This document shows, in pieces, positions 1 through 64,000 of a stretch of DNA of 64,000 nucleotides. The stretch lies in the NCBI RefSeq assembly GCF_002879535.1, contig NZ_PNOT02000006.1, positions 1-64,000 of the forward strand. The letters are read 5' to 3'. How positions within the stretch are numbered: position 1 is the first letter of the stretch; each line of letters opens with the position of its first letter. The notes under the pieces are model-generated. The model had not been told where the DNA came from and made no database searches. It worked only from the letters and a program-made list of their open reading frames with translations. A program made the translations under genes and the position numbers. Source of the stretch: Mesorhizobium intechi. Its GTDB lineage: Bacteria; Pseudomonadota; Alphaproteobacteria; Rhizobiales; Rhizobiaceae.

Positions 1-154
1 GGTCGGCGCGCTTGCCTTCATCACCTCCTCGGGCATCCAGTACGGCCAGATTTCGGCGGCTATCGTGCTCTCGATCACGCCGACGCTGGCGCTCGCCCTC
101 TACGCGCAGCGCTATCTCGTCGAAGGCCTGTCGCTTGGCGCGGTGAAAGGATAG
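1..154 (+). CDS. ABC transporter permease, C-terminal end (cut by window edge)
   Basis: The frame opens at position 2 and encodes the last 50 residues of an inner-membrane permease. The stop TAG lies two bases before the start of the next gene. The residues form one hydrophobic stretch followed by a short basic tail (ending LSLGAVKG), as in MalG-type sugar ABC permeases. Two ATPase genes follow directly, so this is the second permease of a carbohydrate or polyol importer whose other permease and binding protein lie upstream of the window. The substrate is inferred from the erythritol-type enzymes downstream. The family call rests on this short tail and on context. Confidence 0.75.
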   Translation, partial: VGALAFITSSGIQYGQISAAIVLSITPTLALALYAQRYLVEGLSLGAVKG

Positions 155-156
155 AC

Positions 157-1275
157 ATGGCCAGCCTCGAACTCAAAAACATCGTCAAGCGCTACAAGAG
201 CCAGACCGTCCTCGACAATCTGTCGCTGACGGTTGCCGACGGCGAGACCCTTGTCCTGTTCGGCCCGTCCGGCGCCGGCAAGACGGTGCTGCTGCGCCTC
301 GTCGCCGGCGTCATCGATCCGGATGAGGGCAAAATCTTCATCGGCGGCGACGACATGACCGATGTGGACGCGGAATTCCGTGGCGTCGGGATGGCGTTCC
401 AGAACTTCGCGCTGTTTCCGCATATGAATGCGTACGACAACATCGCAACGCCTTTGGAGGCCAAGCGGTCTTCGCCGGGGGCCATCAAGGCCGGCGTCGA
501 AAGCGTCGCCAAGCTGTTGAAGATCGCCCATGTGCTCTCGCACAAGCCGCGCGCTCTCTCCAATGGCCAGAAGCAGCGCACGGCACTTGCCCGCGCTTTG
601 GTCGGTTCGCCGCCGCTGCTGTTGCTCGACGACCCCTTGCGCAATGTCGATGCCAAGCTGCGTTTCGAGATGCGGCTCGAACTGCCGCGCCTGCTTGCCG
701 ACCGCGGCGCCACCGTCGTCTACGTCACCCAGGATTACAAGGAAGCCATGGCGCTCGGTGATCGCATCGCCGTCATGTCGCAAGGCGTCATCCGGCAGCT
801 CGGCACGCCCGAGCAGATCTATCGCGAGCCGGCCAATATCGAGATCGCGCGGCTGTTTGGCGACCCCACCATCAACCTGCTCGACGTCAAGCCCGCGCGC
901 GATACCAGGGGGATTTATGTCGGCCTGTCCAACGTCCAGGTCCATCTGGCCGGCGCTTACGACGCGGCGGTCGGCCGCGATTGCGTCATCGGTCTGCGGC
1001 CGGAAGCGCTGAGTTTTGTCGAAGAGGGTAGCCCGGGCGCCATCCCGGTGACGGTCGAGGCCGAGACGCCGCTCAACGAAAAGATCGTCACGCTGGTGCG
1101 TACCGTACGCGGCCGCGAGATCCTGGTCTCGCGCCCGGCCGGAACGCCGGGCCGCGGCGAGGGCAAGGCCCATATCGCCGTCGACGGCAAGAGCGCCTTG
1201 CTGTTCGACCACGCCAGCGGCGACCGCATCGGTTCGAAGAACGTCGTCGCCTTGCGCAACGGAGAAGCGGCATGA
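157..1275 (+). CDS. ABC transporter ATP-binding protein, first subunit, with altered catalytic motifs
   Basis: This 372-residue MalK/UgpC-like ATPase should energise the polyol importer whose permease ends just upstream. Walker A is GPSGAGKT near residue 36 and a TOBE-like C-terminal domain follows residue 240. Three catalytic motifs are altered. The signature reads LSNGQ instead of LSGGQ. Walker B ends LLLLDDP, so the usual catalytic Glu is Asp. The H-loop reads VTQD, with Gln for His. The next gene encodes a second ATPase in which Walker B and the H-loop are canonical, so the pair probably works as an asymmetric heterodimer. The start is 3 bases after the permease stop, and the end overlaps the next gene by 4 bases. 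Confidence 0.88.
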   Translation: MASLELKNIVKRYKSQTVLDNLSLTVADGETLVLFGPSGAGKTVLLRLVAGVIDPDEGKIFIGGDDMTDVDAEFRGVGMAFQNFALFPHMNAYDNIATPLEAKRSSPGAIKAGVESVAKLLKIAHVLSHKPRALSNGQKQRTALARALVGSPPLLLLDDPLRNVDAKLRFEMRLELPRLLADRGATVVYVTQDYKEAMALGDRIAVMSQGVIRQLGTPEQIYREPANIEIARLFGDPTINLLDVKPARDTRGIYVGLSNVQVHLAGAYDAAVGRDCVIGLRPEALSFVEEGSPGAIPVTVEAETPLNEKIVTLVRTVRGREILVSRPAGTPGRGEGKAHIAVDGKSALLFDHASGDRIGSKNVVALRNGEAA

Positions 1276-2396
1276 GCCAGAGCGCGCTCACCATAACCAG
1301 TGTCGACAAATTTTACGGTCCGATCGATCGCGGTGTGCACGCGGTCAAGAACCTGACGATGGAAATCGGCAAGGGCGAGATCGTCGCCCTGCTTGGCTCG
1401 TCCGGCTGCGGCAAGACGTCGACGCTGCGCATGATTGCCGGTTTCGAGGAGGTCTCGCGCGGCGCCATCTCTGTCGGTGGCCGACGGGTGCACACCTTGC
1501 CGCCGGTCAAGCGCAATGTGGCGATGGCCTTCGAAGGCTATTCGCTCTATCCGCCTCTGACCGTGCGCGAGAATATGGCCTTCGCGCTCAAGGCTGCCAG
1601 GCTGCCGAAGAACGAGGTCGACGCCAAGGTCGCCAGCATCGCCAAATTGCTCGAGATCGAGGACATATTGGAACGCTATCCAAGTTCGATTTCCGGCGGC
1701 CAGCAGCAACGCGCCAGCCTAGGCCGGGCACTGATCCGCGAGGCCGACCTGCATCTGCTGGATGAGCCGATGGGGCAGCTCGAACCGCAGCTTCGCGCCG
1801 TGCTGCGCGGCCGCATCAAGCACTTCATCAAGGAGCGCGGCCTGACCGCGATCCTGGTCACTCACGACCAGACCGAGGCCAATGCGCTTGCCGACCGCAT
1901 CGCGGTGATGGAAGGCGGCGTGCTGCAGCAGTTCGACACGCCGGACCGGATCAAGGAACGGCCGGCGAACCTGTTCACCGGCACCTTTGTCGGCGAGCCG
2001 CCGATGAACGTCTTCGAGGCCTATGTCGCAACCGCCGCCGGCCGCATCAATCTCAAGCTGCCCGACGGCCTGTCGCTGGACTACGACAAGGAGGCCTTCA
2101 GCGCTCCCGTCCGCGATCAATTGCTCAGCCGCGAGCGGGTGGTGATCGGCATCAGGCCTTACGCGGTCCGACGCTCGAAGGAGGGCGTTCCCGCCAGGGT
2201 TTCGGCCAACCAATGGCTCGGCGACCAGACCCACATCGCCGCCGACTTCGCCGGTGGTTCGCTGGTCCTGGTCGAACATGACCGCACCCGCCTCGATCTG
2301 GGTGCGCCGATCAATGTCAGCATCGATCCGAAAAACCTGCATGTCTTCGACCAGGCGAGCGGCAAGGCGATCTCGCACGGCATGGAGCTTGCGTGA
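1272..2396 (+). CDS. ABC transporter ATP-binding protein, second subunit
   Basis: This is a 374-residue MalK-type ATPase and the partner of the preceding subunit. It has Walker A (GSSGCGKT), a canonical signature (ISGGQQQR), Walker B with catalytic Glu (LLDEP) and an H-loop His (VTHD). Its Q-loop reads AFEGYSLYP, so the usual Gln is Glu, and the D-loop region reads QLEP instead of the common NLDA. A TOBE-like regulatory domain occupies roughly the last 120 residues. It overlaps the preceding gene by 4 bases and its TGA overlaps the kinase ATG by one base, so translation of transporter and kinase is probably coupled. Confidence 0.9.
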   Translation: MSQSALTITSVDKFYGPIDRGVHAVKNLTMEIGKGEIVALLGSSGCGKTSTLRMIAGFEEVSRGAISVGGRRVHTLPPVKRNVAMAFEGYSLYPPLTVRENMAFALKAARLPKNEVDAKVASIAKLLEIEDILERYPSSISGGQQQRASLGRALIREADLHLLDEPMGQLEPQLRAVLRGRIKHFIKERGLTAILVTHDQTEANALADRIAVMEGGVLQQFDTPDRIKERPANLFTGTFVGEPPMNVFEAYVATAAGRINLKLPDGLSLDYDKEAFSAPVRDQLLSRERVVIGIRPYAVRRSKEGVPARVSANQWLGDQTHIAADFAGGSLVLVEHDRTRLDLGAPINVSIDPKNLHVFDQASGKAISHGMELA

Positions 2397-3949
2397 TGCG
2401 CGACATCCTGATCGGCATCGATGCCGGAACCTCCGTCATCAAGTCCATCGCCTTCGACACGTCAGGCCGGCAGATTGCCGCCGCCGCGTTGCCCAACCTC
2501 TATGAGACGTTGCCGGGCGGCGGCGCCGAACAGGATCTGGCGCGCACATGGAGCGATGCCGCCACGACCTTACGCCAGCTCGCCGACAAGGTACCCAATC
2601 TCGCCAGCCGGACGGTGGCGATCGCGGTGACCGGGCAAGGCGACGGCACGTGGCTGATCGACGACAAGGGCGAGCCGGTCGCCAGGGGCTGGCTCTGGCT
2701 CGATGCGCGCGCCGCGGCCGTCGTCGAGGAGATCCGCGCCCGGCCCGAGGATCGGCTCCGCTTCGAGAAGACCGGCAGCGGGCTCGCCGCCTGCCAGCAG
2801 GGTTCGCAATTCGTCTTCATGAAGCGCACCATGCCCGAAATGCTCGGCAAGGCGGCAACCGCGTTCCATTGCAAGGACTGGCTCTATTTCAAGCTGACCG
2901 GTGAGCGCGCCACGGATCCGTCCGAGGGCACCTTCACCTTCGGCGATTTCCACACCCGCGACTACAGCGACGATGTGCTCGACGTGCTCGGCGTCACCGA
3001 TCTCAGACATCTGCTGCCGCCGATCGTCGATGGCACCAGGCACAGCACCGCACTGTCGCAGGCAGCAGCCGACGCGACCGGCATGCTGGCAGGCACGCCG
3101 GTCGTGCTCGGCTATGTCGACGTCGTCTGCACCGCGCTCGGTGCTGGCCTGCTCGACCGTGAGCGCAAGCCCGGCTGCTCGATCATCGGCTCCACCGGCA
3201 TGCATATGCGGCTGGCCGAAACCCCTGACGACGTGCAACTGAACGAAGCGGCGACCGGTTATACGATGGCGATGCCTGCGCCCGGCGTGTTCGCGCAGAT
3301 GCAGTCCAACATGGCGGCGACGCTCAACATCGACTGGGTGCTCGGGCTTGCCTCGGGCATTCTCGCCTCGCAAGGCATTTCGCGCAGCAATGGCGAGATG
3401 ATCGCGCTGGTCGATGCCTGGATCGCGGCCGCGCAGCCGGCGGCGCTGCTTTATCAGCCCTATGTATCGGAAGCCGGTGAGCGGGGGCCGTTCGTCGATG
3501 CCAATGCCAGGGCCGGCTTCGTCGGCATTTCCTCGCGGCACGGCTATGCCGACCTTGTCCGCGCCGTCTTCGAGGGCTTGGCGTTCGCGGCACGTGACTG
3601 CTACGCCGCCATGGGGCCGCTGCCGCGCGAAGTGCGCCTGACCGGCGGTGCGGCCAGAAGCCCGGCGCTGCGCAAGATCCTGGGTGCGGCGGTGGGGGCC
3701 GATATTCGCATCAGCGCGCGCGAGGAGGCGGGCGCCGCGGGCGCGGCAATGATAGCTGCTGTCTGCGTGGGTCTCTACCCGTCCATGGACGCGTGCGTCG
3801 GCGAATGGGTGACGCCGCTGCTTGGCGAGGCCGAGCCGAGCGACCGCAACCTCGCCGCGATCTACGACAAGATGACCCCGTCCTACATGTTGGCGCACCA
3901 GGCGTTGCGGCCTGTCTGGCGCGCGATGGCTTCAGTGCAGGCAAATTGA
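2396..3949 (+). CDS. eryA: FGGY-family polyol kinase, probable erythritol kinase
   Basis: This 517-residue FGGY kinase should phosphorylate the imported tetritol in the cytoplasm using ATP. The N-terminal phosphate-binding loop is GIDAGTSVIK, and the C-terminal ATP-binding lobe carries LTGGAARSP around residue 410. Length and overall sequence style resemble the erythritol kinase EryA of Brucella and other rhizobia. The locus also holds EryB, EryC, TpiA-type and RpiB-type genes, which is the known erythritol set. I chose the ATG that overlaps the ATPase stop (TGATG); a GTG one codon earlier is also possible. Xylulose or glycerol kinases share the fold, so the substrate is inferred from context. 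Confidence 0.78.
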   Translation: MRDILIGIDAGTSVIKSIAFDTSGRQIAAAALPNLYETLPGGGAEQDLARTWSDAATTLRQLADKVPNLASRTVAIAVTGQGDGTWLIDDKGEPVARGWLWLDARAAAVVEEIRARPEDRLRFEKTGSGLAACQQGSQFVFMKRTMPEMLGKAATAFHCKDWLYFKLTGERATDPSEGTFTFGDFHTRDYSDDVLDVLGVTDLRHLLPPIVDGTRHSTALSQAAADATGMLAGTPVVLGYVDVVCTALGAGLLDRERKPGCSIIGSTGMHMRLAETPDDVQLNEAATGYTMAMPAPGVFAQMQSNMAATLNIDWVLGLASGILASQGISRSNGEMIALVDAWIAAAQPAALLYQPYVSEAGERGPFVDANARAGFVGISSRHGYADLVRAVFEGLAFAARDCYAAMGPLPREVRLTGGAARSPALRKILGAAVGADIRISAREEAGAAGAAMIAAVCVGLYPSMDACVGEWVTPLLGEAEPSDRNLAAIYDKMTPSYMLAHQALRPVWRAMASVQAN

Positions 3950-3959
3950 GAAGTCGAGT

Positions 3960-5000
3960 ATGCGTAAGAAAATAGCGATTATTGGCGACAACTTCATGCT
4001 TCCGCAGGTGTTCCGCGCCGAAATCGAGAAAGTCTCGCGTGGCGACCTCGATATCAGAACATTGCAGACGGCCTGGCCCGATGAACCGATGGAATTCGGC
4101 GATCCAGCGATCGGCCTCGACAAGGTCAAGGAGTACTTCGGCCATCCCGACGAGGTCGTTGATTTCATCGGCGATGCCGAGATCCTCGTCACCCAGCTGG
4201 CGCCCCTGTCGGAGGCCATGATGCGGCGCTTGCCGACGCTTAGACTGGTCGCGGTTTCGCGCGGCGGCCCGATCAACATCGACATGGCGGCGGCTAGGGC
4301 GCACGGCATCATCGTGGTCAACGTCCCCGGCCGCAACGCGAGTGCCGTGGCCGAGTTCACCCTGGGCGCCATCCTGGCCGAGACGCGGCTGATCCGGGTC
4401 GGCCACGAGGCCTTGCGCAAGGGCGAATGGCGCGGCGACCTCTACCGCGCCGACCGCACCGGCCGCGAGCTCAGCGAAATGACCGTCGGCGTCATCGGCT
4501 ATGGCAACATCGGCACGAAAGTGGTGCGCCTGCTGCGCGCCTTCGGCTGCCACGTCCTGGTTTGCGACCCCTATGTGCAGTTGAGCGCCGACGACCGCAA
4601 TGCCGGTGTCGAACTCGTCTCGCTGGACAATCTCCTCGTCCGCTCCGACGTGGTCACGCTGCATCCCCGGGTGACCGACGAGACGCGCGGCCTGATCGGC
4701 AAGGACACCATCGGGCTGATGAAACCGGGCGTGATTCTCATCAACACCGCGCGCGGGCCGCTGGTCGATTATGACGCGCTCTACGAGGCGCTGGTTTCAG
4801 GGCAGATCGCCAGCGCCATGTTGGAGACGTTCGCGGTCGAGCCGGTGCCGTCGGACTGGCCCTTGCTGCTGCTTCCCAATGTGACGCTGACACCGCACAT
4901 CGCCGGCGCTTCGGTGCGCACCGTCACCTATGCCGCCGAACAGGCCGCCGAAGAGGTGCGCCGCTACCTCGCCGGCCTGCCTCCGGTCAATCCGTGCTGA
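3960..5000 (+). CDS. D-isomer-specific 2-hydroxyacid dehydrogenase family protein
   Basis: This 346-residue protein of the SerA/PDXDH family should oxidise or reduce a 2-hydroxyacid with NAD(P). The nucleotide-binding motif is VGVIGYGNIG near residue 179. The catalytic triad is visible as Arg in NTARGPLVD, Glu in LETFAVEP and His in TPHIAGAS. There is no C-terminal ACT or regulatory domain, so it is not a full-length regulated phosphoglycerate dehydrogenase. It lies 10 bases after the kinase gene and 45 bases before the EryB-like gene, and so belongs to the polyol operon. It has no step in the described erythritol pathway, so the substrate may be a side-product acid or another polyol-derived acid. 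Confidence 0.85.
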   Translation: MRKKIAIIGDNFMLPQVFRAEIEKVSRGDLDIRTLQTAWPDEPMEFGDPAIGLDKVKEYFGHPDEVVDFIGDAEILVTQLAPLSEAMMRRLPTLRLVAVSRGGPINIDMAAARAHGIIVVNVPGRNASAVAEFTLGAILAETRLIRVGHEALRKGEWRGDLYRADRTGRELSEMTVGVIGYGNIGTKVVRLLRAFGCHVLVCDPYVQLSADDRNAGVELVSLDNLLVRSDVVTLHPRVTDETRGLIGKDTIGLMKPGVILINTARGPLVDYDALYEALVSGQIASAMLETFAVEPVPSDWPLLLLPNVTLTPHIAGASVRTVTYAAEQAAEEVRRYLAGLPPVNPC

Positions 5001-5045
5001 GGCAGTGGCCATGACGCATCAAACTGGCATCGAGGCCAAGGCGAC

Positions 5046-6563
5046 ATGAACGGTGGCCCTGAAATCGTCGACCTCTTCGTCATCGGCGGCGGCGTCAATG
5101 GCGCCGGCATCGCCCGCGACGCAGCGGGCCGCGGCCTTTCCGTCATCCTGTGCGAAAAGGACGATCTCGCCGAAGGCACCAGTTCGCGCTCGGGCAAGCT
5201 CGTCCATGGCGGCCTGCGCTATCTCGAATATTACGAGTTCCGCCTGGTGCGGGAGGCGCTGATCGAGCGCGAGGTGCTGCTGGAATCGGCGCCGCACATC
5301 ATCTGGCCGATGCGCTTCGTGCTGCCGCACAGCCCGGACGACCGGCCAGCCTGGCTGGTGCGGCTCGGCCTGTTCCTCTACGACCATCTCGGCGGCCGCA
5401 AGCGGCTGCCGGCGACTCGAACGCTCAACCTGCGCACCGCGCCCGAGGGCGCGCCGATCAAGGATGCGTTCCGGCGCGGCTTCGAATATTCCGACTGCTG
5501 GGTCGACGATGCCCGCCTCGTCGTCATCAATGCGCTTGACGCCGCCGAGCGCGGCGCCAGGGTTTTCACCCGCACCGCCTGCACCGCCGCCCGCCGCGAG
5601 AACGGCCTGTGGGTTGTCGAGATGCAGGACGGCAGGACGGGTATCAGGACGGCGGTTCGGGCGCGCGCGCTGATCAATGCCGCCGGTCCTTGGGTCAACG
5701 ACATCGTCAACCGCGTTGCCGGCCAGAACTCCACGCGCAACGTACGCCTGGTCAAAGGCAGCCACATCGTCGTGCCGAAATTCTGGGAGGGGCGGCAAGC
5801 CTATCTCATCCAGAACAGCGACAAGCGCGTGATCTTCATCAACCCCTATCAGAATGATCTCGCTCTGATCGGCACGACCGACATCCCCTATGAGGGCCGG
5901 CCCGAGGACGTGGCGGCGGATGAGAGCGAGATCGACTATCTGATCAAGGTGGTCAATCGCTATTTCAAGCGCGGCCTTGCGCGTGGCGACGTCGTCTATT
6001 CGTTCTCCGGCGTCAGGCCGCTTTATGACGACAATGCCGACAACCCAAGTGCCGTGACCCGCGACTATATTTTCGAGCTCGACGCGCCGGACGCTCAGGC
6101 GCCGCTGCTCTCCGTCTTCGGCGGCAAGATAACCACCTTCCGCAAGCTGGCCGAGCATGCGCTGGACAGGATCGCGCCGTTCTTTCCGCACATGGGCAAG
6201 CCCTGGACGGCGAAGGCGCATCTACCCGGCGGCGATATCGCAGATGCCGATTTCGAACAGTTCCTCGGCGATCTCGGAGGCGAATATCCCTGGATGCCGG
6301 CATCTCTGCTGAAGCATTACGGCCGGCTCTACGGCACCAGGACACGGGCCTTGGTTGGCGCGGCGCGTTCGCTCGATGAGCTCGGGTGCTGCTTCGGCAA
6401 GGATTTCTTCGAGCGCGAGGCCGCCTATCTCTTCGACCAGGAATGGGCCGTGACATCAGCCGATATTCTCGAGCGGCGGACCAAGCATGGCCTGCATCTG
6501 TCCGCCGAGGAAAGGGTGGCCTTCGAGCATTGGTGCGCGAACCGGCTGGCGAGGGCAGGCTGA
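5046..6563 (+). CDS. eryB: GlpD-family FAD-dependent polyol phosphate dehydrogenase, probable erythritol-4-phosphate dehydrogenase
   Basis: This 505-residue FAD enzyme of the glycerol-3-phosphate dehydrogenase family is expected at the inner membrane, passing electrons to quinone. The FAD-binding motif is GGGVNGAGIARDAAGRG at residues 13-29, followed by the family signature around GTSSRSGKLVHGGLRYLE. The C-terminal third matches the cap domain of GlpD. Its place between an EryA-like kinase and an EryC-like isomerase points to erythritol 4-phosphate rather than glycerol 3-phosphate. The final TGA overlaps the next ATG by one base. A plain GlpD role cannot be excluded from sequence alone. Confidence 0.8.
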   Translation: MNGGPEIVDLFVIGGGVNGAGIARDAAGRGLSVILCEKDDLAEGTSSRSGKLVHGGLRYLEYYEFRLVREALIEREVLLESAPHIIWPMRFVLPHSPDDRPAWLVRLGLFLYDHLGGRKRLPATRTLNLRTAPEGAPIKDAFRRGFEYSDCWVDDARLVVINALDAAERGARVFTRTACTAARRENGLWVVEMQDGRTGIRTAVRARALINAAGPWVNDIVNRVAGQNSTRNVRLVKGSHIVVPKFWEGRQAYLIQNSDKRVIFINPYQNDLALIGTTDIPYEGRPEDVAADESEIDYLIKVVNRYFKRGLARGDVVYSFSGVRPLYDDNADNPSAVTRDYIFELDAPDAQAPLLSVFGGKITTFRKLAEHALDRIAPFFPHMGKPWTAKAHLPGGDIADADFEQFLGDLGGEYPWMPASLLKHYGRLYGTRTRALVGAARSLDELGCCFGKDFFEREAAYLFDQEWAVTSADILERRTKHGLHLSAEERVAFEHWCANRLARAG

Positions 6564-7621
6564 TGGTCCATTCCGTCGACACTGGCAGCACGGAATTCCG
6601 CATGCTGCGCTCCTTGTCCGCCAGCATCGGCGCCGACCCGTTGCTGGTTCAGGGTGCCGGCGGCAACACCTCCATCAAGCAGGCCGGCGTGCTGTGGATA
6701 AAGGCGTCGGGCACCTGGCTGAAGAACGCGCGCGACGACGAGATCATGGTGCCGGTCGCGCTGGCGCCGTTGCGCGATGCTGTGTCGCATCGCAGCCCGG
6801 CGGCGGAGGCCGCGGGACAGTTCACGCTGGCAGATCTCAACCCTCGCCAGCTGCGGCCCTCCATCGAGACGACGGTGCACGCGCTGCTCCCGCAGAAGAT
6901 CGTAGTCCACGTCCATTGCGTCGAGACGATCTCGATCGCCGTGCAGGCCAATGCCGAAGCCTTGCTGGAAGGGCGCCTGCGCGGCCTCGACTGGGCCTTC
7001 GTGCCCTATCGCCGACCCGGCCTGCCGCTGGCACAGGCGATCGCCGAGCGGCTGAAGCCCGCGACCAACGTGCTCGTGCTTGGCAATCACGGCCTGGTGG
7101 TCGCCGCCGACACGGTCGCTGAGGCAGCCTTGCTGCTGCAACGCGTGACCGGACTGCTCGCACGGCAGCCGCGGCCGGCTCCACCGCCCGATCTCGATGC
7201 GTTGCTGCGGCTCGCCGCCGGCAGCGACTACCGGCTGCCGGCCTCGGCCGCCGCGCACGCCGTTGCGACCGACCTCGCCAGTTGCCGCATCGCCGCCTCC
7301 GGAAGCCTCTACCCGGATCATGTGATCTTCCTCGGTGTCGGCTCGCTGATCGCCGGCCCCGGTGAGGACGCGGCGGCGGCCGTCGCCCGCACTGCAGCCG
7401 CGCCGACATCCATCCTCTTTCCCGGCAAGGGCGTGCTGATGCGCCGCGATGCCAACGCCGGCGCCGAGGCGATGGCGCGCTGCCTGGCCGACGTCGTCGC
7501 GCGCGTCGATGGCGCCGCCCGCGTCAACTATCTCAGTCGGGAGGAGAATGCCGAACTGCTGAACTGGGACGCCGAGAAATATCGCCAGCAACTCAACAGC
7601 GAAGGAGCCACGCTGCAATGA
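6563..7621 (+). CDS. class II aldolase/adducin-family protein
   Basis: This 352-residue protein has the class II (zinc) aldolase fold of the FucA/AraD/RhaD group. The glycine-rich phosphate loop GAGGNTSIKQ is near residue 32. The zinc ligands are visible as HVHC (near residue 115) and the His of GNHGLVV (near residue 175). It is longer than FucA (about 215 residues); the extra C-terminal 130 residues resemble the spacer between the aldolase and dehydrogenase parts of RhaD-type fusions, but no dehydrogenase follows. The start overlaps the EryB stop by one base. Related genes occur in rhizobial erythritol loci (fucA1 in Sinorhizobium, from memory). The substrate, probably a ketose or tetrulose phosphate, is unknown. 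Confidence 0.8.
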   Translation: MVHSVDTGSTEFRMLRSLSASIGADPLLVQGAGGNTSIKQAGVLWIKASGTWLKNARDDEIMVPVALAPLRDAVSHRSPAAEAAGQFTLADLNPRQLRPSIETTVHALLPQKIVVHVHCVETISIAVQANAEALLEGRLRGLDWAFVPYRRPGLPLAQAIAERLKPATNVLVLGNHGLVVAADTVAEAALLLQRVTGLLARQPRPAPPPDLDALLRLAAGSDYRLPASAAAHAVATDLASCRIAASGSLYPDHVIFLGVGSLIAGPGEDAAAAVARTAAAPTSILFPGKGVLMRRDANAGAEAMARCLADVVARVDGAARVNYLSREENAELLNWDAEKYRQQLNSEGATLQ

Positions 7622-7670
7622 CGGCATTCCGCTCCAATGTCTTGCGTTGCGTCGGGGAGGGATAGCGACC

Positions 7671-8612
7671 TTGCCCTTCACGCTCTCGCTCAACACCAAT
7701 CCGCTGGTCAATCGCTTCGCCGATCCGGACGATCTGATCGACACCATCGCATATGACATCGGCATAAGGGACGTGCAGCTCACGCATGAGTTCGTCAATC
7801 CCGGCTGGCCGGCGGCGACGATCGTCAAATTCGTCCGCCTGTTTCGCGACGCGCTCGGCCGCACCGGCGTGCGTGTTACGTCCGGCATGACCGGGCCTTA
7901 CGGCAGGCTGAACCATTTCGGTCACCCCGACGCCGATGTGCGCCGCTACTATGTAGACTGGTTCAAGACCTTCGCCGACATCTCGGCCGAGCTTGGGGCT
8001 GGTGGCATGGGCACGCAGTTTGCCATCTTCACCCATCGCGACTTTGACGACCCCGAGCGCCGCGCCCGGTTGTTCGACATCGCGCTGGATTGCTGGCGCG
8101 AGGTCGCCGAGCATGCGAGGGCGGCCGGCCTGACCTATCTGTTCTGGGAACCGATGTCGGTTGGCCGCGAGTTCGGCCACACCATCGAGAATTGCCGGAT
8201 GCTGCAGCGCACGATCGACGCCGCCGGCCTCGCCATTCCGCTGGAGATGATGGTCGACATCGACCATGGCGACGTCACCTCAAGCAATCCGGCTGACATC
8301 GATCCGTACGCCTGGGCCGAAGCCTTTCCCAGGAAATCGCCGATCATCCACATCAAGCAGTCGTCGATGAACAAGGGCGGCCATTGGCCGTTCACATCAG
8401 CCTACAACAGGGACGGCCGCATCACGCCTGAAAAACTGCTGCAGACGGTGCGACGCGGCGGCGGCACCGACAACGAGATCTGCCTCGAACTATCGTTCCG
8501 CGAGCGCGAGCCGGTCGACCATCAGGTGGTCGCCATGATCCGCGAATCCGTCGACTACTGGGCGCCGTTCATCGAGACAGGCAGGTCCGATCTTCTGCCG
8601 AAGGCCGGCTAG
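7671..8612 (+). CDS. eryC: sugar-phosphate isomerase/epimerase (TIM barrel), probable EryC
   Basis: This protein of about 313 residues has the xylose-isomerase-like TIM-barrel fold. Likely metal and catalytic residues include Glu in FWEPMSVGRE, Asp/His in MMVDIDHGDV and His/Lys in IIHIKQSS. In Brucella, EryC converts L-tetrulose 4-phosphate to the D form (established work on the Brucella erythritol pathway); here it follows the kinase and dehydrogenase genes in the same direction. No ATG fits. I chose a TTG preceded by GGGGAGGG about 9 bases upstream; a TTG at 7647 would add 8 residues. It ends just before a two-way terminator shared with the convergent aldolase gene. Confidence 0.78.
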   Translation: MPFTLSLNTNPLVNRFADPDDLIDTIAYDIGIRDVQLTHEFVNPGWPAATIVKFVRLFRDALGRTGVRVTSGMTGPYGRLNHFGHPDADVRRYYVDWFKTFADISAELGAGGMGTQFAIFTHRDFDDPERRARLFDIALDCWREVAEHARAAGLTYLFWEPMSVGREFGHTIENCRMLQRTIDAAGLAIPLEMMVDIDHGDVTSSNPADIDPYAWAEAFPRKSPIIHIKQSSMNKGGHWPFTSAYNRDGRITPEKLLQTVRRGGGTDNEICLELSFREREPVDHQVVAMIRESVDYWAPFIETGRSDLLPKAG

Positions 8613-8616
8613 AAGA

Positions 8617-8648
8617 CGGGCAGGGGCCGATGCGGCGGCTCCTGCCCG
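8617..8648. terminator. two-way hairpin between convergent genes
   Basis: The arms at 8617-8629 and 8636-8648 (CGGGCAGGGGCCG and CGGCTCCTGCCCG) pair over 13 bases with one mismatch around a 6-base loop. The hairpin fills most of the 66-base gap between the EryC-like gene and the oppositely oriented fructose-bisphosphate aldolase gene. There is no strong T-run, so its termination efficiency is uncertain. Confidence 0.6.
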
Positions 8649-8678
8649 TTGAATTCAGCAAATCAAATGGACCGGAAC

Positions 8679-9743
8679 TCAGCCGAATTTCGGATCGAGG
8701 CTGCCCGATTTATAGCGCTTGGCCATTTCCGAGACCGGCAGCGGCTTGATCTTCGGTGCGTTGCCGGCGGTGCCGAACTGCTCGAAGCGCTCCTTGCAGA
8801 GCTTGCGCATCGCGGCCATTGCCGGCGTCAGATATTTGCGCGGATCGAACTCGCTCGGGTTTTCGGTCAGTACCTTGCGGATCGCGCCGGTCAGCGCCAT
8901 GCGGTTGTCGGTGTCGATGTTGATCTTGCGCACGCCATGCTTGATGCCGCGCTGGATCTCCTCCACCGGCACGCCCCAGGTTGGCTTCATCTGGCCGCCA
9001 TATTTGTTGATGATCTCCTGCAGGTCCTCCGGCACCGAGGACGAACCGTGCATGACCAGATGCATGTTCGGCAGCCGGCGATGGATCTCCTCGATGACGT
9101 TCATCGCCAGCACCGCGCCGTCCGGCTTGCGCGAGAATTTGTAGGCGCCGTGGCTGGTGCCCATCGCCACCGCCAGCGCATCGACATGGGTGTCGCGCAC
9201 GAATTGTTCGGCCTGCACCGGATCGGTGAGCAATTGGTCGTGGCTGATCGCGCCTTCGACGCCGTGGCCGTCTTCCTGCTCGCCGCCACCGCTCTCCAGC
9301 GATCCCAGCACGCCGATCTCGCCTTCGACCGACACGCCGCCCCAATGCGCCATGTCGACGACGCGCTTGGTGATGCCGGAATTATAGGCGTAGTCGGCCG
9401 GCGACTTGCCGTCTTCCTTGAGCGAACCGTCCATCATCACCGAGGTGAAGCCGTACTGGATCGCGGTGACGCAGGTGGCTTCGTTGTTGCCGTGGTCGAG
9501 ATGCATGCAGACCGGGATGTCGGGATGGATCTCGACCAGCGCGTCGATCAGCTTGGCCAACACCACGTCATTGGCATAGGCACGCGCCCCGCGGCTTGCC
9601 TGCAGGATGACAGGCGATTTGGTCTCTTCCGCCGCCTCCATGATAGCGAGGCCCTGTTCCATGTTGTTCATGTTGAAGGCCGGCACGCCATAGCCGTATT
9701 CGGCTGCGTGATCGAGCAATTGTCTCAGTGTGATGCGAGCCAA
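8679..9743 (-). CDS. fba: class II fructose-bisphosphate aldolase
   Basis: This 354-residue zinc aldolase interconverts fructose 1,6-bisphosphate with dihydroxyacetone phosphate plus glyceraldehyde 3-phosphate. The zinc-site motif MHLDHGNN is near residue 80, with further ligands in VEGEIGVLG and VMHGSSSVP, and the phosphate-binding NIDTDNRMA near residue 285. The proposed start is TTG, giving M-A-R-I-T-L-R-Q, which matches the usual N-terminus of alphaproteobacterial Fba. GGGAGA lies 7 bases upstream of it. The gene is convergent to the ery genes and divergent from the DeoR gene. It would feed erythrose phosphate and triose products into gluconeogenesis. The sedoheptulose bisphosphate reaction is also possible. 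Confidence 0.92.
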
Positions 9744-10015
9744 CGAATAGTCTCCCGTATCTGGTTTCAAACCTGGTGGTTGCGGACTGTCCGCGCATCG
9801 TCCAGCCCACGATGCTTCTGGCCGGATTTCCCCGCCACCGCAACCGTCACCGGCCGTCCCGCCAGCAATTCTTGTTACAGCGACGCGATCGGGGCAAGAG
9901 GAATATCCCAGTAAATTATCCCATTATCACAAATTGTTTGATACTTTTGCGACGATAGCTGTTATATCTTCGGCTCCATCAAAGAGCCACGCTTCGGCGT
10001 TTTCGGTCAGCGGTG
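9744..10015. promoter_or_regulatory. divergent control region between fba and the DeoR-type regulator
   Basis: This 272-base gap has no gene. Its right half (about 9895-9985) is clearly AT-rich against the GC-rich surroundings, as expected for promoters. An imperfect palindrome, ATCACAAATTGTTTGAT, lies at 9926-9942 and is a possible binding site for the adjacent DeoR-family regulator. No convincing -35/-10 pair was fixed by eye. Confidence 0.4.
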
Positions 10016-10786
10016 ATGAAGAGCGACATCCGGCGGCAAGGCATCATGGAGTTTCTGATGGACGCCGGTCAGGCCGGCGTCGACGATCTCGCCTTGCGCT
10101 TCGGCGTCTCGAAGATGACCGTGCATCGCGACCTCGACGAGCTCGAGGAAAGCGGTTTCCTGCGCAAGGTGCGCGGCGGCGCCTCGATCCAGCCGAGCAG
10201 CCTGTTCGAAAGCGATTTCCGCTACCGGCAGAAGCAGGCGACCGAGGAAAAGCAGCGTCTTGCCGCGGCCGCCGTGGCCATGATCGAACCTGGCCAGACG
10301 GTGATCATCGATGACGGCTCGACGGCGGGCGGCATAGCGCGCCATCTTGCCGATCTGCGGCCGCTGACGGTGATCTCCAACAATCTGGCCGTCATCCAGG
10401 AACTGGCCGGCGCCGGGGGGATCAACCTGATCGCGCTCGGCGGCCAGTACAGCAAGAAGTTCCACGGCTTCTTCGGCCTGCTGGCCGAGGCTTCGCTCAA
10501 GTCGCTGCGCGCCGACGTCGCTTTCCTGTCGTCTTCGGCCATCCATGGGGCTTCGGCCTTCCACCAAGATCAGGAGGTGGTGCAGGCCAAGCGGCTGATG
10601 ATGGTGGCGGCGACCCACAAATATCTGCTGGTCGATCACGGCAAGTTCGGCCGCACGGCGTTGCATTTCCTGACTGATCTCAGCGCATTCGACGCGGTGT
10701 TAACCGGCCGCGCGCCTGAGCCGGGCGTACGCGCGGTGCTGGATGCCGCCGGCGTTTCGCTGATGGTGATCGAAAAGGGATCATGA
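10016..10786 (+). CDS. DeoR/GlpR-family transcriptional regulator
   Basis: This 256-residue regulator has an N-terminal winged helix (residues about 3-57, including GVSKMTVHRDLDELEESGFLRKVRGG), which is the DeoR signature. A sugar-phosphate-sensing domain related to ribose-5-phosphate isomerase follows, with the typical DDGSTAGGIAR and VISNNL segments. It stands at the head of the tpi-rpiB pair and is divergent from fba. Rhizobial and Brucella erythritol loci carry a DeoR-type gene at the same place, so it probably senses a tetrulose or tetrose phosphate and represses this unit. A GTG lies one codon upstream of the chosen ATG. Confidence 0.88.
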   Translation: MKSDIRRQGIMEFLMDAGQAGVDDLALRFGVSKMTVHRDLDELEESGFLRKVRGGASIQPSSLFESDFRYRQKQATEEKQRLAAAAVAMIEPGQTVIIDDGSTAGGIARHLADLRPLTVISNNLAVIQELAGAGGINLIALGGQYSKKFHGFFGLLAEASLKSLRADVAFLSSSAIHGASAFHQDQEVVQAKRLMMVAATHKYLLVDHGKFGRTALHFLTDLSAFDAVLTGRAPEPGVRAVLDAAGVSLMVIEKGS

Positions 10787-10834
10787 GCCCGAAAATCGGC
10801 GGATCGTGATCAGCAAAGTTAAGGAGCAGTACGC

Positions 10835-11593
10835 GTGGTCTACTGGGTCGGTACAAGCTGGAAGATGAACAAAACGCTCGCCGAGGCACTGGATTTCGCG
10901 GAGCGCCTGGCCGGCTTCATCCCCCGTTTCGATGACCGCATCCAGCCCTTCGTCATACCGCCCTTCACGGCGGTGCGCGAGGTGAAACAGGCGCTGTCGT
11001 CGACACACATCAAGGTCGGTGCCCAGAATATGCATTGGGCCGACGCCGGCGCCTGGACCGGCGAGATCTCGCCGCTGATGCTGAGGGATTGCGGGCTCGA
11101 TCTGGTCGAACTCGGCCATAGCGAACGGCGCGAGCATTTTGGCGAGACCGATCGCACCGTTGGCCTGAAAACGGCGGCCGCCGTGACGCACGGGCTGATT
11201 CCACTGATCTGTGTCGGCGAGACGCTGGTCGAGCGCGAAAGCGGGCAGGCCCATGCCGTGCTGAGCGCTCAGGTCGAGGGCGCGCTGCAATTCCTTGAAG
11301 GCGAGGCGAAGGGCGCGAAAATCCTCTTCGCCTACGAGCCGGTCTGGGCGATCGGCGACAGGGGCATTCCGGCCAGCGCCGACTATGCCGACAAGCAGCA
11401 GGCCTTGATCAAGACAGTGGCCGGCGCCCTGCTGCCGTCGGTGCCGCCGGTGCTTTATGGCGGCAGCGTCAATCCCGGCAATGCCGCCGAGCTTGTTGGC
11501 CGGCCCAATATAGACGGCCTCTTCATCGGCCGCTCCGCCTGGCATGCGGACGGCTACATCGACATTCTCCGTCGCGCCTCGGCGGCGACCTGA
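10835..11593 (+). CDS. eryH: triosephosphate isomerase homologue, probable tetrulose-phosphate isomerase EryH
   Basis: This is a 252-residue TIM-family enzyme starting with GTG. The catalytic residues of triosephosphate isomerase are present: Lys in SWKMN (residue 10), His in LGHSERR and Glu in AYEPVWAIG. The phosphate loop YGGSVNPGN is also visible. In Brucella the second TpiA copy (TpiA2, EryH) isomerises tetrulose 4-phosphate rather than triose phosphate. Position between a DeoR regulator and RpiB matches that arrangement. True triosephosphate isomerase activity is possible; a housekeeping tpiA would be expected elsewhere in the genome. GGAG lies about 9 bases before the start. Confidence 0.82.
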   Translation: MVYWVGTSWKMNKTLAEALDFAERLAGFIPRFDDRIQPFVIPPFTAVREVKQALSSTHIKVGAQNMHWADAGAWTGEISPLMLRDCGLDLVELGHSERREHFGETDRTVGLKTAAAVTHGLIPLICVGETLVERESGQAHAVLSAQVEGALQFLEGEAKGAKILFAYEPVWAIGDRGIPASADYADKQQALIKTVAGALLPSVPPVLYGGSVNPGNAAELVGRPNIDGLFIGRSAWHADGYIDILRRASAAT

Positions 11594-11619
11594 AACCATC
11601 CGACTGAAAAGGGAAAAAC

Positions 11620-12063
11620 ATGAAAATAGCCATTGGAGCCGACAGCGCCGGCAAACCGCTGCTCGACGTCATCGCTGCACACCTTGCCACCAAATCCGGC
11701 CTGACGGTCAGCGATCTCAGCCAGGCCGGCTACTATGCCGACCTGTCGCAAAAACTCGCCCAGACCATCATCGACGGCGAGAACGATCGCGGTATCCTGT
11801 TCTGCGGCACCGGCATCGGCGTCTCGATCTCGGCCAACAAGGTGCCGGGCATCCGCGCCGCGCTCACCCACGACACCTATTCGGCCGAGCGCGCGGCGAA
11901 ATCCAACAACGCGCAGATCATCACCATGGGCGCCCGCGTCATCGGCCCCGAACTGGCCAAGGCGATCGTCGACACATGGCTTGCCTCCGAGTTCGACGAA
12001 CAAGGGCCTTCGGCCGGCAACGTCCAGGCGATCAACAGGCTCGACGCGGCGGCGAAACGCTAG
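11620..12063 (+). CDS. eryI: RpiB-family isomerase, probable EryI
   Basis: This 147-residue RpiB/LacAB-family isomerase should form an aldose phosphate, here most likely erythrose 4-phosphate from its ketose isomer. The catalytic Cys lies in [14 protein letters not shown] (residue 62), with a His in [10 protein letters not shown] (residue 84). The gene is 26 bases after the Tpi homologue. In Brucella the corresponding gene (RpiB2/EryI) makes the last step into the pentose phosphate pathway. The 3' end overlaps the convergent dhaL by 4 bases. Ribose-5-phosphate isomerase activity is a secondary possibility. Confidence 0.83.
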
Positions 12064-12695
12064 CTCAGGCTCTTGCGTATCGCGCCGATCACGGTGACGG
12101 CCGATGCCGCGCCCGGGTCAACATGCCCGAGCGATCGCTCGCCGAGCCGCGAGGAGCGGCCCTTGGCGGCGATCATGTCCCTGGTCGCTTCCGCCCCACG
12201 CTCGGCGGCGGCATGGGCCGCCTCGAGACACTGAGCCAAGGTCTTGCTGGCTACACTGGCCGCGGCGGCCGCTTCGGCCGCCGGTTGCCAGGCATCGACC
12301 ATCGTCTTCTCGCCCGGTTCGGCCTTGCCGCGATCCTTGATGCCTTGTGACATGGCCTGGAACAGGGCGGTGAAGTCCGCGTCCGCCAGCGTCGCCTTGC
12401 CCTTGACGGCGGCGCCGCCGCGCATGAAGGCCGTCGCATAGAGCGGGCCTGAGGACGCGCCGACGGCGTTGAGGAACGATTTCGCCGCCGTGTTGAGCAA
12501 CGCCGTCGGCTCGGTCGCCGCAAGGTCCAGCGAGGCCAGCGCATCGCGCACGGCATTGAAGCCGAGCGCCATGGCAATGCCGTGGTCGGCGTCGCCAATG
12601 ACGCCGTCGAGCTGGCAGAGCCGGTTCTTGTCGGCCTCGATCGCCACCGCGATCGTATCGAACATTCTTTTCAGGTCGGCGGTGTTGATGGTCAC
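12060..12695 (-). CDS. dhaL: dihydroxyacetone kinase-type subunit DhaL
   Basis: This 211-residue DhaL-family protein binds ADP/ATP through two magnesium ions held by the Asp-rich loop VIGDADHG (residues 32-39). SSGPLY near residue 82 and GEKTM near residue 129 match the family's nucleotide-binding segments. It is the phosphoryl-donor half of the kinase, with DhaK encoded 15 bases upstream. No DhaM/PTS subunit is seen, so the pair could be ATP-dependent, or the phosphoryl donor may be encoded elsewhere. Next to tetrose isomerases the natural substrate may be erythrulose, as described for DerK/LerK-type kinases in Mycobacterium, instead of dihydroxyacetone. Confidence 0.88.
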
Positions 12696-12710
12696 GGGAA
12701 CGCTCTTTCG

Positions 12711-13718
12711 TCAGCCGGCACGGAACATGGCGCAGTCGCAGGGATGGTCGAGCATGGTCTGCAATTCCTCGTCGAGATGAAAAAGCGTCACCGAGGCACC
12801 GGCCATTTCCAGTGACGTGCAGTAATTGCCGACCCAGCTTGCGTGGATGAAAACGCCGATCTCGTCGAGCCGCTGCTTGACCCGCCGGTTCATGATGTAG
12901 AGCTCCATCAGCGGCGTCGAGCCGAGCGAGTTGACCAGCACCGCAACCTTGTCGCCACGCTTCGGCGCCATCTCGGCGAAAATCTTGTCCAGCATCTCGT
13001 CGGTGATCGCGTCGGCGGTCCCGAGCTTGCCGCGGGCGATGCCAGGTTCGCCATGGATGCCCATGCCGATCTCCATTTCGTCCGCGCCGATCTCGAAATT
13101 CGGTCGCCTTGTCTGCGGCAGCGAGCAAGGCGACAGCGCCACGCCCATGGTGAAGGTGTGGTCGTTGGCCTTCCGGGCGATGCGCTCCACCGCGTCCAGG
13201 GAGAGCATCCGATCGCAGGCCGCACCGGCCGCCTTGAAGATGAAGAAATTGCCGGCGACGCCACGCCGCTTCTGCCGCTGGTCGCGCGGCGCCGACGCGA
13301 CGTCGTCGGTGGTCAGCACCGTGCGCACCTCGATGTCGTCCATCGCAGCCATCTCGGCCGCCATGTCGAAATTCATCACGTCGCCGGCGTAGTTGCCATA
13401 CATGAACAAGACACCGGCGCCGCAGCTGACCGCCTTGGCGCATTCGAGGATCGGATCGGGGGGCGGCGAGGCAAAGACGTTGCCGATGGCCGCCGCATCC
13501 GCCAGTCCCTTGCCGACAAAGCCGAGAAAGGTCGGCTCATGGCCTGAACCGCCACCGATCACCAGCCCGACCTTGCCGGGCCGTGGCCCGTCGCGGGCGA
13601 TGATCGAGCGCGGGCTGCCGTCCGCGCTCCTGAGGTGGCGAGGATGCGCGGCGAGGATCCCTTCGAGCATTTCGTCGACGGCGCGGTTGCCGTCATTGAT
13701 GATCTTCTTGGTCTGCAC
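12711..13718 (-). CDS. dhaK: dihydroxyacetone kinase-type subunit DhaK
   Basis: This 335-residue substrate-binding half of a DhaK-type kinase has GGGSGHEP near residue 55. The His that forms the covalent hemiaminal with the ketose is in GMGIHGEPG (about residue 222). An upstream ATG at 13724 directly abuts the GGGAGG ribosome site, so the in-frame GTG two codons later, 6 bases from that site, is the better start. DhaL follows after 15 bases. The unit lies downstream of ribH2 in the same direction, with a 75-base gap holding a small palindrome. The real substrate may be a tetrulose, given the neighbouring ery-type isomerases. Confidence 0.88.
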   Translation of the reverse strand: MQTKKIINDGNRAVDEMLEGILAAHPRHLRSADGSPRSIIARDGPRPGKVGLVIGGGSGHEPTFLGFVGKGLADAAAIGNVFASPPPDPILECAKAVSCGAGVLFMYGNYAGDVMNFDMAAEMAAMDDIEVRTVLTTDDVASAPRDQRQKRRGVAGNFFIFKAAGAACDRMLSLDAVERIARKANDHTFTMGVALSPCSLPQTRRPNFEIGADEMEIGMGIHGEPGIARGKLGTADAITDEMLDKIFAEMAPKRGDKVAVLVNSLGSTPLMELYIMNRRVKQRLDEIGVFIHASWVGNYCTSLEMAGASVTLFHLDEELQTMLDHPCDCAMFRAG

Positions 13719-13737
13719 CGGCATCCTCCCAAACTCC

Positions 13738-13753
13738 GTATTTTCGCAAATAC
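13738..13753. promoter_or_regulatory. palindrome upstream of dhaK, possible operator
   Basis: GTATTTTCGCAAATAC is a perfect 6-base inverted repeat around TCGC, 20 bases before the dhaK start. It is AT-rich in a GC-rich setting and sits where a repressor site would lie. No obvious second copy was found in the ery region by eye, so the assignment is weak. Confidence 0.35.
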
Positions 13754-13793
13754 TACCGGGTGTTACCGCGATTTCCACCCGGCCGGGAAGATT

Positions 13794-14489
<696 letters not shown>

Positions 14490-14593
14490 TTAACGGCCTT
14501 GTATGGAGGGACGGGAGCGCTGATGTCAATCGCGCGACGACCAGTGGCTAGTTACGTTCTGTCAACTGGAACAATTTGCGTGAGCGAGCCGCT

Positions 14594-15769
14594 CTATCGC
14601 GTGCGCCACGCCGCCGCCGCTGCGGCAACCAGCATCAGCAACGCCGCAACGATCGCGCAGACGGCAAAGCCGAAGCTCGAATAGATCGGCCCGAAGCCGG
14701 TGGTGCCGATAAAGACCGCGAGATAGGTCACCGCGCTGTTAAGGCCCATGATCGTGCCGCGCCGTGAGGGATCGAGCGCCGACAGGCGCATCACCAGGAC
14801 ATTCAATCCGAAATGATTGGCAAGCCCCCAGATAGCTACCATGGCGAGCGTCAGGCCGAAACTGTTGCTCGTCGCGGCAATGGCGACATAGACGGCGGCG
14901 ACAAGAAGATAGGCGAACGGCATGACGCGGCGGGCTCCCAGGCGATCGATCACGCCGTCGAGGAAGGCCGCCGTGCCGAAACCGATGCCGTAGGCGAGCG
15001 CGGCCCAGCCATTGGCGCTCACCGGCTTGCCCAGTCCGCTGTGCAGGTGGTCGCCGAGATAGCCGTAGACACCGTAGAAGGCGGTCATGAAGGCCGCGCA
15101 GGCGACGAGAAGCGGCACAATGCCGGGAATGCCGAGCGCCGCCAGCGGTGTCGGCGCCGGGCCGTTCTTCCTGATGTCGCTCAGCGACGTCATGGTGAGG
15201 CTGGCCAGCGCCAGCATTGCCAGCACCGCGACGGCGGCGAAGACGGCGCGCCAATGCACGAGGTCGGCGAGCACGGCCGAGAGCGAAACGCCGGCCACCA
15301 TGCTGAGCGTCCATCCGGTCAGCACGACGCCGATGGTTCCGCTTTCGCGGCCGGGCGGCGCGATCGCCGCCGAGCTCGCATAGATCGCCGGCATGGCGAC
15401 GCCGGCGGCTATACCGGCGACGAGCTGGGCTGCGATCAGCATGATCAGTGTCGGTGCGGCCGCGCTCGCGACGAGAGCTATGGCCAGCAACAGCAATGCC
15501 GCTTGCAGCATCCGGCGAGCGCCGAGCCGGTCTATATAACGGGCCAGGAACAGGGCGCTCGCCGAGGTCCCGAGGCCAAAAGCGGCCGCCGCGACCATGA
15601 CGGTCGGGACGCTCCTTGAGAAGGACGATGCCACGGCCGGGGCTATGGGCCCCAGGACCAGCGAATTCGAGCCGATCACGGCGATGCAGCCGGTCAACAG
15701 ATAGGCGAGGGCCGGGATCGGCGGCCTGGCATCGGCTGGCAGGGCGGTGGCTTGATTGCTGTTCGACAT
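14594..15769 (-). CDS. MFS transporter, probable drug or metabolite exporter
   Basis: This is a 391-residue inner-membrane protein with about 12 hydrophobic segments, of the major facilitator superfamily. The loop after the second helix carries DRLGARRMLQ, matching the MFS motif GxLaDrxGrrxxl, and a similar DRLGARRVMP follows in the second half, showing the internal repeat. It resembles arabinose/purine-efflux-like (AraJ/NepI) exporters in layout, but the substrate cannot be read from sequence. The gene is divergent from an Lrp-type regulator with 48 bases between the chosen starts, a common arrangement for a regulator and the exporter it controls. Confidence 0.85.
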   Translation of the reverse strand: MSNSNQATALPADARPPIPALAYLLTGCIAVIGSNSLVLGPIAPAVASSFSRSVPTVMVAAAAFGLGTSASALFLARYIDRLGARRMLQAALLLLAIALVASAAAPTLIMLIAAQLVAGIAAGVAMPAIYASSAAIAPPGRESGTIGVVLTGWTLSMVAGVSLSAVLADLVHWRAVFAAVAVLAMLALASLTMTSLSDIRKNGPAPTPLAALGIPGIVPLLVACAAFMTAFYGVYGYLGDHLHSGLGKPVSANGWAALAYGIGFGTAAFLDGVIDRLGARRVMPFAYLLVAAVYVAIAATSNSFGLTLAMVAIWGLANHFGLNVLVMRLSALDPSRRGTIMGLNSAVTYLAVFIGTTGFGPIYSSFGFAVCAIVAALLMLVAAAAAAWRTR

Positions 15770-15817
15770 ATCACCATAATGGCCGAATTGAATTCCGTGG
15801 CAATCAGGATTGTCGAC

Positions 15818-16357
15818 ATGGATGAAGAAACAGATGGCATTCTGCGGAACACGCCAGCATCTCGCGCCGTCGATGCAATTGACCGAAAAATATTAGGCGT
15901 TCTCGTCGACGATGCCACGGTCAGCTACGCCGAACTTGGCGAGCGGGTCGGGCTTTCGCCGCCAGCCGCGCATGAACGGGTCAAACGTCTTCGGCGCAGC
16001 GGCGCTATTCGCGGCACGGCAGCGATCATCGACCCCAAGGCGGTGAAGAAGCCGCTGCTCGCCTTCGTGCATATCGACACCAGGGGCTGGGGCAAGACCC
16101 CTGAGCTGATGGCGGTTTCGCAGTATCCGGAGGTCGAGGAGATCCACACCGTCGCCGGCGACACCTGCATGTTGCTGAAGGTCCGCACCGAAGACACGAG
16201 GGCGCTGGAAGGCCTGCTTGCTCGCCTCTACGAAACGCCAGGCGTCACCTCGACGCGCAGCTATGTGGTGCTGTCGACCTATCTCGAGCGGCCGGTGCAG
16301 CCCGGCATCACCGACCAGTGGCCGACGCCGGGGCACATGAGCAAGCCGTTGTACTAG
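15818..16357 (+). CDS. Lrp/AsnC-family transcriptional regulator
   Basis: This 179-residue protein has an N-terminal helix-turn-helix (AIDRKILGVLVDDATVSYAE, then the recognition helix LSPPAAHERVKRL). A C-terminal RAM-type ligand domain follows (VEEIHTVAGDTCMLLKVRTED), as in Lrp/AsnC proteins. The chosen ATG has AGGA 9 bases upstream. Earlier in-frame ATGs at 15752 and 15779 would overlap or crowd the divergent MFS start. It probably controls the MFS exporter in response to an amino acid, as in LysE/LeuE-type systems. The effector is unknown. Confidence 0.88.
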   Translation: MDEETDGILRNTPASRAVDAIDRKILGVLVDDATVSYAELGERVGLSPPAAHERVKRLRRSGAIRGTAAIIDPKAVKKPLLAFVHIDTRGWGKTPELMAVSQYPEVEEIHTVAGDTCMLLKVRTEDTRALEGLLARLYETPGVTSTRSYVVLSTYLERPVQPGITDQWPTPGHMSKPLY

Positions 16358-16369
16358 CGGGCATGGGCG

Positions 16370-17464
16370 CTATGCCCGCTCGGGGAACATTGCCTTCAGG
16401 CCCTCGCGCGAGGCCTTGGCGACGCCGCGTTCGGTGATCAGCCCGGTCACCAGCCGCGCAGGGGTCACGTCGAAGGCCGGATTTGCGGCCGGCGTCGCTA
16501 CGGGCGAGATGCGCACCTGGGCGATCTCGCCGCTGGCGGTCTTGCCCCAGACAAGCGAGACCTCGTCGGCCGAGCGCTGCTCGATCGGAATCTCCTCGAG
16601 TCCGTCGTGCACCGTCCAGTCGATTGTCGGCGAGGGCAGCGCGACATAGAACGGCACGTCATTATCGGCGGCCGCGAGCGCCTTCAGATAGGTGCCGATC
16701 TTGTTGCAGACATCGCCGTCGGCGGTGGTCCGGTCGGTGCCGACGATGACCATGTCGATCGCGCCGCGCTGCATCAGATGGCCGCCGGCATTGTCGACGA
16801 TCAGCGTGTGCGGCACGCCGTGGCCGGCCATCTCCCAGGCGGTGAGCTGGGCGCCCTGGTTGCGCGGCCGCGTTTCGTCGACATAGACATGGACAGGGAT
16901 GCCGGCTTCGGTTGCCAGATAGATCGGCGCGGTGGCGGTACCGTAGTCGACGGTCGCCAGCCAGCCGGCATTGCAATGGGTGAGGATATTGACCGTCTCG
17001 CCCAGCTGCTTGCGTGCCCCGATCGCCTTGATGATCGCAAGTCCGTTCTCGCCAATGGCGCGGTTCAGCCCGACATCCTCGTCGGCGATCTCGGCGGCGC
17101 GCCGATAGGCGGCCGCGGCGCGTCGTTCCGTCGGCAGCGGCTTGAGGAAGCGCCGCATCTCGTCCAGCGCCCAGCGCAGATTGATCGCCGTCGGGCGCGT
17201 CTCGTGCAGCGTCTCCCACACGGCGTCGAGCGCTGCGTCGGACGGATCATCGGCCATCTGCATGGCGACGCCGTAGGCCGCGGTGACGCCGATCAGCGGC
17301 GCGCCGCGCACCCACATGTCGCGGATGGCGGTGGCAATTCCGGCAACCGTGCCGATCGTTTCGATGCGGAAATCATGCGGCAGCCAGCGCTGGTCGATGA
17401 TCTCGACCGAACGCCCGTCATTGCTCAGCCAGATAGTGCGGTAGTGGCGGTCGCCGACGTTCAA
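16370..17464 (-). CDS. mtnA: S-methyl-5-thioribose-1-phosphate isomerase
   Basis: This 364-residue isomerase of the methionine salvage route converts methylthioribose 1-phosphate to methylthioribulose 1-phosphate. The catalytic Cys is in [10 protein letters not shown] (residue 164) and the Asp in [11 protein letters not shown] (residue 244). The start codon is TTG; it yields [12 protein letters not shown], which fits the family N-terminus, and it overlaps the mtnK stop codon in the 4-base TTGA. Translation is therefore probably coupled to mtnK. The homologous eIF2B-like subunits lack this pair of catalytic residues. Confidence 0.95.
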
Positions 17465-18732
17465 ATGCTGCTCTCCTGTTCGATCAGCGCGGCCAGCGTG
17501 TTGACCTCGTCGATGCTGTGTATCTGGCGCCGGTTGACGGCGATGTGACGGCCGAACTTCAACGCCCTTGCCTCACAACTGGCGCGAAGCTCTTCATCGG
17601 CAATGGTCTCGAAATCGGCATTGTGGGCGAGGCCGAGGATGCGCCTGTGCACCTCGATGCCGGCAAAGCCGAGCAGGTCGGTCCAGATCTGGTGCAACAC
17701 ATGGTCGAGCGCCTGTTCGGCACCCAGCCTGTCGCCCTGATCCTCGAATAGACTTTTCTGGTAGAGCATGCCGGTGCGCTCGGTGCGCCACAGATGCGAG
17801 AATTCGGCGCGGAACACCGCCCATGTCTCTGCGGTAACCCCGAGCAGGTAGGCGCGCATGGCATCGCGCTTGCCCTTCTCCTCATGTCCGCGCTGCGAGA
17901 AGAAGGACATCCAGAAATTGGCGAGCAGCATGCCGACATCGAAGGCCATCGGGCCGTAGAAGGCGAACTCCGGGTCGATCATTCGGGTCTCCTGGTCGGT
18001 GACCATGATCGAGCCGGAATGCAGATCGCCATGCAGCAATGTCTCGGCATTGGCGGCGAAAATGTGCTTCAGCCGCTGCGCCTCGACCTTGAGGTCGCGA
18101 TCGGCGCGCAGTTCGGCAACAACGCCGTCGAGCTGCGGCGTATGCCGGTTCATCTTGGCGTCGAAATAGGGATCGGAGAACACCAGGTTCTCGGTGATGT
18201 CGCAGAGCTCGATATTGTCGGCGAACAGCGCCAGATCGGCCTTTCGATCCTTGGGCACCATCGACAGGTCGGAGCCACGAAACAGCGTGCGGGCCATGAA
18301 CAGGCCGATATCCCTGGCAATGTTCGCAAGCTGGCGTCCGTCGATAAGGGCATGCCTGAGAATGACGTGTGGCGGCGCCAGATACTCCATGATGATCAGC
18401 GCCTGGCCTTCGTCGAAATGATAGATCGCCGGCACCGAGCCCGGCGCGCGCGCCTCTTGCCTTGTCAGCGCGTGATACTCGAAGAAGGAACGTTTCAGCG
18501 GCAGCGGCCAGCTGTCGCCGACCAGGCGGACATAGGGCAGGGCCTGCTTGACCACGGCCGCGCCACCGGCGCCCTCCACGATGAAGACGAGGTTGAGATT
18601 GCCGTCGCCGACCTCGCGAACTTTCCACTGTGTCGTGTCCCTGCCGATCTTGGCGCACAGCGCCGCGTTCGTGCCGAGGCGCCTTGCAAGCGTCTCCACC
18701 GACAGTGCTTCGAACGGCAATTTCCCGGTCAT
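17461..18732 (-). CDS. mtnK: S-methyl-5-thioribose kinase
   Basis: This 423-residue kinase has the aminoglycoside-phosphotransferase/choline-kinase fold and phosphorylates methylthioribose with [16 protein letters not shown] near residue 235 is the catalytic loop (HGDLH), and [15 protein letters not shown] is the metal-binding segment. Length equals that of typical MtnK. The ATG has GGGAGGG 6-7 bases upstream; an apparent longer frame to 18828 would run through the promoter region. It is divergent from a ribose-type ABC importer, suggesting that methylthioribose is taken up from outside and salvaged. Confidence 0.95.
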
Positions 18733-18787
18733 TCGTATCCCTCCCGCCTGTGCGCTCCGATCATAAGGGAGCCTTGACGGCGGGGCC

Positions 18788-18850
18788 AAGCTAGGAAGCG
18801 ATCTGGCAATTGTCAATCGTGTTGACAATTGCCGATGTTGCCCATAGCGT
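18788..18850. promoter_or_regulatory. divergent promoters sharing a perfect inverted repeat between mtnK and the ABC genes
   Basis: GGCAATTGTCAA at 18805-18816 and TTGACAATTGCC at 18822-18833 are perfect 12-base inverted arms around TCGTG. Each arm contains a consensus -35 box TTGACA facing outward. At 17 bases from each there is a plausible -10: TAGCGT at 18845-18850 for the ABC genes and TAGCTT (minus strand, 18793-18788) for mtnK. A single dimeric regulator at the repeat would control both directions together. Its gene is not adjacent. Confidence 0.7.
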
Positions 18851-18869
18851 CGTGGTCAGGGAGGAACGC

Positions 18870-20381
18870 ATGGTCGGCAATGCCGTGTTCCGCGTAGAGG
18901 GACTGAGGAAATCCTTTGGCCGAAACGAGGTGCTTGGCGGCATCTCGATCGAGCTGCATTCCGGCGAAGTCACCGTGCTGATGGGCGCCAACGGCGCCGG
19001 CAAATCCACCCTCGTCAAGATCATAAGCGGCGTCTACGAGCGCGGCGGCGGCACGATGACCCTCGCGGAGCAGGATTTTGCGCCGAACACGCCGGCGGAG
19101 GCGATCCGCGCCGGCGTTGTCACCGTGCACCAGAACATCAATGACGGCGTGGTCGCCGATCTCGACGTCGCCACAAACCTCACACTCGACAGGTTGAGCG
19201 GCAGGGGCGTGCCGACGCTGTTCAATCCGGCCCGCGTTCGCCGCGAGGCCAAGGCCGTCGCCGACCGCATGGGGTTGGCCATCGATCTCAAGGCCCGCGT
19301 CAACGACCTTTCGCTGGCCGATCGCCAGATGGTGGCGATCGCGCGCGCCTTGGCACATCAGCCGAAAGTGCTGATCCTGGACGAGCCGACGTCCTCGCTC
19401 TCCAGCGCCGAGGCCGACCGTCTGTTCGCGCTGGTCGACAGGCTGCGCGAACAAGGCGTGGCCATCCTCTATATCTCGCACCGCATGTCCGACATCAGGC
19501 GACTTGCCGATCGCATCGTCTCGATGCGTGACGGTATTGTTTCGGGCGTCTTTGACACCAAGCCGCTCGACTATGAAGGCGCGGTCAATGCCATGCTCGG
19601 CCGCAAGATCCATCTCGACCAGATCGTTGCCAGGAGTTCCGCCAGACCGGTCCTGACGGTCGAAGGCCTGCGCATCGGGCACGGGGCCAGGCCGATTTCG
19701 CTGACGCTTGGCGATGGCGAGGTCGTTGCCATCACCGGCCTCGTCGGCGTCGGCAAGACCGCGCTTGCCGAGACGCTGTTCGGCGTGCGCAAGCCGCTGA
19801 CCGGCGCCATGACGATGAACGGCAAGCCCTATGCGCCGCGATCGGCCGGCGATGCTATCGCCGCCGGCGTGTTCCTCGTCGCCAAGGACCGCGCCACCAG
19901 CGGCATCGTCGGCGACTTCAACATCGAGCGCAATGTCAGCCTGCCGTTCCTCAAGCGCATGTCGAGCCTTGGTGTGCTCAAGCGCCGTCTCGAACGCGCC
20001 ACCGCGCGTCGGCAGATCGAGGAACTCAGCATCGTCTGCCGCTCCGAGAAAGACGAGATGTCGGCATTGTCCGGCGGCAATCAGCAGAAGGTCATGGTTG
20101 CCCGCTGGATGGCCCAGAATGCCGCGCTGTTCATCCTCGACGAGCCGTTTCAGGGTGTCGATATCTCGGCCAGGCGTGACATCGCCGCCAAACTGAGGGC
20201 AAGCGCCAATGGCCGCGCGACGCTGTTGTTCGTCACCGAACTCGACGAGGCGCTGGAGACGGCCGACCGCATCCTGGTGATGTCGGAACACACAATCGTG
20301 GGCGAACACCGCAACGCCGAAGTGGATCTCGATCGCCTGCTGGCCGAGGTCGCGGGCGGGCCGCTGCACAGCAGCGCCTGA
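18870..20381 (+). CDS. ribose-type ABC transporter ATP-binding protein
   Basis: This 503-residue protein has two fused nucleotide-binding domains, as in RbsA/MglA. The first half has Walker A GANGAGKS and Walker B LILDEP. The second half has a variant Walker A (GLVGVGKT), a canonical signature LSGGNQQK, and LFILDEPFQGVD. The first-half signature is LSLADRQ, as is usual for the family. The start ATG has GGGAGG about 6 bases upstream. It heads a three-gene importer operon (ATPase, permease, binding protein) divergent from mtnK-mtnA, so methylthioribose is the most likely substrate, by inference only. Confidence 0.9.
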   Translation: MVGNAVFRVEGLRKSFGRNEVLGGISIELHSGEVTVLMGANGAGKSTLVKIISGVYERGGGTMTLAEQDFAPNTPAEAIRAGVVTVHQNINDGVVADLDVATNLTLDRLSGRGVPTLFNPARVRREAKAVADRMGLAIDLKARVNDLSLADRQMVAIARALAHQPKVLILDEPTSSLSSAEADRLFALVDRLREQGVAILYISHRMSDIRRLADRIVSMRDGIVSGVFDTKPLDYEGAVNAMLGRKIHLDQIVARSSARPVLTVEGLRIGHGARPISLTLGDGEVVAITGLVGVGKTALAETLFGVRKPLTGAMTMNGKPYAPRSAGDAIAAGVFLVAKDRATSGIVGDFNIERNVSLPFLKRMSSLGVLKRRLERATARRQIEELSIVCRSEKDEMSALSGGNQQKVMVARWMAQNAALFILDEPFQGVDISARRDIAAKLRASANGRATLLFVTELDEALETADRILVMSEHTIVGEHRNAEVDLDRLLAEVAGGPLHSSA

Positions 20382-20462
20382 ACATGGCGGCGGCTAGAAT
20401 TGGAACGGAGAGACTATGGGTCCGTGTTGGATAAGAATAGCTGCGTCGCGTGGGTGCGCTGA

Positions 20463-21458
20463 ATGACGCTGCGCGACCACGCCATCCGCTACGGCTTCAT
20501 TGTCCTTTTGTTCGGGCTGATCGCCTATTTCGCGATCGCCGCCGACGGGTTCGTCTCGCCGCAAAGTGCGGTCTTCATCTTCCAGTCGGTCGCCATCACC
20601 GGCGTGCTGGCGCTCGGCGTCACCGCCACGCTGGTCGTCGGCGGCTTCGACCTGTCGATCGGCTCGGTCGCCACATCGGCCATGATGGCGGCTGCCTATG
20701 TGATGGTGGTGCTCGAGCAGAATGCCGTCGTCGCTGTCGTGGTCTGCCTGCTCATCGGCGCCATTGTCGGCCTGATCAATGGCTGGCTGATCGTCTATAT
20801 GCGCGTGCCCGATCTGTTGGCGACGCTCGGCATGATGTTCCTGCTGGTCGGCCTGCAGCGCATCCCGACCGAAGGCCGCTCGATCGCCACGGGCATGACC
20901 ATGCCAGACGGTTCGGTCGCCAATGGCAAGTTCGGCGACGCCTTCCTGGCGCTCGGCCGCCACCGTTTCGATTTCTTCATCCCGAACCTCATTCCGGTGT
21001 CGGTGGTGGTGCTGCTGGTGCTGGCGGTGCTGATCTGGTTCTTCCTCGAATACACCCGCTTCGGCCGCATGATGTATGCGGTCGGCTCCAATGAGCGGGC
21101 CGCCGAACTCGCCGGTGCGCCTGTCAAGGCATACAAGATCTGGGCCTATGTTATTTCAGGAGTTTTTGCCTCGATCGGCGGCATTTTGCTTGCCGCCCGG
21201 CTTGGACGCGGCGACATCGCCTCGGGTAATAATCTGCTGCTCGATGCGGTGGCCGCGGCGCTGATCGGCTACGCGGTGCTCGGTGCCGCCAAGTCGAACG
21301 CCTTCGGTACCGCTGTCGGTGCGCTGTTCGTCGGCATCTTGCTGCAAGGCCTGACGATGATGAACGCGCCTTACTACACGCAGGATTTCGTCAAGGGCGT
21401 GGTTCTGGTCGTCGCCCTTGTCTTCACCTTTGCCCTTTCGGGCAGGGGCAGGGGGTAG
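20463..21458 (+). CDS. ribose-type ABC transporter permease
   Basis: This 331-residue inner-membrane permease of the RbsC/BPD_transp_2 family has about 9-10 hydrophobic segments. The family signature (GGFDLSIGSVATSAMM in the N-terminal third, AVGSNERAAELAGAPVKAYK in the middle) is visible. It follows the ATPase gene by 81 bases and precedes the binding-protein gene by 47 bases. One permease gene means a homodimeric channel, as in ribose importers. Confidence 0.92.
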   Translation: MTLRDHAIRYGFIVLLFGLIAYFAIAADGFVSPQSAVFIFQSVAITGVLALGVTATLVVGGFDLSIGSVATSAMMAAAYVMVVLEQNAVVAVVVCLLIGAIVGLINGWLIVYMRVPDLLATLGMMFLLVGLQRIPTEGRSIATGMTMPDGSVANGKFGDAFLALGRHRFDFFIPNLIPVSVVVLLVLAVLIWFFLEYTRFGRMMYAVGSNERAAELAGAPVKAYKIWAYVISGVFASIGGILLAARLGRGDIASGNNLLLDAVAAALIGYAVLGAAKSNAFGTAVGALFVGILLQGLTMMNAPYYTQDFVKGVVLVVALVFTFALSGRGRG

Positions 21459-21505
21459 CCTCGACCGGACAGGATTTGGGTTCAACAAGAGTGGAGGAAA
21501 ACAAG

Positions 21506-22558
21506 GTGAACATCACGAGAAGACTTCTGGGGAAGGTGGCGCTCGGGCTGGCCGGCGCAACCATGCTGATGCAGTTCCCGGCTTTTGCCGCGGACAAGCC
21601 GGCCCCGTTCGACAAGCCCGGCGTCAAGATCGCGCTGGTGCGCTATCTCTCGACCGGTGACTTCTTCCAGGCCTATCTCTCGGGCGTCGAGGCGCAAGCC
21701 AAGGCGCTTGGCATCGACCTGCGCGTGCTCGACAGCCGCCAGGATGCCGCCCTTCAGTCCGACATGGTCGACCAGGCCATCGCGCTCGGCGTGCAGGGCA
21801 TCATCATCCAGCACGGCCTGACGGAATCGATGAAGGATGCGGCGCAGCGCGCGGTCGACGCCGGCATCAAGGTCGTGGCCTTCGACGTCAATGTCGAAAA
21901 CCCGAAGATCCCGCAGATCGAGCAGTCGGACAAAGACCTTGCCCGCCTCGCGCTCGAGCAGGCGGTGAAGGACAATGGTGAGAGCTGGAATGCCGGCTAT
22001 GTCTACGTCGCCGGTATCGCGCCGCTCGACCGCCGCAACGAGACCTGGGTCGACGTCAAGAAGAAATATGCCGGCATCAAGGAAGTCGCGATGTTCGGCA
22101 CGCTCGACAACCCGATCGCCAACTCGGTCGCCAACCAGGCGCGTTCGGTGCTGTCGGCCCATCCCGACATCAAGGTGATGTTCGCCCCCTATGACGAATT
22201 CGCCAAGGGCGTGAAGATCGCCGTCGACGAAGCCGGCCTGAACAAGGGCATCAAAATCTATTCGGCCGACATCTCGACATCGGACATATCAGCGATGCGC
22301 GAGCCCGACAGCGCCTGGGCGGCGACCGCCGCCACCAACCCCGCCGTCGTTGGCCAGGTCTCGGTGCGCGCTCTGGCGCAGCTGCTCGCCGGTGAAGACC
22401 CTGGCCACAACGTCATCGTGCCGCCGACGTTGATCACCCAGAAAGAGCTGATCGACAAGGACATCAAGAACATGGAAGACCTGTCGGCCAAGCTGCCCCA
22501 GTTCGCCCATGCCGATGTCGCCATGCCTACCTGGATGCCGAACCCGAACGCGAAGTAA
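21506..22558 (+). CDS. ribose-type ABC transporter periplasmic substrate-binding protein
   Basis: This 350-residue periplasmic binding protein of the ribose/galactose type starts at GTG with GGAGG 8 bases upstream. A signal peptide covers residues 1-28 (basic VNITRRLL, hydrophobic core, cleavage after PAFA). The mature protein begins with the family-like KIALVRYLSTGDFFQAYLSGVEAQAKALG, and the periplasmic-binding fold continues to the end. Divergence from mtnK-mtnA suggests methylthioribose as ligand. The last 186 bases (22373-22558) are repeated at 23861-24046 with about 95% identity, so the 3' end seems to have been exchanged or restored during a recombination event. Confidence 0.9.
   Translation: MNITRRLLGKVALGLAGATMLMQFPAFAADKPAPFDKPGVKIALVRYLSTGDFFQAYLSGVEAQAKALGIDLRVLDSRQDAALQSDMVDQAIALGVQGIIIQHGLTESMKDAAQRAVDAGIKVVAFDVNVENPKIPQIEQSDKDLARLALEQAVKDNGESWNAGYVYVAGIAPLDRRNETWVDVKKKYAGIKEVAMFGTLDNPIANSVANQARSVLSAHPDIKVMFAPYDEFAKGVKIAVDEAGLNKGIKIYSADISTSDISAMREPDSAWAATAATNPAVVGQVSVRALAQLLAGEDPGHNVIVPPTLITQKELIDKDIKNMEDLSAKLPQFAHADVAMPTWMPNPNAK
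22373..22558 (+). repeat. 186-bp direct repeat, copy 1 (3' end of the binding-protein gene)
   Basis: This copy is part of the intact gene. Aligned by eye with 23861-24046 (offset 1488) it differs at 9 positions, including TAA against TAG as stop codon and a Thr/Ala change near the C-terminus. Each copy is followed by its own, unrelated terminator hairpin. Confidence 0.9.
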
Positions 22559-22572
22559 GGGTCGGCGCACAA

Positions 22573-22606
22573 AGAAAAGAGCGGCTTGCGAGCCGCTCTT
22601 TTTTGC
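22573..22606 (+). terminator. rho-independent terminator after the binding-protein gene
   Basis: AGAGCGGCT at 22578-22586 and AGCCGCTCT at 22591-22599 form a perfect 9-bp stem with a TGCG loop, followed by a run of six T. It lies 20 bases after the TAA of the binding-protein gene and ends the ABC transporter operon. Confidence 0.9.
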
Positions 22607-22640
22607 TGGCATGGGGACCGCCACCACCGTTGGGTGTTTC

Positions 22641-23633
22641 TCAGAACAGGTTGCGATCGTCGCTCCTCGGATCGCTGTCTACCTGATGAGGCACATAGAG
22701 ATCAGAGCGAGCCTTTCGTCTCCAGGGTCGCGCAAGATTCTCGGGATCAGTCCTGATGTCCGCAACTGATATAGCAGGGTTTCCATTCGCCGGGCATCGC
22801 GCAGCCCATTGACCATTGGGTGCAGCTATTCCTGAAGGCGTTGTCGCGCTCTGGGCGGCGTGAGCGGAATAGCTGACCCAGTATGTATTGCTTGCGGCAT
22901 GTCCCAGCACCTCTGCTGCGAAAGCCGGCGCTGCGGAAGGCGTCTCACCTGTGGTTGAGAACAGGACACAATCAACGTCGAGCTTTTCGTACTCGGCAAA
23001 GACTTCGGGATAGTGCGCCTCCATACCGAGCGTGCATCCAAAGCGGGCGCCGTCAATCTCAAAAGTCGCCGGGCCTTTTCCCGGCGCGTACATGAATGAA
23101 ATTTTTGTGTTCGATAGCAGGCGCTCATCATAGCGCGTCACGAGCTCTCCAAGATCGGAGATGACATACAGGCTGTTATGCGGGCGGTGCGGCGGGGTGA
23201 GTTGGTGGACTGAGCCGAATACCGTCCACAGCCTAAGGTCTCTCGCAACTACGCGGATTGCTTCCAATTCTTCTCGCAAAACCACCCATTCGAAACGGGT
23301 CCAGTCAGCATCGCCGATTTCCTTAGGGGCGGTTTCGGACATGATGCGCTTGTTAGGGGAGCACGTTGCTCCTTCCGGGAAATGTACAAGGCGCGCTCCG
23401 GCTTTATGGGCATCACGCATCAAGCGACGCATTTCCATTCCACTGGCCCGCAGTCCGGAAACGTCGCGAGGGTCATTGAAAAGCGAAGTCTGGGCTACGG
23501 CCAACCGCACTGATTTGGCTTCAGAACGATCCGGCAATGTCGGGCGAACATGTCTGAGGGCTGCGGTGTAAGACTCGCCCGTTTTGGCTGCGCGAGCACG
23601 CACACGGCGTTTGAGATTTCCATTTTGCGTCAT
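22641..23633 (-). CDS. nitrilase-fold (carbon-nitrogen hydrolase family) protein
   Basis: This 330-residue protein has about 40 extra N-terminal residues before a carbon-nitrogen hydrolase domain (from RLAVAQTSLF). The family Glu is visible in HFPEGATCSP (residue 87). The segment that usually reads GxxxCxExxxPE is FGCTLGMEAHYPE, with Gly (residue 203) where the nucleophilic Cys is expected and a Cys three residues earlier (residue 200). The usual Lys region reads RYDERLLSNTKISF. It is either a subfamily with a shifted active site or an inactive homologue. The start ATG has GAAAGG 9 bases upstream. The gene looks less GC-rich than its neighbours and lies between two copies of a binding-protein 3' end, both signs of acquired DNA. 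Confidence 0.75.
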   Translation of the reverse strand: MTQNGNLKRRVRARAAKTGESYTAALRHVRPTLPDRSEAKSVRLAVAQTSLFNDPRDVSGLRASGMEMRRLMRDAHKAGARLVHFPEGATCSPNKRIMSETAPKEIGDADWTRFEWVVLREELEAIRVVARDLRLWTVFGSVHQLTPPHRPHNSLYVISDLGELVTRYDERLLSNTKISFMYAPGKGPATFEIDGARFGCTLGMEAHYPEVFAEYEKLDVDCVLFSTTGETPSAAPAFAAEVLGHAASNTYWVSYSAHAAQSATTPSGIAAPNGQWAARCPANGNPAISVADIRTDPENLARPWRRKARSDLYVPHQVDSDPRSDDRNLF

Positions 23634-23860
23634 TGTCAGGCCTTTCACGTCTCGGACGCAAGTTCCCCAGCAACCACGCCCGAAACGGTTGGACCAAGAC
23701 AGCAACCCGAGACGAAAGTCCCTTTGCCTCCGGCTAAGACCATGCTGGGGAAGGTCGTTGGAGGTTGTGCGCAGGCAACGCGAACACAAAGATGTCGGCC
23801 CAACATCGATTCGTCAACCTGTTGCAAAAACTTCGAAGCGACCGGTCCACGTTTGATCTT

Positions 23861-24046
23861 CTGTCGCAGTTGCTCGCCGGTGAAGACCCTGGCCACAACG
23901 TCATCGTGCCGCCGACGTTGATCACCCAGAAAGAGCTGATCGACAAGGACATCAAGAACATGGAAGACCTGTCGGCCAAGCTGCCGCAGTTCGCCCATGC
24001 AGATGTCGCGATGCCGGCATGGATGCCGAACCCGAACGCGAAGTAG
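23861..24046 (+). pseudogene. second copy of the binding-protein 3' end (remnant)
   Basis: This encodes the last 61 residues of a binding protein nearly identical to the intact gene at 21506-22558, including stop codon TAG. No signal peptide, start signal or earlier part of the gene precedes it. The sequence from 23634 to 23860 is unrelated and I see no gene in it. A short frame from 23795 runs into this remnant but lacks a ribosome site. Either this is the original gene end displaced by an insertion that brought a new end, or it arrived with the nitrilase segment. Confidence 0.85.
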
Positions 24047-24062
24047 GTGTCGTCATAGCACA

Positions 24063-24097
24063 TACAAAAACGGCGGCCCGCGGGCCGCCTTTTTGTA
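24063..24097. terminator. two-way terminator between the binding-protein remnant and the RhaD-type gene
   Basis: A GC stem (GGCGGCCC at 24072-24079, GGGCCGCC at 24082-24089) is flanked by A-rich sequence on the left and T-rich sequence on the right, and so works in both directions. It lies 16 bases before the 3' end of the convergent aldolase/dehydrogenase gene. It was probably the original end of the sugar ABC operon before the insertion upstream. Confidence 0.88.
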
Positions 24098-24112
24098 TGT
24101 ATGCGGGAAAGC

Positions 24113-26167
24113 CTACCGCAGCGCCGCCGCGATGTTGCCGCCGTCGACCGTCGTCACATCGGCCGTCGTCCGTTCGGCCAGCGCGTGATGCAGGAACGCC
24201 TGCGCCACATCCTGCGCCGTCACTTCCTGGCCGAGCAGGTTGCCGGACATGTATTCCTTCTCGGACACGCCTCGCGCACCCGATCGGCTGGCGATCATCG
24301 CGTCGGTCAAAAGGCCCGAACGGATGCGGTCGGCGTTGACGGCGTTCGAGCGGATGCCATGGGCGCCGTAGTCGAGTGCGTATTGCCTGGACAGGAACAA
24401 AGTCGCCGCCTTCGGCACGCCATAGGCGCCGAATTTCGGACCCGGATTGACCGCCTGCTTGGAGGTGTTGAACAACAGCACGCCGCCGGTGCCCTGTTCG
24501 AGCATGATGCGCACGGCGTTCTGCGCCACCGACTGATGGGCGAAGAAATTGAGCTCGAAGCTTTTGCGCAGCAGCGCATCATCCAACTCGCCGATCCGGC
24601 CTTCCCAGGCCGCACCCGCATTGGAGACCAGGATGTCGACGCCGCCGAAGACGGCGACCGCTTTGTCGAAAGCGGCCCGCACCTGGGCTGGGTCTGTGAT
24701 GTCGGCGGCCACGCCGATGGAATTGTTGCCGGCCTTCTTGGCCGAATCGGCGGCCTTTTCGGCGTCGAGATCGACGACGACCGCATGAGCGCCATTGTCG
24801 GCGAACAGCTTTGCCGTTGCAGCGCCGATCGCTCCGGCGCCGCCGGTGATCAGCACCACCTGGCCGGTCAGCGGTTTCGGCTTGTTCGAGGCAAGCTTGG
24901 CCTGCTCGAGCGACCAGTATTCGAGCGGGAACAAATCGGCCTTGGACAGCGGATGGAAACGGCCAATGGCTTCGGCGCCGCGCACCGCCTCGATCCACAT
25001 CTCGCCGACATCGGAAGCGATCCTGGCATCTTTCAGCGTGCGGCCGTGGCCGAACATGCCGAGCCCTGGCACCAGCGTCAGCCGCGGCATCGGGTCGAGC
25101 ATGGTGCGCTTGACGTCGTCGAGTGCGTCATTGCTCTCGAAATAGGCGCGGTACTCCTTGGCGAAAGCGTCGACATGGCTCTTGATGACAGCCTTGTAGT
25201 CGCCAATCTTGTCGGCGTCGGGCGCCGGCACCGCCATCGGGCCGGTCTTGATGCGGATCGACAGGTCCGGTGTCGACACGCCGCGTCCGGCATAGTCGGC
25301 GATCGCGGCCGAATTGATGAAATCGACGATCGCCTCGGAGGTGCGGAAGTCCGAGATCATGCGGTCGAAGCGGCCTTCGCCGCGCGCCACCGCAACGGCG
25401 CCGCGCAGCATCGGCGCGATGGACGCCGGCGTCGCGAGCTTTGCCGGCAACGCCGACTTTGCCGCTTTCGGCTTGGCGTTCCTGGCGACGTACTCCTCGG
25501 CGACGTTCACATAGTGGATCATCCGGTCATAGGCCTGCCTGGCATCGTCGCCGAAGGTGAAGATGCCGTGCTTGTCGAGGATCAGTCCTTCGACCGTCGG
25601 GTCGGCATCGAAGACGTCGGCCGCCGCCTTGGCGAGGTCGAAGCCCGGCATGATGTAGGGAACGTAACCCATCTTGCTGCCGAAAACCGTCTTGACCAGC
25701 GGCTTCGAGTCTTCCTGGTCGACGATGGCCAGGATGGCGGTCGAATGGGTGTGGTCGACGAATTTATGCGGCAGGAAGGCATGCAACAGCGTCTCGACCG
25801 AGGGGTTGGGGGAGGACGGGTCGATGAGGTTTGCCCGCTGCAGCGCCACCATGTCCTCGTCCGCGAGCGTGTCCAGCGCGCGCGCCTTGAGCAGGGCGCC
25901 CATCTTGACCGCCGGCAGTCCCTGCGGCTCGATGACGGCCATGTCCCAGCCGCTGCCCTTGACGCACAGCACATCCCATTCATCGCCGACGAGATCGGTC
26001 GCCTTGATCTTGCAGGACGTGTTGCCGCCGCCATGCAGGACCAGCTGTGGCACGCCACCCAGCAGCCGCGTCGTGTAGACGCGCAGCGCGAGGTCGCGGC
26101 CGACGCCTTTCTTCGCATAGTCGGCGACGAGTTTCTCAGCCGTGTCGTCGTTCCACAAATTCTTCAT
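24113..26167 (-). CDS. bifunctional class II aldolase / short-chain dehydrogenase (RhaD type)
   Basis: This 684-residue fusion has an N-terminal zinc aldolase with HGGGNTSCK near residue 45, zinc ligands in VDHTHSTA and the His of LDKHGIF. The C-terminal short-chain dehydrogenase starts near residue 425 with LITGGAGAIGAATA and has the Tyr/Lys pair in AYGVPKAA. Such fusions (RhaD/RhaI) usually split rhamnulose 1-phosphate and oxidise lactaldehyde. No other rhamnose gene is present here. The neighbours are a SorC regulator and, across the terminator, an ABC importer with mtnK-mtnA. It could therefore act on methylthioribulose 1-phosphate, giving dihydroxyacetone phosphate and methylthioacetaldehyde; this is inference. 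The start at MKNLWND fits the family. Confidence 0.85.
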   Translation of the reverse strand: MKNLWNDDTAEKLVADYAKKGVGRDLALRVYTTRLLGGVPQLVLHGGGNTSCKIKATDLVGDEWDVLCVKGSGWDMAVIEPQGLPAVKMGALLKARALDTLADEDMVALQRANLIDPSSPNPSVETLLHAFLPHKFVDHTHSTAILAIVDQEDSKPLVKTVFGSKMGYVPYIMPGFDLAKAAADVFDADPTVEGLILDKHGIFTFGDDARQAYDRMIHYVNVAEEYVARNAKPKAAKSALPAKLATPASIAPMLRGAVAVARGEGRFDRMISDFRTSEAIVDFINSAAIADYAGRGVSTPDLSIRIKTGPMAVPAPDADKIGDYKAVIKSHVDAFAKEYRAYFESNDALDDVKRTMLDPMPRLTLVPGLGMFGHGRTLKDARIASDVGEMWIEAVRGAEAIGRFHPLSKADLFPLEYWSLEQAKLASNKPKPLTGQVVLITGGAGAIGAATAKLFADNGAHAVVVDLDAEKAADSAKKAGNNSIGVAADITDPAQVRAAFDKAVAVFGGVDILVSNAGAAWEGRIGELDDALLRKSFELNFFAHQSVAQNAVRIMLEQGTGGVLLFNTSKQAVNPGPKFGAYGVPKAATLFLSRQYALDYGAHGIRSNAVNADRIRSGLLTDAMIASRSGARGVSEKEYMSGNLLGQEVTAQDVAQAFLHHALAERTTADVTTVDGGNIAAALR

Positions 26168-26253
26168 GTTCGCTTCGTCCAGTTGCTGTCTTTGGTGGTG
26201 AAACAGGAATGCCGCGACGCCTTGATGACAATGCGCCGGCGAAGGGTTGCTTA

Positions 26254-27219
26254 TCAGGATGCTTTTTGTGGCATCGCTCCGGCATGATCGAGCAGCCGTT
26301 GCGCCATATTGGCGCCGACCACAAGATGCGTGCAAAGTCCGCCCGCGAGCGCCGCGAGCAACGGCTCGAACTTGCTGTCCTCCTGCACCACCATCAAGCG
26401 TTTTTCGATGGCACGCAGCGAGCCGAGTTCAGCCGAAATGACCCGGCGGTTGTAGCTGCAATCGAGCGCCTCGCCCCTGGCGTTGATGATCTGTCCGGCA
26501 ATCACCCCGGCTGCGCCGATGCCGCGCAGCGCGGCCATTTCGTCCGGGTTCAGCGCGCCGCATTTGACGACATGGCTGTCTGCATCGACGGTGCCGACGG
26601 AGAAAAGCGCGAGATTGCAATCGGCGATGCCGGCCAGCTGTTCGCGGATCACGGGCTCGGCGCGCAATGCACGCGCGAGATCTTCCGTCGACAGCACCAG
26701 CGGCGCATAGAAATTAAGCCCCTTGGCGTTGAGCCGGCGCGCAATTTCCATGGTGCACTGATCGGGCCGATAGGAGTAAGGCGCGCCGAGATTGCCGCAG
26801 AGCTGCACGACCGTGACATCCTGCAGGTCGGCATAGGACATGATGTCGGCGATCGTATAGACGGTGCGGCCCCAGGCCACGCCGATGCGGTCGCCCTTCT
26901 TGACCAGTTCGAGAAAGACGCTCGCCGCCAACACGGCGATATCGGTCGACGGGTCGGGTATATGGCCGTTCTCCGGCGCGATCCAGACCGCGTCGAGCTT
27001 CAAGGCGTCCTCGAGCCGGCGCGCCATCACGTCGTCGGTAAACAGCTGCGTCGAGGTCGAGATGTTGACGATGCCGGTCTCGCGCGCCTTGCGCAGATAC
27101 ATGGCCACCGAGGCACGCGAAATGTTAAGCTGGCTTGCAACCTGGTCCTGCCGCAGGCCATGCGCATAGTAGAGCCAGGCGGCTTTGTGAATGAGTTGTT
27201 CTGCCGGTCGGATCGCCAT
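26254..27219 (-). CDS. SorC-family (DeoR-like) sugar-binding transcriptional regulator
   Basis: This 321-residue regulator has a helix-turn-helix in residues about 10-50 (YYAHGLRQDQVASQLNISRASVAMYLRKARETGIV). A SorC/EryD-type sugar-phosphate-binding domain follows, with the family-like KKGDRIGVAWGRTVYTIA. The start ATG has GAGGAG 6 bases upstream; a longer frame to 27258 lacks one. It is upstream of, and in line with, the aldolase/dehydrogenase fusion (87-base gap), so it probably controls that gene and itself. EryD, the erythritol repressor, belongs to the same family, so control of the ery genes 17 kb away is a second possibility. Confidence 0.85.
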   Translation of the reverse strand: MAIRPAEQLIHKAAWLYYAHGLRQDQVASQLNISRASVAMYLRKARETGIVNISTSTQLFTDDVMARRLEDALKLDAVWIAPENGHIPDPSTDIAVLAASVFLELVKKGDRIGVAWGRTVYTIADIMSYADLQDVTVVQLCGNLGAPYSYRPDQCTMEIARRLNAKGLNFYAPLVLSTEDLARALRAEPVIREQLAGIADCNLALFSVGTVDADSHVVKCGALNPDEMAALRGIGAAGVIAGQIINARGEALDCSYNRRVISAELGSLRAIEKRLMVVQEDSKFEPLLAALAGGLCTHLVVGANMAQRLLDHAGAMPQKAS

Positions 27220-27419
27220 GCCGTCTCCTCGGCTGACATTAGTCACGGCTCTCGACAAAAGTCAACTTGGGATGCACGAGTGCGATCGCCTCTAGACAAG
27301 ACATATCCGGGACAGTCGTTCCACGAAGCCCGGACAGCATTGCATTTTTGGCCGTTCAGGGGGATGGCCTGACGGAAGTCCTAGGGTTAGAAAACTCGAA
27401 GGACTTTGGGGAGGACGGG

Positions 27420-29060
27420 ATGGGCAATCCTTACGAACAGGATCTCGACAGGAACGCGGCCAACCATCAGCCACTGACGCCGCTCACCTATCTGGAGCGC
27501 GCGTCAAAGACTTATCCCGACCACATCGCCATCATCCACGGCAGCCAGCGCATCAGCTACCGCGACTTCTGGCGCCGCTCGCTGAAGCTCGCATCGGCAC
27601 TGCAAAAGCGCGGCATCGGCAAGGGCGACACGGTCACCGTGATGCTGTCCAACACGCCGCCGATGCTGGAGGCGCATTTCGGTGTGCCGATGACCAAGGC
27701 GGTGCTGCATTCGCTCAACACCCGCCTTGACGCCGCGGTCATCGCATTCCAGCTCGACCATGCCGAGACCAAGGTGCTCATCGTCGACCGCGAATTCTCC
27801 GGCGTCGTCCGGCAGGCGCTCGATCTGGCCAAGGTCAATCCGCTGGTCATCGACTATGACGATCCCGACTACGCGGCCGACGCCCCGTATCCGAAGGGAG
27901 AGCGGATTGGTGCGCTCGACTACGAGGATTTTGTCGCCGGCGGCGACGAGGATTTCGCCTGGTCGATGCCCGACGATGAATGGGACGCCATCTCGCTCAA
28001 CTACACCTCGGGCACGACGGGCAATCCGAAGGGCGTCGTCTATCACCACCGCGGTGCCGCCCTGATGGCCTACACCAACACCATCCACGCAGGCATGGCC
28101 AAGCACGCCGTCTATCTCTGGACGCTGCCGATGTTCCACTGCAATGGCTGGTGCTTTCCGTGGACGCTGGCCGTCCAGGCCGGCACCCATGTCTGCCTGC
28201 GCTGGGTACGGCCGAAGCCGATCTACGACGCCATCGCCGATCACGGCGTCACCCATCTCTGCGGCGCGCCGATCGTCATGTCGGTGCTGATCAACGCCCG
28301 GGATGAGGACAAGCGCACGTTCGCGCAGACGGTGACCTTCAACACCGCGGCCGCGCCGCCGCCGGAAGCCGTGCTGTCGGGGATGGCCGATGCCGGCTTT
28401 GCCGTCACCCATCTCTATGGCCTGACCGAGACCTATGGCCCGGCCGTGGTCAACGAATGGCACGGCGAATGGGACGATCTCGCAAAGGGCGAGCGCAGCG
28501 CCAAGAAGGCAAGGCAGGGCGTGCGCTATGCCGCGCTCGAAGGCCTGACCGTCATGGACCCTGAGACGATGCAGGCGACACCGGCCGACGGCGAAACCAT
28601 CGGCGAGGTCATGTTCCGCGGCAATATCGTCATGAAGGGCTATCTCAAGAACCGCAAGGCCAGCAACGAAGCCTTCGCCGGCGGCTGGTTCCATTCCGGT
28701 GATCTCGGCGTCATGCATCCCGATGGCTACATCCAGCTCAAGGACCGTTCCAAGGACATCATCATTTCGGGCGGCGAGAACATTTCCTCGATCGAGGTCG
28801 AGGATGCGCTCTACAAGCATCCGTCCGTCGCCTCCTGCGGCGTTGTGGCGCGCCATGACGAAAAATGGGGAGAGGTGCCGGTTGCCTATGTCGAGCTTAA
28901 GCCCGGCAAGACGGCGAGCGAGGCCGAGATCATCGAGCACTGCCGTGCGCTGCTTGCCCGCTTCAAAGTGCCGAAAGCGGTGATTTTCGCCGAGATTCCA
29001 AAGACCTCGACCGGCAAGATCCAGAAATTCCGCCTGCGGGAAATGGCCAGACCCGCCTGA
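27420..29060 (+). CDS. AMP-forming acyl-CoA synthetase
   Basis: This 546-residue member of the acyl-adenylate superfamily activates a carboxylic acid with ATP and joins it to CoA. The P-loop-like YTSGTTGNPKGV lies near residue 195 and YGLTETYGP near residue 335. The domain-closing motif is SGGENISS, and the catalytic Lys is in STGKIQKFRLR near the C-terminus. The layout is that of AlkK/medium-chain and DmdB-like synthetases; the substrate cannot be told. The ATG has GGGGAGG 5-6 bases upstream. It stands alone between a divergent SorC gene and the TetR-RND group. Confidence 0.9.
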   Translation: MGNPYEQDLDRNAANHQPLTPLTYLERASKTYPDHIAIIHGSQRISYRDFWRRSLKLASALQKRGIGKGDTVTVMLSNTPPMLEAHFGVPMTKAVLHSLNTRLDAAVIAFQLDHAETKVLIVDREFSGVVRQALDLAKVNPLVIDYDDPDYAADAPYPKGERIGALDYEDFVAGGDEDFAWSMPDDEWDAISLNYTSGTTGNPKGVVYHHRGAALMAYTNTIHAGMAKHAVYLWTLPMFHCNGWCFPWTLAVQAGTHVCLRWVRPKPIYDAIADHGVTHLCGAPIVMSVLINARDEDKRTFAQTVTFNTAAAPPPEAVLSGMADAGFAVTHLYGLTETYGPAVVNEWHGEWDDLAKGERSAKKARQGVRYAALEGLTVMDPETMQATPADGETIGEVMFRGNIVMKGYLKNRKASNEAFAGGWFHSGDLGVMHPDGYIQLKDRSKDIIISGGENISSIEVEDALYKHPSVASCGVVARHDEKWGEVPVAYVELKPGKTASEAEIIEHCRALLARFKVPKAVIFAEIPKTSTGKIQKFRLREMARPA

Positions 29061-29204
29061 AGCGCCGACGGCCTCGTCAAAAAAATTTCGAGTTGCCCGC
29101 ATCCTTGGACCGCTTGGTGACGTCTGTTGGATGTCACCATCTGTCACTATCTTGTACGCGTACGTCGATTTCGCGTTGACATCCCGCCTTCTTCGATTTA
29201 CGAC

Positions 29205-29226
29205 TGACGAAAATTAAAATTCGTCA
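29205..29226. promoter_or_regulatory. inverted repeat upstream of tetR, probable operator
   Basis: TGACGAA at 29205-29211 and TTCGTCA at 29220-29226 are perfect 7-base arms separated by 8 bases. They end 19 bases before the TetR start. A -35-like TTGACA lies upstream at 29174-29179, so a repressor bound here would cover the -10/start region. This geometry suits a TetR dimer and autoregulation of the efflux operon. Confidence 0.6.
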
Positions 29227-29245
29227 CTTATCAAACGAAAGAGCT

Positions 29246-29851
29246 ATGTCCGAAGCCTTCAACATCATGGTCGATGTCGCCAGACAGGAGAATGTGACGC
29301 GCATTCTCGACTGCGCCGAGCGCCTGTTCCGGCACTATGGTTACGGCAAGACCAATGTCGCCGACATTGCCCGCGAGCTCGGCATGTCGCCGGCCAACAT
29401 CTACCGTTTCTTTGCCTCCAAGGTCGAAATCCATCAGGCCGTCTGCGGCCGGATGCTCGGTGCCAGCTACAAGATGGCTTACGAGATCATGCACCTGCCG
29501 ATCAGCGCGGAGGAGCGGCTGCGGCGCTACATTCACGCCCAGTACAAGATGACGCTGGAGACCATGCTGGACGAGCAGAAGGTCCATGAGATGGTCATCG
29601 TCGCGCTCGAGCGCGACTGGGCCGTCATCGACAAGCACGTCAACAGCATCCATGACTTGTTCGCGGAGGTGATCCGCGAGGGCGTCGAGAGCGGCGAGTT
29701 CAGGGACCAGGATCCCGAAACCTCGTCGCGCTGCTTTGGCGCAGCGACTATCATTCTTTGCCACCCGCAGATGGTAGCGCAGTGCCTTGCCAAGACCAAC
29801 CGGGCAATGCCCGACGAACTTATCGACTACGCCATCAGAGCCTTGAAATAG
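29246..29851 (+). CDS. TetR-family transcriptional regulator
   Basis: This 201-residue repressor has an N-terminal TetR helix-turn-helix (residues about 17-60; YGYGKTNVADIARELGMSPANIYRFFASK) and an all-helical ligand domain with a TetR_C-like end. It is the first gene before the RND adaptor and pump in the same direction (48-base gap). It presumably represses them until a toxic ligand binds. A matching inverted repeat lies just upstream of its start. Confidence 0.92.
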   Translation: MSEAFNIMVDVARQENVTRILDCAERLFRHYGYGKTNVADIARELGMSPANIYRFFASKVEIHQAVCGRMLGASYKMAYEIMHLPISAEERLRRYIHAQYKMTLETMLDEQKVHEMVIVALERDWAVIDKHVNSIHDLFAEVIREGVESGEFRDQDPETSSRCFGAATIILCHPQMVAQCLAKTNRAMPDELIDYAIRALK

Positions 29852-29899
29852 CCGCCGGTCGCCGGTGTCGGCAGTCCGTCTCCAGTCGGGAGTATTACT

Positions 29900-31042
29900 A
29901 TGTCTTTGTCCAATTCGATCATCCGCGGGTTGCCGGTCGCGGGTCTGGTTGTCGCGGCGCTCGCGCTTGCCGGCTGCAGCCAGGAGAAGGCCGAGGTCAA
30001 GGAAATCATCCGTCCGGTCAAGGTCGTCGAGATCGCCCAGGCGCATGACACCCGCATGCTCTCCTATTCGGGTTCCGTGCGGGCCCGCACGGAAAGCGCC
30101 CTGGCTTTCCGCGTCAACGGAAAGATCACCGAGCGTCTGGTCGACATCGGCCAGCACGTGGCGCCGGGCGATGTGCTCGCCCGTATCGATCCCACTGACT
30201 ACGACCTTTCGGTCAAGAGCGCGCAGGCAGCGCTTGATGCCGCCGAAAGGCAGGTCGAGACGACGGAACTTGCGCGCAAGCGCGCCGAGCAGCTTTTCGC
30301 CAAAAACTTCGCGCCGAAATCGCAGCTCGAACAGGCGACGCTGACCCATGACCAGGCGGTCGCCACCCGCGACTCCGCCCGTTCGTCACTTGACCAGGCC
30401 AAGAACCAGGTCGGCTATACCGACCTCAAGGCCGACAGGGACGGCATCGTCACGGCTGTCAACGCCGATGTCGGCCAGGTGGTCGGCTCGGGCACGCCTG
30501 TGGTCACTGTCGCGGTCGACGGCGAAAAGGAAGTGCTGATCGCGGTGCCGGAAATGGAGATCGCCGAGTTCAAGCCGGGCAAGTTAGTCAAGGCCGGGTT
30601 CTGGTCCGACAGCGCGCTGGCGCTCGACGGCAAGGTCCGCGAGGTTGCCGGCAGCGCCGATCCACAGTCGCGCACCTTCGCCGTCCGTGTCAGCCTGCCC
30701 GATGATCCACGTGTGCTTCTTGGCATGACCGCCAATATCGAGGCCTCGGCCGCCAACGAAAAGCAGCTGGTTTCGATCCCCTTGAGCGCCTTGGCAGAGA
30801 AAGACAGTCAGTCGATCGTCTGGACCGTCGATCGCGACGCCGACACCGTTCATGCCCGTCCGGTGAAAGTTGCCAAGTTCGCCGCCGATGGCGTGCGTGT
30901 GGCCGAAGGATTGAAACCCGGCGATGTCGTGGTCGCCGCCGGCACCCAGTTCATGACCGAGAATCTGAAGGTCAAGCTCGCCGGCGGCGTGGCGCAGCAA
31001 TCCGCGTCCGCCGAGGGCGACGACGCCAGCCGGCTGCGCTGA
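29900..31042 (+). CDS. RND efflux periplasmic adaptor lipoprotein
   Basis: This 380-residue membrane-fusion protein has a signal sequence ending in the lipobox LALAGC (Cys near residue 26), so it should be lipid-anchored. The AcrA/MexA layout follows: a lipoyl half-motif (GKITERLVDIGQHVAPGDVLARIDP), an alpha-hairpin (residues about 100-160, rich in Ala, Glu and Gln), a second lipoyl half (GIVTAVNADVGQVVGSGTPVVTV), then beta-barrel and membrane-proximal domains. It links the inner-membrane pump encoded next to an outer-membrane channel, which is not encoded here. Confidence 0.93.
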   Translation: MSLSNSIIRGLPVAGLVVAALALAGCSQEKAEVKEIIRPVKVVEIAQAHDTRMLSYSGSVRARTESALAFRVNGKITERLVDIGQHVAPGDVLARIDPTDYDLSVKSAQAALDAAERQVETTELARKRAEQLFAKNFAPKSQLEQATLTHDQAVATRDSARSSLDQAKNQVGYTDLKADRDGIVTAVNADVGQVVGSGTPVVTVAVDGEKEVLIAVPEMEIAEFKPGKLVKAGFWSDSALALDGKVREVAGSADPQSRTFAVRVSLPDDPRVLLGMTANIEASAANEKQLVSIPLSALAEKDSQSIVWTVDRDADTVHARPVKVAKFAADGVRVAEGLKPGDVVVAAGTQFMTENLKVKLAGGVAQQSASAEGDDASRLR

Positions 31043-31282
31043 GGACAAATAGTCGGCCGCGCGTTCCGGCGGCCGCAGGTTTCCGGGCGGCGTGTGCCCG
31101 AAGGTTGAGACGTCACGGCCGATGTACCCCCGCACCGACCTAGCGTCCCACCGCGATGAGTGTCTCTCCGCTCGGAAAGCCTCGCCGCCCGGAAGCCAGA
31201 TCGAACGCAGATGATTTCGTTTCGAGCGCCGTGCTTCGTCGAAGCGCCAGGCGCCGGCAACAAGCAAAGTGGACCAGCAACG

Positions 31283-34200
31283 ATGACGACCTCCACTGAA
31301 GAAAAGCGGCCCTTCAACCTGTCGCGCTGGGCCATCGGCCATCCTTCCATCGCGCGGTTCCTGTTTGGCCTCATCATCATCGCCGGAGCGCTCGGCCTGA
31401 TGCGCATGGGCCAGAAGGAAGACCCCGATTTCACCTTCCGGGTGATGGTCGTGCAGGCGATCTGGCCGGGCTCCTCTATCCAGGAGATGGAGGACCAGGT
31501 CGTCAACAAGATCGAGCGCAAGCTGCAGGAAACACCGCATCTCGACTTCGTGCGCTCCTTCACACGCGCCGGCAGCGCCATCATCACCGTGCAGATCAAG
31601 GGCGACACCAACGCCGCCGAAGTGGCGGACGCCTTCTATCAGGTGCGCAAGAAGGTCGGCGACATTTCGGGCGACCTGCCGCAAGGCCTCCTCGGTCCCT
31701 ATTTCAACGACGAGTTCGGCGACACCTTCATCACCCTGCATTCGATCAGCGGTGACGGCTTCTCCTATCCAGAGCTGAAGAAGTTCGCCATCCAGGCGCG
31801 CGACATGCTGTTGACGACCCCCGGCGTCGAGAAGGCCGTCATCATCGGCGACCAGCCGGAAAAGCTCTATATCGACGTCTCGTCCAAGGCGCTGGCCGAG
31901 CGTGGCCTGACGCTGACCGACCTGCAGAACGCGATCAAGGGCCAGAATAATGTCGATCCGGCCGGTGCCGTCGACACCGGCGTCAATTCGGTGCGCATCT
32001 CCGTCGAAGGCGACGTCACCAAGGCCGCCGACATCAGGGAATTGCGGCTGCGTGCCGGCGGCCAGGTCACCCGGCTCGGCGACATCGCCACCGTGACCTC
32101 CGGGCTCGAGGATCCCTTCCAGCGCAAATACCGCTTCAACGGTCATGACAGCGTGCAGCTTGGCGTCGTCATGGCCAAGGGGTTCAAGGTCACCGATGTC
32201 GGCAAGGACGTCGAGGCGACCTACAAGCGCTTTGAAGAAGCGCTGCCTTATGGCGTGTCGGTCGACCAGATTTCCGACCAGCCGGGCGTCGTCACCGATG
32301 CTGTGGCCGAATTCATGCATGCACTCGGCGAGGCGCTGTTGATCGTGCTTGTCGTCTCGTTCCTGTCGATCGGCTGGCGTTCAGGGCTGGTCATCGCCAT
32401 TGCCATCCCGCTGGTTCTGGCCGCCACCTTCGCCATCATGTACGAGCTCGGCATCGACCTGCAGCGCATTTCGCTGGGCGCCCTGATCATCGCGCTAGGC
32501 CTGCTCGTCGACGACGCCATGATCGTCGTCGAGATGATGGAGCGCAAGCTGGAGGAGGGGCTGGTCAAGATCGAGGCCGCGAGCTTCGCTTATACGTCGA
32601 CCGCTTTCCCGATGCTGACCGGCACGCTCATCACCACCGCCGGCTTCATCCCGGTCGGTTTCGCCGCCTCCACGGCCGGCGAGTATGTGCGCACGCTGTT
32701 TTACGTCGTCGGCATCGCGCTGATCGTCTCCTGGTTCGTCGCGGTCTATTTCACGCCGTGGCTAGGCAACATGATCCTCAAGCAGCGCAAGCATGCCGGC
32801 AGCCATCACGATGTCTTCGACACGCGCTTCTACCGCCGGCTGCGCTCGACCGTCGGCTGGGCCGTACGCCACCGCATCATCGTGCTTGTCATGACGCTGG
32901 TGACTTTCGGGACCAGCCTGTGGGCGTTCCAGTTCATCCCGCAGAACTTCTTCCCGCAATCGTCTCGGCCGGAAATCCTGGTCGACCTCTGGCTGCCGGA
33001 AGGCACCAGCATCAAGGAGGTCGAGACGCAGGCCAAGGCGTTGGAAGCCAGGATGATGGACGACAAGGACAAGCGCTTCATCGCCACCTATATCGGCGAG
33101 GGCGCGCCACGCTTCTTCCTGCCGCTCGACCAGCAACTGCGCAACCCGAATTTCGCCCAGATGCTTGTCATGGCCAATGACGAACCGGCGCGCGAGCGGC
33201 TGATCGTCAAGCTGCGCACGATTCTGGCCGAGGATTTCCCCTCGATCCGTGCCAAGGTCGATCGCCTGTTCCTCGGACCGCCGACCGGCTGGCCGGTGCA
33301 GATGCGCGTCATGGGTCCCGATCGCCAGGAGGTGCGCCGCATCGCCGATCAGGTGAAGGCGAAATTCCGCGAGGATCCGCTGCTGGGCGCCGTGCATGAC
33401 GATTGGCTCGAGCCGGTGCCGGCGATGAAGCTGGTCATCGACCAGGATCGCGCCCGGGCGCTCGGCGTTACCTCGCAGCGCATCCGCCAGATGCTGCAGG
33501 CGACCATGGCCGGTGCCCCGCTCGACGACTTCCGCGATGGCGAGGAGACGGTCTCCATCGTTGCCCGCGAGCCGGATGCCAGCCGCAGCCTGCTGTCCTC
33601 GGTCGACTCGGTCTACATCCCGACCGATTTCGGCGGTTTCGTGCCGTTGTCGCAGGTGGCCAAGGTGGTGCCGGTGCTGGAGCAGGGCATCGAATGGCGC
33701 CGCGACCGCCTGCCGACCATCAGCGTGCGGGCAACGCTGCCCGATGGCGTGCAGTCCAACGACGTCGTCACCAAGATGTACAAGGACATGCAGGGCCTGC
33801 GCGACGGCCTGGCGCCCGGGTACAAGATCGAGATCCAGGGCGGTGCCGAGGACTCGGCCGAAAGCCAGGCGTCGATCGCCGCCAAGGCGCCGATCATGCT
33901 GGCCATCATCGTCGTGCTGTTGATGATCCAGCTGCAGAACTTCGGCAAGGCGATGCTGGTGCTGGCGACCGGCCCGCTCGGCATCATCGGGGCGGCCGCG
34001 GCACTTCTCATCAGCGGCGCGCCGTTCGGCTTCGTCGCGATCCTCGGCGTCATCGCGCTGCTCGGCATCATCATGCGCAACTCGATCATCCTGGTCGACC
34101 AGATCGACCAGGACATCGCCAGAGGCATGGAACGTTCGGAGGCCATCATCGGCTCGGCCGTGCGCCGTTTCCGGCCGATCGTGCTGACGGCGATGACGGC

Positions 34201-34423
34201 GGTGCTGGCGCTTATCCCGATCTCGCGCGCCGTGTTCTGGGGTCCGCTCGCTTACGCCATGATGGGCGGCATCGTGGTGGCCACCGTGCTGACCATTCTC
34301 GTCCTGCCTGCCGGTTACGCCCTGTTCTTCGGCCGCGAGCCGAAGAAGGTGGTGAACAACGAGCAGGCGCCCGAGCCAGAGCTGGCGACCGAGCGGCCGC
34401 AACTGGCCCTGGCCGCGGAATAA
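31283..34423 (+). CDS. RND-family efflux pump inner-membrane subunit
   Basis: This is a 1046-residue RND permease with the usual 12 membrane segments and two large periplasmic loops. The central helices carry LLVDDAMIVVEMMERKLEEG, in which the Asp pair (DD) is the proton-relay motif of helix 4. RRFRPIVLTAMTAVLALIP lies in the second half. I placed the start at MTTSTEEKRPFNLSRWAIGHP; the upstream 41 codons of the open frame have no ribosome site. The gap to the adaptor gene is 240 bases and holds no gene I can see. Substrates are probably hydrophobic drugs or solvents. Confidence 0.92.
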   Translation: MTTSTEEKRPFNLSRWAIGHPSIARFLFGLIIIAGALGLMRMGQKEDPDFTFRVMVVQAIWPGSSIQEMEDQVVNKIERKLQETPHLDFVRSFTRAGSAIITVQIKGDTNAAEVADAFYQVRKKVGDISGDLPQGLLGPYFNDEFGDTFITLHSISGDGFSYPELKKFAIQARDMLLTTPGVEKAVIIGDQPEKLYIDVSSKALAERGLTLTDLQNAIKGQNNVDPAGAVDTGVNSVRISVEGDVTKAADIRELRLRAGGQVTRLGDIATVTSGLEDPFQRKYRFNGHDSVQLGVVMAKGFKVTDVGKDVEATYKRFEEALPYGVSVDQISDQPGVVTDAVAEFMHALGEALLIVLVVSFLSIGWRSGLVIAIAIPLVLAATFAIMYELGIDLQRISLGALIIALGLLVDDAMIVVEMMERKLEEGLVKIEAASFAYTSTAFPMLTGTLITTAGFIPVGFAASTAGEYVRTLFYVVGIALIVSWFVAVYFTPWLGNMILKQRKHAGSHHDVFDTRFYRRLRSTVGWAVRHRIIVLVMTLVTFGTSLWAFQFIPQNFFPQSSRPEILVDLWLPEGTSIKEVETQAKALEARMMDDKDKRFIATYIGEGAPRFFLPLDQQLRNPNFAQMLVMANDEPARERLIVKLRTILAEDFPSIRAKVDRLFLGPPTGWPVQMRVMGPDRQEVRRIADQVKAKFREDPLLGAVHDDWLEPVPAMKLVIDQDRARALGVTSQRIRQMLQATMAGAPLDDFRDGEETVSIVAREPDASRSLLSSVDSVYIPTDFGGFVPLSQVAKVVPVLEQGIEWRRDRLPTISVRATLPDGVQSNDVVTKMYKDMQGLRDGLAPGYKIEIQGGAEDSAESQASIAAKAPIMLAIIVVLLMIQLQNFGKAMLVLATGPLGIIGAAAALLISGAPFGFVAILGVIALLGIIMRNSIILVDQIDQDIARGMERSEAIIGSAVRRFRPIVLTAMTAVLALIPISRAVFWGPLAYAMMGGIVVATVLTILVLPAGYALFFGREPKKVVNNEQAPEPELATERPQLALAAE

Positions 34424-34611
34424 AGCCGTTTCATCGCATCATCCGCCATCACCTATGGCGGACGATGCGGTGTGACGGCTGGTCCGTCGCACCAATGAAA
34501 TGCTCCCCGCTGCCGATTTCGCAAAACAGAATTCCTTCCCAGGGCCGCAAAGCGGTTCCATGATGAGCGCCACCGGATCGGCCACGCTCGTCCTCATCAG
34601 GGTATCTTTCC

Positions 34612-35967
34612 ATGACTGAAAAACGGCAATTGCGGCTTGGCGCCTTCATGCGCCCGGTCAGCCTGCACACCGGAGCCTGGCGCTTTCCCGGCGCCTATCC
34701 GGACGCCAACTTCAACTTCGCGCATCTGAAGCGCTTCGCCCAGACGCTGGAGGCGGCGAAATTCGATGCCTTCTTCATGGCCGACCATCTGGCCGTGCTC
34801 AACATGCCGATCGAGGCGCTGCGGCGCAGCCATACGGTGACCTCGTTCGAGCCGTTCACGCTCTTGTCGGCGCTTGCCGCCGTTACCGATCACATCGGGC
34901 TGGTCGCCACCGCGTCGACGACCTACGACGCGCCCTATCATATTGCGCGGCGCTTTGCGTCGCTCGACCATATCAGCGGCGGACGCGCCGGCTGGAACAT
35001 CGTCACCACGTCCAACCCCGATGCCGCGCTCAATTTCGGGCTGGACGAACATGTCGAGCATGACGAGCGCTATCACCGGGCGCGGGAATTCTACGATGTC
35101 GTGACCGGCCTGTGGGACAGTTTTGCCGACGACGCCTTCATCCGCGACGCCGAAAGCGGGCTCTATTTCGATCCCGCCAGATTGCATGTGCTGGACCACA
35201 AGGGCGAGCACCTCTCCGTGCGCGGCCCGCTCAACATTGCGCGGCCGGTGCAGGGCTGGCCGGTCATCGTCCAGGCCGGCGCCTCGGAAGCCGGGCGACA
35301 ACTGGCAGCCGAAACGGCGGAGGTGATTTTCGCCGCCCATGGGGATCTTGCCGCCGGGCAGCGTTTCTTTGCCGACGTCAAGGGCAGGGCACAGAAATTC
35401 GGCCGCTCCCGCGACGACATCAAGATCCTGCCTGGCGCCTTCGTCATTGTCGGCGACAACGTCGAGGAGGCGCGGGCCAAGCGGGCGAAGCTCGACAGCC
35501 TCGTGTATTACGAAAGCGGCATCGCCTCGCTGTCGATCGCTCTTGGACATGATGCGTCGGCCTTTGACCCCGATGCCGCGCTGCCTGAGATACCGGCGAC
35601 CAATGCCTCGAAGAGCAGCCGCGAGCGCGTCATCGAGCTCGCCCGGAACGAAAACCTGACGGTGCGCCAGCTTGCCCAGCGGCTGGGCGGCTATTCCGGC
35701 CTTGCCTTCGTCGGCACGCCGCAAACCATTGCCGACGAAATGGAGGAATGGTTGGACGCCGAGGGATCGGACGGCTTCAACATCATGTTTCCCTATCTGC
35801 CCGCCGGGCTCGACGATTTCGTCGAGAAGGTGGTGCCCGAGCTGCAGCGGCGCGGCATCTTCAGGCGGCAGTATGAGGGATCGACGCTGCGCGAGAATCT
35901 CGGTCTAAAGCGGCCGCCCAACCGGTTCTTCGGAGACGCGAAAGCGGCGGTTCGTAAGGCTGGTTGA
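34612..35967 (+). CDS. flavin-dependent monooxygenase, NtaA/SnaA/DszA family
   Basis: This 451-residue luciferase-like enzyme uses reduced FMN from a separate reductase. LRLGAFMRPVSLHTGAWR at the start, FFMADHLAVLN near residue 55 and DHISGGRAGWNIVTTSNPDAALNFGL near residue 120 are typical of the NtaA/DszA group. That group attacks nitrilotriacetate, dibenzothiophene sulfone and similar sulfur or nitrogen compounds. No reductase gene is adjacent. It lies 188 bases after the RND pump and ends at a strong hairpin. The substrate is unknown. Confidence 0.88.
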   Translation: MTEKRQLRLGAFMRPVSLHTGAWRFPGAYPDANFNFAHLKRFAQTLEAAKFDAFFMADHLAVLNMPIEALRRSHTVTSFEPFTLLSALAAVTDHIGLVATASTTYDAPYHIARRFASLDHISGGRAGWNIVTTSNPDAALNFGLDEHVEHDERYHRAREFYDVVTGLWDSFADDAFIRDAESGLYFDPARLHVLDHKGEHLSVRGPLNIARPVQGWPVIVQAGASEAGRQLAAETAEVIFAAHGDLAAGQRFFADVKGRAQKFGRSRDDIKILPGAFVIVGDNVEEARAKRAKLDSLVYYESGIASLSIALGHDASAFDPDAALPEIPATNASKSSRERVIELARNENLTVRQLAQRLGGYSGLAFVGTPQTIADEMEEWLDAEGSDGFNIMFPYLPAGLDDFVEKVVPELQRRGIFRRQYEGSTLRENLGLKRPPNRFFGDAKAAVRKAG

Positions 35968-35996
35968 CGCGAGGCTCCCTGCCGGTGGTCAAAATG

Positions 35997-36024
35997 GATC
36001 GGGCGCGCCGAAGCGCGCCCGATC
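35997..36024. terminator. strong hairpin between convergent monooxygenase and permease genes
   Basis: GATCGGGCGCGC and GCGCGCCCGATC form a perfect 12-bp stem around CGAA. A short T-run follows on the plus side, and on the minus side the hairpin is followed by CATTTTG. It should end transcription from both convergent genes. Confidence 0.8.
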
Positions 36025-36041
36025 TTTCATGAGTCGGCCTG

Positions 36042-37751
36042 TCAGATGACGAATATCCAGTTGGCGATCAGCATCACCGCCACACCGGCGATCAGCGTCA
36101 GATAGGGCAGCATGCCCGCTTTCTTCACCGCGAGGTCAGCTCCCGTCATGCCGAGATCGGCCAGCATGTGGTCGGGGAATTTGCCCTTGTCCTGGATGTA
36201 GTGGCGGAAGCAGAACACCGGGATGATCAGTGCCGCGGTGATCAGCCCGGCCCACAGCGCCATCGGGTTCCATACCTTGGCGCCGGCGCCCATGAAGATC
36301 GCGTTGACATAGGCGAAGATCGCCCCGATCCCGAGAAGCCAGGTCGGCGCTTTCCACGGCCGCGCGATATGGCCGTTGTCGATGCGATGGATCCAGCCGG
36401 CATTGAGGTTGAGGAAGTTGAAGATGATGTAGCCGCAATTCGACACGGCGAGGATGAAGAAGAAGCTCGTCGCGTCGGCCGAGGCGATGGCCAGCACGAT
36501 CAGGTTGAAGCAGAGGTCGGTCCACATGGCCCGCGTCGGCGCGCCATGTTCGTTGACGTGGCTGAGATAGCGCGGCAGCCAGCCGTCGACCGAACCCTGG
36601 TAGAGCGTGCGCGAGGAGCCGGCCATCGCCGTCATGATGCACAGCACCAGCGCCAGGATCATCAGCATCACTAAGAGGCTGTGGATGATCTTGCCGCCGC
36701 CGACCATGCCGGCCAGTGCATCCGCCACGCCGGAGCCGTCGACGATCGGCGTCGCCAGCATGCCGTTCAAGCCAAGCACACCCTGGAAGGTGAAGGGCAC
36801 CAGGATGAACAGAAGCATGCAGAGCAGGCCGGAATAGAAGATGGCCTTGAACGTGTCGGTGCCCGGGTTCTTGAACTCGGAGGTGTAGCAGACGGCGGTT
36901 TCGAAGCCGTAGGTCGACCAGGCGGCGATGAACATGCCGCCGAGCACCAGCGTCCAGCCGGCGATGTTCCAGGCGCCCGGGTCCGGCGCATAGGCGGCCG
37001 CCAGCGGTACCAGCGGCGAGAAGTTGGCCCAGTTGATCTGTCCGGTGAAGATCGGCACGACGCCGACGATCAGCATCGGGATGATGACCAGCAGGCCGAT
37101 ATATTTCTGCACATTGGCCGTGCCGAGGATGCCGCGATGCTGGATCGAGAAGATGATCAGCATCAGCACCGCGCCGATGAAGAAGGTGGCGTTGAGCGTA
37201 AAGGAGACCGGACCCAGCGTGTGGCTGTAAAGTGTCCAGTTGCGGATCACCGGTGTCGCGGCCGCAGTCACCGCGGTGATGGCGTCGGCGGGCGCCGTTC
37301 CAGCATGCGCCGCTATATACGCGACGACATCAGGCGAGGTCTCGGTGAACAGCGGCACCGGCGCCAGCGCGTTGAGGATATAGGCGGCGGCGATCGAGCA
37401 GCCGAGCGACAGCACCGGCGACCAGGCGAACCAGTTGCACCACACCGACAGCGGCGCGATGAACTTGGAATAGCGCAGCCAGGCGGTGGCGCCGTAGATA
37501 GAGGCGCCGCCCGACTTGTTCGGGAACAGGCCGGCGATCTCGGCATAGGTGAAGGATTGCAGGAAGCCCATGATCATGGACACTGTCCAGATCAGGAAGG
37601 CCAGCGTCCCGGTCGTGCCGGCGATGCCGCCGATCGAAAACAGGACCAGTGCCGGAACCCCGCTCGCCACCCAGAAGGCCCCGCGCCAGTCGATATGCCT
37701 GAGCAGCTTGCTTTCGGCAGGCTGCTCGAGGGCCGTGCTTATAGTGCTCAT
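36042..37751 (-). CDS. APC-superfamily amino acid/amine permease
   Basis: This 569-residue inner-membrane protein has about 12 hydrophobic segments, of the amino acid-polyamine-organocation superfamily. The family-like first helix region FSIGGIAGTTGTLAFLIW, then SGGASIYGATAWLRYSKFIAPLSVW, is visible. The start ATG (M-S-T-I-S-T-A-L-E) is chosen over an upstream ATG because GGGGAAG lies about 10 bases before it. It is the last gene in a row of minus-strand genes for methylated-amine breakdown (253 bases after tdm). It may carry an amine or an amino acid made by the pathway, but no substrate motif can be read. Confidence 0.85.
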   Translation of the reverse strand: MSTISTALEQPAESKLLRHIDWRGAFWVASGVPALVLFSIGGIAGTTGTLAFLIWTVSMIMGFLQSFTYAEIAGLFPNKSGGASIYGATAWLRYSKFIAPLSVWCNWFAWSPVLSLGCSIAAAYILNALAPVPLFTETSPDVVAYIAAHAGTAPADAITAVTAAATPVIRNWTLYSHTLGPVSFTLNATFFIGAVLMLIIFSIQHRGILGTANVQKYIGLLVIIPMLIVGVVPIFTGQINWANFSPLVPLAAAYAPDPGAWNIAGWTLVLGGMFIAAWSTYGFETAVCYTSEFKNPGTDTFKAIFYSGLLCMLLFILVPFTFQGVLGLNGMLATPIVDGSGVADALAGMVGGGKIIHSLLVMLMILALVLCIMTAMAGSSRTLYQGSVDGWLPRYLSHVNEHGAPTRAMWTDLCFNLIVLAIASADATSFFFILAVSNCGYIIFNFLNLNAGWIHRIDNGHIARPWKAPTWLLGIGAIFAYVNAIFMGAGAKVWNPMALWAGLITAALIIPVFCFRHYIQDKGKFPDHMLADLGMTGADLAVKKAGMLPYLTLIAGVAVMLIANWIFVI

Positions 37752-38004
37752 GTCAGTGACTTCCCCTTTTTCTCGTGTTCCCCGCCAGCGATGCCTCGGC
37801 TTTGCGAAGCTTGCTCCCGGCACATGACCTTACGACTCCGGTGTTTCCACTCAGTCGTATTTTTTTCTTAGGAGTGAAGATTGATCCGGCGCGCTTTCAC
37901 GTCAAGCGTTTTGTGACGCCGTGCACATCACGCTTGCGCGCGCAGGCGGCAATACGTCTCGCGGCACCGCTGACGCGCGGTTTTGCCTGTTCGGAAGGCA
38001 GCAG

Positions 38005-40374
38005 TCAGGAGCGCGGCCGGGTCTTCTGCGGATCATAATGGGCGAAGGCGACGACACGCCCCGGCAGTCGTTTGGCGTAGCCGTCGAGCTTGCCGATCTC
38101 GACCTCCGTGCCGATGGCCGCATGGGTGACGTCGAGCCTTGCCAGCGCGATGTTCTTGCCAAGCACCGGCGAACGCATGCCCGAGGTGACAACGCCGATC
38201 TGGGCGCGGCCGACATGGACGCAGTCGCCATGGCCGACGGCGACATTGCTGTCGATGTCGAGCCCGACCAGTTTGTTCCGCGGGTTCTCCTTGCGGCGGA
38301 TCAGCGCCTCGCGGCCGATGAAGTCGTCGGTCTTGCTTTTCAGCGGCACGGTGAAGCCGATACCGGCCTCGAACGGATCGGTCTGGTCGGAGAATTCGTA
38401 ACCCGCGAAGATCAGCCCGGCCTCGATGCGCACCATGTCGAGCGCCTCCAGTCCCATCGGCTTCAGCCCATGCGGCTGGCCGGCTTCCCAGATGGCGTCG
38501 AACACTTTTTCGGCGTCGCGCGGATGGCACCAGATCTCATAGCCGAGTTCGCCGGTATAGCCGGTGCGCGAGACGACGACCGGAATGCCGTTGCCGCCGC
38601 CGATGCGGGCGACCGCGAAGCGGAACCATTCGAGCTCATCGATCGACGGCTGCAGTGGCGAAGTCCAGATCACTTCCCTGAGGATAGCGCGGCTTTTTGG
38701 GCCCTGTACGGCGACATTGTGCATCTGGTCCGTGGAGGAGCGCACCAGGACGTTGAGCCCAAGCTTCCTGGCGGTCTCTCGCAGCCATTCGCCGGACAGA
38801 TCGTCGCCGCCGATCCAGCGGAAATTATCCTTGCCGAGTCGCAGCAGCGTGCCGTCGTCGATCATGCCGCCATGCTCGTAGCACATGGCCGAGTAGACGA
38901 CCTGGCCGACGCCGAGTTTTTTCACGTCGCGGGTCAGCGTGTATTGCAGCAGCGCTTCCGAATCCGGGCCGGTGACCTCGAATTTTCTGAGCGGCGACAG
39001 GTCCATGATCACGGCGTCCTGCCGGCATGCCCAGTACTCGGTGATGGGTCCTTCCTTGGCGAAGGAGTTGGCCAGCCAGTAGCCCCTGTATTCCGAGAAA
39101 TTGCGGGTGTGCTTGGCAAAGCTCGAATGAAAGGATGTCTCGCGGGTCATTTTCGGTTCCGAATCGGGCGTCATGCGTCTGGCGATCGCTCGCGAGAATT
39201 TGTGCCGACCGGAATAGGTCCGCACATGGATGTCGGTCAGGTTCCAGCCATTGGCGGGCGTCGTGTCGTCGGGGCAGGCGGAGGAGACGCAGACGATGTC
39301 GGTCAGCGCCCTGAGCAGCACATAGTCGCCCGGCCGCGACCATGGTTCGTCGGACACCATCACGCCATGCGCGTCGATGGCGGTGTTGAAGAAGAAGTTG
39401 ATCGCCATCCAGCCGGCGCGCGGATTGACGCCCTTGCCGGCGAGCGCGCCGTTGAAATTCTCCGAGCAGTTGGTGTGGTCGGGATAGCCGATGTCGTCGT
39501 AATATTTCGCCGCGCAAGCCAGCGCGAAGGCATCATGCCGGCCGCACGTGTCCTGCACCACCTCGACCAGCGGCTCCATGTCCTGGTCGTAATATTTGGA
39601 ATGCAGGCCAGGCATAGGATAGCTCGACCCCATCAGCGTGCGCGTCGTCGTCACGTCGAGCGGATGGTCGAGCCCCTTGTCCAGCTTGCGCGCCGAAAAG
39701 CACTGGAAGTCGGTGCATTGGCGACCGTCGACATCGATGATCTGCAGATAGTCCCCGGCCTTGACGAAGTAGGATTCCGCTGTTGCCGAATGGACGCGCA
39801 GGTCGAGCACAGGATCGGCGAGGGGATCGGCCAACTGCGACTTTGTTTTCAGGCGGATCGTGGCGCGGCGCACGATGACGGTAAGCGGCGTCGCCGTATC
39901 ATGGCCGTCGACCAGCATCGGCCCGCCGGGGGCGGCGATGATCATCGAGCCGTCGCGCGTGACGGTGAAAGCCTGTTCGGTCCCTGCGGGCGTTGTGCTG
40001 CCGAACACGCGCAGCGCCTTTGCCTGATCGAGTTGCACCTGTCGACGCGCCAGCCCACGCCGCAGGGAAGCGAGACTGTCATCGCCCTCGGCGAGCAACG
40101 CCTTGATGCCGGCGGCATTGCCATTGGATTTTTCGCCGAAGATGCCAGGGTCGGTGGCGCCGGTGCTGTCCCAGGCCAGCAACTCGCAGGCCTGGCCGCC
40201 TTCGACATTGCGCACGGTGATGATATCGCCGGCCTCGACCTCGATCAGCACTGCGCCATTGCCCTGGATCGTGTAGCGCTCCATGCCCGGCGGCAGGGCG
40301 ATCTGGCCGGGCCTCAGGATGACGCTCGGGCGCGGCGGTCCGGCTGTGACCGTAGGGTAGGGAGACTGGCTCAT
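38005..40374 (-). CDS. tdm: trimethylamine N-oxide demethylase
   Basis: This 789-residue two-domain protein splits trimethylamine N-oxide into dimethylamine and formaldehyde. The N-terminal half (about 25-390) is the DUF1989-type metal domain. Cys287, Cys303 and Cys367 have the same spacing (16 and 64) as the three zinc-binding Cys that I recall for Methylocella Tdm. The C-terminal half (from about 410) is a GcvT/tetrahydrofolate-binding domain (FEVTGPDSEALLQYTLTRDV, SRTGYTGELGYEIW), which can catch the one-carbon unit. It sits downstream of the N-methylglutamate genes and in the same locus as tmm and tmo. A dimethylglycine or sarcosine role for the GcvT part alone is less likely because of the DUF1989 fusion. 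Confidence 0.9.
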   Translation of the reverse strand: MSQSPYPTVTAGPPRPSVILRPGQIALPPGMERYTIQGNGAVLIEVEAGDIITVRNVEGGQACELLAWDSTGATDPGIFGEKSNGNAAGIKALLAEGDDSLASLRRGLARRQVQLDQAKALRVFGSTTPAGTEQAFTVTRDGSMIIAAPGGPMLVDGHDTATPLTVIVRRATIRLKTKSQLADPLADPVLDLRVHSATAESYFVKAGDYLQIIDVDGRQCTDFQCFSARKLDKGLDHPLDVTTTRTLMGSSYPMPGLHSKYYDQDMEPLVEVVQDTCGRHDAFALACAAKYYDDIGYPDHTNCSENFNGALAGKGVNPRAGWMAINFFFNTAIDAHGVMVSDEPWSRPGDYVLLRALTDIVCVSSACPDDTTPANGWNLTDIHVRTYSGRHKFSRAIARRMTPDSEPKMTRETSFHSSFAKHTRNFSEYRGYWLANSFAKEGPITEYWACRQDAVIMDLSPLRKFEVTGPDSEALLQYTLTRDVKKLGVGQVVYSAMCYEHGGMIDDGTLLRLGKDNFRWIGGDDLSGEWLRETARKLGLNVLVRSSTDQMHNVAVQGPKSRAILREVIWTSPLQPSIDELEWFRFAVARIGGGNGIPVVVSRTGYTGELGYEIWCHPRDAEKVFDAIWEAGQPHGLKPMGLEALDMVRIEAGLIFAGYEFSDQTDPFEAGIGFTVPLKSKTDDFIGREALIRRKENPRNKLVGLDIDSNVAVGHGDCVHVGRAQIGVVTSGMRSPVLGKNIALARLDVTHAAIGTEVEIGKLDGYAKRLPGRVVAFAHYDPQKTRPRS

Positions 40375-40533
40375 CTCAGCCTTGCGGTTCGAGAAACAAG
40401 TTTGCCTGTGTGTGAAATTATTTTAGCAGCAAGAATAGCAGCGCGGTTGCGTTTGGCAAGGCGAAGGTGGCGGACCGGACGTGAACATGGGTAGGAATTC
40501 GCTGTTCAGCCTCATCTTCCGAACGTCGGCGCT

Positions 40534-40600
40534 TCCCCTCATCTGGCTACCCCCGTCCTCTCCCCGTTACGGGGAGAAATGCCCGGCAGGGCAATGAGGG
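40534..40600. repeat. RIME-like rhizobial intergenic palindrome
   Basis: CCCCTCAT at 40534-40541 and ATGAGGGG at 40593-40600 form the outer arms. The inner hairpin TCTCCCCG-TTA-CGGGGAGA lies at 40558-40576. This is the layout of the short mosaic elements (RIME) scattered between genes in Rhizobium and Mesorhizobium. It lies in the 254-base gap between mgdD and tdm and may form a structured RNA that separates their expression. Confidence 0.75.
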
Positions 40601-40628
40601 GGCGGTGCCGAGTTCTACAATTGGCGAG

Positions 40629-41252
40629 CTAGAATTCTTCGGAATGGCCGATAGCCACGCCATACTCAGCAGCCGAATCCTGCATAGTGTGCCAAAGGCT
40701 CTCCGCGAACGTCGCAAATACCAGGACGTTGAACACCGCCTGCCCATCAGCACGATCGTTCCCGCGCCACAGCGTGACACTGGTGTGGTCCATCGACGTG
40801 GCCGCCGCAGCACCGACAGCGAAGACACCGGGATGCAGATCGATCGACGACAGTTTGGCCAACATCGTGCGCGCCTTGGCGCCGGAGACGCTGACCAGCA
40901 CCCGCGCATGCGATTGGTCGGACAGTGAAGCCGATCCGGCAAGGAGGGGAGCGAGCGCCGCCATCCCGTGCTTGTCACCCTTCGACCGGACAAGAAATTG
41001 ATCCGGTCCCGACCAGATCAGTGTGGCATCCGCGGTCTGCACCACCTTCGGCGTTTCCGGAGCAGCAACGCCGAACCGGCCCTCCGCCGCCTTGGCCATC
41101 TCCGCCGCCTTGCCGCGCCGCGCCATCACCTGGATGAGGTCGAAATTGCGAATCTCGGTCAGCGCCACGCCGGCATCGCCATGCCCACCATACCTCCCCA
41201 CCGCGAGCGCGCGGTCGAGGGGGCTGCGGACGTCCCAGGAAAACTCAGCCAC
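40629..41252 (-). CDS. mgdD: N-methylglutamate dehydrogenase subunit D (sarcosine oxidase gamma-like)
   Basis: This 207-residue protein of the SoxG family is the smallest folate-side subunit of the heterotetrameric N-methyl amino acid dehydrogenase. It is recognised by the ending pattern (VTLWRGNDRADGQAVFNVLVFATFAESLW), by size, and by position after the alpha subunit. The proposed start is GTG with GGAGG 8 bases upstream, overlapping the last 8 bases of mgdC (GTGGCTGA). An ATG five codons earlier lacks a ribosome site. The open frame running to 41552 is not coding, since it lies inside mgdC. It has no known catalytic residues of its own. Confidence 0.85.
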   Translation of the reverse strand: MAEFSWDVRSPLDRALAVGRYGGHGDAGVALTEIRNFDLIQVMARRGKAAEMAKAAEGRFGVAAPETPKVVQTADATLIWSGPDQFLVRSKGDKHGMAALAPLLAGSASLSDQSHARVLVSVSGAKARTMLAKLSSIDLHPGVFAVGAAAATSMDHTSVTLWRGNDRADGQAVFNVLVFATFAESLWHTMQDSAAEYGVAIGHSEEF

Positions 41253-44229
41253 GCTGGCGCCCTCCATCCGGATCATAGAAGACGGGATTGCAGAGCTCGA
41301 CCTCATAGTCCTCGCCGCGTATCGGGTCATGCGCATGGACGATCTCGCCAATGCGCTCGCGCCCGCGCTCGACAAGCGCCAGCCCGATCCACTGGTCTGA
41401 TGTCGGCGAGAAGCAGACCGATGTGACATAGCCCTGGTCGTTGCCTGGCCCGGGCGTCTGCCCCTTCGGGATGATGTGCGCGCCCGAGCGCAGCCGGCGC
41501 GCTCTGTCCGTCGGCTTGACGCCGACGACGACCTGGCGGTCCGGCGCGACAAGCGCCTCCCGACCGGCCATGACGCGGCCGATGAAATCTTTCTTGGTCG
41601 ACATCATCTTGCCGAGGCCAAGATCGGCCGCCGTCGTCGTGCCGTTCAGTTCCGGTCCGGCTACGTGGCCCTTTTCGATGCGCATCACGCCGAGCGCCTC
41701 GGTGCCGTAAGGCGTGACGCCGAGCGGCTCGCCCGCCCGCATCAGATTGCGCGCCATCGCCTCGCCGTAGCGTGCCGGCACCGAAATCTCGAACGCCATC
41801 TCACCGGAGAAGGAGATGCGGAACAACCTTGCCTTGATGCCGCCGCGCAAGGCGACTTCCCGCGCGCCCATGAAGGGAAAGCCTTCATTGGAAAGGTCCT
41901 CCGCCGGATCGACGATCTCCTTCAGCAGCTCGCGGGTCTTGGGGCCGGCGATCGAGAATTGCGCCCACTGGTCGGAGACGGAGGTCAGCTGCACGTCAAG
42001 GTCTGGAAACAGCACCTGCCGGCAGAATTCGAGATGCTGCATCACCAAACCGGCCTTGGCGGTGGTGGTGGTCAGGAAATAGTGGCCCTCGGCCAATCGC
42101 GACGTCGTGCCGTCATCATAGACGATGCCATCCTCGCGCAGCATCAACCCGTAGCGCGCCTTGCCGACAGCGAGGTTGGTGAAGGTGTTGATGTAGACGC
42201 GGTCGAGGAAGGCGCCGGCATCAGGGCCGTGCACGTCGATCTTGCCGAGCGTCGAGACATCGCAGAAGCCGACCCCGCTTCGCACGGCCTTGACCTCGCG
42301 GGTCACCGATTGCAGCCAGTCCTTCTCGCCAGCGCGCGGATACCATTGCGCGCGTTTCCATAGGCCGGTGTCGACGAAGACAGCACCCTGTTCGGCGGCC
42401 CAGTGATGCGACGGCGTCAGCCGCGTCGCATGGAATGTCTCGTCGCGATGATGGCCGGCAAAAGCGCCGATGGCGACCGGCACGTAAGGAGGCCGGTAGA
42501 TCGTCGTGCCGGTGTCGGGGATGGATTTTCCGGTCACCGCAGCCATGATGGCCAGGCCGGCGACATTGGACGTCTTGCCCTGGTCGGTCGCCATGCCGAG
42601 CGTGGTGTAGCGCTTCAGATGCTCGACCGATTCAAAACCCTCGCGCTGCGCCAGTTCGATGTCGGAGGCAGTGACGTCATGCTGGTAGTCGACGAAGGCC
42701 TTGCCCTTGCCGGCGACGTGCCAGAGCGGCGTCAGCGAAAAGGTTTCGTCGTCGGCGACAGGCGCGGTGCCTGCCTTGCCGTTGTGTCCTGTATTATGTG
42801 CCGCCGCCGCGCCGGCAGCAAACCCTTGGGCCAGGCAGGCCCCAAGTCCGAAGTTGCCGTTGGCCGCACCGGCTGCGACCATGCCGGGAGGCGCGCCGTC
42901 AGGTACGAACGCCGCTATGTCGTCGCGCCATTTCGGCCGGCCGCGATGATAGGACGTGAGCCCGACAGCCGGGTTCCAGCCGCCGGAAACGGCGAGCCCG
43001 TCGGCCTCGACTTCGGCGCGCGCGCCGCCGGTGAGTGATACCGCGATTTTCCGAACACCGTCTTTGCCGCCGTCGACGCCGCTGACGGAGCCGTGCAGCA
43101 CCGTGAAACCATTCCGGGAGGCCAGCGATCGATGTGACGGCGAAATGTCCGGCCGCGCGTCGATCACCGCCGCGATCTGCAGTCCCGCGCCAAGCGCGGT
43201 CTCGACCGTGCGCCAGCCATCCTCATTGTTGGTGAACAGCGCGATGCGCTTCGCGGGAAGAGCAGCGTAGCGTCCGACATAGGTTCGCATCGCCGAAGCC
43301 ATCATCACGCCGGGCGTGTCGTTGCCGGCAAAGACGATCGGCCGCTCAAGGGCGCCGGCGGCGACCACACAGCGCTTGGCCACGATGCGCCACAACCGTT
43401 GGCGCACCTGATGCTCGGGCGGCGAGGGCACGTGATCATTGACCCGCTCCAGCGCACCATAGGTCCCGCCGTCATAGACGCCGAACAGCGTCGTGCGGGC
43501 CATGATGCGGACATCGGGCATTGCCGCCAGCTCAGCCAGCGTCCGCGACAACCATTCGGCGGCCGGCAGGCCATCGATCATGCCGCCATCCGACAGCAGG
43601 CGGCCGCCGAACGCAAAATCCTCTTCGCACAGGATGACGCGGGCGCCGCTGCGGCCGGCCGCCAATGCTGCCGCCAGACCGGCCGGACCGGAGCCGGCGA
43701 TCAGCACATCGCAATGCGCCCAGACCTTGTCGTAGTGGTCCGGGTCGGCAACACCGGCAGCACGACCAAGACCGGCGGCGCGGCGGATCGCCGGCTCGTA
43801 GACGGCTTCCCAGAACTTCGCCGGCCACATGAAGGTCTTGTAGTAGAAGCCGGCGACGAAGATCGGCGCGAACAACTGGTTCACCGACATCACATCGAAG
43901 CTCAGCGATGGCCAACGGTTCTGGCTGGCGGCCTCGAGGCCTTCATAGAGCTCCGCCGTCGTTGCCTTGGTGTTCGGCTCGCGCCGGGCGCCGGTGCGCA
44001 ATTCGACAAGGGCGTTGGGTTCTTCCGAGCCCGCGGTCAGGATGCCGCGCGGGCGATGATACTTGAACGAGCGCCCGACCAGTTTGACGCCATTGGCAAC
44101 CAGCGCCGACGCCAGCGTGTCGCCCTGGAAGCCGGAAAGGCTCTTGCCGTCGAAGCGGAATTTCAGTGGCGCGGTACGATCGATCAGACCGCCATTGTCC
44201 AGCCGATTTGTCTGCGCGCCGGCCATCAC
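41245..44229 (-). CDS. mgdC: N-methylglutamate dehydrogenase subunit C (sarcosine oxidase alpha-like)
   Basis: This 994-residue SoxA-family subunit is modular. The N-terminal 2Fe-2S-like domain (residues 20-110) contains FDGKSLSGFQGDTLASAL but lacks the Cys cluster, as is usual in SoxA. An FAD/NAD-binding domain follows (DVLIAGSGPAGLAAALAAGRSGARVILCEED near residue 175), and the last 400 residues are a GcvT-type folate domain. It should bind NAD and FAD and pass the released methyl to tetrahydrofolate. The start ATGATG overlaps mgdB by 4 bases. Sequence alone fits sarcosine oxidase equally well; the adjacent gmaS and mgsABC decide for N-methylglutamate. Confidence 0.88.
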   Translation of the reverse strand: MMAGAQTNRLDNGGLIDRTAPLKFRFDGKSLSGFQGDTLASALVANGVKLVGRSFKYHRPRGILTAGSEEPNALVELRTGARREPNTKATTAELYEGLEAASQNRWPSLSFDVMSVNQLFAPIFVAGFYYKTFMWPAKFWEAVYEPAIRRAAGLGRAAGVADPDHYDKVWAHCDVLIAGSGPAGLAAALAAGRSGARVILCEEDFAFGGRLLSDGGMIDGLPAAEWLSRTLAELAAMPDVRIMARTTLFGVYDGGTYGALERVNDHVPSPPEHQVRQRLWRIVAKRCVVAAGALERPIVFAGNDTPGVMMASAMRTYVGRYAALPAKRIALFTNNEDGWRTVETALGAGLQIAAVIDARPDISPSHRSLASRNGFTVLHGSVSGVDGGKDGVRKIAVSLTGGARAEVEADGLAVSGGWNPAVGLTSYHRGRPKWRDDIAAFVPDGAPPGMVAAGAANGNFGLGACLAQGFAAGAAAAHNTGHNGKAGTAPVADDETFSLTPLWHVAGKGKAFVDYQHDVTASDIELAQREGFESVEHLKRYTTLGMATDQGKTSNVAGLAIMAAVTGKSIPDTGTTIYRPPYVPVAIGAFAGHHRDETFHATRLTPSHHWAAEQGAVFVDTGLWKRAQWYPRAGEKDWLQSVTREVKAVRSGVGFCDVSTLGKIDVHGPDAGAFLDRVYINTFTNLAVGKARYGLMLREDGIVYDDGTTSRLAEGHYFLTTTTAKAGLVMQHLEFCRQVLFPDLDVQLTSVSDQWAQFSIAGPKTRELLKEIVDPAEDLSNEGFPFMGAREVALRGGIKARLFRISFSGEMAFEISVPARYGEAMARNLMRAGEPLGVTPYGTEALGVMRIEKGHVAGPELNGTTTAADLGLGKMMSTKKDFIGRVMAGREALVAPDRQVVVGVKPTDRARRLRSGAHIIPKGQTPGPGNDQGYVTSVCFSPTSDQWIGLALVERGRERIGEIVHAHDPIRGEDYEVELCNPVFYDPDGGRQRG

Positions 44230-44501
44230 GCGCCAACCTTTGCCGCGCCGGCGCCGGCAGCCGGTTCGACCGCCGCGATCTCATGCGTCAGCGTGTTGCG
44301 GGTGACCTTCAGCCACGCCCGGCAACCGCCGCCGTGGTACCAGTTCTCGCTCATCACGCCGGCGACATTGTCGCGCAGATAAACATAGTCGTGGACGGCG
44401 TCCTCACCGGCATCCGCCGTCGGTCGCACCGGCTTGGCGTCGCCAAGATAGGTGAACTCGCCAAGTTCGCGTTCGCCACAGAAGGGACAGACAATGCGCA
44501 T
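44226..44501 (-). CDS. mgdB: N-methylglutamate dehydrogenase subunit B (sarcosine oxidase delta-like)
   Basis: This 91-residue SoxD-family zinc subunit begins MRIVCPFCGERELGEF, with a CxxC pair at residues 5-8. Further zinc ligands are expected in the WYHGGGCRAWLKVTRN segment, which is typical of the family. I chose the internal Met (18 residues into the longer open frame) because it gives the normal family length. It follows mgdA by 16 bases and overlaps mgdC by 4 bases, so the subunits are probably translated together. Confidence 0.9.
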   Translation of the reverse strand: MRIVCPFCGERELGEFTYLGDAKPVRPTADAGEDAVHDYVYLRDNVAGVMSENWYHGGGCRAWLKVTRNTLTHEIAAVEPAAGAGAAKVGA

Positions 44502-44517
44502 GATTTTCCGGCCGTCC

Positions 44518-45771
44518 TCAGTGCAGGTTCGGTTGGGCGCCCTGGCCCTTTTCATCTATCATGGCGCCGGTCCGGAAGCGGTCGAGGCGGAACCGTGCAG
44601 CCTCCTCATGCGGCGTGTCGCGGGCCAGCAGATGGGCGAAGACGAAGCCTGAACCGGGCGTCGCCTTGAAGCCGCCATAGCACCAGCCGGCGTTGAGATA
44701 GAGGCCCTCCACCGGCGTCTTGTCGATGATCGGCGAGCCGTCCATCGACATGTCCATGATGCCGCCCCACTGGCGCAAAAGCCGCACGCGGCCGATCATC
44801 GGCATCAGCGCCATGCCGCCCTCGCAGACATCCTCCATAACAGGCAGGTTGCCGCGCTGGGCGTAAGAATTGTAGCCGTCAATGTCGCCGCCGAAGACAA
44901 GGCCGCCCTTGTCCGACTGGCTGACATAGAAGTGGCCGGCGCCGAAGGTCATGACATTGGGGATCAATGGCTTGATCGCCTCGGAGACGAAGGCCTGCAG
45001 CACGTGACTTTCGATCGGCAGGCGCAGGCCCGCCATATTAGCGACGCGTGACGAGGAGCCGGCGACCGCCATGCCGACCTTGCCGGCGCCGATCCTGCCG
45101 CGCGAGGTCTCGACACCGCTCACCTTGCCGTTGGCGTCCCTGACAAAGCCGGTCACCTCGCAATTCTGGATGATGTCGACGCCGAGCCCGCTCGCCGCAT
45201 GGGCATAGCCCCAGACCACGGCATCGTGCCGAGCCGTGCCGCCGCGCCGTTGCAAGAGCCCGCCTTGCACCGGAAAGCGCGCATTGTCGTAATTCAGGAA
45301 CGGCATCATCTTCTTGACGGCCGCGAGGTCGAGCAGTTCGGCATCGATGCCGTTGATGCGCATGGTGTTGCCGCGCCGAGCATAGGCGTCGCGCTGCGCG
45401 TCGGAATGGTAGAGGTTAATGACGCCGCGCTGGCTGACCATCGCATTGTAGTTGAGATCCTGCTCCATCCGCTCCCATAGCTTCATCGACAATTCGTAGA
45501 AGCCGGTATTGCCGGGCAGGCCGTAATTGGAGCGGATGATGGTGGTGTTGCGGCCGGCATTGCCGGAGCCGATCCAGCCTTTTTCCAGCACGGCGACGTT
45601 CTTGATGCCGTATTCGCTGGCGAGGAACCAGGCGGTGGCCAGGCCATGGCCACCACCGCCGATGATCACCACGTCGTAGCGATCCTTCGGCGTGGCGTCG
45701 CGCCAGGTGCGCTGCCAGTTCTTGTGGCTGGACAAGGCGGCACGGGCGAGCGAGAAGATCGAGTATTTCAT
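44518..45771 (-). CDS. mgdA: N-methylglutamate dehydrogenase subunit A (sarcosine oxidase beta-like)
   Basis: This 417-residue FAD subunit of the SoxB family oxidises the N-methyl group. The FAD motif is DVVIIGGGGHGLATAWFLASEYG near residue 33. GTARHDAVVWGYAHAASGLG near residue 180 carries the His that, in heterotetrameric sarcosine oxidase beta, binds FMN covalently (from memory). It is the first gene of mgdABCD, following gmaS by 36 bases. Substrate preference for N-methylglutamate is inferred from gmaS and mgsABC in the same row. Confidence 0.88.
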   Translation of the reverse strand: MKYSIFSLARAALSSHKNWQRTWRDATPKDRYDVVIIGGGGHGLATAWFLASEYGIKNVAVLEKGWIGSGNAGRNTTIIRSNYGLPGNTGFYELSMKLWERMEQDLNYNAMVSQRGVINLYHSDAQRDAYARRGNTMRINGIDAELLDLAAVKKMMPFLNYDNARFPVQGGLLQRRGGTARHDAVVWGYAHAASGLGVDIIQNCEVTGFVRDANGKVSGVETSRGRIGAGKVGMAVAGSSSRVANMAGLRLPIESHVLQAFVSEAIKPLIPNVMTFGAGHFYVSQSDKGGLVFGGDIDGYNSYAQRGNLPVMEDVCEGGMALMPMIGRVRLLRQWGGIMDMSMDGSPIIDKTPVEGLYLNAGWCYGGFKATPGSGFVFAHLLARDTPHEEAARFRLDRFRTGAMIDEKGQGAQPNLH

Positions 45772-45807
45772 CAGTTCATTCCGAGGCCGCTCGCACCCGC
45801 AGGACGG

Positions 45808-47115
45808 TTATATGTCCAGCGTGTGGTCGCGCTCCCATTGCGTGAAGTGCGAAGCATAGGAATTCCATTCCTGGTGCTTCAGCTTTAGGTATGCCGACGA
45901 GAATTCCTCACCCAGCGCCGCCTTGAGTGATTTGTCCTTGTCGAACTCGCGCAGTGCGTCGAGCAGGTTCAGCGGAAGTTTCGGAGCGCCCTTCACCGTG
46001 TGGCCGTGCTGGTACATGTCGATGTCGTAGCGCTTGCCGGGATCGGCCTTCGAGCGGATGCCGTCGAGGCCGGCGGCAATGATCACAGCCTGCAAGAGAT
46101 AGGGGTTCGCAGCGCCGTCGGGCAGGCGCAGTTCGAAGCGGCCGGGGCCGGGCACGCGCACCATGTGGGTGCGGTTGTTGCCGGTCCAGGTCACCGTGTT
46201 CGGCGCCCAGGTCGCGCCCGAAATCGTGCGCGGAGCGTTGATGCGCTTGTAGGAATTGACCGTCGGGTTGGTGATCGCGGCAAGCGCGGAGGCATGCTTC
46301 ATGATGCCGCCGAGGAAGTTCTTGCCCTTGGCCGACAGGCCAAGCTCCATCGAATTGTCGGCGAAGACATTGGTCTTGCCCGCCTTGTCCCAAACCGAGA
46401 TGTGGGCATGGCAGCCATTGCCGGTCAGGCCCTGGAAGGGTTTTGGCATGAAGGTGGCCCGCAGGCCGTGCTTCTCGGCCACCGACTTGACCATGAACTT
46501 GAAGAAGGAGTGCTTGTCGGCGGTGGCGAGCACGTCGTCAAAGGCCCAGTTCATCTCGAACTGGCCGTTGGCGTCTTCATGATCGTTCTGGTAGGGCCCC
46601 CAGCCGAGCGCCAGCATGTGGTCGCAGATCTCGGCGATGACGTCGTATCGGCGCATCACCGCCTGCTGGTCGTAGCAAGGCTTCGAGGCCGTGTCGTATT
46701 GGTCAGAGATGACGCCGCCGTCCGGCGAGATCAGGAAGAACTCGGCCTCGACGCCGGTCTTGACATGCATGCCGTCGCTTGCGGCTTCTGCGATCAGCCG
46801 CCTCAACGTGTTGCGCGGCGTCTGGTCGACCTCCTTGTCGTCCATGATGCAGTTGGCGGCGACCCAGGCCACCTCCTTTTTCCATGGTAGCTGGATAACC
46901 GAGTCTGGATCCGGGACCGCCAGCATGTCGGGATGCGCCGGCGTCAGGTCCAGCCAGGTGGCGAATCCGGCAAAGCCGGCGCCATCCTTCTGCATGTCTG
47001 ATATCGCCTGCGCCGGCACCAGCTTGGCGCGCTGGCCACCGAACAGGTCGGTGTAGGAAATCATGAAATACTTGACGCCGTTCTTTTTGGCGAAAGCGGC
47101 GAGATCGTTCCCCAT
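45808..47115 (-). CDS. gmaS: gamma-glutamylmethylamide synthetase (glutamine synthetase family)
   Basis: This 435-residue glutamine-synthetase-fold enzyme should ligate methylamine to glutamate with ATP. The N-terminal beta-grasp part has YTDLFGGQRAKLVP. The catalytic part shows VEAEFFLIS, the ammonia/amine-site region NGCHAHISVWD, and the ATP/glutamate-binding run ending PGRFELRLPDGAANPYL. Length and N-terminus fit the GlnT/GmaS group rather than housekeeping GlnA. Its place between mgsC and mgdA reproduces the mgsABC-gmaS-mgdABCD order known from methylamine-using bacteria. True glutamine synthetase activity (GlnT) is the alternative. Confidence 0.9.
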   Translation of the reverse strand: MGNDLAAFAKKNGVKYFMISYTDLFGGQRAKLVPAQAISDMQKDGAGFAGFATWLDLTPAHPDMLAVPDPDSVIQLPWKKEVAWVAANCIMDDKEVDQTPRNTLRRLIAEAASDGMHVKTGVEAEFFLISPDGGVISDQYDTASKPCYDQQAVMRRYDVIAEICDHMLALGWGPYQNDHEDANGQFEMNWAFDDVLATADKHSFFKFMVKSVAEKHGLRATFMPKPFQGLTGNGCHAHISVWDKAGKTNVFADNSMELGLSAKGKNFLGGIMKHASALAAITNPTVNSYKRINAPRTISGATWAPNTVTWTGNNRTHMVRVPGPGRFELRLPDGAANPYLLQAVIIAAGLDGIRSKADPGKRYDIDMYQHGHTVKGAPKLPLNLLDALREFDKDKSLKAALGEEFSSAYLKLKHQEWNSYASHFTQWERDHTLDI

Positions 47116-47150
47116 TATAGTTCCTCGCTTATGGTATTTTGAATGCTGTC

Positions 47151-48479
47151 CTAGAAGCCGTTTTTCCCCGGTATCCAGTTGGTGCCGGCGAGCGGCACGC
47201 CCGCCATGGCGGCGGCTTCGATCGTCAGGGCGACGAGATCCTCGGGTTCGAGATTGTGCAGGCTGTTCTTGCCGCAGGCGCGTGCGATCGTCTGCGCCTC
47301 GAGCGTCATCACCTTCAGATAGTTGGCCAGCCGCCGTCCAGCAGCCACGGGATCGACCCGCTTCATCAGTTCCGGGTCCTGCGTGGTGATGCCGGCAGGG
47401 TCGCGGCCTTCATGCCAGTCATCATAGGCGCCGGCCGTGGTGCCGAGCTCGTTGTACTCCGCCTCCCAGCGGGGATCGTTGTCGCCGAGCGCGACGAGCG
47501 CCGCCGTGCCGATGGAGACCGCGTCGACGCCGAGCGCCAGTGCCTTGGCGACATCGGCGCCATTGCGGATGCCGCCCGAGACGATCAACTGCACCTTGCG
47601 GTGCATGCCGAGATCCTGCAATGCCTGCACCGCCGGCCGGATACAGGCAAGCGTCGGCTGGCCGACATTCTCGATGAACACTTCCTGGGTCGCGGCCGTG
47701 CCGCCCTGCATGCCGTCGACCACCACGACATCGGCGCCGGCCTTCACCGCGAGCGCGGTGTCATAGTACGGACGCGCCCCTCCGACCTTGACGTAGATCG
47801 GCTTTTCCCAGTCGGTGATCTCGCGCAGCTCGAGGATCTTGATCTCGAGATCGTCCGGCCCGGTCCAGTCGGGATGGCGTGAGGCCGAGCGCTGGTCGAT
47901 GCCCTTGGGCAGCGTGCGCATCTCGGCGACGCGGTCGGAAATCTTCTGGCCAAGCAGCATGCCGCCGCCGCCGGGCTTGGCGCCCTGGCCAACCACGACT
48001 TCGATCGCGTCGGCGCGGCGCAGGTCGCGCGGATTCATGCCGTAGCGCGACGGCAGATACTGGTAGACCAGTTGCTTGGAATGGCCGCGCTCTTCCTCGG
48101 TCATGCCGCCGTCGCCTGTGGTGGTCGAGGTGCCCGACAGGGTCGCGCCACGGCCGAGCGCTTCCTTGGCCGGACCGGAGAGCGAACCAAAGCTCATGCC
48201 GGCAATGGTGATCGGGATCTTCAGCTCTATCGGCTTCTTGGCATGGCGCGAGCCGAGCACGACGCTGGTGTCGCAGCGCTCGCGATAGCCTTCGAGCGGA
48301 TAGCGCGAGATCGAGGCGCCGAGGAACAGCAGATCGTCGAAATGCGGCAGCTTGCGCTTGGCGCCGGCACCCCTGATGTCATAGATCCCGGTGGCCGCGG
48401 CGCGGCGGATTTCGGAAAGTGTGTAGTCGTCGAAGGTCGCGGATTTGCGCGGCGTCGTCGGCGGGTTGCGATAGGTCAT
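47151..48479 (-). CDS. mgsC: N-methylglutamate synthase subunit C (glutamate synthase FMN domain-like)
   Basis: This 442-residue protein corresponds to the FMN-binding central domain of glutamate synthase (GlxD family). KVGGARPYYDTALAVKAGADVVVVDGMQGGTAAT and LIVSGGIRNGADVAKALALGVDAVSIGTAAL form the flavin-phosphate site of the TIM barrel. It should transfer the N-methylamino group to form N-methylglutamate, together with MgsA and MgsB. It is separated by 6 bases from mgsB and by 35 from gmaS. The standalone domain, instead of a 1500-residue GltB, is the hallmark of this enzyme group. Confidence 0.92.
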   Translation of the reverse strand: MTYRNPPTTPRKSATFDDYTLSEIRRAAATGIYDIRGAGAKRKLPHFDDLLFLGASISRYPLEGYRERCDTSVVLGSRHAKKPIELKIPITIAGMSFGSLSGPAKEALGRGATLSGTSTTTGDGGMTEEERGHSKQLVYQYLPSRYGMNPRDLRRADAIEVVVGQGAKPGGGGMLLGQKISDRVAEMRTLPKGIDQRSASRHPDWTGPDDLEIKILELREITDWEKPIYVKVGGARPYYDTALAVKAGADVVVVDGMQGGTAATQEVFIENVGQPTLACIRPAVQALQDLGMHRKVQLIVSGGIRNGADVAKALALGVDAVSIGTAALVALGDNDPRWEAEYNELGTTAGAYDDWHEGRDPAGITTQDPELMKRVDPVAAGRRLANYLKVMTLEAQTIARACGKNSLHNLEPEDLVALTIEAAAMAGVPLAGTNWIPGKNGF

Positions 48480-48485
48480 GCTGCC

Positions 48486-49217
48486 TCAATACGCGTCGGC
48501 GTTGTCGATATTGAAATTGTAGAGGGTGCGCGCCGAGCCGTAGCGCTTGAACTCCGTTGGCTTGACGCCGGTGACGCCGGCGCGGTCGAGCAGCCCCTGA
48601 AGCAGTTGCAGATGCTCGGGCCGCATCTCCTTGGCGATGCAGTCTGCGCCGAGGCTGTCGACCTTGCCGCGCACGAACAGCCGCGCCTCGTAGATGGAAT
48701 CACCCAGCGCATCGCCGGCATCGCCCAGCACCACCAGATTGCCGGACTGCGCCATGAAGGCCGACATGTGGCCGATATTGCCGTGCACGACGATGTCGAT
48801 GCCCTTCATCGAGATGCCGCAGCGCGACGAGGCGTTGCCCTCGATGACCAGGAGGCCGCCGCGGCCGGTGGCGCCGGCATACTGGCTGGCGTCGCCTTTC
48901 ACGATGATCGAGCCCGACATCATATTCTCGCCGACGCCGGGTCCGGCCGAGCCATGCACGGTGATGGTGCTGCCGGAATTCATGCCGCCGCAATAATAGC
49001 CGACGCTGCCGCGCACATCGATGGTCACGGGCTGGTCGACGCCGACGGCGACCGAGTGGCTGCCCTTCGGGTGCAGCACTTCCCACGCCGTTTCGTTCGA
49101 GCCGGGCGTCAGATTGTGCAGCGCCTGGTTGAGTTCGCGCAGCGACGACACATCGAGATCGAAGATCCGCGAGGCGTGGTCGTGGGTCGCCGCCTTTGAA
49201 AGTTTGGTTGCCGTCAT
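48486..49217 (-). CDS. mgsB: N-methylglutamate synthase subunit B (glutamate synthase GXGXG domain-like)
   Basis: This 243-residue protein is made mostly of the right-handed beta-helix seen at the C-terminus of glutamate synthase (GlxC family). Repeating G-x-x-G-x-G turns run from about residue 60 to 190 (for example MNSGSTITVHGSAGPGVGENMM and GRGGLLVIEGNASSRCG). It is thought to be structural, bridging the amidotransferase and FMN subunits. The start ATG lies 5 bases after the mgsA stop; the open frame to 49607 runs inside mgsA and is not coding. Confidence 0.9.
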   Translation of the reverse strand: MTATKLSKAATHDHASRIFDLDVSSLRELNQALHNLTPGSNETAWEVLHPKGSHSVAVGVDQPVTIDVRGSVGYYCGGMNSGSTITVHGSAGPGVGENMMSGSIIVKGDASQYAGATGRGGLLVIEGNASSRCGISMKGIDIVVHGNIGHMSAFMAQSGNLVVLGDAGDALGDSIYEARLFVRGKVDSLGADCIAKEMRPEHLQLLQGLLDRAGVTGVKPTEFKRYGSARTLYNFNIDNADAY

Positions 49218-49222
49218 GAATT

Positions 49223-50119
49223 TCAATGCTCCCAGAAATAGACGGTTGCGGGTTCCGGTTCCCAGACCCTCGCATTGTCTATGCCGGGCAGTTTGGTCAG
49301 CGCGCGATATTCCGAGCCGAAGGCGACATACTGGTCGGTTTCGGCCATGACGGCGGGCTTGCAGGCGATCGGGTCGCGCACCACGCCAAAACCGTTCTTG
49401 GTTCCGACGACGAAGGTGAAGAAGCCGTCGAGGTCCGAGAGTGTGCCTTCCAGCGCTTCGCCGAGGTTCTTGCCATGCGCCATCTGGGACGAAAGATAGG
49501 CGGCGGCGACCTCGGTATCGTTCTCGGTTTCGAACTTCATGCCCTCGCGGATCAGCTCGCGGCGGACATTGTTGTGGTTCGACAGCGAGCCATTGTGCAC
49601 CAGGCATTGATCGGCACCGGTCGAGAAGGGATGAGCGCCCATTGTCGTCACCGCCGATTCCGTTGCCATGCGGGTGTGCCCGATGCCATGCGTGCCGGCC
49701 ATCTTGCGGACGTCGAAGCGATCGACCACCGCTTCCGGCAGGCCGACTTCCTTATAGATCTCGACGACGTCGCCGGCGCCCATGATGCGGATGTCGGGGC
49801 GAAGTGCCTGGATCGCCTCGCGCGCTTCGTCGATCTTGGCCGGCGTCGTCCGGACGACGGCGTGCGTCGACTTGACCGCAATGCTCACCGGCGCACCGAT
49901 AGCCTTGGCAAGCTCGGTATCGAGGTCGCGAAAATCGCGCGCGGGCTTCGCCGACTGGATGGTGATCTTGGCTTCGTTCCCGGAAGGCGCGCCATAGATG
50001 GCAATGCCTGCGCTGTCGGGTCCGCGATCGCTGAGCGATACCAGCATCTCCGAAAGCATCGCGCCGAGCTTCGGCTCCAGCGACTTGTCCTTTAAAAACA
50101 GTCCGACAATTCCGCACAT
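49223..50119 (-). CDS. mgsA: N-methylglutamate synthase subunit A (class II glutamine amidotransferase)
   Basis: This 298-residue class II amidotransferase (GlxB family) begins MCGIVGLF, so Cys2 is the N-terminal nucleophile after Met removal. MGAHPFSTGADQCLVHNGSLSNHNNVRREL near residue 170 is the family's substrate-binding segment. It should release methylamine from gamma-glutamylmethylamide and pass it on to MgsC. GGGAGG lies 5-6 bases before this ATG, which settles the start against a longer frame to 50179. It is the first gene of the mgs group and follows the unknown membrane module by 85 bases. Confidence 0.92.
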   Translation of the reverse strand: MCGIVGLFLKDKSLEPKLGAMLSEMLVSLSDRGPDSAGIAIYGAPSGNEAKITIQSAKPARDFRDLDTELAKAIGAPVSIAVKSTHAVVRTTPAKIDEAREAIQALRPDIRIMGAGDVVEIYKEVGLPEAVVDRFDVRKMAGTHGIGHTRMATESAVTTMGAHPFSTGADQCLVHNGSLSNHNNVRRELIREGMKFETENDTEVAAAYLSSQMAHGKNLGEALEGTLSDLDGFFTFVVGTKNGFGVVRDPIACKPAVMAETDQYVAFGSEYRALTKLPGIDNARVWEPEPATVYFWEH

Positions 50120-50204
50120 GTCAGCCTCCCGGCGTTTGCAGCTAGAAGATGATGTATCGAATGAGTCCCGCAAATTCAATCATATGAAAAAAATTTTCCT
50201 CTAG

Positions 50205-50534
50205 TTACGTATGAGGCGTACTGCCGCCATGCGAATTGTCGCCGCCCTGCGCGGCATTGTGGGCCCACCGGGCATGGCGGATACGGGCGAGCTTGTAGGC
50301 GTCCAGGATGGATAGCGCATAGATCAGGAAGCCGCCCGCGTGGCGGCCGATGAAGCTGGCGTCGGGCGGCGCGATCTTGGCGGTCACCCATGCCAGGATC
50401 ACCATGAAGAAAAGGAACTGCAGCCCGCGCACCGGCACGCCCAGAATGACATGGCCGCTCGCCGGCAGCACGATTGACGCGCCGAGGACGAGATAAGGGC
50501 TCACCGGCGCCGGGTGCGTGTTCGAGCTGGTCAT
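50205..50534 (-). CDS. small membrane protein of unknown function
   Basis: This 109-residue protein is not recognised. Two or three hydrophobic segments are visible: around 13-30 (YLVLGASIVLPASGHVIL), 37-53 (LQFLFFMVILAWVTAKI), and a weaker one around 66-80. A His/Gly-rich tail follows. It overlaps the upstream 229-residue gene by 4 bases and lies 85 bases before mgsA in the same direction. It is the last gene of a six-gene membrane module that also has an APC permease. A role in uptake or membrane association of the amine pathway is possible but not shown. Confidence 0.75.
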   Translation of the reverse strand: MTSSNTHPAPVSPYLVLGASIVLPASGHVILGVPVRGLQFLFFMVILAWVTAKIAPPDASFIGRHAGGFLIYALSILDAYKLARIRHARWAHNAAQGGDNSHGGSTPHT

Positions 50535-51220
50535 GCGGCTTGCCGTTCGCTTTGGTTGATGGCGTCGCGCAGCGCCGAGAGCGAGGTGAGCAGCCGCTCG
50601 ACCAGCGCCGGATCGATCTGTGCCTCACCGAACGCGGCCTGCCGGAAAACGCCGTAGCGCGCCCGTTCGGCTTCGGCCAGCAGCCACACGATGCGCACGC
50701 CGTTTGGCGTGATCAGCAGCTCCTTGGCGCGCCCTTCCGAAAAGGGTTGCAGATGATCGGCGATGATGCCTTGCGGGAACCGCGTGCCGCGTCGATCGGT
50801 CCGCAGCACAGCCTCGAGGGGGAATCCCGGAGCCTTCGGCAGCGTGTGCCGCAGCTGGTCGAAATTGGAGAAGGTCGTCGGCGAGCCCGGTCGCATCATC
50901 ATGTCGAAGGTCGCTGGGACGGCGACCTTTTCGGTGATCGAAACGCTGAGCCAACGCGCGGGCAGTTTTCGTGTCGCCAGCGTGTCGACGATGGTGCGCA
51001 GCTGAACGCGTTGGCCGTTCCACGACCCTTCCCAGGTGACGACACCGGCGGTGCCGTCCGAAACATCAGCGGCGTCGGCGATGACGGTGCGGATACGGCT
51101 CTCGTCGCCGGCGAGCGCCACGAGTGCCCTGGTGCGGCTGCGGCGCGCCAGCCACGCGAGGTGAAGGGCCAGAGCCAGGACAATCACCCCGGCGAGCAGT
51201 GCTGATGTCACTTCGGACAT
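50531..51220 (-). CDS. single-pass membrane protein of unknown function
   Basis: This 229-residue protein is not recognised. One N-terminal hydrophobic segment (residues 5-24, ALLAGVIVLALALHLAWLA) is followed by basic RRSRTR, so the roughly 200-residue soluble part should face the cytoplasm. That part has no motif I know; it is mixed alpha/beta with a helical end rich in Leu and Ala. It is 45 bases downstream of the APC permease gene and overlaps the next small gene by 4 bases. Conservation with the amine genes in other genomes would be the main clue. Confidence 0.75.
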   Translation of the reverse strand: MSEVTSALLAGVIVLALALHLAWLARRSRTRALVALAGDESRIRTVIADAADVSDGTAGVVTWEGSWNGQRVQLRTIVDTLATRKLPARWLSVSITEKVAVPATFDMMMRPGSPTTFSNFDQLRHTLPKAPGFPLEAVLRTDRRGTRFPQGIIADHLQPFSEGRAKELLITPNGVRIVWLLAEAERARYGVFRQAAFGEAQIDPALVERLLTSLSALRDAINQSERQAA

Positions 51221-51265
51221 TTTGTCATGTCCGGCCCGCCAAGGATCGGGGCGGGCCGTCTCCCA

Positions 51266-52663
51266 TCAATAGCCCTGCGGTTTCGGCCACGGCATGGTGA
51301 ACTGGTCGCCGCGCCGCACGAATTTGTAGCGGTAGAAATGGAACCACAGCGAGATCAGGAAATAGAAGATGGTCATCGCGATCAGCTGCGAGCCGAAACC
51401 GAGGAAGATAGCGAAGAAGGTCACCACGCACAGGCAGAACAGCACGATCGCCGGCAGCGGGTGGAACGGGTGCGTGTAGCCACGGCGGATCGTGCCGAGC
51501 GGCCACTTCTTGCGGAACATCATGATGTTGATGCTCATGAATGTGTATTGCAGCACGCCCGACAGGATCGAGAAAGTGATCGCCTGGTTGAGGTCGGCAA
51601 TGAAGGCGAAGGCAAGCGCGATCGGCAGCAGGAACAGGATCGAGCGGTAGGGCGTGCGGTATTTCGGATGCACCGCCGAGAACCAGCTCGGCAGGTAACG
51701 GTCGCGGCCGAGCGAGAACCATGCGCGCGCCGCATCGTTGATGCAGCCATTGGCGGAGGCCAGCGCCGCCAGAAGTGTCGCGATGAACAAGAGGTTTTCG
51801 AGCAGCGGGCTGCCGGTCAGCTTGCCGGCGTCCCACAGGGGATAATAGGTGATGCCGAGATATTCCCAGGGCATCAGCGAGGCGCAGACATACCAGGTCA
51901 TGGCGGCGGCAATCAAAAGCGTGATCATGCCGGCCATGGTGCCGTAGGGTAGCGAGCGGGCCGGCGAACGCACTTCCTCGGCCGCCTGCGTGGTGCCTTC
52001 GATGCCGAGATAATACCAGATGCCGAACTGGAACGCGGCAATGACGCCGATCCAGCCATAGGGCAGCGCATTGCCCGGCGTCACCAGCTCGTTGAGCTTC
52101 AGCACCGCGCCTTGCGTCCACGGGCTGACCGAGAAGAACAGGATGACGATCGAGATATAGGCAATTGCGGTGATGACGAAGTTGACGTTGAGTGTCATCA
52201 GCACGCCGCGATAGTTGAGCCAGGCCAGCACGACGATGGTGGCGGCGATGAAGGAATTGTGCGTGAGCCCTTCGACGCCGGCCTTGGCGACGATGGTGTC
52301 GCCGAGCAGGATGGCGTCCGAGACCTCCAGCATCGTGTAGGCGAAGACCAGGAACAACGCGACGTTGAAGGCCATCAGCGGCCCGACAATATGCTTGGCT
52401 TGCGCATATTGGCCGCCGGCAGCCGCCACCGTCGACGTCACTTCGGAATCGATCATGGCGACCGAGGTATAGAGCAGCCCGACGATCCAGCAGACGATCA
52501 GCGCCGCCAGCGCGCCGCCCTTGTCGGCCGAAAAATTCCAGCCGGTGAATTCACCGACCAGAACGATGCCGACGCCGAGTGCCCAGACATGGGCCGGGCC
52601 GAGCACTCGCAGCAGTGAAACCCGGTCGCCGTGAATTGCCGGTTCAAGTACGGTCGTCGTCAT
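51266..52663 (-). CDS. APC-superfamily permease in the amine locus
   Basis: This 465-residue inner-membrane permease has about 12 hydrophobic segments and the APC-type start GPAHVWALGVGIVLVGEFTGWNFSADKGG. EEVRSPARSLPYGTMAG near residue 235 is typical of the group. I chose M-T-T-T-V-L-E-P as start because GGGGAC lies 7 bases upstream and this leaves a 13-base gap after a 53-residue gene; the longer frame to 52708 would overlap that gene. Its neighbours are three tiny membrane proteins and dmm/mgs genes, so a methylamine, dimethylamine or ethanolamine-like substrate is plausible. Confidence 0.88.
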   Translation of the reverse strand: MTTTVLEPAIHGDRVSLLRVLGPAHVWALGVGIVLVGEFTGWNFSADKGGALAALIVCWIVGLLYTSVAMIDSEVTSTVAAAGGQYAQAKHIVGPLMAFNVALFLVFAYTMLEVSDAILLGDTIVAKAGVEGLTHNSFIAATIVVLAWLNYRGVLMTLNVNFVITAIAYISIVILFFSVSPWTQGAVLKLNELVTPGNALPYGWIGVIAAFQFGIWYYLGIEGTTQAAEEVRSPARSLPYGTMAGMITLLIAAAMTWYVCASLMPWEYLGITYYPLWDAGKLTGSPLLENLLFIATLLAALASANGCINDAARAWFSLGRDRYLPSWFSAVHPKYRTPYRSILFLLPIALAFAFIADLNQAITFSILSGVLQYTFMSINIMMFRKKWPLGTIRRGYTHPFHPLPAIVLFCLCVVTFFAIFLGFGSQLIAMTIFYFLISLWFHFYRYKFVRRGDQFTMPWPKPQGY

Positions 52664-52676
52664 TGTTCGTCCCCAC

Positions 52677-52838
52677 TCAAATCCGGTGTTTCTCGGAAAC
52701 GGCTTCAAGCTCGCCTTCGCGTGACGAGGTCAGAACGTCTTCGGCATAGGTCGTGTCGACCTTGAACCAGTCGTAGAGCATCCACAGCGCGAGCACGATC
52801 GAGATGCCCCAGCATGCGTAAGAGAGTGAGATCCACAT
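52677..52838 (-). CDS. 53-residue single-pass membrane protein
   Basis: This short gene encodes 53 residues starting MWISLSYACWGISIVLALWM, a Trp-rich membrane segment of about 22 residues. A charged tail follows (YDWFKVDTTYAEDV and on to the end). It lies 33 bases after the 125-residue gene and 13 bases before the permease start, with GGGACG before its ATG. Correct spacing on both sides and strict polarity (one helix, then an acidic soluble tail) support a real gene. It may be an accessory subunit of the APC permease, as small proteins are for some transporters. No known family comes to mind. Confidence 0.72.
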   Translation of the reverse strand: MWISLSYACWGISIVLALWMLYDWFKVDTTYAEDVLTSSREGELEAVSEKHRI

Positions 52839-52871
52839 GGTGCGTCCCCGATTGCTTGTCTTTCGGAACTC

Positions 52872-53249
52872 TTACTTGTCGTCGAATTTTTCGTTGATGA
52901 CGTCGCGATATTCGCGGTCGGATGCGCGGAACAGGAAGACGAAATAACCGATCAGCACCGCCGCCATGATGATCAGCGTCGGCCAGTCGATGACATAGTG
53001 GAAGCGGTTCTGGATGACGTCATGCGCCGTCTCGGGCGTGTAGCCGAGCTTCTCCCAGATGGCAGCCATGGTCGGGTTCTGCCCAAGCGCTTCCCAAGTC
53101 TTGGCATCGAGCGCGTCGATGGATTTGGCCGCTCCGGCAAGGCCGAGCTTCAGCGGCAGCCATAACGCCACGAAGATGGCGACAACCACCACGACGATAT
53201 CGAAAACCTGGCCGGCCTTGCTTTGCTCCGGCGGCGTATAGCGGGACAT
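52872..53249 (-). CDS. 125-residue membrane protein of unknown function
   Basis: This protein is not recognised. Two membrane segments are clear: residues 16-37 (FDIVVVVVAIFVALWLPLKLGL) and 91-108 (LIIMAAVLIGYFVFLFRA). A 50-residue loop between them contains ALDAKTWEALGQNPTMAAIWEKLGYTPE. The tail REYRDVINEKFDDK is strongly charged. It lies 12 bases after the 95-residue gene, in the same row. The loop between the helices could be the partner-binding part of a multi-subunit membrane complex. Confidence 0.78.
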   Translation of the reverse strand: MSRYTPPEQSKAGQVFDIVVVVVAIFVALWLPLKLGLAGAAKSIDALDAKTWEALGQNPTMAAIWEKLGYTPETAHDVIQNRFHYVIDWPTLIIMAAVLIGYFVFLFRASDREYRDVINEKFDDK

Positions 53250-53261
53250 TTCTTGTACCCC

Positions 53262-53549
53262 TCAGGACTGGCGGTTGCGGGATGCGTCGGCGTTCTTGAT
53301 ATCGAGGCCGTAGATGAAGTCCTTGTCTTCCTTGTAATGTTTGACCATCGCCAGGATCGCGGCCGTGTTGAAGATCAGCACGGCGGCGGCGGCAATCGCG
53401 ACGACGGCCTTGATGCCGCCATGCGGGATGTACGGCCATGTCATGAACAGGACGAAGAGGATCGTCGCCCACAGGCAGATGATCAGCAACGCGGATCCGC
53501 GCAAATCGGAACGGTACAGCGCCTCGATGCGCTGCTGCAGGTCTGACAT
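53262..53549 (-). CDS. 95-residue membrane protein of unknown function, first gene of the module
   Basis: This protein is not recognised. Two hydrophobic segments, residues 20-38 (ALLIICLWATILFVLFMTW) and 47-66 (AVVAIAAAAVLIFNTAAIL), are joined by a short PYIPHGG turn, so it is a helical hairpin. The tail HYKEDKDFIYGLDIKNADAS is charged. The internal Met is the start because AAGGGG lies about 8 bases upstream; the open frame begins 20 codons earlier without one. It heads the minus-strand row that runs through mgs, gmaS, mgd and tdm, divergent from dmmD. Confidence 0.76.
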   Translation of the reverse strand: MSDLQQRIEALYRSDLRGSALLIICLWATILFVLFMTWPYIPHGGIKAVVAIAAAAVLIFNTAAILAMVKHYKEDKDFIYGLDIKNADASRNRQS

Positions 53550-53834
53550 CGGTTTGTCCCCTTTTTTCGACGCCCGGCTCCGAATCCACCTTGCGTCGCC
53601 CTCTTTCAAGAGAGTGAAATTTTTTTCATAAATTCAGACCGTTTACCGCAATTGTCAAGACGAATTTACGCTGAGTTAACCGTTTGCTTGCGGCGGTCAA
53701 TTTTGCCTGACAATGAAATTATTTGCTTTCAGGGGATTGCGGGCCTCTCGCGTTTGCGGTCAATATTCGCTCCAAAGCTCCGGCCACCGCGCCAAGGAGC
53801 GGGGAACAGTGATTTTTGAACGGAGGACGAGCGG
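53550..53834. promoter_or_regulatory. divergent control region between the membrane module and dmmD
   Basis: This 285-base region has no gene and is the most AT-rich part of the locus (about 53605-53730). On the minus strand a consensus -35 TTGACA lies at 53658-53653, with a weak -10 (TGAATT) 16 bases on, about 80 bases before the first module gene. On the plus strand I could not fix a promoter. The motif pair ACCGTTTACCG and ACCGTTTGCTTG at about 53639 and 53680 may be a repeated binding site. It probably drives the long minus-strand unit and the dmm unit. Confidence 0.5.
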
Positions 53835-54968
53835 ATGACGGCATCCTGGAGATTTTCGACCCTGGCGGATCGCCATCGCGCGCTGGGTTCGAAGCTCGAA
53901 GACTGGAGCGGCATGGGCACCGCCTGGACCTACGACAAGGATGCCGACGAGGAGTACATAGCCATCCGCACCAAGGCCGGGCTGATGGACGTGTCGGGCC
54001 TGAAAAAGGTGCACATAACGGGGCCGCACGCCTCGCATCTCATCGATCTCGCTACCACCCGCGACGTGGAAAAGATCTATCCCGGCAAATCGGCCTATGC
54101 CTGCATGCTGAACGAGGCGGGAAAATTCACCGACGACTGCATCCTCTACCGCACCGGCCCGAACAGCTGGATGGTTGTGCATGGCTCGGGCACCGGCCAT
54201 GAGGAATTGCAGCGCGCCGCGATGGGCCGCGATGTCTCGCTACGCTTCGACGACAATCTGCACGATCTGTCGCTGCAGGGGCCGACCGCGGTCGACTATC
54301 TGGCCAAGCATGTGCCGGGAATTCGCGATCTCAACTATTTCCATCACATGCAGACGCAGCTCTTCGGTTTCCCGGTCATGATCTCCCGCACCGGCTACAC
54401 CGGCGAGCGCGGCTACGAGATCTTCTGCCGTGGCCAGGATGCCGGCACGATCTGGGACAGGATTCTCGACGAGGGCAAGAGCGCCGGCATCATTCCCTGC
54501 CGCTTCACCACGCTCGACATGCTGCGGGTCGAAAGCTACCTGCTGTTCTATCCCTACGACAATTCGCAAAAATATCCGTTCGAAAATGAAGGCCCCGGCG
54601 ACACGTTGTGGGAACTCGGCCTCGACTTCACCGTCAGTCCCGGCAAGACCGGCTTCCGTGGGGCCGAGGAACACTACCGGCTGAAGGGTAAGGAGCGCTT
54701 CAAGATCTACGGCGTGCTGCTCGACGGCAAGGAGCCAGCCGACGAAGGCGCGCCGGTCTATCGTGACGGCAAGAAGGTCGGCGTGGTGACCTGCGCCATG
54801 TATTCGCCGCTGGTCAAGAAATCGATGGGCATCGCCCGTCTCGACGTCGACTGCGCCGTCAAGGACACCAAGCTTGAAATCCGCAACAAGAGCGGATCGA
54901 TCAAGGCGACGGCGCAGCCATTGCCGTTTGACGATCCCAAGAAGACCAAGCGCACGGCAAAAGGTTGA
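53835..54968 (+). CDS. dmmD: GcvT-family aminomethyltransferase-like protein of dimethylamine oxidation
   Basis: This 377-residue protein has the T-protein fold of the glycine cleavage system. The folate-binding core is visible as MDVSGLKKVHITGP (near residue 50), LQGPTAVDYL, and MISRTGYTGERGYEIFC (near residue 185). It is followed by dmmA, dmmB and dmmC, so it corresponds to DmmD of dimethylamine monooxygenase loci and probably traps the methyl released as formaldehyde on tetrahydrofolate. DMSP demethylase (DmdA) and GcvT itself have the same fold, but no partner genes for those lie here. It reads away from the membrane module. Confidence 0.85.
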   Translation: MTASWRFSTLADRHRALGSKLEDWSGMGTAWTYDKDADEEYIAIRTKAGLMDVSGLKKVHITGPHASHLIDLATTRDVEKIYPGKSAYACMLNEAGKFTDDCILYRTGPNSWMVVHGSGTGHEELQRAAMGRDVSLRFDDNLHDLSLQGPTAVDYLAKHVPGIRDLNYFHHMQTQLFGFPVMISRTGYTGERGYEIFCRGQDAGTIWDRILDEGKSAGIIPCRFTTLDMLRVESYLLFYPYDNSQKYPFENEGPGDTLWELGLDFTVSPGKTGFRGAEEHYRLKGKERFKIYGVLLDGKEPADEGAPVYRDGKKVGVVTCAMYSPLVKKSMGIARLDVDCAVKDTKLEIRNKSGSIKATAQPLPFDDPKKTKRTAKG

Positions 54969-55009
54969 GGCATAATCTACAGCGAGGGGTTCGAGGCACG
55001 AAGACTTAA

Positions 55010-55606
55010 ATGGCAGCCAAAAGCATCATCAGCCGGCCGGTGTACGGAACGCTCTCTCCGCAGCCCGGCAAACACCATCTTTTCATCGCTGATGCGGAAG
55101 GTGCGCTCGCTATTTCAGACATGGCCGCACGAGCGCCGGCCGGATTTTTCGATGGCGCCGAAATAGACTTTATCCCGGGGCCGAACAACGAACACGTCGC
55201 CGCCCTCGAAGCGCTGAAGCCGGCGCGGTTTCATCTCGCGCCATCCTTTGCCAGCCTGCTGCCGAGGCTGAAGCAGACGCTGGGCAATGCCCATATGGGC
55301 CTGCGCCTCTACCTAGCCGGCACCGAAGGACTGATCGGCCAGGCCATGCAGGTGGCGCTCGAAGCCGGCATCGACCACACCTCCGTGCAGACGGAGCATC
55401 GCGGCTCGCTGGCCAGGCGCATGCAGTGCGTTCACTGCAAGGGTATCACCGAGAACGTCACGACACAGCCAGCGACCTGTTCGCATTGCGGCCTGCTGCT
55501 TCTGGTGCGCGATCACTATTCGCGGCGCCTCGCCGCTTTCCAAGGCGTCTGCATCAATGCCGAGGATCGCTCGGAGATTCCTCCAATGGAGGAGGCCTTC
55601 CCATGA
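55010..55606 (+). CDS. dmmA: dimethylamine monooxygenase subunit, DmmA-like, with zinc ribbon
   Basis: This 198-residue protein has an alpha/beta N-terminal domain. A C-terminal zinc-ribbon or rubredoxin-like knuckle carries CVHC at about 143-146 and CSHC at about 160-163 (two CxxC pairs 14 residues apart). It is the first of three tightly packed genes, overlapping dmmB by 4 bases (ATGA). In Ruegeria this set (DmmABC) converts dimethylamine to methylamine. Its exact role is not settled; electron transfer or structural metal binding is likely. The letter assignment follows the family name as I remember it. Confidence 0.8.
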   Translation: MAAKSIISRPVYGTLSPQPGKHHLFIADAEGALAISDMAARAPAGFFDGAEIDFIPGPNNEHVAALEALKPARFHLAPSFASLLPRLKQTLGNAHMGLRLYLAGTEGLIGQAMQVALEAGIDHTSVQTEHRGSLARRMQCVHCKGITENVTTQPATCSHCGLLLLVRDHYSRRLAAFQGVCINAEDRSEIPPMEEAFP

Positions 55607-56568
55607 GCACCGGCACCACAAAGCTCGATGTCGTCGTCAGTGACGTGGTTCCGGTCAACGAACTGGTCACCCGCTTCCATTTCCGCCGGCGCGATGGCGA
55701 GCTGCTGCCGACCTTTTCCGGCGGCGCCCATGTCGTCGTCGAGATGCGCGACGGCGACCGCACCCGGCTCAACCCCTATTCGCTCATGGGTTCGCCGCTC
55801 GACACGCGCGAATACACGATCTCGGTGCGCCGCGACGATGTCGGGCGTGGCGGCTCGCTGTTCATGCACCGGTCCGTCAAGCCGGGCCTGGAGATGGTGA
55901 TCAGCTATCCCGTCAACTTGTTCTCGCTCGATCTCAGGGCGAAGAAGCACTTGATGCTGGCCGGCGGCATCGGCATCACGCCCTTCATGGCGCAGACCGC
56001 GCAACTGGCGGGCGAGGACGGCAATTTCGAACTGCATTACACCTGCCGGACCGCCTCTCTGGGCACCTATGCCGACGTGCTGCGGGAGCGCTACGACAGG
56101 CGCATCAGGCTCTACCATGATGACCGCGACGAGCGCATCGATCTCGACCGATTGCTCTCGACGCAGCCGCTCGGCACGCATCTCTACGTCTGCGGTCCAG
56201 CCGGCATGATCAACTGGGTGCGCGACCGCGCGGCTGCCTTGGGCTGGCCATCGGAGGCGGTGCATTTCGAGCATTTCGCCGCACCCCAGCCCGGCCTGCC
56301 TTTCGACGTGACGCTGGCCGTCAGCGGCAAGACGATCCGCGTCGACGAACAGCAGAGCCTGCTGGAAGCCATCGAGGCGGCCGGGGTCGACCCGCCCTAT
56401 CTCTGCCGCGGCGGCGTCTGTGGCCAGTGCGAGACCAACGTCATCTCCTACGATGGCAAGTTCATCCACAACGACCACTGGCTGAGCGAGGACGACCATC
56501 GCTCCGGCTGCAAGATCATGCCGTGCGTGTCGCGCTTCGAGGGCCGTTCGCTGGTGCTGGAGCGGTAG
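55603..56568 (+). CDS. dmmB: dimethylamine monooxygenase reductase subunit (PDR/VanB type)
   Basis: This 321-residue flavin reductase should pass electrons from NAD(P)H through flavin and a plant-type 2Fe-2S cluster to the haem subunit. The flavin-binding part has NPYSLMGSPLDTREYTISVRR. The nucleotide part begins LMLAGGIGITPFMAQ. The C-terminal ferredoxin domain carries CRGGVCGQCETNV, with the fourth Cys (MPCVSRF) about 30 residues later. The start ATG overlaps the dmmA stop, with GGAGG upstream. The order flavin, NAD, then Fe-S is that of phthalate dioxygenase reductase. Confidence 0.9.
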   Translation: MSTGTTKLDVVVSDVVPVNELVTRFHFRRRDGELLPTFSGGAHVVVEMRDGDRTRLNPYSLMGSPLDTREYTISVRRDDVGRGGSLFMHRSVKPGLEMVISYPVNLFSLDLRAKKHLMLAGGIGITPFMAQTAQLAGEDGNFELHYTCRTASLGTYADVLRERYDRRIRLYHDDRDERIDLDRLLSTQPLGTHLYVCGPAGMINWVRDRAAALGWPSEAVHFEHFAAPQPGLPFDVTLAVSGKTIRVDEQQSLLEAIEAAGVDPPYLCRGGVCGQCETNVISYDGKFIHNDHWLSEDDHRSGCKIMPCVSRFEGRSLVLER

Positions 56569-56577
56569 GAGGAAATC

Positions 56578-57618
56578 ATGGGCATCACCTTTCGCAAGGA
56601 AACCTTCCGCGACGATTTCACCTTCAGGAACAGCCCGGAGCACATCAGGCGGTTCCCGTTTCCGTTCCACGAAGACGCCTACATGTATGCGGTCAACATC
56701 GAGCCGCATGTCGTCGGGCCTAAGGGCAGCGTGCTGGAGAACCTGATCGACGTCGACGAGCACTATATCGCCGAGATGCAGGACCGCGCTTTGGTGCTGG
56801 CCGAGGACCCCCTGCGCTGCCAGTCGCTGCCGCATATGACGCTGGCCGGCTGGGATCTGCTCGAACTGCTGATGGAACAGCAGGCGCTGGGTTATCCCGA
56901 GCATTTCACGCTGACGCGGGACGGCGACCGCTGGCGCTGGATCAACCGGCCGCTCGGCATCGACGACACCTTCACGTTCGGTGACACCTCGACGCTGCCT
57001 TACGGTCCGATGGAATACATCACCCGCCAGAGCCAGGGGGATTTCTGCATCCTCGACCAGCGCGACGGCAATTTGTGGATGGATGCCGGCATGGTCACCA
57101 CCCAGGCCGACTGGTCGCTCGATTTCGACATCGGCATGAATTTTTTCGAGTGGCACGCGCCGGTGCCGCTGGCGCATGAGAAGGGCATTTTCACGCGGGC
57201 GCTGAAGTTCCTCACCAACATCCAGCAGGGCAAGCCGGCGCGGCGCCTCAACTGGACGATGACCATCAATCCGCGCCTCGATACCAGCCCGGAAAATTAC
57301 CACAAATGGGGTCCGGACCGGACGACGGTGACGCCTCAGAATGTCGGCGACAAGGTGCATCTGCGCGTCGAGTTGCAAAGCTTCTGGCGGTTGCCGCGCT
57401 CCAACGGCATCGTCTTCCCGATCCGCTGCTATCTGATCAAGATGGACGAGTTGGTGACGCAGCCGAAATGGGCGCGACGCCTGCACCGCGTCATCCGCGA
57501 CCTGCCGGAGGAACTCGCTACCTATAAGGGACTCACGCGCTATCGGCCGACGCTGGTCGAATGGCTGTCGAAGCTGGATGACGGCAGTCCGACCAGTTCG
57601 GGTTTTGGGCCTGATTAA
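56578..57618 (+). CDS. dmmC: dimethylamine monooxygenase haem subunit (DUF3445, haem-dependent oxidative N-demethylase)
   Basis: This 346-residue protein of the DUF3445 family, whose founding member is a PAS-like haem N-demethylase, should carry out oxidative removal of one methyl group from dimethylamine. MGITFRKETFRDDFTFRNSPEHIRRFPFPFHED at the start, the TLTRDGDRWRWINRPLGIDDTFTFGD segment, and the R-x-P/W-rich C-terminal half fit the family. It is 9 bases after dmmB. The 3' end overlaps the convergent XRE gene by 4 bases. Direct recognition is from family memory; the operon context is strong support. Confidence 0.88.
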   Translation: MGITFRKETFRDDFTFRNSPEHIRRFPFPFHEDAYMYAVNIEPHVVGPKGSVLENLIDVDEHYIAEMQDRALVLAEDPLRCQSLPHMTLAGWDLLELLMEQQALGYPEHFTLTRDGDRWRWINRPLGIDDTFTFGDTSTLPYGPMEYITRQSQGDFCILDQRDGNLWMDAGMVTTQADWSLDFDIGMNFFEWHAPVPLAHEKGIFTRALKFLTNIQQGKPARRLNWTMTINPRLDTSPENYHKWGPDRTTVTPQNVGDKVHLRVELQSFWRLPRSNGIVFPIRCYLIKMDELVTQPKWARRLHRVIRDLPEELATYKGLTRYRPTLVEWLSKLDDGSPTSSGFGPD

Positions 57619-58328
57619 CCCGCGCTGTTTTGCGGATAGCAGATAATCGACAAATAGCGCATCGGTAGTTTCGTCAGTTGCTCCGGTCCGTGCGGCGCGT
57701 CGGCGTCGAAGAACAGGCTGTCGCCGGGCTTCATCGGGTAGAGGTTGCTGCCGTGCCGGTAAACGACTTCGCCCTCGAGCATGTAGAGGAACTCCATGCC
57801 CTCGTGCTGGAAAGTCGGGAACACGTCCGAATCCTCGGTCAGCGTGATCAGGTAGGGTTCGACGACGACACCGCTGGTGTTCGACCCGATATGGCCGAGC
57901 AAATTGTACTGGTGGCCGGCGCGCGTGCCGCGGCGCTCGACATCCAGCCCTTCGCCGGCCTTGACGAACACGGCACTACGCTCCTCCTCAAAGCGGCGGA
58001 AGAAGGCGGTGACGGGAACGCCGAGCGCCCGCGACAGCGCCTGCAGCGTGGTCAGCGACGGCGAGGTGATGCCGTTCTCGATCTTGGACAGCATGCCCAG
58101 CGAAATGTCGGTGGCGACGGCCAGATCGGCCACGGTGATGCCGAGCTTCTTGCGGAACGCCCGCACTTCGCGGCCGATCGCCACCTCCAGCACCTTCTCG
58201 CGTGTGTCGCGGATGGCGTGCGGATTCTGCGTCAGCGGTGCGCGGATGGTCTTGCCGTCCGCCGAGACCTTTGGCTGGGGCTTCGGCTTGCCGCCGGCAA
58301 GCCCGGCCTTGGAACTGTCTTTCGCCAT
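57615..58328 (-). CDS. XRE-family regulator with C-terminal cupin domain
   Basis: This 237-residue regulator has a lambda-repressor-like helix-turn-helix in residues about 57-110 (FRKKLGITVADLAVATDISLGMLSKIENGITSPSLTTLQALSRALG). A C-terminal cupin sensor domain follows (EGMEFLYMLEGEVVYRHGSNLYPMKPGDSLFFDADAPHG near residue 185). It is divergent from tmm and convergent to dmmC, so it is placed to control both trimethylamine and dimethylamine oxidation. Two matching palindromic sites lie in the gap to tmm, one next to its own start (autoregulation). The ligand is probably a pathway intermediate. Confidence 0.92.
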   Translation of the reverse strand: MAKDSSKAGLAGGKPKPQPKVSADGKTIRAPLTQNPHAIRDTREKVLEVAIGREVRAFRKKLGITVADLAVATDISLGMLSKIENGITSPSLTTLQALSRALGVPVTAFFRRFEEERSAVFVKAGEGLDVERRGTRAGHQYNLLGHIGSNTSGVVVEPYLITLTEDSDVFPTFQHEGMEFLYMLEGEVVYRHGSNLYPMKPGDSLFFDADAPHGPEQLTKLPMRYLSIICYPQNSAG

Positions 58329-58353
58329 GTCGTCCCCGGACTTCGCGGATTCA

Positions 58354-58370
58354 TTTCACTCAAGGTGAAC
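58354..58370. promoter_or_regulatory. palindromic site 1 near the XRE-cupin start, probable operator
   Basis: TTTCACTCAAGGTGAAC contains TTCAC and GTGAA as inverted arms around 5 bases. It lies 26 bases upstream of the XRE start and shares TCACT-N4-GTGAA with the second site at 58533-58549 (11 of 17 positions equal). Confidence 0.6.
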
Positions 58371-58532
58371 ATGTTAGGTGGCGATACAGCAGCGCGGCGG
58401 TGTCGGCAAGCCGTCTTGGGTCCCATCCGACGATCCCATGAATTCTGTCGGCGACGGTTTTTCGCACGGAATCCCTTGCGGGCAAACGCTGTTCCCGCAG
58501 ATGTCTGTTGACAGCAACGAAGGGCCAATTAG

Positions 58533-58549
58533 TGTCACTGTCAGTGAAA
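58533..58549. promoter_or_regulatory. palindromic site 2 upstream of tmm, probable operator over the promoter
   Basis: TGTCACTGTCAGTGAAA contains the perfect 6-base arms TCACTG and CAGTGA around one T. It overlaps the expected -10 of a promoter whose -35 box TTGACA lies at 58508-58513, and lies 41 bases before the tmm start. A repressor bound here would block tmm. Confidence 0.6.
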
Positions 58550-58590
58550 TTTGTTTCGCTGGGGAAATCAAAAATGAGGAGGCCCTGGAA

Positions 58591-59949
58591 ATGAAAACTC
58601 GCGTTGCCGTCATCGGCGCCGGACCGTCCGGCCTGGCACAACTCAGGGCCTTCAAGTCGGCTGCGGACAAGGGCGCCGACATTCCTGAAATCGTCTGCTT
58701 CGAAAAACAGTCGGACTGGGGCGGCCTGTGGAACTACACCTGGCGTACCGGCCTCGACGAGCATGGCGACCCCGTGCATGGCTCGATGTACCGCTACCTC
58801 TGGTCGAACGGGCCGAAGGAATGCCTGGAATTCGCCGACTACACTTTCGAGGAGCATTTCGGCCGGCCGATCGGCTCTTATCCACCGCGCGCCGTGCTGT
58901 GGGATTACATCAAGGGCCGCGTCGAAAAATCGGGCCTGCGCAAGTGGGTGCGCTTCAACAGCCCGGTGCGCATGGTGACCTTCTCGGACGAAACCAAGAA
59001 ATTCACCGTCACCGCGCATGACCGCACCAACGACGTCACCTATTCGGAAGAGTTCGACAACGTCGTCGTCGCCTCAGGGCATTTCTCGGTGCCCAACGTT
59101 CCCTATTTCGAGGGTTTCGCCACTTTCAACGGCCGCATCCTGCACAGCCATGATTTCCGCGACGCGATGGAATTCAAGGGCAAGGACATCCTGATCATCG
59201 GCCGCTCCTATTCGGCTGAGGACATCGGCTCGCAATGCTACAAGTACGGCGCCAAGTCGATCACTTCCAGCTACCGCTCCAAGCCGATGGGCTTCAGATG
59301 GCCGGAGAATTGGAAGGAAGTGCCGCTTCTGCAGAAGGTCGTGGGCAAGACCGCCCACTTCAAGGACGGCACCACAAAGGATGTCGACGCCATCATCCTG
59401 TGCACCGGCTACCTCCATTCCTTCCCCTTCCTCACCGACGACCTCAAGCTCAAGACCGCAAACCGCATGTGGCCGCTGGATCTCTATGAGGGCGTGGTTT
59501 GGGAAAAGAATCCGAAGCTCTTCTATATCGGCATGCAGGACCAGTTCTACACCTTCAACATGTTCGACGCGCAGGCCTGGTTCGCCCGCGATGTCATCAT
59601 GGGCCGCATCAAGCTGCCCTCCGCCAAGGCGATGGCCGAGCACAGCGCCAAGTGGCGCGCCCGTGAGGAAACGCTGGAAGACGCCGAGCAGATGATCTGG
59701 TTCCAGGGCGACTACACCAAGGAATTGATGGACCAGACCGACTATCCCGGCTTCGATGTCGAGGCAGTCAACCAGACCTTCATGGAGTGGGAACACCATA
59801 AGGCGGAAGACATTATGAGCTTCCGCGACCACGCCTACCGTTCGCTGATGACCGGCACCATGGCGCCGCTGCATCACACGCCCTGGCTGCAGGCGCTGGA
59901 CGATTCCATGGAGAGCTATCTCGAGGTGAAGGGCGTCGCGGCGGAGTAG
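58591..59949 (+). CDS. tmm: trimethylamine monooxygenase (flavin-containing)
   Basis: This 452-residue FMO-type enzyme converts trimethylamine to its N-oxide with NADPH, FAD and oxygen. FAD motif GAGPSG lies at residues 9-14. The FMO signature [13 protein letters not shown] is at 179-191, and the NADPH motif GRSYSAE at 204-210 includes Tyr207, the residue known to gate the active site of bacterial Tmm. The start at MKTRVAV has GAGGAGG 9 bases upstream; the longer frame would run through the operator region. It lies between the XRE regulator and the convergent TMAO importer genes. Confidence 0.95.
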
Positions 59950-59968
59950 CCGCGGCGCATCATCCTGC

Positions 59969-61948
59969 CTATCCCAACCTAGCCCGGGCCTTCGCCGTCC
60001 AGGCGTTGAACAGCCGGTCGGCGACGATGCCGATGAAGGCGATGGCCAGGCCCGCGACAATGCCGCGGCCGGAATCGGCCTTCGACAATGCGATGAACAC
60101 CTCCTGGCCGAGATCGCGTGTGCCGACCATGGCGCAGATGATGATCATCGCCAGCGCCATCAGGATGGTCTGGTTGACGCCGAGCATGATCTCGGGAAGC
60201 GCCAGCGGCAATTGTACGCGAAAGAATGTCTGTCGCGGCGTGCAGCCCGAGACCTTGGCCGCCTCGATCAGAGCCGGCGGCACCTGCCTGATGCCGTGAT
60301 TGGTGTAGCGGATCGCCGGCACCACGGCGAAGGCTATCGTTGCGATCATGGCGGTCACGTCGCCCACTCTGAACAGCATCACCACCGGGATGATGAAGCA
60401 GAAGGACGGCAGCACCTGCAGCGTGTCGATGATGGGCGTGACGATCTTCTCGAAGCGGTCGCTGCGCGCTGCCATCAGCCCGATCGGGATGCCGATCAGG
60501 CAGGCGATGAAGGCCGAGATGCCGCAGAGATAGACCGTCGCCATGGTCTTTTCCCACAGCCCGGTGACGGCGCAGAAAGTGGTCAGCGCGGCGACCAGGG
60601 CCGCCAGGCGCAGGCCCGAGAGCTGATAGCCGGCAAGGCCGAGCAAGAGCACCGCGCCAAGCCACGGAAAGCCTTCGCAGAAGGCGCGCACCGGGTTGAG
60701 CACGTTGAGGATCAGCGCAACGCGAAAGGCTTCGATCGCATCGAAGAAGTTGATCGTCACCCAGTTCACCGCCGCCTTCCACAGCGGGGCGGTGGTGAAG
60801 GTGATCGCCTTCGGCACCGCCGCGAAGGCCGGCACGAACAGGCCGAGCAGCGTGGTGACGGCAAGGATGGCAATGGCCAGCGACAGATTGGGATAGCGCC
60901 GCCAGAAGCTCGGGCTCACCGCATGATGAACATGGCCCTTCGCCTGCTTGTGCGCGATGGCCTGGCTCAGCCGGTCGAGCGCGATCGCCAACGCCACAAT
61001 GGCGAGACCAGCCTCCATCGCCTCGCCGACCTTCAGCGCGCGCAGCGCCAGAAGCACGTCGTAGCCGAGGCCGCCGGCGCCGATCATCGAGGCGATGATC
61101 ACCATGTTGAGCGCCAGCATGATCACCTGGTTGACGCCCACCATCAGCGTCGGTCGCGCCGAGGGCAGCAGCACCCGCCACAGTTTCTGCCGCGCCGTGC
61201 AGCCCGCCATGTCGCTGAATTCGCCGATCTCCAGTGGCACGCGGGTGAGGCCGAGCATCGTCGCCCGCACCATCGGCGGCGTGGCGAAGATGGCGGTGGC
61301 GATCATCGCCGACACCGGGCTGTTGCCGAACAGGAGCAGCATCGGGATGAGATAGGCGAAGGTCGGGATCGTCTGCATCAGGTCGAGGGCAGGGGAGACG
61401 ATGAGCCTTTCCACCCACGGCTTGCGCCAGGCCCAGATGCCGGCGAACAGGCCGGTGACGATACAGAACGGCACGGCGATGGAGATCAACGCCAGCGTCA
61501 GCATGGCGCTGGTCCATTGGCCGAACAACGCGATGTAGAGGAAACAGCCGCCGACCAGGAGGCTTAGCTTCCGGCCGCCCACGGCATGGCCGGCAAGGAA
61601 GGCGGCAGCGCAGACGCCAACCCAGGACAGGCGCGGCAAGACATAGGCATCCGCGCCGTGGCCGATCTTGAAGTTCTTGGCCAGAAGATTGAGCGCGAAG
61701 TCGAGCGGCACGCCGAGCACCCCGGTGATCGAGCGGGTCAGCCATGACAGGTTCGACTTGATCCAGCCCATCAGCGCGCTGACCCAGTCGGCGACCGGCA
61801 CGACGGCGTTGGCCGGATAGTCGACAGCCCAAGGGACGCTGTCCTGCAGCAGGAACACCGCCAGCACGACGGCAAGGGCGAGCGCCCAGACAAGCAGCCA
61901 CCGCTGAAGCGGCGGCCTCGGCTCGCTGGCGCTTGCCGTCACCGTCAT
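59969..61948 (-). CDS. tmoW: ABC transporter permease with two fused permease domains, TmoW-like
   Basis: This 659-residue inner-membrane protein has two complete binding-protein-dependent permease domains in one chain. Each has an EAA loop for the ATPase (GCTARQKLWRVLLPSARPTLMVGVNQ near residue 250 and GCTPRQTFFRVQLPLALPEIMLGVNQ near residue 595). Quaternary-amine transporters of the ProW/OpuAB type normally have one such domain and work as homodimers. The double form fits the TmoW permease of TMAO importers as I remember it. It overlaps tmoV by 4 bases and converges with tmm. Confidence 0.87.
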   Translation of the reverse strand: MTVTASASEPRPPLQRWLLVWALALAVVLAVFLLQDSVPWAVDYPANAVVPVADWVSALMGWIKSNLSWLTRSITGVLGVPLDFALNLLAKNFKIGHGADAYVLPRLSWVGVCAAAFLAGHAVGGRKLSLLVGGCFLYIALFGQWTSAMLTLALISIAVPFCIVTGLFAGIWAWRKPWVERLIVSPALDLMQTIPTFAYLIPMLLLFGNSPVSAMIATAIFATPPMVRATMLGLTRVPLEIGEFSDMAGCTARQKLWRVLLPSARPTLMVGVNQVIMLALNMVIIASMIGAGGLGYDVLLALRALKVGEAMEAGLAIVALAIALDRLSQAIAHKQAKGHVHHAVSPSFWRRYPNLSLAIAILAVTTLLGLFVPAFAAVPKAITFTTAPLWKAAVNWVTINFFDAIEAFRVALILNVLNPVRAFCEGFPWLGAVLLLGLAGYQLSGLRLAALVAALTTFCAVTGLWEKTMATVYLCGISAFIACLIGIPIGLMAARSDRFEKIVTPIIDTLQVLPSFCFIIPVVMLFRVGDVTAMIATIAFAVVPAIRYTNHGIRQVPPALIEAAKVSGCTPRQTFFRVQLPLALPEIMLGVNQTILMALAMIIICAMVGTRDLGQEVFIALSKADSGRGIVAGLAIAFIGIVADRLFNAWTAKARARLG

Positions 61949-63018
61949 GCGCCGGCTCTCGCGTGCTCGATCCCGGCCAGCAGGTCGATGACCGCTTGCG
62001 GCGTCACTTCGCCGATCGGCTTGCCGGTGCCGTTGACCACGGCGAACGGCTTGCCAGCTGAAACGATGCTGGCCGAGAAACTGGCTATCTTGGCATCCGG
62101 CGCAACCGTGCCGCCATGCTCCGAACCATCGCAGGCACGCATCAGGCTGTTGGCGGAAATCACCTTGGCGCGGTCGACGTCGCGGGTGAATTCGGCGACA
62201 TAGTTGGTCGCCGGATTGACCACCAGCTCCTCCGGCGTGCCGATCTGGATGACCTCGCCGTCCTTCATGATGGCGATACGGTCGGCCAGCCGGATCGCCT
62301 CGTCGAAATCATGGGTGATGAAGACGATGGTCTTGTGCAGCATGGTCTGCAGCCGCATCAGCTCGTCCTGCATCTCGCGGCGTATCAGCGGATCGAGGGC
62401 GGAGAACGGCTCGTCTAGGAACCAGATCTCCGGCTTGGTCGCCAGGCTGCGGGCGATGCCGACGCGCTGCTGCTGGCCGCCGGACAATTCGCGTGGGTAG
62501 AAATGCTCGCGGCCGCGCAAGCCGACGAGCTCGATGACCTCGCGGGCGCGCGCTTCGCGCGTAGCCCGGTCCTGCCCCTGGATGCTGAGCGGAAAGGCGA
62601 TGTTGTCGAGCACATTGAGATGCGGGAGCAGGGCGAAATTCTGGAACACCATGCCCATGCGGTGGCGGCGCAATTCGATGAGCGCCGCATCGGAAATCTT
62701 GAGCAGGTCCTTGCCCTCGAATTCGATCTTGCCATGGCTCGGCTCGACCAGCCGCGACATGCAGCGCACCAGTGTCGATTTGCCTGAGCCCGACAGCCCC
62801 ATGATGATGAAGATCTCGCCCTGGCGGATTTCCAGATCGACGGCGCGCACGGCGCCGACCAGTCCGGCAGCGGCGACATCGGCCATGCTGGCCCTGCCGT
62901 CGCGCTCGCGGATGAAGCTGGTTGCGTTCGCTCCGAACAGCTTCCACACGTTGCGGCAGGCAAGCTTTACCGGGCGATCGTCGGTACCTGGTTGTGTCGA
63001 TCCCTGTGCAGTCGTCAT
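61945..63018 (-). CDS. tmoV: ABC transporter ATP-binding protein, TmoV-like (ProV family)
   Basis: This 357-residue ATPase of the quaternary-amine (ProV/OpuAA) family has Walker A GLSGSGKS near residue 80, Q-loop VFQNFALLPH, signature LSGGQQQR, Walker B FLDEP and H-loop ITHD, all canonical. The N-terminal extension (KLACRNVWKLFGANATSF) is typical of ProV; the C-terminal 80 residues replace the CBS pair. I chose the Met with AGAAGGA 7 bases upstream; two earlier Met codons exist at 63042 and 63039. It powers TMAO uptake with TmoW and TmoX. Confidence 0.9.
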   Translation of the reverse strand: MTTAQGSTQPGTDDRPVKLACRNVWKLFGANATSFIRERDGRASMADVAAAGLVGAVRAVDLEIRQGEIFIIMGLSGSGKSTLVRCMSRLVEPSHGKIEFEGKDLLKISDAALIELRRHRMGMVFQNFALLPHLNVLDNIAFPLSIQGQDRATREARAREVIELVGLRGREHFYPRELSGGQQQRVGIARSLATKPEIWFLDEPFSALDPLIRREMQDELMRLQTMLHKTIVFITHDFDEAIRLADRIAIMKDGEVIQIGTPEELVVNPATNYVAEFTRDVDRAKVISANSLMRACDGSEHGGTVAPDAKIASFSASIVSAGKPFAVVNGTGKPIGEVTPQAVIDLLAGIEHARAGA

Positions 63019-63049
63019 CCAATCGTCCTTCTGGAACATCAAGGCTTGA

Positions 63050-63074
63050 GACCCGGCCGATCAACGGCCGGGTC
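63050..63074 (-). other. stem-loop between tmoX and tmoV
   Basis: GACCCGGCCG and CGGCCGGGTC form a perfect 10-bp stem with a 5-base loop. It lies 20 bases after the tmoX stop and has no T-run in the direction of transcription. Such hairpins after binding-protein genes usually protect the upstream message and so give more binding protein than transporter. Confidence 0.65.
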
Positions 63075-63094
63075 CCATTTTCCAGTCGGAACGA

Positions 63095-64000
63095 TCACTG
63101 CGCCCAGGCTTTCCAGTCGGCCTCGTGTGCGGCGATCCAGGCGGCGGCGACCTCTTCCGGCGTCTTGCCGTTGAGGTCGATATCGCCGCTCATCTTGTTG
63201 AGTTCGTCGGTGTCGATCGTATAGGCCTTGGCCACCTTATAGGCGACCGGCCATTTGTCCTTCATGCCGTTCCAGGCATATTTCCAGATCTCGCCATGCG
63301 GCTTGCCGCAATCATATTTGGCGTCGGGGTTCACGCCCCACTTCGGATCGTTATAGCAGTCGGGCGTGTATTCGGGGAATTGCACCCACTCGCCCTTGTA
63401 CTTGGCCGGCGCCCAGTGCGGCGAATAGATCCACAGCATGATCGGCGCCTTGCGCTGGTAGGCGGAATCGAGTTCGGCGAACATCGCCGCATCGGTGCCG
63501 GCATGGATGACGGTGAAGGGCAGTTTCAGCGCCGCGACGCGCTCGTCGTCAAAGCCTTCCCAGGTCACCGGGCCGCCGAGATAGCGCCCCTTCGGTGCAG
63601 TCTCCGCTGTCGAGAATGACGCCGCGCATGTCGGGTCGAGCAGGGCGTGCCAGTCCGGCAATGTCGGGCATTTCTCCTTCATGTATTCGGGAAACCACCA
63701 CTCTTCCTTGGCCTTCGGGCCAAGCTTGCCGAGGCGCTCGGTCTGGCCGGTCGCATCGGAGGCCTTCATCGCCTCGCCGGCGGTCGTGTCCCAGAATTCC
63801 AGACCGACATCGAGGTCGCCATTGGTGAGGCCGGTGGTCAGGCTGGAGAGATAGTCGGCGGTCGGGTATTCAATGGTGTAGCCCAGCTTTTCCAGGATGC
63901 CGCCGAGGATCTTGGCGTTGAGATTGACGCTGGTCCAGTCGAACAGCGCGATCTTTATCGGGTCGTTGGATTCCGGGGCGGCGGCCCGGGCGGAAGGTGT
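63095..64000 (-). CDS. tmoX: periplasmic trimethylamine N-oxide/quaternary amine-binding protein, TmoX-like (5' end beyond window)
   Basis: The visible 301 residues reach the natural stop; the signal peptide and start lie past the right edge. The family is the glycine betaine/choline-type binding proteins. IKIALFDWTSVNLNAKILGGILEKLGY near the visible start, LDVGLEFWDTT, and Trp-rich stretches (PIMLWIYSPHWAPAKYKGEWVQFPEY) provide the aromatic residues that cage a trimethylammonium or N-oxide group. It is the first gene of tmoXVW, in the same locus as tmm and tdm. Choline or betaine binding is the alternative. Confidence 0.88.
   Translation of the reverse strand, partial: TPSARAAAPESNDPIKIALFDWTSVNLNAKILGGILEKLGYTIEYPTADYLSSLTTGLTNGDLDVGLEFWDTTAGEAMKASDATGQTERLGKLGPKAKEEWWFPEYMKEKCPTLPDWHALLDPTCAASFSTAETAPKGRYLGGPVTWEGFDDERVAALKLPFTVIHAGTDAAMFAELDSAYQRKAPIMLWIYSPHWAPAKYKGEWVQFPEYTPDCYNDPKWGVNPDAKYDCGKPHGEIWKYAWNGMKDKWPVAYKVAKAYTIDTDELNKMSGDIDLNGKTPEEVAAAWIAAHEADWKAWAQ

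Follow-up and report, generated by a model that had tools for sequence, protein, structure and literature searches.

A conserved six-gene membrane module accompanying N-methylglutamate pathway genes is a candidate methylamine uptake system

Six genes, designated P1 to P6, form a conserved unit in a 64,000-nucleotide stretch of the Mesorhizobium intechi genome (NZ_PNOT02000006.1, positions 1 to 64,000; here called the window). We propose, with a probability of a little under 60%, that this module is a dedicated methylamine (methylammonium) uptake system in which a transporter, P4, works with five obligate accessory proteins.

To establish the layout of the module, we checked the open reading frames of the window and searched the flanks with profiles (Table 1). 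All six genes lie on the minus strand, to the base where the initial annotation had placed them, and the coordinates reproduce its intergenic gaps of 12, 33, 13 and 45 bases from P1 to P6 and the final 4-base overlap of P5 and P6. Its other structural claims hold as well: six same-strand genes of the sizes given lie between a divergent dmmD and a co-directional mgsA, and mgsA, mgsB, mgsC, gmaS and the mgd genes all run in the direction of the module. The two sarcosine oxidase-type subunits are named N-methylglutamate dehydrogenase (mgd) by context.

Table 1. Features of the module and its flanks in the window
Feature	Position	Strand	Details and basis
P1	53549-53262	-	95 aa; ORF, alignment A1 (n=14), hydropathy
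P2	53249-52872	-	125 aa; ORF, alignment A2 (n=13), hydropathy
P3	52838-52677	-	53 aa; ORF, alignment A3 (n=13), hydropathy
P4	52663-51266	-	465 aa; ORF, PF00324 and PF13520 over gathering scores
P5	51220-50531	-	229 aa; ORF, alignments A5 and A7, AlphaFold2, Foldseek, VIA-align
P6	50534-50205	-	109 aa; ORF, alignment A6 (n=14), hydropathy
Intergenic region P1/dmmD, promoter	53550-53834		exact TGAAAAAAATTT at 53617-53628 (- strand)
Intergenic region P6/mgsA	50120-50204		exact TGAAAAAAATTT at 50185-50196 (+ strand)
mgsA-like glutamine amidotransferase	49223-50119	-	starts 50119; first gene of flanking mgsABC-gmaS cluster
mgsB-like GXGXG-domain protein	48486-49184	-	profiles
mgsC-like glutamate synthase-domain protein	47151-48479	-	profiles
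gmaS	45808-47115	-	TIGR03105, 674 bits (cut-off 470)
Sarcosine oxidase-type subunits	41245-45771	-	mgdA-like 44518-45771, large subunit 41245-44229; profiles
dmmD, dmmA, dmmC, dmmB (divergent dimethylamine monooxygenase cluster)	53835-57618	+	dmmD starts 53835; profiles
XRE/cupin regulator, candidate for this locus	57615-58328	-	PF01381 and PF07883

The module is complete and in order in 77/79, 57/60, and 8/8 related loci, and four of the five incomplete loci stop at a contig end. The set of 60 regions takes in every carrier genome of the order except G000, G055, and G123 (57 of 60), together with G008, G312, and a second stretch of G424; locus L179 is scored as complete despite the splitting of its P4, P5, and P6 over frames. 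Comparing the window with 10 related loci gave median dN/dS values of 0.14, 0.08, 0.15, 0.04, 0.23, and 0.22 for P1 to P6 and 0.06 for gmaS. Because these values are low and the gene order is kept in records labeled Alpha-, Beta-, and Gammaproteobacteria, a chance run of open reading frames is ruled out. Co-occurrence of P4 with its partners is obligate: among 397 genomes of the host's order, P2 is present in 60 and P4 in 59 of these (the exception, G400, has its module cut by a contig end), and the P4 subfamily is absent from all 337 genomes without P2. On plasmids, P1 and P4 mark an identical set of 22 records. Searching viral contigs with the P4 alignment gave no relative, and a mobile or viral cassette was rejected as an explanation.

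Most carriers of the module also carry markers of the methylamine pathway. MgsC is found in 57/60 carrier genomes of the order versus 69/337 noncarriers, and in 14/14 carrier genera versus 46/127 others, this collapse by genus being the only way in which the counts handle kinship. Presence was scored at a best E value of up to 1e-170, a threshold that we set ourselves; seven module-free genomes with MgsC-like proteins at 1e-113 to 1e-150 were scored negative and, taken as positives, would raise the noncarrier count to 76/337. GmaS is present in 59/60 carriers, including two (G664 and G736) in which a proper MgsC is absent. The initial annotation had allowed that the small proteins might lack conserved homologs or that the module might lie mainly away from amine genes; neither was found, as the six are kept as a unit alongside these two markers. 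Because DmmB occurs in only 44/60 carriers, methylamine fits better than dimethylamine as the associated compound, and because 69/337 module-free genomes have MgsC, the N-methylglutamate (NMG) pathway can do without the module.

Physical linkage is variable. The module lies within 25 kb of mgsC in 32/57 MgsC-positive carriers, representing 12/14 genera; in the remaining 25 carriers, the two are farther apart or on separate contigs. In both carriers tested from outside the order, mgsC shares a contig with the module, at distances of approximately 3 and 12 kb. In five of eight plasmid loci no NMG genes lie within 10 kb; one of these five is the Aminobacter niigataensis plasmid paAMD1, where approximately 12 to 25 kb separate the module from the NMG genes and the same stretch also holds serine-cycle genes. 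In the available text of PMC9699525, most genes of the paAMD1 methylamine cluster are raised on dimethylamine or metformin compared with sucrose. Relatives of the XRE/cupin regulator are close to the module in 24/60 fetched regions.

A promoter palindrome can be common to the module and mgsA, with or without linkage between the two. The window holds just two exact copies of TGAAAAAAATTT, one upstream of P1 and one upstream of mgsA; this 12-mer, picked after it had been seen at both promoters, occurs in 71/79 related loci and sits just upstream of P1 in those at standard coordinates. A palindrome derived from P1 upstream regions, and later relaxed from its strict form to TTKCCTnnnAGGMAA, is found upstream of P1 in 20/59 loci (absent in 39); the strict form, with up to two mismatches, is found there in 24/72. 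Since the motif was read off P1 upstream regions, its counts at P1 and at linked mgsA genes cannot serve as independent tests. Such a test comes from mgsA genes that are unlinked to the module: the relaxed palindrome lies in 7 of 20 of their upstream regions (from 18 genomes, the hits from 5 genera), with 0.012 expected per region. It was found upstream of 0/28 gmaS, 0/25 mgsC, and 0/57 P5 genes; the strict form also occurs upstream of 1/33 gmaS and 1/13 mgdA genes.

P4 is the only one of the six proteins over a curated Pfam cut-off, in agreement with its earlier description as an APC permease. It scores 108 bits against PF00324 (cut-off 24.6; residues 32 to 429) and 95.7 bits against PF13520 (cut-off 27; residues 30 to 437), which places it in the APC superfamily, and we presume that it is the transport subunit. 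The best named NCBIfam family is the ethanolamine permease Eat (TIGR00908), at 168.9 bits; this is less than half of the cut-off of 381.75, and P4 is thus not a plain Eat. P4 and Eat have TM1 and TM6 segments in common (GE[YF]xGW and IW[YF][YF]L-x-IEG), and the Eat genes that we fetched adjoin eutC or an amine oxidase and, within the few stretches available with flanks of only 200 bases, are without partners of the module kind. Module P4 proteins in the 22 plasmid records are 66 to 68% identical to the query, and the listed nonmodule relatives at most 30%. By sequence, P4 belongs to a discrete APC subfamily nearest to Eat.

Other transporters of known type were compared with the module. The TMAO permease TmoP (NF053774), considered together with the TmoXWV transporter, is likewise an APC-type permease found in methylated-amine loci, and its gene is close to the module in 13 loci. 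It is nevertheless distinct from P4, which matches 16 NCBIfam families at E values of up to 1, none of them NF053774; a TmoP from locus L163 reaches 874 bits against that library. Amt/Mep channels, which move methylammonium, differ in fold and family from P1 to P6, none of which matches the Pfam ammonium transporter domain (Amt/Mep/Rh) at E values of up to 1. The SLC7-type heteromeric amino acid transporters, remote sequence relatives of P4 in the PDB, resemble the module in joining an APC-fold light chain to an obligate membrane partner, the SLC3 heavy chain. However, they have one glycoprotein partner and the module has five small ones with unrelated predicted features; P5 is the only large partner, and a heavy chain with a large glucosidase-like extracellular domain is not among its listed fold matches.

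P5 is predicted to consist of an N-terminal membrane helix and a soluble domain (AlphaFold2, mean pLDDT of 89.5). Its single best Foldseek match is TtfA (PDB 6t84; E = 4e-4). In VIA-align the same entry gives Z = 11.2 over 153 residues at an rmsd of 3.5, and three chains of CCDC47 give Z = 11.0, 9.6, and 9.3; scores fall from 11.2 and 11.0 at the top to 6.5 at row 5. Chain 4 of 9i78 was identified as CCDC47 by the fit of its aligned residues 76 to 371 to CCDC47 residues 76 to 370 in the available text of PMC12572126; the other two chains are taken as CCDC47 from entry title and length. The soluble domain thus has a predicted TtfA/CCDC47-like fold over most of its length. This likeness is one of predicted fold without detectable sequence homology: the P5 profile finds no PDB sequence at E values of up to 1, and P5 matches no Pfam family. 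P5 is presumed, from its modeled structure, to be an accessory or assembly factor.

Both fold relatives differ from P5 in their setting. The partner of TtfA, MmpL3, is an RND-type lipid transporter, whereas P4 is an APC permease. In mycobacteria, TtfA is in complex with the MmpL3 transporter and is required for its function (PMC6593404, available text). CCDC47 is part of the eukaryotic, ribosome-bound PAT intramembrane chaperone, whose components are absent from prokaryotes according to the available text of PMC9630114. P6 is a small membrane protein adjoining P5, and the PAT complex pairs CCDC47 with a small membrane partner, Asterix.

The remaining proteins are small. Hydropathy predicts two membrane segments each in P1 and P2, one each in P3 and P5, and at least one in P6, bearing out the initial annotation, which had ascribed membrane segments to all five proteins that it could not name. 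Alignments show a conserved C-terminal tail in P1 (HYxEDKxFIYGLDI), a conserved loop of approximately 50 residues between the two predicted segments of P2, and a conserved tail in P3 (SSREGExEA). P1 reaches no Pfam or NCBIfam cut-off, and all Pfam matches of P2 are subthreshold, including one to a FixQ-like cytochrome oxidase part (14.7 bits versus 29), which was rejected. The predicted structure of P2 was set aside (pLDDT of 62).

From these features, we infer a single complex with methylamine as its substrate and inward transport. P4, with its APC fold and Eat-like subfamily, would move the substrate, presumably coupled to an ion; P5, anchored in the membrane, may dock on P4 or aid its assembly; and P1, P2, P3, and P6 may be stabilizing, docking, or regulatory subunits. 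The imported methylamine would feed GmaS and the NMG pathway. A more specific version is possible but doubtful: P4 might work only in the six-protein complex, with P5 (perhaps with P6, as in CCDC47-Asterix) as its own CCDC47/TtfA-like chaperone and three further mini-subunits. Such a complex would supply the NMG pathway with methylamine as a heteromeric secondary transporter for amines and would also be a prokaryotic counterpart of PAT dedicated to a single client.

The same type of complex could instead take up another small amine, such as ethanolamine, dimethylamine, putrescine, or a related polyamine, but we consider this unlikely. The nearest named family of P4 is an ethanolamine permease, and G461 has a EutB match (residues 173 to 430 only) approximately 2.4 kb from P4 and G553 has one approximately 10 kb away; however, the Eat score is far too low, and EutB is present in just 25 of 54 searched carriers (of 60 known) and absent from the window's own genome. 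A homospermidine synthase gene directly follows the module in seven loci, including those of both carriers without a proper MgsC, but all seven belong to one genus (g264), and for dimethylamine the DmmB count falls short of that for GmaS. Quite unlikely, in our estimate, is an overflow valve that expels methylamine, ammonium, gamma-glutamylmethylamide, or another pathway product and so avoids toxicity: the genomic association would be the same as for uptake, and the APC superfamily includes exchangers such as AdiC, a remote P4 relative, but the closest sequence relatives of P4 are annotated as uptake permeases.

Five accessory proteins far exceed the needs of an APC permease, which would suit a transceptor in which P4 senses external methylamine, the small proteins relay the signal, and transport is secondary. 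In 10 loci, drawn from several families, response-regulator-type genes occur close to the module, and one member of this set was identified. These regulators differ between lineages, however, and Pfam and NCBIfam find no signaling domain in P1 to P3, P5, or P6, making this reading very unlikely. The initial annotation had offered two interpretations, an uptake system with small accessory subunits and a membrane scaffold for oxidation of dimethylamine or methylamine. The conserved unit, its MgsC and GmaS association, and the palindrome at unlinked mgsA genes favor the former. The scaffold would suit the placement of the module, which has the dmm cluster on one side and the mgs cluster on the other in the window and in most fetched Mesorhizobium loci, but this idea lacks specific support because dmm genes are not constant companions (DmmB is missing from 16/60 carriers) and Pfam and NCBIfam find no redox or cofactor domain in any of the six proteins; mgsC is often distant, P4 is a complete member of a permease family, and we regard the scaffold as highly improbable.

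Physiological studies described carrier-type uptake of methylamine long ago. In the available text of the open-licence literature, we found no gene named for methylamine entry in NMG-pathway bacteria and no description of the module, including in PMC4543880, PMC5520151, PMC13390433, PMC9800807, PMC6794327, PMC8235418, and PMC7660913. Amino acid permeases are induced on methylamine according to the abstract of PMC5023235; none appears in its printed table, so none could be tied to P4.

Aerobic methylamine degradation is characterized in detail at the enzyme level, and the module is a compact candidate for the entry step, present in about a quarter (14/60) of the MgsC-carrying genera sampled in the order and in plasmid methylotrophy regions. 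Should such a complex exist, its architecture would be unusual, with a secondary transporter depending on five accessory proteins, one of which would share its predicted fold with both a transporter accessory protein and a eukaryotic membrane-protein chaperone.

Six ORFs (P1 to P6; 95, 125, 53, 465, 229 and 109 residues) fill the module in the window. The initial annotation had described these genes by size, by the gaps between them and by one overlap, and ORF coordinates confirm every one of these values. Profile matches place the dimethylamine monooxygenase genes dmmD, dmmA, dmmC and dmmB upstream and divergent; mgsA, mgsB, mgsC and gmaS of the N-methylglutamate (NMG) pathway lie downstream and co-directional, together with sarcosine oxidase-type genes that we take as mgd. 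Only one of the six proteins, P4, could be assigned to a family, that of the APC permeases, above Pfam gathering scores. Its nearest NCBIfam family is the ethanolamine permease (Eat), with a score far below that family's cut-off, and a genome search returned a single strong P4 match in M. intechi. Features are located in the table below.

Coordinates of the module, of nearby features in the M. intechi window and of unusual loci elsewhere
Location	Feature	Position	Strand	Basis or remark
Window	Six-gene module, P1 to P6	53549-50205	-	ORF analysis
Window	Flavin-containing monooxygenase-like protein	58378-59949	+	Possibly trimethylamine monooxygenase, from context
Window	ABC transporter with glycine betaine-type substrate-binding domain	59969-63769	-	Possibly this locus's TMAO transporter
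Window	Palindrome, poor copy	53703		Three mismatches
L146 (G506)	Two consecutive P4 genes	10354-13181		Other five members single copy
L084 (Sinorhizobium meliloti Ak57 pSymB)	No stop between P3 and P4, in frame	10294-12265		Real fusion or sequence error
L194 (G424)	Second, divergent set: P1 and P4 adjoining	3382-5185		P4 694 bits
L194 (G424)	Divergent P2	15908-16333		About 11 kb downstream of the P1/P4 pair

The six genes are one evolutionary unit. Of the 79 loci drawn from the genome collection, 77 hold all six (in the other two, L054 and L079, the contig ends after P4), as do all eight plasmid loci fetched and 57 of 60 genomic regions. Two of the three incomplete regions (L127 and L132) are cut at contig ends, and the third (L134) surrounds a second, divergent P2 of genome G424. 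Gene order was identical in every complete locus except L146, which carries two P4 copies in tandem. Loci with the module include records labelled Betaproteobacteria (Paraburkholderia) and Gammaproteobacteria. In L179 (G727), P4, P5 and P6 are broken across different frames, with the appearance of decay or mis-assembly. The read-through plasmid locus L084 also lacks the P2 stop; both stops are present in three other Sinorhizobium plasmids.

P4 was never found without partners in the sampled genomes (397 genomes of the order, plus plasmid records). A P2 profile matched 60 of the 397 genomes, and a P4 profile (E up to 1e-60) matched 59, the same set minus G400, in which the module reaches a contig end. 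Among 72,556 plasmid records, P1 occurred in 22 and P4 at no less than 60% identity in 22, with identical accessions; the other 65 plasmid P4 matches all fell below 60%, and among the matches listed (38 of those 65) identity was at most 30%. P4 thus forms a separate subfamily that is bound up with the small proteins. The exception is the second set of G424, where P3, P5 and P6 were not found between the P1/P4 pair and P2.

The module goes with methylamine use. Counting matches at E up to 1e-170 as presence, we found the N-methylglutamate synthase protein MgsC in 57 of 60 carriers versus 69 of 337 non-carriers (Fisher 1e-29, for genomes that are not independent); by genus, the counts were 14/14 with the module versus 46/127 without (2.4e-6). 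Of the three carriers without an MgsC match, G400 has a contig end exactly where mgs follows in its two congeners, and G664 and G736 have only MgsC-like paralogues, with GmaS above the curated cut-off. GmaS was found in 59 of 60 carriers, DmmB, a dmm-cluster protein, in 44 of 60 and the ethanolamine ammonia-lyase EutB in 25 of 54 carriers searched. Module and mgsC lie within 25 kb of each other in 32 of 57 genomes; random placement in a 4.5-Mb genome would give about 1%. Two carriers were encountered outside the order, each with mgsC on the module's contig, and plasmid paAMD1 of Aminobacter niigataensis MD1 holds the module, serine-cycle and NMG genes inside about 33 kb. The converse fails: many genomes with MgsC lack the module, and other entry routes for methylamine must therefore exist.

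Other neighbors were also seen. Seven loci of genus g264 (L137, L147, L158, L165, L169, L172 and L180) carry, after the module, a gene for homospermidine synthase (an identity that rests on a PDB match for L172) and next a gene for an ABC-type substrate-binding protein; G664 and G736 are among these seven genomes. EutB matches lie near the module in two genomes, at about 2.4 kb in L138 (G461), where the match spans profile residues 173-430 only, and at about 10 kb in G553 C1.

The promoters of the module and of mgsA can share a palindrome. Allowing one mismatch within 250 bases upstream of a gene, the palindrome TTKCCTnnnAGGMAA precedes P1 in 20 of 59 loci and mgsA near the module in 8 of 24. 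The mgsA genes far from the module provide an independent test, and 7 of 20 carry the palindrome against 0.23 expected (binomial 2e-9, uncorrected for relatedness). The same 250-base search found it upstream of dmmD in 1 of 10 loci and did not find it upstream of gmaS (0/28), mgsC (0/25) or P5 (0/57). In G472, G648, G602 and G666 both the P1 and mgsA promoters carry it, despite their location on separate contigs or at distances above 1 Mb. With the strict palindrome and two mismatches, the counts were 20/65 for P1, 7/30 for mgsA, 2/13 for dmmD, 1/33 for gmaS and 1/13 for mgdA. The window's only copy of the palindrome is the poor one at 53703. An exact 12-mer, TGAAAAAAATTT, chosen after being seen, stands there at two sites, one in the P1 promoter and one in the mgsA promoter. 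Among candidate regulators, an XRE/cupin gene lies close to the module in 24 of the 60 regions. Ten loci (L082, L088, L127, L128, L133, L138, L141, L143, L155 and L159) have a response-regulator-type gene nearby; the member tested matches two-component regulators, and the L155 neighbor tested is a hybrid sensor kinase gene.

A sequence search of the PDB with a P5 profile (E up to 1) found no match. The AlphaFold2 model of P5 is confident (mean pLDDT, 89.5): the membrane segment falls within a long N-terminal helix, after which come an alpha/beta domain and a helix at the C terminus. In a Foldseek search of the PDB, TtfA was the sole match below 0.001; in a second structural comparison TtfA had a Z score of 11.2 and three CCDC47 chains had scores of 11.0, 9.6 and 9.3, with the next at 6.5. 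The identity of one of these chains is confirmed by its residue range; that of the other two is inferred. TtfA is described as accessory to the transporter MmpL3 (PMC6593404) and CCDC47 as a member of an intramembrane chaperone (PMC12572126). Since both serve polytopic membrane proteins, the model would fit P5 as a helper of P4, by a likeness of predicted fold that does not itself prove function.

Beyond the genomic association, we infer each step of the mechanism. P4 would bind methylammonium and move it inward, presumably powered by an ion gradient; its TM1 and TM6 segments are Eat-like with conserved acidic residues, features that would be in keeping with a small cationic amine as substrate. 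P5 and the small proteins would assemble, stabilize or gate P4, and inside the cell GmaS would turn methylamine into gamma-glutamylmethylamide. The main rival explanations are that the module handles another small amine, that it exports and that it senses. The initial annotation had offered either an amine uptake system with small accessory subunits or a membrane scaffold for amine oxidation; several lines of evidence support uptake, and the scaffold is not supported. The module is an APC permease with five obligate, previously undescribed partners, and we put the probability that it works as a complex to take up methylamine at roughly 0.58.
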